Below, in pieces: positions 1-26,504 of a stretch of DNA of 26,504 nt (its first letter is position 1; every line of letters starts with the position of its first letter). Where the stretch lies: assembly GCA_029834535.1 (NCBI GenBank), contig JAQMWT010000235.1, positions 1 to 26,504 of the forward strand, given 5' to 3'. Made by a program: the position numbers and the translations under genes. The notes under the pieces were generated by a model. The model saw only the letters and a list, made by a program, of their open reading frames with translations, ran no database searches and was not told the origin of the DNA. Source of the DNA: Chrysophaeum taylorii (taxonomy: Eukaryota > Sar > Pelagophyceae > Pelagomonadales > Pelagomonadaceae).

Positions 1-75
1 TGACTGCGGTTGCGATGGAGACGGTGGCCTCATCCCGAATCCTGAGGGGTCCTGCGAGCGCAGCCGCCCTCCCGC
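1..75. other. Unassigned left edge
   Basis: These 75 bases precede the first recognisable repeat. I see no gene, hairpin or repeat that I can name here. They may belong to a host sequence or to another repeat cut by the window edge. Confidence 0.3.
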
Positions 76-177
76 GTAGGTTGGCACCTATTCGCCTCCG
101 CGGCGGGCCGGTTGCAGAGCCAGGAAAACGTTCTGCGGTGGACGGGTTATGGCCGGGGGCGAAGACAGGAAGTGGTT
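76..177 (-). repeat. Partial copy of a small dispersed element
   Basis: This stretch resembles the reverse complement of the right end of the insertion at 24906-25188. Both share GTAGGTTGGCACCTATTCGCC, then a GGCGGGCCGGTTG block, then TATGGCCGGGGG with GCGAAGAC, with small indels between blocks. Here the similarity stops near 177, where the satellite-like array begins. Strand is given relative to the copy at 24906-25188 read on plus. The family has no coding capacity that I can see. It is either a truncated insertion or was cut when the array formed. Confidence 0.6.
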
Positions 178-2268
178 AAGGGTTTTCTTCTTCGACACTA
201 CTCTGCGTCTACGACTACCGAGCATTACAATCGACCATCAGGACAATATTCGACTCGAGACGTACGCACAGCAACCACCCTCACCGATTCTCGCCTCAAC
301 AAAAGAGCGTACTCTACGCTCTCTCTCATACGGACAAGGCTCTCGCCAGCAAGATGGCCAAGAAGAAAACACCTTTTGTAAAGAGCAATGGGCTTTTGGC
401 TATACATTTAGCAAAGAACAGAAAGTAGGCCGCGGGTGAAGCGTTTTTGAAATAAATACGGCTTTAAAAAACGCAGATTTTTGTCGCCCGTTTCGAGCAT
501 TAAGCACATAGGGATTCGAACAGAAAGTTAGTTCCGTTATGTTTCGTGACACAACAGACTGACGTTTCCCAATTAATTATTGTGTAAGCCAAGTCGGGTT
601 TTTTCCGGCCTTTTTTCTCGGGGCAAGCCCCCCGAACCCCCAGAATTGGGGGCTCTGCCCCCAAACCCCCGCCGGGGGACACCCCCGGAACCCCCCCGCC
701 CTCGCGGCCGCCGCGTTCTCGGGGAGCCGACCAAAAACGCCGTCGCACGCCCTGGAAATTCGGTCTTTTCGGTTCTTGAAGATTTCTGCGTAATTTTTTC
801 GTTCTGGGTTAGTGTTGTGTACCGTTTTTTTCCTTGGGGGAAGTCCGTTTACGCGAAGCGTTTCTTAGGGGTTAGCGTTATGCCTCTTTTTATTTCGGCT
901 TTGCCTTTTTTGCGGATGGACTATGAGATGGCGGACTTCGGCCGCTTTGTTTATTGGAGTATTTCCTTACAACAATATTTTTGGTGTAAGGCGCCGGGGT
1001 GCGCGGGCGTAGTGAAGAAGGATGGCGTGGCGCATAATCCATGTATCGGGGCGGCGGACGCGCCGTCGCGGTCGACAGTCCAGAGGTTCTCGCGCGAGGA
1101 CGGCCGCTGCGAGAAGGGCGAGGCGTGGCCGCGAAGCGGGCTTCGCCGTAGACGCGAGCGGGGAGGTCTTCGTCTCCGTGGGCGATGGCCAGAGCGCGGC
1201 CACGGGCGGTCGTCGTGGACGCGCCCGCGGCCGGTCGTCGGCGCGTCGGCGTGCGGCGCGCTCGTCGCGGTCATCGCCGCGTTGTTCCTGGTCTTCGATC
1301 CGTGAGGCGCTCCAGCAGTAGTCGCGAGGTTTGCGATGGCCAGAACGCGGCCAGTCCCAGGACTGCGCGACCACCGTCGCCAAAGCGAATCGCGGTACGC
1401 AGACGCGTCGAGGTCGACGACGCCTCGACGAAGGCCGGACTTTACGGCGAGCCGTTGTCGCCCGCGGTGGAGAGTCCGAGCCGCGGTCGCGACGGCGGTG
1501 GCCGTCGCAGACGGCGACTGAAGTCAACCCCGGCGTCCGATCCGCGGGTGAGTCCGAGTCGGCGGGCGCGTCGAGTCCGCGGGCGAGTCCGGTCCGAGTC
1601 CGCGACGGCGGTGGCCGCTCGCGCGCGACGAAGACGCCGGCACGCATCGTATCGAAGCGCTGGCGGACGCGTCGAGCTCGACGATCGGCGGCGCGCCGCG
1701 CCGCGGCGACGAAGCCGCCGGCACGCATCGTAGCGAAGGTTAAACGGTGGTCGATCCACCGAGTCGACGGTCGCGTCTCGTTCGGTCGCGCGCGTTCTCG
1801 AGGACGGCCCGTCGGAAGAGCGAGTCGTAGAGCGTGGAAGCGGGCTTTGACCGCAGACGCGAGCGCGGCAAGCCGTTGTCGATTTCGGTGGCCGTCGCAG
1901 CGGCGACGAAGACGCGGCACGCATCGCGCGCGTACCGAAGAGTTCGCGCGTCAAAAAGGCGAAATCGCGTCGCAATTTTGCGCGCGCCAGACCCCGAAGA
2001 ACCCCGAAAGATAGGAGGGAGCCAGCCGGCATGCATGCCGGCGTCGAGGCTCGCGTCCTGGCTCGAGCGCGTCGTCCCGTTTGCCGGGCGAAGGCTCCAT
2101 CGCCGTCGTCACCTTCACTTCAAAAAGATCGGCCGAGGGTTGTGTAGCAAATAGCCAAAAAAAAAAAAAAAAATGAAAAAGGAATGAGGGCAAGGTTTTA
2201 TTATTCGAAATACTCTCGAACTTTTTTCGACCACCCACATGATCGAGAGGTTTTCTTTTCCAAATACT
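178..2268 (+). repeat. Tandem macrosatellite unit 1 (about 2.09 kb)
   Basis: First of four head-to-tail units. In order it holds: AAGGGTTTTCTTCTTCG at 178; a conserved leader with AAGTAGGCCGCGGGTGAAGCG near 425; CCCAATTAATTATTGTG at 568; the G/C hairpin cluster at 619-698; a T-rich stretch to about 960; a very CpG-rich block from about 1000 to 2110; and an A17 run at 2157-2173. Several overlapping open frames exist on both strands of the CpG-rich block. Between units the same positions differ by indels that are not multiples of three (for example the spacer before GGCCGGTCGTCGGCGCG is 8, 14 and 10 bases), so I do not call genes. Strand is arbitrary. Confidence 0.85.
619..698. repeat. G/C multi-hairpin cluster, unit 1
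   Basis: Runs of four to seven G or C are arranged as adjacent self-complementary pairs: GGGGCAAGCCCC, then CCCCC-AGAATT-GGGGG, GGGGGCTCTGCCCCC, and CCGGGGGACACCCCCGG. Each can fold into a stem of 4-7 G:C pairs. This copy has shorter runs than the other three. The C-run/G-run layout could also support G-quadruplex or i-motif structures. Confidence 0.75.
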
Positions 2269-3897
2269 AAGGGTTTTCTTCTTCGAACTACTCTCGACTA
2301 AGGGTTTTCTCCTTCGAAATACTAACAGGATCCGAACTCGAAACGTACGTATAGCAACCACCCAAGATTCTCGCTCAAACTTCTTCGGTCTCTCCGATAC
2401 TACAAGGCTCTCCGCAGATGGCAAGAAGAAAACATTTTATAAATAGCAACGCTTTTGGCGCATACATTTAGCAAAGAACAGAAAGTAGGCCGCGGGTGAA
2501 GCGGTTTGAAATGAATCGGCTTTACAAAACGCAGATTTTGTCGACCCGTTTCGAGCATACATAGGGATATGAACAGAAAGTATAGGTCCGGTAATGTTTC
2601 CTCACTGACGGACACACGTTTCCCAATTAATTATTGTGGACTAGTAAGGCCAAGTCGGGTTTTTCCGGCCTTTTTCTCGGGGGGCAAGCCCCCCGAACCC
2701 CCCGAGAATTGGGGGGCTCTGCCCCCCAAACCCCCCGCCGGGGGACACCCCCGGACCCCCCAGCGTCTCGACGGCCGCCGCGTCTCGGGAGCCGACCCAA
2801 AACGCCGTGGCCACGCCGTGGAAATCGCGCGTTCTCGAGGAGGAGGGCGTGACGCGTAATCCATAGATAGCGGTCGCGCCGTCGCGGTCGACGGTCCAGA
2901 GGTTCTCGCGGCGAGGACGGCCGCAGCGGGAAGAGCGAGGCGTGGCCGCGGAAGCGGACTTCGCCGTAGACGCGAGCGGGGAGGTCTTCGTCTCCGTGGG
3001 CGATGGCCAGAGCGCGGCCACGGGCGGTCGTCGTGGACGCGCGCGGGCGCGCGGCCGGTCGTCGGCGCGTCAGCTCGCGGCGCGCTAGTCGCGGTCGTCG
3101 CCGCGTTGTTCCTGGTCTTCGATCCGTAGGCGCTCCAGCAGTAGGTCGCGAGGTTTGCGATGGCCAGAGCGCGGCCAGTCCCAGGACGTGGCGCGACCAC
3201 CGTCGACCAAAGCGAAATCGCGGTCGCGGACGCGTCGAGGTCGACGACGCCTCGACGAAGGCCGCGACTTTACGGCGAGCCGTTGTCGCCCGCGGGGGAG
3301 AGTCCGAGGCCGCGGTCGCGACGGCGGTGGCCGCTCGCGGCGACGAAGCCGCCGGCACGCATCGTAACGAAGGTTAAACGGTGGTCGATCCACCGAGTCG
3401 ACGGTCGCGTCTCGTTCGGTCGCGCGCGTTCTCGAGGACGGCCCGTCGGAAGAGCGAGTCGTAGCCGTGGAAGCGGGCTTTGACCGCAGACGCGAGCGCG
3501 GCAAGCCGTTGTCGATTTCGGTGGCCGGTCTCCGCGGCGACGAAGACGCCGGCACGCATCGCGCGCGTACCGAAGAGTTCGCGCGCCAAAAAGGCGAAAT
3601 CGCGTCGCATTTTTGCGCGCGCCAGAACCCCGAAAGAACCCCGAAAGATAAGAGGGAGCCACCCGGCATGCCATGCCGGCGTCGAGGCTCGCGTCCCTGG
3701 CTCGAGCGCGTCGTCCCGTTTGCCGGGCGAAGGCTCCATCGCCGTCGTCGACCTTCAACCTTCAAAAAGATCGGCCGAGGGTTTGTGTAGCAAATAGCCA
3801 AAAAAAAAGGAATAAGGGTAAGGGTTTTTTTCTTCGAAATACTCTCGAACTTTTTCGACCACCAGGATCCGAGAGGGTTTTCTTTTTAACAAATACT
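2269..3897 (+). repeat. Tandem macrosatellite unit 2 (about 1.63 kb, internally deleted)
   Basis: Same order of blocks as unit 1, with CCCAATTAATTATTGTG at 2622 and an A9 run at 3800-3808. It lacks two blocks found in units 1 and 3. One is about 230 bp after the hairpin cluster (the T-rich part containing GATTTCTGCGTAATTTTT). The other is about 190 bp within the CpG-rich block (the part with the GAGTCCGAGTCCG minisatellite). The AGGATCCGAACTCGAAACGTACG segment near 2328 is shared with the other units. A TTTATAAATAG string near 2434 recurs in units 2-4 and could be a TATA-like element, but no transcript is implied by sequence alone. Confidence 0.85.
2678..2761. repeat. G/C multi-hairpin cluster, unit 2
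   Basis: Copy of the hairpin cluster with runs of six: GGGGGGCAAGCCCCCC, CCCCCC-GAGAATT-GGGGGG, GGGGGGCTCTGCCCCCC, and CCGGGGGACACCCCCGG. It lies at the same distance downstream of the CCCAATTAATTATTGTG block as in the other units. Confidence 0.8.
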
Positions 3898-4309
3898 AAG
3901 GGTTTTCTTCTTCGAAATACTCTCGACTAAGGGTTTTCTCCTTCGAAATACTAACAGGATCCGAACTCGAGACGTACGTACAGCAACCACCCCAGATTCT
4001 CGCTCAAACTTCTTCGCTCTCTCCGATACTACAAGGCTCTCTCCGCAGATGCCAAGAAGAAAACATTTTATAAACAGCAACGCTTTTGGCTTATACATTT
4101 AGCAAAGAACAGAAAGTAGGCCGCGGGTGAAGCGTTTTGAAATAAATCGGCTTTACAAAACGCAGATTTTGTCGGCCCGTTTCGAGCATACATAGGGATA
4201 TGAACAGAAAGTATAGGTCCGTTAATGTGCTGTGACGGACAGACTGACATTTCCCAATTAATTATTGTGGACTAGTAAGGCCAAGTCGGGTTTTTTCCGG
4301 CCTTTTTCT

Positions 4310-4393
4310 CGGGGGGCAAGCCCCCCGAACCCCCCGGGAATTGGGGGGCTCTGCCCCCCAAACCCCCCGCCGGGGGACACCCCCGGACCCCCC
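4310..4393. repeat. G/C multi-hairpin cluster, unit 3
   Basis: Near-identical to the unit 2 cluster. The middle loop reads CCCCCC-GGGAATT-GGGGGG instead of GAGAATT. Runs of six G or C are preserved, so stem potential is maintained. Confidence 0.8.
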
Positions 4394-5217
4394 ACGGCCT
4401 CGAGGGCCGTCGCGTCTCGGGAGCCGACCAAAAACGCCGTCGCACGCCGTGGAAATTCTGTCTTTCGGTTCTTGAAGATTTCTGCGTAATTTTTCGTTCT
4501 TGGGTTAGGGTGGGTACCGTTTTCCTTCCTTTCCGTTGCGCGAAGCGTTATGGGGGTTAGCGTTATGCCTCTTTATTTTCGGCTTTGCGTTTTTTGCGGA
4601 TGGACTATGAGATGGCGGATAGCCGCCTTCTTTATTGGAGTATTTCCCTATAGAGAATATTTTTGGTGTAGGCGCCGGGGTGCCGGCGGGCGTACTGAGA
4701 AGGGGGGCGTGGCGCATAATCCATAGATAGCGGACGCGCCGTCGCGGTCGACGGTCCAGAGTTTCTCGCGGCGAGGACGGCCGCTGCGGGAAGAGCGAGG
4801 CGTGGCCGCGGAAGCGGGCTTCGCCGTAGACGCGAGCGGGGAGGTCTTCGTCTCCGTCGGCGATGGCCAGAGCGCGGCCACGGGCGGTCGTCGTGGACGC
4901 CGGCGCGCGGCCGGTCGTCGGCGCGTCGGCGCGCGGCGCGCTCGTCGCGGTCGTCGCCGCGTTGTTCCTGGTCTTCGATCCGTAGGCGCTCCAGCAGTAG
5001 GTCGCGAGGTTTGCGATGGCCAGAACGCGGCCAGTCCCAGGACGTGGCGCGACCACCGTCGACCAAAGCGGAATCGCGGTCGCGGACGCGTCGAGGTCGA
5101 CGACGCCTCGACGAAGGCCGCGACTTTACGGCGAGCCGTTGTCGCCCGCGGGGGAGAGTCCGAGGCCGCGGTCGCGACGGCGGTGGCCGTCGTAGACTTG
5201 TGGACTGGACGTCAACC

Positions 5218-5283
5218 CGCGGGCGAGTCCGAGTCCGCGGGGGAGTCCGAGTCCGCGGGCGAGTCCGAGTCCGAGTCCGCGAC
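5218..5283. repeat. 18-bp minisatellite inside unit 3
   Basis: Three consecutive 18-base units of the form CGCGGGSGAGTCCGAGTC run from 5218 to 5271, followed by a partial unit. Related GAGTCCGAGTCSG strings occur in unit 1 around 1545-1605. Unit 2 lacks the block. Confidence 0.75.
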
Positions 5284-5963
5284 GGCGGTGGCCGCTCGCA
5301 GCGGCGACGAAGACGCCGGCACGCATCGTATCGAAGCGCTGGCGGACGCGTCGAGCTCGACGATCGGCGGCGCGCCGCGCCGCCGAGTTTTTATTTCGGG
5401 TTGGTCGACTGGACGTCAACCCGCGGGCGAGTCCGAGTCCGCGGTCGCGACGGCGGTGGCCGCTCGCGGCGACGAAGCCGCCGGCACGCATCGTAACGAA
5501 GGTTAAATGGTGGTCGATCCACCGAGTCGACGGTCGCGTCTCGTTCGGTCGCGCGCGTTCTCGAGGACGGCCCGTCGGAAGAGCGAGTCGTAGCCGTGGA
5601 AGCGGGCTTTGACCGCAGACGCGAGCGCGGCAAGCCGTTGTCGATTTCGGTGGCCGGTCTCAGCGGCGACGAAGACGCTGGCACGCATCGCGCGCGTACC
5701 GAAGAGTTCGCGCGCAAAAAAGGCGAAATCGCGTCGCATTTTTGCGCGCGCCAGAACCCCGAAAGAACCCCGAAAGATAAGAGGGAGCCACCCGGCATGC
5801 CATGCCGGCGTCGAGGCTCGCGTCCCTGGCTCGAGCGCGTCGTCCCGTTTGCCGGGCGAAGGCTCCATCGCCGTCGTCGACCTTCAACCTTCAAAAAGAT
5901 CGGCCGAGGGTTTGTGTAGCAAATAGCCAAAAAAAAAAGGAATAAGGGTAAGGGTTTTTTTCT

Positions 5964-6119
5964 TCGAAATACTCTCGAACTTTTTCGACCACCAGGATCC
6001 GAGAGGGTTTTCTTTTTAACGAATACTAAGGGTTTTCTTCTTCGAAATACTCTCGAACTTTTTCGACCACCAGGATCCGAGAGGACTTTCTTTTTAACGA
6101 ATACTAAGGGTTTTCTTCT
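5964..6119. repeat. 78-bp tandem duplication at the unit 3/4 junction
   Basis: The segment beginning TCGAAATACTCTCGAAC and ending at TTTTCTTCT is repeated twice with period 78 (starts 5964, 6042; the next related start is 6120). Copies differ at few positions, for example GAGAGGGTTTTC versus GAGAGGACTTTC. Other units have a single copy. Confidence 0.8.
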
Positions 6120-6800
6120 TCGAAATACTCTCGACTAAGGGTTTTCTCCTTCGAAATACTAACAGGATCCGAACTCGAGACGTACGTACAGCAACAACCC
6201 CAGATTCTCGCTCAAACTTCTTCGCTCTCTCTCATACTACAAGGCTCTCTCCGCAGATGCCAAGAAGAAAACATTTTATAAATAGCAACGCTTTTGGCTT
6301 ATACATTTAGCAAAGAACAGAAAGTAGGCCGCGGGTGAAGCGTTTTGAAATAAATCGGCTTTACAAAACGCAGATTTTGTCGGCCCGTTTCGAGCATACA
6401 TGCTGCTTCGAACAGAAAGTATAGTTCCGTTAATGTTTCCTCACACACTGACTGACATTTCCCAATTAATTATTGTGGACTAGTAAAGCCAAGTCGGGTT
6501 TTTTCCGGCCTTTTTCTCGGGGGGCAAGCCCCCCGAACCCCCCGGGAATTGGGGGGCTCTGCCCCCCAAACCCCCCGCCGGGGGACACCCCCGGACCCCC
6601 ACGGCCCCCCCAGGGCCCCCCGGGTCTCTGCAGCCGCGCACCGACTCGGGTGCCGACCAAAAACGCCGTCGCACGCCGTGGAAACGGTTTTTTTCGTCAT
6701 TTTCGGTTCTTGAACATGTTGCGGTCCGTTATGAGGGTTTATGGTAGAGCGTGTGGCTTCTGGGGTTAAGGGTTATGCGTGTGTTATTTTCGGCGTTAAG
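6106..6800 (+). repeat. Tandem macrosatellite unit 4 (truncated, diverging)
   Basis: The unit starts normally, with CCCAATTAATTATTGTG at 6461 and the hairpin cluster at 6518-6624. After the GTGGAAA block at about 6677 it diverges. A GGTTATGCGTGTGTTATTTTCGGCG string near 6770 still resembles GGTTAGCGTTATGCC...ATTTTCGGC of units 1 and 3, after which similarity is lost. The CpG-rich block is absent, so this marks the right end of the array. Confidence 0.7.
6518..6624. repeat. G/C multi-hairpin cluster, unit 4 (extended)
   Basis: This carries the same core as units 2 and 3, extended by GGCCCCCCCAGGGCCCCCCGGG at about 6603-6624, which adds another potential G/C stem absent from the other copies. 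Confidence 0.8.
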
Positions 6801-6951
6801 TGCCGCGACGCGGTGGACGTGGCCTCCGACCACACGCCCGTTTTATTCTCTTTCTTTACCGTGGGATTTCGTGGGAGGAGACTACAGGTTCGGGCTGGAG
6901 GAGGCGGACTCCCCATTGGGGAGTGTAAGGCCGAGGGGAGATAGGGTGTAG
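6801..6951. other. Unassigned spacer
   Basis: This is a moderately GC-rich stretch between the satellite-like array and the first Helitron-like copy. Two short open frames overlap here, but neither has recognisable motifs. The self-complementary string ACTCCCCATTGGGGAGT lies at about 6908-6924 and could form a small hairpin. No gene is called. Confidence 0.3.
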
Positions 6952-6972
6952 TCCTAACTACTAATCGACAGA

Positions 6973-6976
<4 letters not shown>

Positions 6977-7007
<31 letters not shown>

Positions 7008-7010
7008 TTG
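6977..7010. repeat. TCTG microsatellite
   Basis: A simple repeat of TGTC/TCTG units follows the proposed Helitron 5' end and grades into TGTTTGTTTG. Copies 2 and 3 have shorter TTTGTCTG versions at the equivalent place. Confidence 0.9.
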
Positions 7011-7055
7011 CCCCTCGATTTAGGGTAAGGATCAGGTAGGCCCGCGAGCCAGACA

Positions 7056-7560
7056 GTGATCCTCCAAGCCGTCTACGGCGACCTCGCAGACTGTTTCCAC
7101 GACCCGCGGCGGCTCTTTCAGCGCGCCATTTTCACGCCCCGTCGAAACGATGTTGTCGATGCTGACAACGCGCGCATGACCGCGGCCTTTTTTTCCCGGA
7201 GACGAGGCGTCGGAGTTCTTTTCGGCCGACTAGGTTGGGTCGGAAGACGACGCCTCGCTCTCAAGAGTCGAGTTTTGAACTCCCTGACAACCAACGGCAT
7301 GCTGACTTTGATCGCGAGCTTAAAGTCTTCGTCGCACGGCCACTGCAACGGTACCTGATACATGATCGATCGTGTCGTTGTCACCGAGGCTCCTCCAACC
7401 TGCATCCCTTAAGGCCCGCCGACGCCAAACGATCACCAAGAGCCAGGGCCAGACGCCCCGCGAGGTCGGCGTCCTCTTGGCAAAGCCCGTCTTCTGCCAC
7501 GTCCAGCTCTACGTGGCTCTCTGTCGATCGGCAACCCCGAGGATATCCTCTTCTTGGTCG
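7056..7560 (+). pseudogene. Pif1-type helicase C-terminal fragment, copy 1
   Basis: The first frame reads YGDLADCFHDPRR, AIFTPRRNDVVDADN, corresponding to the Helitron/Pif1 segment that precedes helicase motifs V-VI (typically ILAPTN-like). After frame changes, ITKSQGQTPREVGVLL and PVFCHVQLYVAL match the usual TINKSQGQT...PVFSHGQLYVALSR end. A GHCNGT string near 7342-7356 matches the LCNGTR motif between them. This copy lacks about 13 bases present in copy 3 just before GHCNGT. Frames are broken, motifs I-IV and the Rep domain are missing, and no product is expected. Confidence 0.65.
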
Positions 7561-7644
7561 ACGACTCCACCCTACCACCCTACTCCACACGTGCTGCGCA
7601 ATACCGATAAGCCCCCTCCCGGCGTCTACACGCGCACTATAGGT

Positions 7645-7938
7645 TAACTTACTGGGACCAGGTGAACTTACTGGAACCAGGTGAACTTACTGGGGTTGGA
7701 GATTGGGACTAGGTGAACTTAGTGACCAGGTGGACTTACTGAGACCAAGTGTGAACTTACTGGGGCTTTTAGAGTAAACTCAAAGCTTAGCGGCGTGTGC
7801 GGATCAAAGCAGCTTAGATTGGCGGGGGTGAGAGCGACGAGTTCAAAGGAGAGGGGTGAGTGGATGTGAGCACGAGTGGGTTTGCGCCGAACTTACTGGG
7901 GTTAGAGATTGGGACTTTGTGAACTTACAAGTGCAGGC
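7645..7938 (+). repeat. Array of GTGAACTTACTGG repeats, copy 1
   Basis: Irregular repeats are built on ACCAGGTGAACTTACTGG and GGGGTTAGAGATTGGGACTAGGTGAAC. A shared non-repetitive piece (GAGTAAACTCAAAGCTTAGCGGCGTGTGCGGATCAAAG) is embedded at about 7771-7808. The array follows the helicase fragment directly, as in copies 2 and 3, so it is part of the element. Confidence 0.85.
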
Positions 7939-8270
7939 CAGTAAGTTCACCTAGTCCCAATCTCTAACCCCATTAAGTTCACCTGGTCCCAGTAAGTTCA
8001 CCTGGTCAGTAAGTTCACCTAGTCCAAATCTCTAACCCCAGTAAGTTCCGTGTAAACCCACTCGTGCTCACACCCACTCCTTCGAGCTCGTCGCTCTCGC
8101 CTCCGCCAATCTAAGGTGCTTTGATCCGCACACGCCGCTAACCTTTGAGTTTACTCTAAAACCCCCAGTAAGTTCACCTGGTCCCAGTAAGTTCACCTGG
8201 TCACTCAGTTCACCTAGTCCCAATCTCAAACCCCAGTAAGTTCACCTGGCCCAGTAAGCTCACCTACAGT
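7939..8270 (-). repeat. Array of GTGAACTTACTGG repeats, copy 2 (inverted)
   Basis: On plus it reads as CCAGTAAGTTCACCTGGTCCC repeats. It contains the inverse of the GAGTAAACTCAAAG...GATCAAAG segment at about 8119-8158. At the palindrome centre the string ACAAGTGCAGGCCAGTAAGTTCACC matches, in reverse, the end of the copy 3 array (CTTACTGGCCTGCACTTGT), so GGCCTGCACTTGTA may be close to the true 3' end of the element. Confidence 0.8.
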
Positions 8271-8299
8271 GCGCGTGTAGACGCCGGGAGGGGGCTTAT

Positions 8300-8853
8300 C
8301 GGTATTGCGCAGCACGTGTGGGGTAGGGTGGAGTCGTCGACTCAGAAGAGCATATCCTCGGGGTTGCCGATCGACAGAGAGCCACGTAGAGCTGGACGTG
8401 GCAGAAGACGGGCTTGGGCAAGAGGACGCCGACCTTGCGGGGCGTCTGCCTCTGGCTCTTGTTGATCGTTTGGCGTCGGTGGGGCTTGAGGGATACAGGT
8501 TGGAGGAGCCTCGGTGACACGACACTATCGATGATGTATCGGTACCGTTGCAGTGGCCGTGCGACGGGTCGAGGTTGCGAAGACTTTAAGCTCGAGATCA
8601 AAGTCAGCATGCCGTTGGTTGTCAGGGAGTTGAAAACTCGACTGTAAAGAGCGAGGCGTCGTCTTCCGACCCAACCTAGTCGGCCGAAAAGAACTCCGAC
8701 GCCTCGTCTCCGGGAAACAAAGGCCGCGGTCACGCGCTCGTTGTCAGCATCGACAACATCGTTTCGACGGGGCGTGAGAATGGCGCGCTGAAAGAGCCGC
8801 CGCGGGTCGTGGAAATAGTCTGCGAGGTCGCCGTAGACGGCTTGGAGGATCAA
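8300..8853 (-). pseudogene. Pif1-type helicase C-terminal fragment, copy 2
   Basis: The longest uninterrupted frame of the three copies (185 codons from 8853). It contains YGDLADYFHDPRR, AILTPRRNDVVDADNERVT, then TINKSQRQTPRKVGVLL and PVFCHVQLYVAL. The normal central part (VGAPVMLLRNLDP..LCNGTR in the family) is read in the wrong frame, so the two matching halves are joined by unrelated residues. The conserved SR after VAL is CR. A degraded helicase end; no nuclease or Rep domain lies nearby. Confidence 0.65.
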
Positions 8854-8942
8854 TGCCTGGCTCGCGGGCCTACCTGATCCTTACCCTAAATCGGGGGACA
8901 AACAGACAAACATGCTCCCCACACACACACCCCTCTTAGCAG

Positions 8943-8968
8943 TCCTTACTACTAATCGACAGATGTTT
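8943..8968 (+). mobile_element. Helitron-like element, copy 3, 5' end (split by copia insertion)
   Basis: TCCTTACTACTAATCGACAGATGTTT matches the start of copy 1 at 6952 except for one base in TCCTWAC. The copia element inserted directly after it, duplicating TGTTT (8964-8968 and 14405-14409). The rest of the copy continues from 14410. Confidence 0.65.
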
Positions 8969-9064
8969 TGTTACGACTGGAATGAGGCGTTAGACTAGCG
9001 ATAAGAGAAAGACGTATGGATACTGGATACGTGGTGCAGGGGTAAGTGTCATAGCTTCCTCACA
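8969..9064 (-). repeat. copia LTR (3' LTR of the element)
   Basis: Base-for-base identical to 14309-14404 by eye. In element orientation it starts TGTGAGGAAGC and ends GTCGTAACA. The flanking TGTTT at 8964-8968 is the target duplication. Confidence 0.92.
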
Positions 9065-9168
9065 CAGGAGCTGGAAAAGAACGAAAATGAAAAAAGGGGT
9101 AAGTGAGGTCCTCACACAGGTGCTGGAAAAAGAAAGAAAAGGAAAAAGGGGTAAGTGAGACGCTCACA
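9065..9168 (-). repeat. 52-bp tandem repeat adjoining the 3' LTR
   Basis: Two imperfect 52-base units (9065-9116 and 9117-9168) lie directly inside the 3' LTR. In element orientation each starts TGTGAG, runs through CTCACTTACCCC into a pyrimidine-rich tract, and ends TTCCAGCWCC. The start of each unit mimics the first bases of the LTR. A normal purine-rich primer tract (PPT) would be expected here in element orientation, but purines dominate on the opposite strand instead. Confidence 0.75.
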
Positions 9169-9241
9169 GAGGAGAAGCTTTGAGGAGGACGTCAATAGAG
9201 GCATTGTGGCAAGAAAGAAACAACAGAGATCAGGGCGAAGA

Positions 9242-9592
9242 TCACGAAGTGAGGTAAAGAGCACGAAGCCGGAGGAAGGAAGGAGCTTCCGTACTGCGGG
9301 TGAAAATGTCGCTAAGATTGTGAAGGCGGGGTATTTGTTTGAGATCAATGATGTGGTTGCGATGATATTCGGCGGTACTGTAAAAGCGAATGTCAATATG
9401 GCGGGTGCGCCGTGTGAGACATTGGAGACGGACTTGGGTGACGGTGGTGCTATTATCGACATACACTGGGACCGTGTGACGAGGGAGATCAAAGTCATCA
9501 AAAAGTTTGAGAAGCCAAGAGAGCTCAGCAGTAGCAGCGTAAAGAGCGAGCAATTCAGCTTCAAAAGAAGAGCGAGCAGGTAAGTACTGCGG
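9242..9592 (-). pseudogene. copia RNase H, C-terminal part
   Basis: The frame contains SSFEAELLALYAATAELSWL, VYVDNSTTVTQV and RTRHIDIRFYSTAEYHR, the typical copia RNase H sequence after the catalytic SSxEAE, DN and RxKHI-type motifs, and ends at a stop at 9242. The preceding half of RNase H (SGYSDSSWADD) lies in another frame, so a frameshift falls near 9590. Confidence 0.8.
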
Positions 9593-10153
9593 GAGCAGTA
9601 GGCTATCATAGAGCCAGCAAGGAGAAAACAAAAACCAGTTGTAGAGTGGCGGTCATCAGGGTCGTCGGCCCAGCTGGAGTCGGAATAACCAGAGAGACGA
9701 AGGGTAGAATCGCGACCAAGAATAAGGGCAAGATCCTGAGAACCGTTGAGATAACGCAGAGTGTGGGATAAAGCGTGCCAGTGGGGTTCACCAGGATTGT
9801 GGGAAAAACGCGCACACTGATTGACGGACCAAGTGATATCAGGGCGAGTCATGATGGAGATGAAGAGGACACAGCCAACAATACGGCGAAAAGGGATGCG
9901 TGCCATGAAAATGTGATCTGGAGAACCAGGAGTAGGACAATCAGCCGCAGAAAGATGAAGACAATCAGCCGCAGAAAGACGAAGACCTTTGGGAGCAGGA
10001 GTGAGTTCGGGTTTACTGTTGATGAAGCGATGTTCGGTAAGGATTTCACGGATAGCATGGGATTGGTCAAGAGTGAGGGTTCTCCGAGGGCGATCACGCG
10101 TAATGCGAAGACCAACGTAAGAGGTGAGATCAAGTTCATTGACGTCAGTGAAA
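9593..10153 (-). pseudogene. copia RT connection and RNase H, N-terminal part
   Basis: The frame contains FTDVNELDLTSYVGLRI (first copy of the duplicated segment), GCVLFISIMTRPDITWSVN, HWHALSHTLRYLNGS and SGYSDSSWADDPDDRHSTTG, the usual copia series from the RT thumb into RNase H. A 24-bp tandem repeat near 9936-9985 adds a second LSAADC. It is separated from RT by the 103-bp duplication and from the rest of RNase H by a frameshift. Confidence 0.8.
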
Positions 10154-10256
10154 GATAGCATGGGATTGGTCAAGAGTGAGGGTTCTCCGAGGGCGATCAC
10201 GCGTAATGCGAAGACCAACGTAAGAGGTGAGATCAAGTTCATTGACGTCAGTGAAA
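10051..10256. repeat. 103-bp tandem duplication inside RT
   Basis: The segment GATAGCATGGGATTGG...GACGTCAGTGAAA at 10051-10153 is repeated at 10154-10256 with no difference seen. Because 103 is not a multiple of three, the duplication shifts the reading frame and truncates RT. Identical copies suggest it is very recent, or an assembly artefact. Confidence 0.9.
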
Positions 10257-11655
10257 GCGCGGAAACGGAGGAAAAAGGCTTGGTAATGGCCAATGCAATG
10301 ACGAGGGTGCGCCACAAGAAGATCATCAACGACCAGAACGAGACGTAGAACAACGGTAGAATTGAGCACGAGCTTGTAATGGCAAGTGTCACCAGATCCG
10401 CGGACGAAGCCACACTCATTGAGAAGGAAGCGTTCCAAATAAAGCCACCAATTGCGACAAGCTTGTTTGCAACCATACCAAGAGCGACGGAGCTTGTAAA
10501 CGATTTTGGAACCATCGGTGGGTTGGCGAGGAGCATAGCCTTCGGGTGGCCAGACATAGATGTCTTCGTCAATGGGAGCTTGAATAAAAGCGGAGCTGAC
10601 ATCCAACTTGTGCAAATCCCAGTCATGAACAGCGACAAAGGTTAGAAAGAAACGGATCGTGACGATGTTGGCAACCGGTGAGTAGGTGTCATGATAATCA
10701 ATGCCGTGAACCTGGGTGTAACCGCGGACGACGAGGCGAGCCTTGTACGATTTGAAGCGGCCAGAGTCATACTTCTTGCGGAGGATCCACTTGAGGGTAC
10801 AAATGTTGCCAGAAAAAGTCGAAGGAAGGCGAACAACATCCCAGCAACCAAGCTGACCAAGGGAGCTATATTCTTTAGCGATGGCTTGCAACCAGCCAGG
10901 ACGCTCAGGATTGGTCGGAGCTAAAGCTTCACGTAAATGGGTGGAAGTAATAGTAGTTTCGTCAATGTCTGAATACTGAGAGATTTCTTCGGAAGCAGAG
11001 TAATAAACGTGTGCATGGGGATCAACAAGGGTGTTAGCTAAACAAAGGGGAAGGAAGACATAATGAACTAACAAACGAAAGCTAACAGAAGAGACATACA
11101 AAGAGTTACAGGAGGAAACAGAAGCGACAGAGGAAACAGAATCGACATTGTGACAGGATAAAACAGAAGCGCCCGTATAAAAGTTTGTTGGTTGTTGTAA
11201 CGCGCGTTGGTCGACTTTGCGCGGTCGGCCCCGTCTGGCGCGACGTAATGGTGCACGTTTCGTATTGTCCGGTAACAGTGTATTCAGTGACGGTTGAGTT
11301 GTTTCAGGGGTGATCAGTCCCGATAAGGCCGGCTCCGGAGCATCAAAAACAGAAGACAAGGGGGCCACGGCGGAAGATAAACGAGGGTCGTAATAAATTA
11401 AGTCAGGAAAACGAGAGTCCACTAGAGACGGAGGAAGGGGTTGAGAGGACAGTGACTTACGCAGAGCGAAATTTTCGTCAAAAACAACATCAATCGAGGT
11501 GTGGATGACAGGACCTGTGGGGCGTTGAAGCAATATGCGATATCCAGGGCCTGCAGAGGGGTACCCAATGAAGATACCGGTTATAGCTTTGGTAGGCCAT
11601 TTGTCGCCAGTGAGAATTGCAGCTGGACAGCCCCAAACACGAAGAAAATCAACAC
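10154..11655 (-). pseudogene. copia reverse transcriptase (with integrase C-terminal region)
   Basis: Starts in the integrase tail (DFLRVWGCPAA, the usual HLRVFGC-type motif) and runs through PERPGWLQAIAKEY, LKWILRKKYDSG, YKARLVVRGYTQ, GIDYHDTYSPVA, LHKLDVSSAFIQAPI, WYGCKQACRNWW to LVLVVDDLLVA (catalytic DD) and DLTSYVGLRI. These are the conserved copia RT blocks in order. The region between about 11150 and 11500 is Ser/Val-rich, as is common for the variable spacer before RT. The frame ends at the 103-bp duplication. Confidence 0.88.
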
Positions 11656-12237
11656 GGGGAGAGTTTCATGTAGCATTTCATATGGCGTCATATATCCAGG
11701 ATTAGAGGCATTTGGCATACGCTCAGAGATGAAGTCAGCCGTTTCCATGGCCCAACGCCAAAAATCAGGTGGACGGTGCGCATGTACCAAAAGAGTGCGA
11801 GTAATATCAGCAGTTGCGCGATGAGAGCGTTCCACAACACCGGAAAAAGCGTGAGCCTGTGAAGTTTTGGACTGAGCTGCAGGAGCGCGTTTGAGAGCGA
11901 TGTTGTTGCCCAGACAGAATGTTTCGAATTGGCCCATAAGAGAGCGGTCACGATCGGTGTAGATGAGGGCAATGCGATATCCGAATGGGCGAACCACGGT
12001 AGACAGAATAAGTTCGAGTTGACGAGCGTTCGTAAGGGCATCGTGTCGTGGAGCAAAGTAACGCGTGCGGCGGCGCGTATGATCATCGACAAACGTGAGG
12101 ATCGCGCGATCTTGATATATGAAGGATGGGACGCCTGCAAACATGAGATCGGCGTGGATAATAAGGTAGGGCGCAACGGCACGTGGACGAGACAAAGGCT
12201 CGGAGGAAGGAGACGAAGTGGAAGCGGAAGCATGGCT
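11656..12237 (-). pseudogene. copia integrase catalytic core
   Basis: The frame shows the DDE residues: HADLMFAG (first D), ALIYTDRDRSLMGQFETF (second D) and SGVVERSHRATADITRTLL (E). Then come DFWRWAMETADFISERMPN and TPYEMLHETLP, classic copia integrase sequence. The frame opens at 12237 and breaks near 11655, after which the protein continues in another frame. It would act on linear cDNA ends in the nucleus if expressed. Confidence 0.85.
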
Positions 12238-13250
12238 TTACGTTGGCCAACATGCGCAGCATGCATTTTACCGAGAGCACAAGCAGGACAAAAGAAAGAG
12301 ACGCGGAGCTCGGGAAAAGCGGTGCGCCAACAGCAAGAGAAGACAAACGCCGAAGATAGGGGACTATAATGACCAAGACGAGCATGCCAAAGGTCGAAGG
12401 TAAGTTGAGTGCGTTGAGACACAGCGGGAAACGCACAAGGGTCATGGACACGGGGGCAAGAAGAAAATGCCACAAAAGGTGAAACGAAGTCCGCGTAGGG
12501 CGCAGCGGTCGTATTGCCGATCCAACAGACGATCAAAAGAAGACCACAGCGACGAAGCAGGGGAATAACGTGATGCGTTTGGCGGTGACGTAAAATACGT
12601 TGCGGATGAGCAGGGCCAACGGCCTGAATGGTGTGGCAATCGTAACCAACTTGCTCAAGGGCATGATCCGAAAGAATCCGTTTGTCACCAAGGCCAGGAG
12701 AGATGAGGGTATGCGGGAACGCGACATGGATACCATGAGGGGCGGAAAGAGTGGGTGCAGGAGAAGGAAGACCACGATTGTCAAGAGGACCAATTGAAGG
12801 AAACGTTAAGTGGGCAGTGCCGGAACCGGAAACCAAGCCAGTGCCGAGTGCAGAAGTGATGGAGTGATGCTGAGTATTGTCAAGGTCAGTGAAACCAGAG
12901 GCAGAGTTAAAAAGATTGACGTTTGCGCCGGTATCATAGACAACGAGACGAAGGTTGGTGCTGTGAAGGTAGTCGCGCTCACAAGCGGTGAGCAGAGCGG
13001 TAAGGGCATTGGTGGAGGAAAGGACTTGGTGAATGGAGGGGGATATGGAGAGAAGATGGAAATTGAAAGACGGGTAGGTGGGTGCAGAAAGGGGTGGGTC
13101 AGGAAGGGTGACAGCGGTGGAAGGCGGGACAGAGGGTGTGGTGGAGGGTGGCAACGCAAGGAGCGGTGGAGAGGATTGAGATGGAGGCAAGAGTGGAATG
13201 GGGGCGGAAAGATAGTTTTGGTAGAAGGGTGGATGGGGCCTAGGTGGGTA
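12230..13250 (-). pseudogene. copia protease and integrase zinc-binding region
   Basis: This is in the same frame as gag, directly after its stop codon. LVVYDTGANVNLFN holds the retropepsin DTGA active site. LTFDLWHARLGHYSP with FFCPACALGKMHAA is the HHCC zinc finger of the GAG-pre-integrase domain. A Pro/Ser-rich linker lies at the start. The frame must change near 12230 to reach the integrase core. Confidence 0.85.
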
Positions 13251-14207
13251 TTAGAGATTTGACCGACGTGGGTATTGATATTGATGCCGAGGGCGGGCGG
13301 TGGCTTGTGAGAGCAAATAGCGCTGGCGCTTATGACAATCTTTCTGGTGATGGCCAGGAATACCACAAAAGTGACAAAGATCAGTATGGCGTGGGCGCTT
13401 GCGATGGAAACCACGTGAAGATGAAGGTCGGTTACGGAAAGATGATCGAAAAGTTGGGCGAGGGCTAGAACGTTGTTGAGAGCGCAAAGCATTGAAGCGA
13501 TGAAGGTATTTATCAGAAGGATGGTTGGGACGACCGTAAAAGTTGGAACGTTCACGATGACGGGGACTTTCACGGAACGTAGCATGGACATGCGCAGACT
13601 TGGTCTGAAGATAATCAAAAACTTTACTGTGGAGGCGATCAACGAAACCATCATATGTGCGCAGTTTAGGATCAAGTGCAATGAGATCCTTAGACAAGAG
13701 CGAGTCGGGGATTTTCGTCTGAAGCAATTGCAATGCAAGTGTGTCAGGGAAATCTTGATGATGCCGAGCAACTTGAACACCAGTGATGAACTTGTTAAGA
13801 AAAGACTCAAGTTCATCGATATTGTTGCACACCAAGGAATGCAGTGAAGCAATTGCAGACTGAGCGACACGATCTCCATGGCCCATGTAAACATAAGTAA
13901 TGCGCTTGTAAAGCCGCGTGAAGTTCATATCGCGGTTTTCGCGGATATCCGCACGATCAGTATCATGCATTGGTAGCGCCATGAAGAGTGCACTGTACCA
14001 GCGTTGCTGCTTGAGACCAAATTCTTCTTCAGAGCAGCCAGAGTCGGAAATGCTAGTCCAAGTGTCAGTGGTCAAGATAATGCGATTACCGGTGGAAATG
14101 ATCATGTTTTCCAGGCGCCGGGTCCATTGGTGAAAAAGATGTCGCTCACCACTGAAGGCATCGAGTTTTTGCGAAAGCTTGCTATCTTTAATTTCGATCG
14201 AGGACAT
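13251..14207 (-). CDS. copia Gag
   Basis: 318 codons from an ATG at 14207 (an earlier GTG at 14231 is in frame but less likely). The N-terminal part, with SQKLDAFSGERHLFHQWTRRLEN, resembles UBN2/retrotransposon Gag sequences. The C-terminal part is Arg-rich and carries a zinc knuckle, CHFCGIPGHHQKDC (C-X2-C-X4-H-X4-C), for RNA binding. A single TAA (13251-13253) separates it from the protease frame, which is otherwise continuous. Gag would form the virus-like particle in the cytoplasm. Confidence 0.85.
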   Translation of the reverse strand: MSSIEIKDSKLSQKLDAFSGERHLFHQWTRRLENMIISTGNRIILTTDTWTSISDSGCSEEEFGLKQQRWYSALFMALPMHDTDRADIRENRDMNFTRLYKRITYVYMGHGDRVAQSAIASLHSLVCNNIDELESFLNKFITGVQVARHHQDFPDTLALQLLQTKIPDSLLSKDLIALDPKLRTYDGFVDRLHSKVFDYLQTKSAHVHATFRESPRHRERSNFYGRPNHPSDKYLHRFNALRSQQRSSPRPTFRSSFRNRPSSSRGFHRKRPRHTDLCHFCGIPGHHQKDCHKRQRYLLSQATARPRHQYQYPRRSNL

Positions 14208-14290
14208 GATAAACGATAACGAACCGAACACGTAGCAATGAACTGAAGCCGATGAGGTGTCGCCACGAAGTCAAGCAGAGGCTCAACCGC

Positions 14291-14308
14291 GGTGAACACC
14301 TGGTACCA
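14291..14308 (-). promoter_or_regulatory. copia primer-binding site candidate
   Basis: Immediately next to the 5' LTR, in element orientation, is TGGTACCAGGTGTTCACC. It starts with TGG, as expected for pairing with the CCA end of a tRNA. The matching tRNA end would be GGTGAACACCTGGTACCA. I could not assign the tRNA; only the first five bases match the common initiator-Met PBS. Confidence 0.6.
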
Positions 14309-14404
14309 TGTTACGACTGGAATGAGGCGTTAGACTAGCGATAAGAGAAAGACGTATGGATACTGGATACGTGGTGCAGGGGTAAGTGTCATAGCTTCCT
14401 CACA
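14309..14404 (-). repeat. copia LTR (5' LTR of the element)
   Basis: Identical to 8969-9064. It is followed on plus by TGTTT (14405-14409), the second copy of the target duplication. Confidence 0.92.
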
Positions 14405-14544
14405 TGTTTGTTTGTCTGTTTGTCTGTTTGTCTTTAAATGTCGACTGCTAAGAGGGGGGTGTGTGTGGGGAGCATGAAGGATGTGGGTGGGTTTGTGGGG
14501 TATGAGGGATGTGCCTGACGGGCGGAGATAAGTACGCGGGACCT

Positions 14545-15160
14545 AGTCGGGGTCATCGCCGAGGCGTGGGGCAGGCGAAGAGAGGACGGGCCCCGCCCGT
14601 AGGTCGTACGCATGCTGCCGCCGGACGTATGTGCGACGAAGGGTGACGTCCTGCTGGGATCGGGCGGCCTGGGTGGGGTTCCCCGAGGCGGCGACATGGG
14701 TGAGGGCGGTGAGGGCACAGCGAGCCCGGCCTAATGCGTTGGCGATCCCCCACTCACGGTAGATGCGGCGAGTTTGGGCCGCCTTTGCCTCTGTGAAGTG
14801 GGCGCAACCGCCTGCCACCCAGGTTCGCAGCGATGCGCTCTGCGCATGTTTGGGCGAGAGCGTGGCACGCCGCGCTGGCCTCACCGAAGGCACCAAAGAC
14901 GAGGCCGGCGACGGTGCCGTAGCTACGTAACCGCTGTTCGACAGGGCCCAAGAAGCCAGGCGGTGGTGCTGTACCCGGCTGGGGGATGATGGCGTCGATG
15001 CCGCGGGCGTGAGCGAGGTATTCGGAGTGAACTTGCGCTGCGCGCCGATCGACAGGCGACGGGTGGGAGGGATGGAGGGCGTGGGCGGTGTACAACGAAC
15101 CCCAAGCGAGGGTTTTGATGTCGTAGAGTTGCTCCTTGTTGTTGAGCGTGGTGAGTTTGT
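14545..15160 (-). pseudogene. Unidentified coding fragment inside Helitron-like copy 3
   Basis: I do not recognise the family with confidence. Two frames seem to belong together. From about 15150 to 14825: NKEQLYDIKTLAWGSLYTAH, HSEYLAHARGIDAII, GPVEQRLRSYGTVAGLVFG, AFGEASAACHALAQT. Then, after a frameshift near 14820: HFTEAKAAQTRRIYREWGIA, ARCALTALTHVA. Composition is protein-like, unlike the noise frames elsewhere. I have a weak impression of similarity to a conserved segment downstream of RT in some algal and invertebrate retroelements. It could be captured host or retroelement sequence. Confidence 0.45.
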
Positions 15161-15204
15161 CCCCCGATTTAGGGTAAGTATCAGGTAGGCGCGCGAGGCA
15201 GGCA

Positions 15205-15765
15205 TTGATCCTCCAAGCCGTCTACGGCGACCTCGCAGACTATTTTCACGACCCGCGGCGGCTCTTTCGGCGCGCCATTCTCACGCCCCGTCGAAACGAT
15301 GTTGTCGATGCTGACAACGCGCGCATGACCACGGCCTTTTTTTCCCGGAGACGAGGCGTCGGAGTTCTTTTCTGCCGACTAGGTTGGGTCGGAAGACGAC
15401 GCCTCGCTCTCAAGAGTCGAGTTTTGAACTCCCTGACAACCAACGGCATGCTGACTTTGATCGCGAGCTTAAAGTCTTCGCAACCTCGACCCGTCGCTCG
15501 GCCACTGCAACGGTACCAGATACATGATCGATCGTGTCGTTGTCACCGAGGCTCCTCCAACCTGTATCCCTTAAGGCCCGCCGACGCCAAACGATCACCA
15601 AGAGCCAGGGCCTGACGCCCCGCGAGGTCGGCGTCCTCTTGGCGAAGCCCGTCTACTGCCACGTCCTGCTCTACGTGGCTCTCTGTCGATCGGCAACCCC
15701 GAGGATATCCTCTTCTGGGTCGACGACTCCACCCTACCCCACACGTGCTGCGCAATATCGATAAG
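15205..15765 (+). pseudogene. Pif1-type helicase C-terminal fragment, copy 3
   Basis: Nearly the same as copy 1: YGDLADYFHDPRR, AILTPRRNDVVDADNARMT, later ITKSQGLTPREVGVLL and LYVAL. In a second frame, LRNLDPSLGHCNGTRYMID followed by VVVTEA matches the Helitron/Pif1 LLRNLDP..LCNGTRL segment, which identifies the family well. At least two frameshifts interrupt it and the N-terminal motor motifs are absent. Confidence 0.7.
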
Positions 15766-15789
15766 ACCCCTCCCGGCGTCTACAGCACT

Positions 15790-16205
15790 ATAGGTTAACT
15801 TACTGGGACCAGGTGAACTTACAGGAACCAGGTGAACTTACTGGAACCAGGTGAACTTACTGGAACCAGGTGAACTTACTGGGGTTAGAGATTGGGACTA
15901 GGTGAACTTAGTGACCAGGTGAACTTACTGAGACCAAGTGTGAACTTACTGGGGCTTTTAGAGTAAACTCAAAGCTTAGCGGCGTGTGCGGATCAAAGCA
16001 GCTTAGATTGGCGGGGGTGAGAGCGACGAGCTCAAAGGAGAGTGGGTGTGGGTTTACGCCGAACTTACTGGGGTTAGAGATTGGGTTTACGCCGAATTTG
16101 CTGGGGTTAGAGATTGGGACAAGGTGAACTTACTGGGACCAGGTGAACTTACTGGGGTTGGAGATTGGGACTAGGTGAACTTACTGGCCTGCACTTGTAT
16201 TCGAT
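15790..16205 (+). repeat. Array of GTGAACTTACTGG repeats, copy 3
   Basis: Contains four consecutive CCAGGTGAACTTACWGGAA-type units, then GGGGTTAGAGATTGGGACTAGGTGAAC variants and the embedded GAGTAAACTCAAAGCTTAGCGGCGTGTGCGGATCAAAG piece. It is more expanded than in copies 1 and 2. Confidence 0.85.
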
Positions 16206-16346
16206 TAAGAAGGGCTAACGCTTGGGCTGTTGATGGGGGCTATCCGTTTATTAATAAGTGCGTTGCGAATGACGTGACGTCGGGCAAATGCTGGGGGTTG
16301 TAATGAATGCGATGAGGGTTTTGCGAAGGTGTTGGAAGTAGGTTTG
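16206..16346. other. Spacer between Helitron-like copy 3 and the gypsy element
   Basis: About 140 bases with no repeat or gene that I recognise. The TGACGTGACGTC string near 16271 is CRE-like in sequence, but nothing supports a role. Confidence 0.3.
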
Positions 16347-16489
16347 TGTGGCGGCAACTCCTGACCGCTAAGGCTTACCCCCCCTCTCTCGAGGCTTGAT
16401 ACCCGTTCAACGGGACACCTTTCCCGATCTTTTTAGTGACATCATATCTCTCTTTTGTGAGAAGCACTCTTAATGTATTCTTGTAGTTT
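16347..16489 (+). repeat. gypsy 5' LTR (start fixed, end uncertain)
   Basis: 16347-16489 aligns with the 3' LTR at 26362-26504 with a handful of substitutions and single-base indels (for example CTCGAGGCTTGATACCC versus CTCGGGGCCTGATACTC). The true end lies somewhere beyond 16489; I found no unambiguous CA-TGG junction with a primer-binding site. The small divergence between LTRs suggests an insertion older than the copia one. Confidence 0.85.
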
Positions 16490-17100
16490 CCTTGCTATCA
16501 TATTCCATCTCTCCATCTTGTTGAGAGGCTTGGTGAGCGTGAGCAAGGTGTGTGGCGAGCATATCCGACCCCGCGTCCGTGTTTACCTCGTTCAGTGAGG
16601 TCTAGGACGAGTCGGTGAGTACCCCCTTTGTCACCCGGGGATCGGGAAGGTTTTTTCTGCGCCGCCATACGTGGTGGAGTACACGAGATCGTGCGACTAC
16701 ATCGGTCGCCGACAAGCGAGTGCTGCCGTACGTGTTGTATTACGAGGTCCGGATTTGCACGTGCGCCCTGATCAAGCACACGGAGTTCCATTGGACCGGT
16801 TTGCGTTGAGAATATACGCGAACGTTGTTTGTGTTCGTACGATTCGAGTGACGACGAACACGCGTGCGAGTTGGAAATCGCAGCGCATTCTCCCGGGAAT
16901 TGATTTTGGTATAGCTGAACGGTGGAAGCTGTTTAGCGAGTGGGATCGCTACCCACGGGCATTTTTGAATTGCCAGCGGATTGGAATTCCGTGAGTGCTG
17001 TTTTTACAGCGACAGATAGCGTTGTTGGAATCAACGTGAATTACTTCGAGTGATCGGATCCGGACGTGTTTCGAGATTCTTGATCGATATTTGATACAGT
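16490..17100 (+). promoter_or_regulatory. gypsy LTR remainder and 5' leader
   Basis: This holds the rest of the 5' LTR, the primer-binding site and the untranslated leader before the ATG at 17101. Candidate TGG-initial sites (for example TGGTGAGCGTGAGC near 16531 and TGGTATAGCTGAAC near 16908) exist but none is convincing. No conserved protein is seen in the short frames here. Confidence 0.4.
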
Positions 17101-20100
17101 ATGGAGATAAACGCAGACGTGCGTGAGGAAGAATCTCCTCCAGTTCTTCCCGCCGCCCCTGAGATAGGCCGCGAGGAAGGTGAATTAAGAGAGGCCGAGG
17201 CAGTCGACGTTGCTGACGTGCCCCCTGATGTGCCTCCGGATACTGCCATTTTTTCGCCGTTGAGTCCAACGACTCCGGATCGTGGCGAGCGTGTTACTAT
17301 TGAGCGCGGATCTGCAGCCCGAAGTCGACTTCGTGAAGACCTCGAGCGGAGACGTCGCGAAAATGAACGATTAGCTGAGCTTTTTGCTCGTGAAAGGGCT
17401 GAAGCGAAAGAGGAAGCGGCTCGACGAGAAGTTGATATGCTCAATGATGCATTACAGCAAGAGATCGAGACCTCGAAGACCCTACGCGAAGAGGTTGAAC
17501 GATTTCGTCGTGAACGAGATGAATTGTTAGCCGAACGTACGCGTCGGGAGAGTAGCCGCGAACGACCCGTGAGTCGACCCGAACCGGAAACGCCCGTGAG
17601 GCCGCCTGAACCGGAAAGGAACACTGAAACGGGGAATGAACCTCCGCCCCGAGTCGATACGGAGAATGAGGGTAGGGCGGACATTGAGAATGAAAGTACG
17701 AAAATTTTACGGGAATTATCGCGGGGAATATCGCAGACGGTTGCCAACGCCTTCGAAAAGGGCAACTTGAGCCGATCCCATCGACCCACTTCCAGTTTGA
17801 AGCCTGATAACTTCAAACTCGTCATCGACGGCCGAGACCAACGGCAATTTAATTTGGATTCGGCGGCGATGATGCATACTTTAGCAGATGACCATTACTC
17901 GGTCGAGAAATTACGTTACTTACTACCTGTGCATCTACGGGACACCGTTGCACCAATTTTTGAGGAACACTTGCAGAAATACGAGGAGCTCTGCGATGAG
18001 CTACCACACGGTCCGTCGTTTTACTTGAAATTAGATACTGACGATGAAGAGCATGGAGTCTCGGTTCGTCGTATCCGTCGTCTTAACAAGACGTATTGCG
18101 ACAAGATTTTGGATTATTTTAGATCGACTTGCCGACCTCCGCGCACGCAGCAGGAGCTGCTTGACAAGCTGCGGAAGGTCACCCAGGCTTCAGTTCCGAA
18201 GAAGTCTGGGGAGCGGCACGTCCAAACGTATTGTACCAGATTCCAATCTGAAGCCTTGGAGTTTTGTTCCGTGTCCAGCCGCACGATGGATGATGTCGAT
18301 ATCCTCGACCAGCTTATCAGTGGATTGACGTCCAAGGAGTTGAGGACCCGTGTGCGGACTATGAGGAGCGGACATCCTGATAGTTACGTGACTTTTAAGT
18401 CGATGGTAGCGCTTATTACGCGGCTCGAGAACGACTTACGAAAGTTGATGGAGGAGGAGAAGGACCAAGGCCCACCTAATCCGAAATCGAATAAACCGCC
18501 GCGAGGGCGGGGAGGTCGAGCTATGGCCTCCGATCAACAAGCCAAGCAAGATGCGGATAAACCGTCTGGGAATACGGATCCGCTGATTTTACGAGATCCT
18601 TTTTTGTGGGGCAAGAGAACGTGCCCGCACTGTGGGTTCTTCTGGACCACCCATGATGAAGATGAACACGGAAATCGCGTAGTTTGCAACCGCGATCCGG
18701 ATCGTTACTACTGTGCGATGTGGAAGCGAATTCGTAAGCAGAAGAAGCAGCCCATATCGCGGTCCGATTGGGCAAAGCGTGATGATGCATCTAATGCGAA
18801 CGCCACGCACGGATCGGAGCCTTCTAATGAAATTCAAACGGCCCTCACCGATCTTGGAACCACAATGGCGACCATGGTGAGCGAGGTCAGAAGCATCAAG
18901 GATACTACGTCGTTTTCTACACGACAGCGAGACGGACGATCACCTTCTAGACGATCGTCACGCCGACATCGAAGCCAGAGCCCTAATCGAAAAGCCCATA
19001 CTGCTCAAGACAGCCCGAGTCCTTGCCGTCACCGGAGCTCTAGTCGCAATTCGCGCCGGCGCCGACGTCATCGACATTACGATGACGAGTATGACGGAGG
19101 CAGATATCAGGATAGTTCGGGACATTCGAGCGCATCTTTCGCGTTCCAATCTTTATGCGACGCGCCGCCAATGTCGGGGGTTGTCTTTTACCCGACGGCG
19201 CGCCCTGCCCGAGTCTCCGATGATGTTGCCGATGTCGCTGTGACGAGCAGCCATCGTTTGCAACAGGAGCAACATACCACCAACGCTCGGATCGTTCGGT
19301 GGCCTTCTACATCGTATGTGGAAGCAATGTCAGATGCTACTTGGGATTCTCCGCACTACTGGGAAGACTCAGATTCGGAGACCGACGAACCCATGCCGCA
19401 GGTTCCAGTGTCCCCCCATTCGTCAATGTGCATGTCTTGCAGGGCAGTTCACGATGATGACGTTAGACCTTTTGAGTTGACGTCGGGGACGACGTCTTCT
19501 TTTCCTACGGGGCCCCCCGAGACCGTTTTAGCCGTTTTAGCCGATGTTTTAGCCGATACAGTTTTGGTCGCAGCAGAGCAGACCACAGCGGCGCCGATGG
19601 AGGAGAAGTTGACGGGAATGTCCGATTTGTTGGACGAGAAACGATTACCAGAAGAGATAAAGGAGGAGATATATGTGCCTCCGATTGAGAAGTGTCAGAA
19701 TTTGTTGTCAGCGAAACTGGGGAATGAAGAAGCAGCCGAAGCGGCGAGCGCCAATATAGATTCAGCGGCGAGATGTAGTACGCCAGATATAGCAGCGGTG
19801 ACGATGCAGATTCCGGGCGATGCGAAACCGGAGATACGATGTCATCACACTGCACTGTCGCCGAGCGATGGGGAAAAGATCGAGCAAGACCTCATCACCA
19901 TCGGTTGCCTGGACCCTGGTACCCTTACGTTTATAGTGGGTCATATTTATAGACGACGAGACGGGCCGAAGTTTGCAACGACTTTAGGCGTGGATGGAAT
20001 GGCTGATGTCTCTTATATTTGTCGTGGGATGGTTGAAAAACTGGAAAAGGATAGCATCATCCTTGACCGGGGCGATCTTCCAGTCGAGCGCACTTTGTAT

Positions 20101-22332
20101 GGGTCAGGATTGAACAAAACGACTATCCACCAATGGGTTGCATTGCGGATTGCGCTTGCGGACGACGTTGCCGTTCCAGTTGTTGCTATTGTGGCCGATA
20201 CTAATCATCTATTTTTGCTGGGAGCGCGCGATATTCGGGTGTTTGGAGCCATAGTGGATTACCCGCGGAATCGCATTGCGTTTCTACGCACACAAGTCGC
20301 TTACGGGCGCAAGAAGTTAAAGGTGCAGGATCGACGAGTAGATTCTCCGATTTTGACGTTCAGAACAACTTATGACGAGAGCAATCCCGTGGTAGTTCAG
20401 GTTTATGGACAACAGCACCATGCGATGCAACAAAGCCTGAGCACAGTTGAGAACCGAGTCTACGCTCGCTTGTGCAAGATTGAAGACCTCCAGCGTCCAC
20501 CGCCGAAACGAGCGGGAGCTTCGACGACTTGGGGAGTTCCTCCAGTTACGCCTTCTCAAAGTTCGAACAGCGATGCTTATGAAGTGAAAGCCTATGCTGC
20601 GCGCACGATGAAGGTCGAGCCTGGGCGCACCTACTGCGTGCCAGTCGCTCTTTCAGAGCCCGTGGAAACTGGGCAAGTTTTCGTTGCTACGTCTTCTGGG
20701 TACGAGCAACTCGGGGTAGTCGAAGGAATGTGTTCTTCTCCTGAGGATCATGATAAGTTCGCAGCTCGAGTGGCGATATCTTCTACCCAGGATGTGCCGA
20801 CCGTGATCACTCAAGGTGAAGTCCTTGCTTTGGGCGATATTGTTCGTTTTGATGACGAGCTGAATGCTGTGACGGTCGACGATTTAACGAAGGATGGTGA
20901 AGCCGAATCTAACAAGGCTAACCTATCATTCACTGTTTCGGTCGCAAGCCATCTTACTCAAGGCAATGCGGCTCCTGAACTGATGCTTTTGAGCTCAGTG
21001 CAGAAGGCGTCTCCTTCTGCCGATAAGAAGAAGAGTTCTCGTCAAGAATCGCTCGGTAACGACGATTTCGACCGACGAACTGACGAGGAGGAAAAGAAAT
21101 GCCGAGAAGTTACAGAATGCGAGATTCGCCGAAGGTTTGAAAAGGTCCACTGGGTGCCGGTCACGTATCGCAAGGTTGTGATGCTCTTCAGCGGCGCCGG
21201 AGGAAGTACTTTAGGACTGCAACGAGCGAACGAGTTGTGCGGGACGTCGTTTCGAGTCGTCCTTGCTCTTGACTCGTCAACAGCTGCCAACAAGGTTCAT
21301 CAGAAGAATTTTCCGAAGATACCTGTGGTCCAGCACACGCTCTGTGGACGATATGACTCAACCCTCCGGTTGATCAAGGCTTATTTGCCTGAAGCGGAAT
21401 GGTCATCGTCGATGTGTATAGCGTCTCCGCCCTGCGTTCATTCCGCACTCTGCAACTTGACATCCAGAGATGTTGGCAAGGGTGTTACGGCCACTAACTG
21501 GACGATGAAGTTGTGCAAGATGGCTGGCTTCATGATGTGGCTGATTGAACAGGAGGCGTCCATTATTTCGTATATAGCGCGCTTACACCCTTACGTGTAC
21601 GTCGTCAATTTTCATGATATCACACCTACTCTGATGAGCTCTCGCGTGCGATTGTTGGTTTCCAGTCACCCACTGCACTTGCAAGAGGCTCCGAAGACAT
21701 GTGTGAACATGCAACAAAAATTTGCTGCAGCTTTAGGTTATGCTCATGAACGCCACCTTCTCCAGCTGAATAATCTTGGCTCGTCCCGAGAAGCAACAGA
21801 TACGGCTTACACCGTTACGCGGGTTCCTCTTCGTTTGGGACCGCATCGCTCGGACACTCAGCCTTTGACTCTCAAGATGACGGCCGAGTTGCTCACGATG
21901 CCGGTGGATCATGATTGGGCTAGCTTGTCTAAGACAGATTCGTTCAAACATTTAGCATCTGTCGTCCCTCCAGATACTCTTGCGATTTTAGCAGTCGATC
22001 TGCACAACTCCGTGACCAGAGGTTTCCGCCAAAGTGGTGAAGTCCTGCCGACCGCGTTGAGCCCGACAGATCGATCCTTTGAGCAGTATTTACGAATCTC
22101 CGACACCACCTTTCGTCACGTAGAGATTCCGCTGTTAAATACGCGTACTCGTGTCGTTAAGTGGGTGTCAAAGGATGATCTCCAGGATCCCACTAAATGG
22201 GAACCGCCAGAAGTTCCTATGCTTCCGCTTCCAACTGATGCGCCGGGGACGGCTCATGCTTTTTCTGCTGCCCCCGACAATCAAAAGTGGACGTTCCGCC
22301 GGATCCTGAACCTGAACAGGAGCCGAAAGTAA
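17101..22332 (+). CDS. Gag - retropepsin-like - C5-cytosine DNA methyltransferase polyprotein
   Basis: 1743 codons from ATG 17101 to TAA 22330-22332, uninterrupted. Domains by residue: charged coiled coil 76-155; Pro/Glu-rich 165-200; Gag-like helical region 241-460; Cys-rich site C508-X2-C511, C529-X8-C538 with H520/H523 nearby; RS/RH-rich basic stretch about 608-665; retropepsin-like 935-1067, with DGM in place of DTG at D965 and the family's LLGARDI..FGAIVDY end; beta-barrel-like linker 1160-1265 of the kind found between protease and RT in gypsy pol; charged linker 1290-1345; methyltransferase 1351-1637. RT follows in the -1 frame. Gag should package the RNA; the methyltransferase would transfer methyl from S-adenosylmethionine to cytosine C5. 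Targets are unknown. Confidence 0.88.
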   Translation: MEINADVREEESPPVLPAAPEIGREEGELREAEAVDVADVPPDVPPDTAIFSPLSPTTPDRGERVTIERGSAARSRLREDLERRRRENERLAELFARERAEAKEEAARREVDMLNDALQQEIETSKTLREEVERFRRERDELLAERTRRESSRERPVSRPEPETPVRPPEPERNTETGNEPPPRVDTENEGRADIENESTKILRELSRGISQTVANAFEKGNLSRSHRPTSSLKPDNFKLVIDGRDQRQFNLDSAAMMHTLADDHYSVEKLRYLLPVHLRDTVAPIFEEHLQKYEELCDELPHGPSFYLKLDTDDEEHGVSVRRIRRLNKTYCDKILDYFRSTCRPPRTQQELLDKLRKVTQASVPKKSGERHVQTYCTRFQSEALEFCSVSSRTMDDVDILDQLISGLTSKELRTRVRTMRSGHPDSYVTFKSMVALITRLENDLRKLMEEEKDQGPPNPKSNKPPRGRGGRAMASDQQAKQDADKPSGNTDPLILRDPFLWGKRTCPHCGFFWTTHDEDEHGNRVVCNRDPDRYYCAMWKRIRKQKKQPISRSDWAKRDDASNANATHGSEPSNEIQTALTDLGTTMATMVSEVRSIKDTTSFSTRQRDGRSPSRRSSRRHRSQSPNRKAHTAQDSPSPCRHRSSSRNSRRRRRHRHYDDEYDGGRYQDSSGHSSASFAFQSLCDAPPMSGVVFYPTARPARVSDDVADVAVTSSHRLQQEQHTTNARIVRWPSTSYVEAMSDATWDSPHYWEDSDSETDEPMPQVPVSPHSSMCMSCRAVHDDDVRPFELTSGTTSSFPTGPPETVLAVLADVLADTVLVAAEQTTAAPMEEKLTGMSDLLDEKRLPEEIKEEIYVPPIEKCQNLLSAKLGNEEAAEAASANIDSAARCSTPDIAAVTMQIPGDAKPEIRCHHTALSPSDGEKIEQDLITIGCLDPGTLTFIVGHIYRRRDGPKFATTLGVDGMADVSYICRGMVEKLEKDSIILDRGDLPVERTLYGSGLNKTTIHQWVALRIALADDVAVPVVAIVADTNHLFLLGARDIRVFGAIVDYPRNRIAFLRTQVAYGRKKLKVQDRRVDSPILTFRTTYDESNPVVVQVYGQQHHAMQQSLSTVENRVYARLCKIEDLQRPPPKRAGASTTWGVPPVTPSQSSNSDAYEVKAYAARTMKVEPGRTYCVPVALSEPVETGQVFVATSSGYEQLGVVEGMCSSPEDHDKFAARVAISSTQDVPTVITQGEVLALGDIVRFDDELNAVTVDDLTKDGEAESNKANLSFTVSVASHLTQGNAAPELMLLSSVQKASPSADKKKSSRQESLGNDDFDRRTDEEEKKCREVTECEIRRRFEKVHWVPVTYRKVVMLFSGAGGSTLGLQRANELCGTSFRVVLALDSSTAANKVHQKNFPKIPVVQHTLCGRYDSTLRLIKAYLPEAEWSSSMCIASPPCVHSALCNLTSRDVGKGVTATNWTMKLCKMAGFMMWLIEQEASIISYIARLHPYVYVVNFHDITPTLMSSRVRLLVSSHPLHLQEAPKTCVNMQQKFAAALGYAHERHLLQLNNLGSSREATDTAYTVTRVPLRLGPHRSDTQPLTLKMTAELLTMPVDHDWASLSKTDSFKHLASVVPPDTLAILAVDLHNSVTRGFRQSGEVLPTALSPTDRSFEQYLRISDTTFRHVEIPLLNTRTRVVKWVSKDDLQDPTKWEPPEVPMLPLPTDAPGTAHAFSAAPDNQKWTFRRILNLNRSRK
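19900..20305 (+). other. Retropepsin-like domain with altered active site (within the polyprotein)
   Basis: GVDGMADVSYI (residues 963-973) aligns with the usual (I/V)DTGAxxSFI: the Asp, Ala and Ser/Ile positions fit, but DTG reads D965-G966-M967. The C-terminal LLGARDIRVFGAIVDYPRN (residues 1039-1057) is a good match to the LLG-D-L end of gypsy proteases. Either the protease is inactive and another activity processes the polyprotein, or the family uses an unusual loop. Confidence 0.6.
21151..22011 (+). other. C5-cytosine DNA methyltransferase domain (within the polyprotein)
   Basis: Motif I is VVMLFSGAGGSTLGL (1359-1373), the SAM-binding FSGxGG. Motif II-like: ALDSSTAANKVHQKNFP. Motif IV is ASPPCVHS, with catalytic Cys1445 (nt 21433-21435). 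Motif VI appears as WLIEQE, keeping Glu1483 while ENV becomes EQE. Motif VIII is SSRVRLLVS (Arg1515, Arg1517), matching QxRxR. A short target-recognition-like region follows. A motif IX-like TAELLTMPVDHDW (1594-1606) and motif X LASVVPPDTLAILAVDL (1618-1634) complete the fold. About 290 residues, the size of a minimal catalytic domain without BAH, CXXC, PWWP or ATPase parts. Confidence 0.88.
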
Positions 22333-23550
22333 GGAGCGAGCCGAATGTGCGCGTCAAAGGTGAAAAGATCAATAAGAGCCACCCTGAGGTGAGGTTCAAA
22401 TACGAAGAAAAGTTCGATGTGCCATGGAAGGATGCGCCGCGCGATGCGGACGGTGTACCGTTACCGCAGATTCCCGAGCACGTCAAGGACAATGATGCGA
22501 TGAAAGTCGTAATTCCGACGAAGGAAGAAGTTGAGAAGGTTGTTCGAGATCTAGGAATTCCCGACAACCCGCATCTGGATGATGATGCGAAGATGATGTT
22601 GAGCCATTGCGTGCAATACGCGTGGGCTTTCTTTGATCCGATTATGAGACCCGTGGACTCGCCACCGGTTTCTCTACGCTTTAAAGACGCAAACCCACGA
22701 CCGATCAAGATGACGCCTTATAGGTTGACGCCAGCAAAGCTCGAGTGTCTCAGAAAGCAGATCACTGAGTGGTGTCGCGATGGAGTCATCCGACCGGCGA
22801 ACTCTCCGTGGGGATTTCCTGTACTGATGCTGCCTAAGAAGGGAGCCGAGGCCGGGACGTCGAATGCTTTTCGTGCTGCCGTTGACTTGCGTCAGCTCAA
22901 TGATCAGCTGGTCAATGACAGTTGGCCGAATATTCGTCAAGATGATGCTTTGGCTTTTCTTGCCATGCGCCGTTGGCGGACGTGCATTGATATTCGATGG
23001 GGTTATCATAACTTACGTTTGGACGCCGCTGCTCAGGACGCTGTTACGATGGTTAGTCCACTTGGAGCCCATAGTTTCTTGCGCTTGCCTCTAGGAGTAA
23101 AAACAGCAGGAGCTCTCTTTTGTAAGCAGATGGCTAGCGATTTGTCCACATGGATGTATAAGGACTTGGTCGCGTTTGTCGACGATATTATGATGGGATC
23201 GGATGAACTCCATCGACATTTACAAGTTTTGATTGAAGTGTTGTGCCATTTAGCACAGCGAGGATATAGTGGACGAACTTCGAAGTTCCACCTCCTCAAG
23301 GATGAAATCGAGTTTTTGGGACATATTTCGACTCCGGAAGGCTTGAAGCCGAATCCCAAGACGTTAGAAGCGTTGCAGCAGATGCCGATTCCCGGTACGT
23401 TGCCCAATACGTCCCCGAAGACCCAGATTCGATCTTTCATTGGTATGAGCAACTATTGCCGCCGATATGTGAAGAATTATTCGAAGATTGTGGAGCCGCT
23501 TAGGCGATTGTGTCTTGAAGGCGTTAAGTTTGAGTGGACGCCTGAGTGCC
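22239..23550 (+). CDS. gypsy reverse transcriptase (in -1 frame to Gag-MTase)
   Basis: The frame opens at 22239 after a TGA and overlaps the end of the previous frame by 94 bases. No good ATG sits at its start (the first usable start-like codon is GTG 22287), so expression by -1 frameshifting as part of one polyprotein is likely. RT blocks in order: RPIKMTPYRLTPAKLECLRK, GVIRPANSPWGFPVLMLPKK, RAAVDLRQLNDQLV, TCIDIRWGYHNLRLD (first catalytic Asp, nt 22989-22991), LRLPLGVKTAGALFCKQM, LVAFVDDIMMGSDE (catalytic DD at 23181-23186) and EIEFLGHISTPEGLKPNPKT. A frameshift near 23549 ends the frame before RNase H. Confidence 0.88.
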
Positions 23551-24905
23551 AAAGGCATGGGACACGATCATCGAAGCTTTGGTGGATTCTCGTGGAGTTT
23601 ATCATCCTGACTACGATCTTCCTTTTCAGATCCGCTCGGATGCTTCCAAGGATGGTCTGGGTGCGTATCTTTTTCAGCTCGTGGAAATCAAGGACGAAAC
23701 CGGCAAGGTGACACGAGAGGAACGAGTAATTGAGTATTGGAGCCGAGCTGTGCCGAAAGAGATGCGGAACTATGAGCCTCGCCGGCTAGAGCTCCTGGCA
23801 GTTATTCTTTCTCTTGAGCATTTCCGCTCTTATATTGAAGGTCACAAGACGATCCTTGAAACAGATCATCGCAACTTGACGTTTTTACGAAAGGCGAAGC
23901 ACTCGTCTGGGCAGTTGGCTCGATGGGCGATGCGGCTCGCCAATTTTGATCCTGAATTGGGTTACAAGCCAGGGAAGTCGCCGGGAATGAGCATCCCTGA
24001 CTGTCTCTCTCGCAATCCTATAGATCATGTCATCGAGACGGACGAGTTTGGTGAACCCTTGAACCACGCGTATCTAGTGTGCCAAGAACTCCCTCGTTCT
24101 GTTGATGATGAAGGAGTACCTTTACCTGGGTGCCATGTCATTCTGTCGTTTGTTACGACTGAGTTGCCTGTGGAGGAAGAGGAGGAAGACCTCGATGATC
24201 CGATGCAATTGGTCACGTCTCATGCTACGAGACAACGTCAGAAGCAACGTCTGCAGACCCAGCCTAGTATTTTCCGTGATGCCGATGATTACCAAGAGTA
24301 CATCGACAAGATCTCGGATAATTTGACTTTGGAAGAGATAGCCAAAGAGCAGATCACTGATGCTACTTGCGAGGACATTCGTTATCGCATGGCTCAGGGC
24401 CATTCTCTTCGTCGGTACGGAGCCAATTATCGCTATCAAGTGGTGAAAGGAGTTCTCTACCGTGCCGCACCCGACTTGCACCCGATGATAGTCGCACCCC
24501 GAACTTTACGGACGCGCATCATCCGATTGTACCAGGACACACCTCTCAATGGTGGTCATATGGGTCGTCAAAGTACAGTGCAGTCGATACTTGAACGTTT
24601 TTGGTGGCCTCATATGTCTAATGAGGTGGGTGCTTACATGGCTGGTTGCATAGTGTGCAAGAATGCTCGTACGCCTGAACCAAAGAGAGGAGGTCTGCTT
24701 CAGCAACCGGTGTATGATGGTGATTGTGTCGTACTTTGTATGGATTTGTTTGGACCTTTGCCCAGTGCTGGTCCCGAGACATATCTCATCGTCTTTTTTG
24801 ATCCATTTTTTCATTTCTTGATTCTTGACGTACTACACCACAAGACTGCTGAGTCAACCCTCGAGTCTTTTGTCGCGAATATATTACTCAAAGGCTATCT
24901 ACCTC
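23551..24905 (+). pseudogene. gypsy RNase H and integrase N-terminal half
   Basis: RNase H: FQIRSDASKDGLGAYLFQL (Asp at 23639-23641), RRLELLAVILSLEHFRSYI, ILETDHRNLTFLRKAK, ARWAMRLANFDPELGYKPGK and IPDCLSRNP, a normal gypsy series. Then a linker, and the integrase zinc-binding region GGHMGRQSTVQSILERFWWP with GCIVCKNAR; the first His of the HHCC finger appears to be Gln. The core begins VVLCMDLFGPLP (first catalytic Asp, 24743-24745). The frame is cut at 24905 by the 283-bp insertion. Confidence 0.85.
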
Positions 24906-25188
24906 TAACGAACTAACTAACTTCAGACCTCACCCGAGCATGGGAGCCAGGCCGGACCGACAGGAGCCAGTCCGGAATCACGGGCCTGTAGACGAGGAGC
25001 GCCGAAAGGTCGGTCGGCGGAGAGTGACCATCAAGCTTGTCGCCATGCGACGAGGAGACCGCGATGTGACTGACAACCAACTCGTCGATAACCTTCCGTC
25101 TTCGCCCCCCGGCCATACCCCGTCCCACTGCGAACGTTCCGGCTGCCAACCGGCCCGCCCGGGAGGCGAATAGGTGCCAACCTACCTC
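24906..25188 (+). mobile_element. 283-bp non-coding insertion in the integrase core
   Basis: Flanked by CTACCTC (24899-24905 and 25182-25188), consistent with a 7-bp target duplication; removing one copy plus the insert makes the integrase frame continuous. It starts TAACGAACTAACTAACTTC, a short TAAC-type repeat that would be a 3' tail in the reverse orientation, and ends GGTGCCAAC. A related partial copy is at 76-177. It looks like a SINE-like or other small non-autonomous element; I did not find clear A and B boxes. If the element itself ends CTAC, as at the window start, the target duplication would be shorter. Confidence 0.75.
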
Positions 25189-26327
25189 AGAGGATTCGTA
25201 CGGACAATGGGAAAGAGTTCGTCAACAAGTTGATGGAAGAGTTTGGTCATCTTTTCAATGTTCGGTATAGTACCACGATTCCGCATCATGCTCAGGCTAA
25301 TCCAGCGGAAAGGGTCAACCGCTTTATCTAGGCTTTCCTCCGTGCGTGCCTTCAAAACTGCAAGATCACGGAATGGCCCGAATTCGCGGAGTACATTGCT
25401 TTCTGTTATAATCGTAAATTTATTCCGGGGACTCAGATCTCACCTTTCATGCTTCGTCTTAACCGGCAGCCTTTATTGCCAACCGATTACACGATCATGG
25501 ATCTTGATGTCCGCCGCCTGCCGAAAACTCGCTCCGATGTTGTGGCAGAGACTCGCGAAAGGCTGAAGTTCTATACCGCTACGGTGAACGAAGCTCGTGA
25601 GAAGGCTCTTCGTAAACAACGTCTCGCCTATAATGCGGACCATGTTGATGTGGAGTATGAAGAAGGTTCACATGTTCTGCTCTACATCCCTTTTCTTCAG
25701 AACAAGCTTCGACCGGAATGGCGCGGTCCATTCGTTATTTTGGAACGCTTGTCCCCGGTCACTTACAGGATTGAGTCTCTTGATTATCCTCCCGAACGCC
25801 GTTGTGTTCATGTTAGTCAGATTACCCCTGTGATGGTTTCTCCAGTGGTCGATCGAGCTGTGCCCAAGCCCAAGGAGACCTTTCGGGATGATTACAAGCA
25901 TGGTAAGTTCGTTATCTTTCGGATTCCGGATAATAAACGGTCCGATTGGCGAAAGAAGATTTATGTCGCTGAAGTTTATGAACCCTATGATTTTGTGAAT
26001 GATCGAGTCGCTCTGCATTTCTATGCTGATCTCGGTCCCCATGACAAGGTTTCTTATTACAAGCCTACTTCACATCTCTCTACTCGCAAGCTTAAGCCGG
26101 AATACAAGGACGTGGACGGTCGCAGTTTCACCGACAAGACCAAGGTCAACAACAGTACCACTCCTTGTGTCACCGACTTCGCCCCGCATGAGATCGATGT
26201 GTTGATTCCTAAGTTCACTTTACGTGGTGGACGCGTTCCTGAACCTGTCGTTGAACGTGCCTACAAGAAGATTCGTTCTCGAGATGCTCATTCAGCCAAG
26301 GCTCGTGCTTCTCGCCGGACTCGCTGA
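25189..26327 (+). pseudogene. gypsy integrase C-terminal half with GPY/F module and extra C-terminal domain
   Basis: Begins with RIRTDNGKEFVNKL (second catalytic Asp, 25203-25205) and reaches the Glu in ANPAERVNRF (25308-25310), 35 positions further. A TAG at 25329-25331 interrupts the frame just after. It then continues through EWPEFAEYIAFCYNRK and EEGSHVLLYIPFLQNKLRPE to WRGPFVILERLSPVTYRIE, the GPY/F module, and VHVSQITPV. About 160 further residues follow, with HGKFVIFRIPDNKRSDWRK, IYVAEVYEPYDF and KPTSHLSTRKLKPEY, ending basic at TGA 26325-26327. This extension is not a recognisable classical chromodomain. Confidence 0.82.
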
Positions 26328-26361
26328 GTGAGGGCAGCTCGTGTTCTCACCAGGGGAGTCC
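26328..26361 (+). promoter_or_regulatory. gypsy 3' untranslated tail and weak polypurine tract
   Basis: Only 34 bases separate the stop codon from the 3' LTR. AGGGGAG at 26352-26358, just before TCC and the LTR, is the only purine-rich piece and is a weak candidate for the plus-strand primer site. Confidence 0.4.
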
Positions 26362-26504
26362 TGTGGCGGCAACTCCTGACCGCTAAGGCTTACCCCCCCT
26401 CTCTCGGGGCCTGATACTCGTTCAACGGGACACCTTTTCCGATTCTTTTAGTGACATCATACCTCTCTTTTTGTGAGAAGCATTCTTGCTGTATTCTTGT
26501 AGTT
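26362..26504 (+). repeat. gypsy 3' LTR (cut by the window end)
   Basis: Starts TGTGGCGGCAACTCCTGACCGC and follows the 5' LTR at 16347 for the whole visible length, with a few substitutions and single-base indels. Confidence 0.88.

Follow-up and report, generated by a model that had tools for sequence, protein, structure and literature searches.

Does the long terminal repeat (LTR) retrotransposon that runs to the end of this contig encode a C5-cytosine DNA methyltransferase (MTase) inside its polyprotein and, if so, what might such an enzyme do for the element? The window analysed here is the whole of contig C235 (26,504 nt), one of the 697 contigs of a 70.8-Mb genome assembly. The first-pass annotation had read a Gypsy-type element with a C5-MTase-like domain ahead of the reverse transcriptase (RT), and this reading holds in both the Pfam order and the profile matches. 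Downstream of the domain, RVT_1, RT_RNaseH, Integrase_H2C2 and Integrase_p58_C follow one another as in Ty3/Gypsy elements. We have high confidence that the locus is an MTase-bearing Gypsy element; the features are collected in Table 1.

Table 1. Features of the MTase-bearing element in the window
Feature	Position	Strand	Basis or remark
Left LTR, part matched by the right one	16347..16489	+	Starts TGTGG; blastn, 132/143 identical to 26362-26504
ORF1, 1743 aa, one open frame: Gag-like, protease-like, linker, MTase	17101..22332	+	
Putative Gag region	17701..18780	+	Position and C-x2-C ... C string at 18622-18687
Block missing as one in the derivative: protease-like, linker and MTase	19655..22206	+	L167, L173; junction pattern
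Putative retropepsin-like region	19987..20265	+	GVDGMADVSYI 19987-20019, FLLGARDIRVFGAIVDYP 20212-20265; by eye
C5-MTase-like domain, residues about 1351-1637	21151..22011	+	PF00145, PHROGs and NCBIfam on first part; hhalign
Motif I string	21172-21219	+	
Motif II string	21256-21315	+	
SPPC, expected motif IV with catalytic cysteine	21424..21435	+	Aligned to PCQ of C5 enzymes
Motif VI-like string	21538-21567	+	Label by eye
Motif VIII-like string	21637-21666	+	Label by eye
Motif IX/X-like string	21871-21978	+	Label by eye
RT ORF, in a frame other than ORF1	22287..23711	+	PF00078 E 1.2e-13
RNase H and start of integrase	23546..24916	+	PF17917 E 1.6e-27, PF17919, PF17921 E 1.1e-13
276-nt insertion in integrase	24906..25181	+	CTACCTC on both sides; absent from L167, L173
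C-terminal part of integrase	25449..26327	+	PF22938 E 4.8e-8
Right LTR	26362..26504	+	Cut by contig end, which is the window end

The element spans position 16347 to the contig end. Its LTRs had been called near-identical, which overstates their likeness: the identity is 92% over the 143 nt visible of the direct repeat (blastn), the right copy being truncated and no target-site duplication legible. The continuous frame claimed from Gag through protease to MTase exists as an open frame, but no profile recognises Gag or protease in it. Neither region gave a meaningful Pfam match at E<=5, and the protease piece found no match in a PDB search up to E<=10. Two strings, D-G-M and LLGxRDI...VDYP, are the basis of the protease reading. 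Retropepsins carry D-T/S-G, which D-G-M replaces at 19987-20019; the string is kept as VDGMADVS at L040, a locus of the second subfamily (A2) described below. The window copy is broken, with MTase, RT and RNase H in three different frames and the integrase interrupted by the 276-nt insertion. Stretches similar to this insert occur at L005, L010, L164 and L168, and the repeat is perhaps a short non-autonomous element.

Against the full ORF1 protein, PF00145 matched residues 1358-1414 at E 9e-4 and 19.2 bits, below its cut-off of 22 bits, while the isolated 367-aa piece reached E 5.9e-6 and 26.4 bits, above it. PHROGs profiles annotated as DNA methyltransferase matched at E 6.4e-8 and 1.6e-7, and the NCBIfam dcm profile matched at E 0.0015, well short of its own cut-off. 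In Pfam, PHROGs and NCBIfam alike, the best and nearly the sole match was to a DNA or C5 methyltransferase, and no other family in these three collections was significant on the domain. All significant profile matches were confined to motifs I-II, so that the profile check proposed for residues 1351-1637 succeeded for the isolated piece but drew its significance from that part of the domain. All 16 aligned copies matched PF00145 at E<=1 (best 2.5e-6). When a profile of these 16 copies was aligned with 22 C5 enzymes, the hhalign score was 33.0 with motif I and PPC in register, compared with a maximum of 24.2 in 200 column shuffles and 15.9 for the reversed profile; the hhalign probability was only 17-20%. 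The score of the C-terminal part by itself against C5 enzymes, 14.2, could be reached by shuffling (max 20.2, n=100), and motifs VI and VIII-X are therefore by-eye readings. Of the five motifs named at the outset (I, IV, VI, VIII and X), motif I is thus significant and motif IV (SPPC) is placed by register, but VI, VIII and X lack statistical support. Among the aligned copies the SPPC cysteine, GAGG and RVR are each present in 16/16 and PPC in 15/16; at the positions expected to hold ENV and GN, the window copy reads IEQ and AS.

A PDB profile search up to E 10 returned four matches. The best two were DNMT2 chains (E 0.4 and 0.44), the sole C5 enzymes found, and these matches were insignificant and covered the motif I-II part only; no Dnmt3 chain was among the four, and the domain is very divergent. 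Single-sequence structure prediction of the MTase reached a pLDDT of 32.3 and was of no use for the fold. No relative was found in the protein collection among 4202 and 2220 candidates (E<=0.001) or, with a profile, among 6475 candidates (E<=10), in searches that see only proteins of similar length with short words in common. Of viral contigs, 24 stretches fitted the search pattern and none encodes a relative.

The existence of other genomic copies with the same order had been set beforehand as the test of the reading, and such copies are numerous. A genome search with the MTase gave 111 matching places (111 of 1079 candidates scored), 78-100% identical, of which 85 have no internal stop. The copies fall into two subfamilies whose MTases are about 20% apart: A1, to which the window copy belongs, and A2. 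At all 30 MTase-selected A1 loci (L009-L038, window included) the order is upstream piece, MTase, RT, and it is the same at four A2 loci (L039-L042), where the MTase is 78-80% identical. At L039 the upstream piece, the MTase, the RT and the RNase H start share a single 1233-aa frame. When loci were instead selected by their RT, 17 of 19 held MTase sequence. These comprised 10 of the 12 A1 loci, window included (partial sequence in L163, L164, L168 and L172), and all seven A2-type places, picked since the MTase genome search had listed none there, several of which are damaged or incomplete (L174 rearranged, L176 partial). Matches lie at nearly equal coordinates on the contig pairs C10/C297 and C25/C521, which suggests uncollapsed haplotypes, and the copy counts may be slightly inflated.

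The MTase domain is under purifying selection and has been retained in many copies. Between A1 and A2, dN/dS was 0.066-0.085 for the MTase (4 pairs), 0.021-0.047 for the RT (3 pairs) and 0.161-0.183 for the protease-like piece (4 pairs), ratios that are rough because dS, at 1.5-1.9, is near saturation. Within subfamilies the MTase ratio ranged from 0.03 to 0.41.

A form of the element without the MTase is also present. At L167 and L173 an identical block, comprising the protease-like stretch, the linker and the MTase, is gone at a 7-nt repeat, and Gag is joined to the pre-RT linker. The 25-nt junction pattern occurs at 23 places in the genome (15 exact, 8 with one or two mismatches), of which L167 and L173 were read in sequence and the others were identified by the pattern; the pattern of the intact left boundary occurs at 70 places, and the backward control gave zero matches in both the junction and the boundary searches. 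Among the 23 places, those on C25 and C521 look like twins of one place. The form lacking the protease-like stretch and the MTase has thus spread, presumably helped in trans, indicating that the MTase is not needed in cis. An origin from spliced RNA was rejected, since the ends of the missing block are not GT...AG and instead have CCAGAAG in common; template switching or microhomology deletion fits better.

If the copies were methylated at CG over long periods, a deamination trace might be expected. Between copies at 30 A1 loci, no C-to-T excess was found at CpG: transition differences were 0.0221 for CG, 0.0209 for CHG and 0.0226 for CHH, and among the 16 NCN contexts CCT was highest (0.036) and TCA lowest (0.013). 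Nor is CpG depleted in the window element (observed/expected 1.19). The lack of both trace and depletion speaks against the copies having been methylated at CG over the long term, but it could also reflect a different target context, repair that is efficient, or marks limited to the replication cycle.

The genome holds 57 PF00145 matches (123 of 474 candidates scored): one DNMT2 gene (L001; PDB 1g55, E 7.7e-39), one DNMT5-like gene (L002) and 55 places belonging to a second retroelement family, B. The L002 product matched PDB 7r76, listed as 'DNA repair protein Rad8', at E 3e-143; we take this entry to be Cryptococcus Dnmt5. DNMT5 is a maintenance enzyme elsewhere. This inventory is to be read with the fact that A copies score too low to enter the genome PF00145 list, so that a similarly divergent host DNMT could be missed. 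Light-harvesting PF00504 matches number 84, and L053 is closest to fucoxanthin-type chains, from which we conclude that the host is a chlorophyll a/c-type alga. In view of these matches Perkinsus or a dinoflagellate, candidates suggested by the size of the genome, were dropped as hosts; a pelagophyte such as Aureococcus, which has a large light-harvesting family and a DNMT5, is our tentative guess.

A genome search for family B gave 155 matches (150 of 635 candidates scored); its MTase is absent from the window. The 55 PF00145 places were assigned to it by coincidence of place between two match lists, and six of them (L003-L008) were read. A Gag-like frame is followed by a second frame, in which a DGG protease-like string precedes a C5-MTase bearing the strings TLPCQHLS and IVENV. 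Behind the MTase, an integrase is matched weakly at L044 (rve, E 0.0041, below the cut-off) and not at L045. We call the family copia-like because integrase follows the MTase with no RT between, the stretches read being without RT. Its profile scored 30.5 against C5 enzymes, exceeding all 60 shuffles (max 27.6), and dN/dS of its MTase was 0.08 to 0.29 (28 pairs of 8 loci). A close relationship between the MTases of B and A is unsupported, the hhalign alignment being off-register (E 0.11, probability 0.5). The downstream end of the family B locus L008 has the start of a family A Gag inside, suggesting that A inserted near or into B.

Domain order, copy number, the frame common to MTase and RT in a relative, the retained motif strings and purifying selection are the observations from which we argue. 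Our preferred explanation, which we think probable, is that a Ty3/Gypsy-type LTR family (A1 and A2) acquired a highly divergent C5-cytosine MTase in its polyprotein, immediately upstream of RT. The enzyme would be made as part of the Gag-Pol product and packed together with RT and integrase; once reverse transcription is complete it would methylate cytosines of the freshly made cDNA or of the insertion site, and the mark could then be copied by the host DNMT5. The element would probably benefit from insertions that are quieter and less toxic, or from having its cDNA protected. As judged from sequence, the MTase is probably active on DNA, whereas the element's own cDNA or insertion site as the main target is proposed tentatively, being somewhat doubtful.

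The absent deamination trace, the weak profile scores and the altered motif VI and X strings would also suit a C5-MTase fold that no longer methylates and persists in Pol as a structural, SAM-binding or nucleic acid-binding spacer. We regard such a loss of function as unlikely, given that the whole domain is strongly constrained and that the SPPC cysteine, GAGG and RVR are invariant in the aligned copies. It is somewhat less probable still that the enzyme is in effect an RNA methyltransferase, like DNMT2, marking element RNA or the tRNA primer and not DNA: the two DNMT2 chains in the PDB search point that way, but their match is too weak and short to separate classes, and no DNMT2-specific feature was seen in the domain. 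Since significance is limited to motifs I-II, a different SAM-binding or Rossmann-type domain has to be considered as well; it is very improbable, because SPPC lies in register with the PCQ of C5 enzymes and Pfam, PHROGs and NCBIfam offered no other significant family. A one-off chimera or misassembly, to which the broken state of the window copy and its position at a contig end might point, is rejected by the copy counts and has negligible probability, the equal order recurring at many places, on different contigs and in two subfamilies.

Beyond the preferred reading of a Gypsy-borne MTase that acts on DNA, the two families together allow a wider proposal, which we put forward as quite unlikely. 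With DNMT5 but neither DNMT1 nor DNMT3 recognised in the host, retroelements might supply the de novo MTase. Two unrelated LTR families would have separately acquired a C5-MTase in a similar polyprotein slot, behind the Gag/protease-like part and ahead of the Pol enzymes that follow; the marks that they seed would be copied by the host enzyme, and MTase-less derivatives would live off full elements.

Precedents in dinoflagellates and charophytes had been named correctly. DNMT-bearing retrotransposons occur in Symbiodinium (LINE and DIRS) and Klebsormidium (Gypsy) (PMC5890265). The MTase of KnitGypsy-Dnmt3 from Klebsormidium nitens is reported to have Ka/Ks < 0.2 (de Mendoza et al., 2018, PMC5890265). 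That element resembles family A in being a Gypsy-type LTR element whose Pol ORF includes a C5-MTase, in its many copies and in the purifying selection on the MTase; here the MTase is in the frame of the RT at L039, while the frames differ in the window copy. It differs in having a Dnmt3-class MTase, the present domain being too divergent for class assignment, and repeats described there as DIRS-like, whereas ours look like plain LTRs. SymbioLINE-Dnmt and SymbioDIRS-Dnmt3 of Symbiodinium (PMC5890265) likewise represent many retroelement C5-MTases in one algal genome and in more than one element type, but they are LINE and DIRS elements instead of Gypsy, one with a Dnmt3-class MTase. For family B, the nearest precedent is provided by the Copia- and DIRS-borne DNMT3s (PMC12344493), which are also C5-MTases in LTR elements; they are described there as DNMT3 members from streptophytes and dinoflagellates, whereas we assign family B to no class. 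DAM/DCM-encoding Ty3/Gypsy and DIRS elements, stramenopiles included, are noted in PMC6338049, in a passage that gives no element, species or order; these methylase-bearing Gypsy elements are alike in kind. Orchid Ty3/Gypsy elements with an m6A RNA demethylase domain (PMC9289625) show a similar gain of a nucleic acid modification domain by Gypsy, but it is an RNA demethylase and not a C5-MTase. PMC9998398 treats host DNMT classes.

No report of family A was found in searches of the open-access literature, directed in part at Perkinsus, subscription papers being mostly outside this scope. Elements of this kind are known; the novelty, as far as we have seen, lies in the lineage, in its orphan MTase, in the occurrence of a second LTR family with an MTase in the same genome, and in the derivative without one. 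The few known cases of transposons bearing the enzyme class that is used to silence them are thus joined by an algal genome in which two LTR families do so. In addition, this genome sets copies with the MTase beside nearly identical ones that lack it, together with a host DNMT5. Such a natural contrast makes the transposon's gain from the MTase directly testable with long-read methylation data.

The rest of the window is rich in repeats. A separate copia-type element lies on the minus strand at 8969-14404 (RVT_2 E 4.4e-36, gag_pre-integrs E 1.6e-5); the two copies of the 96-nt direct repeat at its ends are 100% identical, so that the element is apparently young. Positions 1-7000 form a GC-rich block in which stretches are repeated up to three times at 1.6-2.2 kb spacing, and the five ORFs tested within it had no Pfam match. 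Long direct and inverted repeats at 6997-8912 and 15155-16199 flank the copia element and include a minisatellite-like GTGAACTTACTGG unit.
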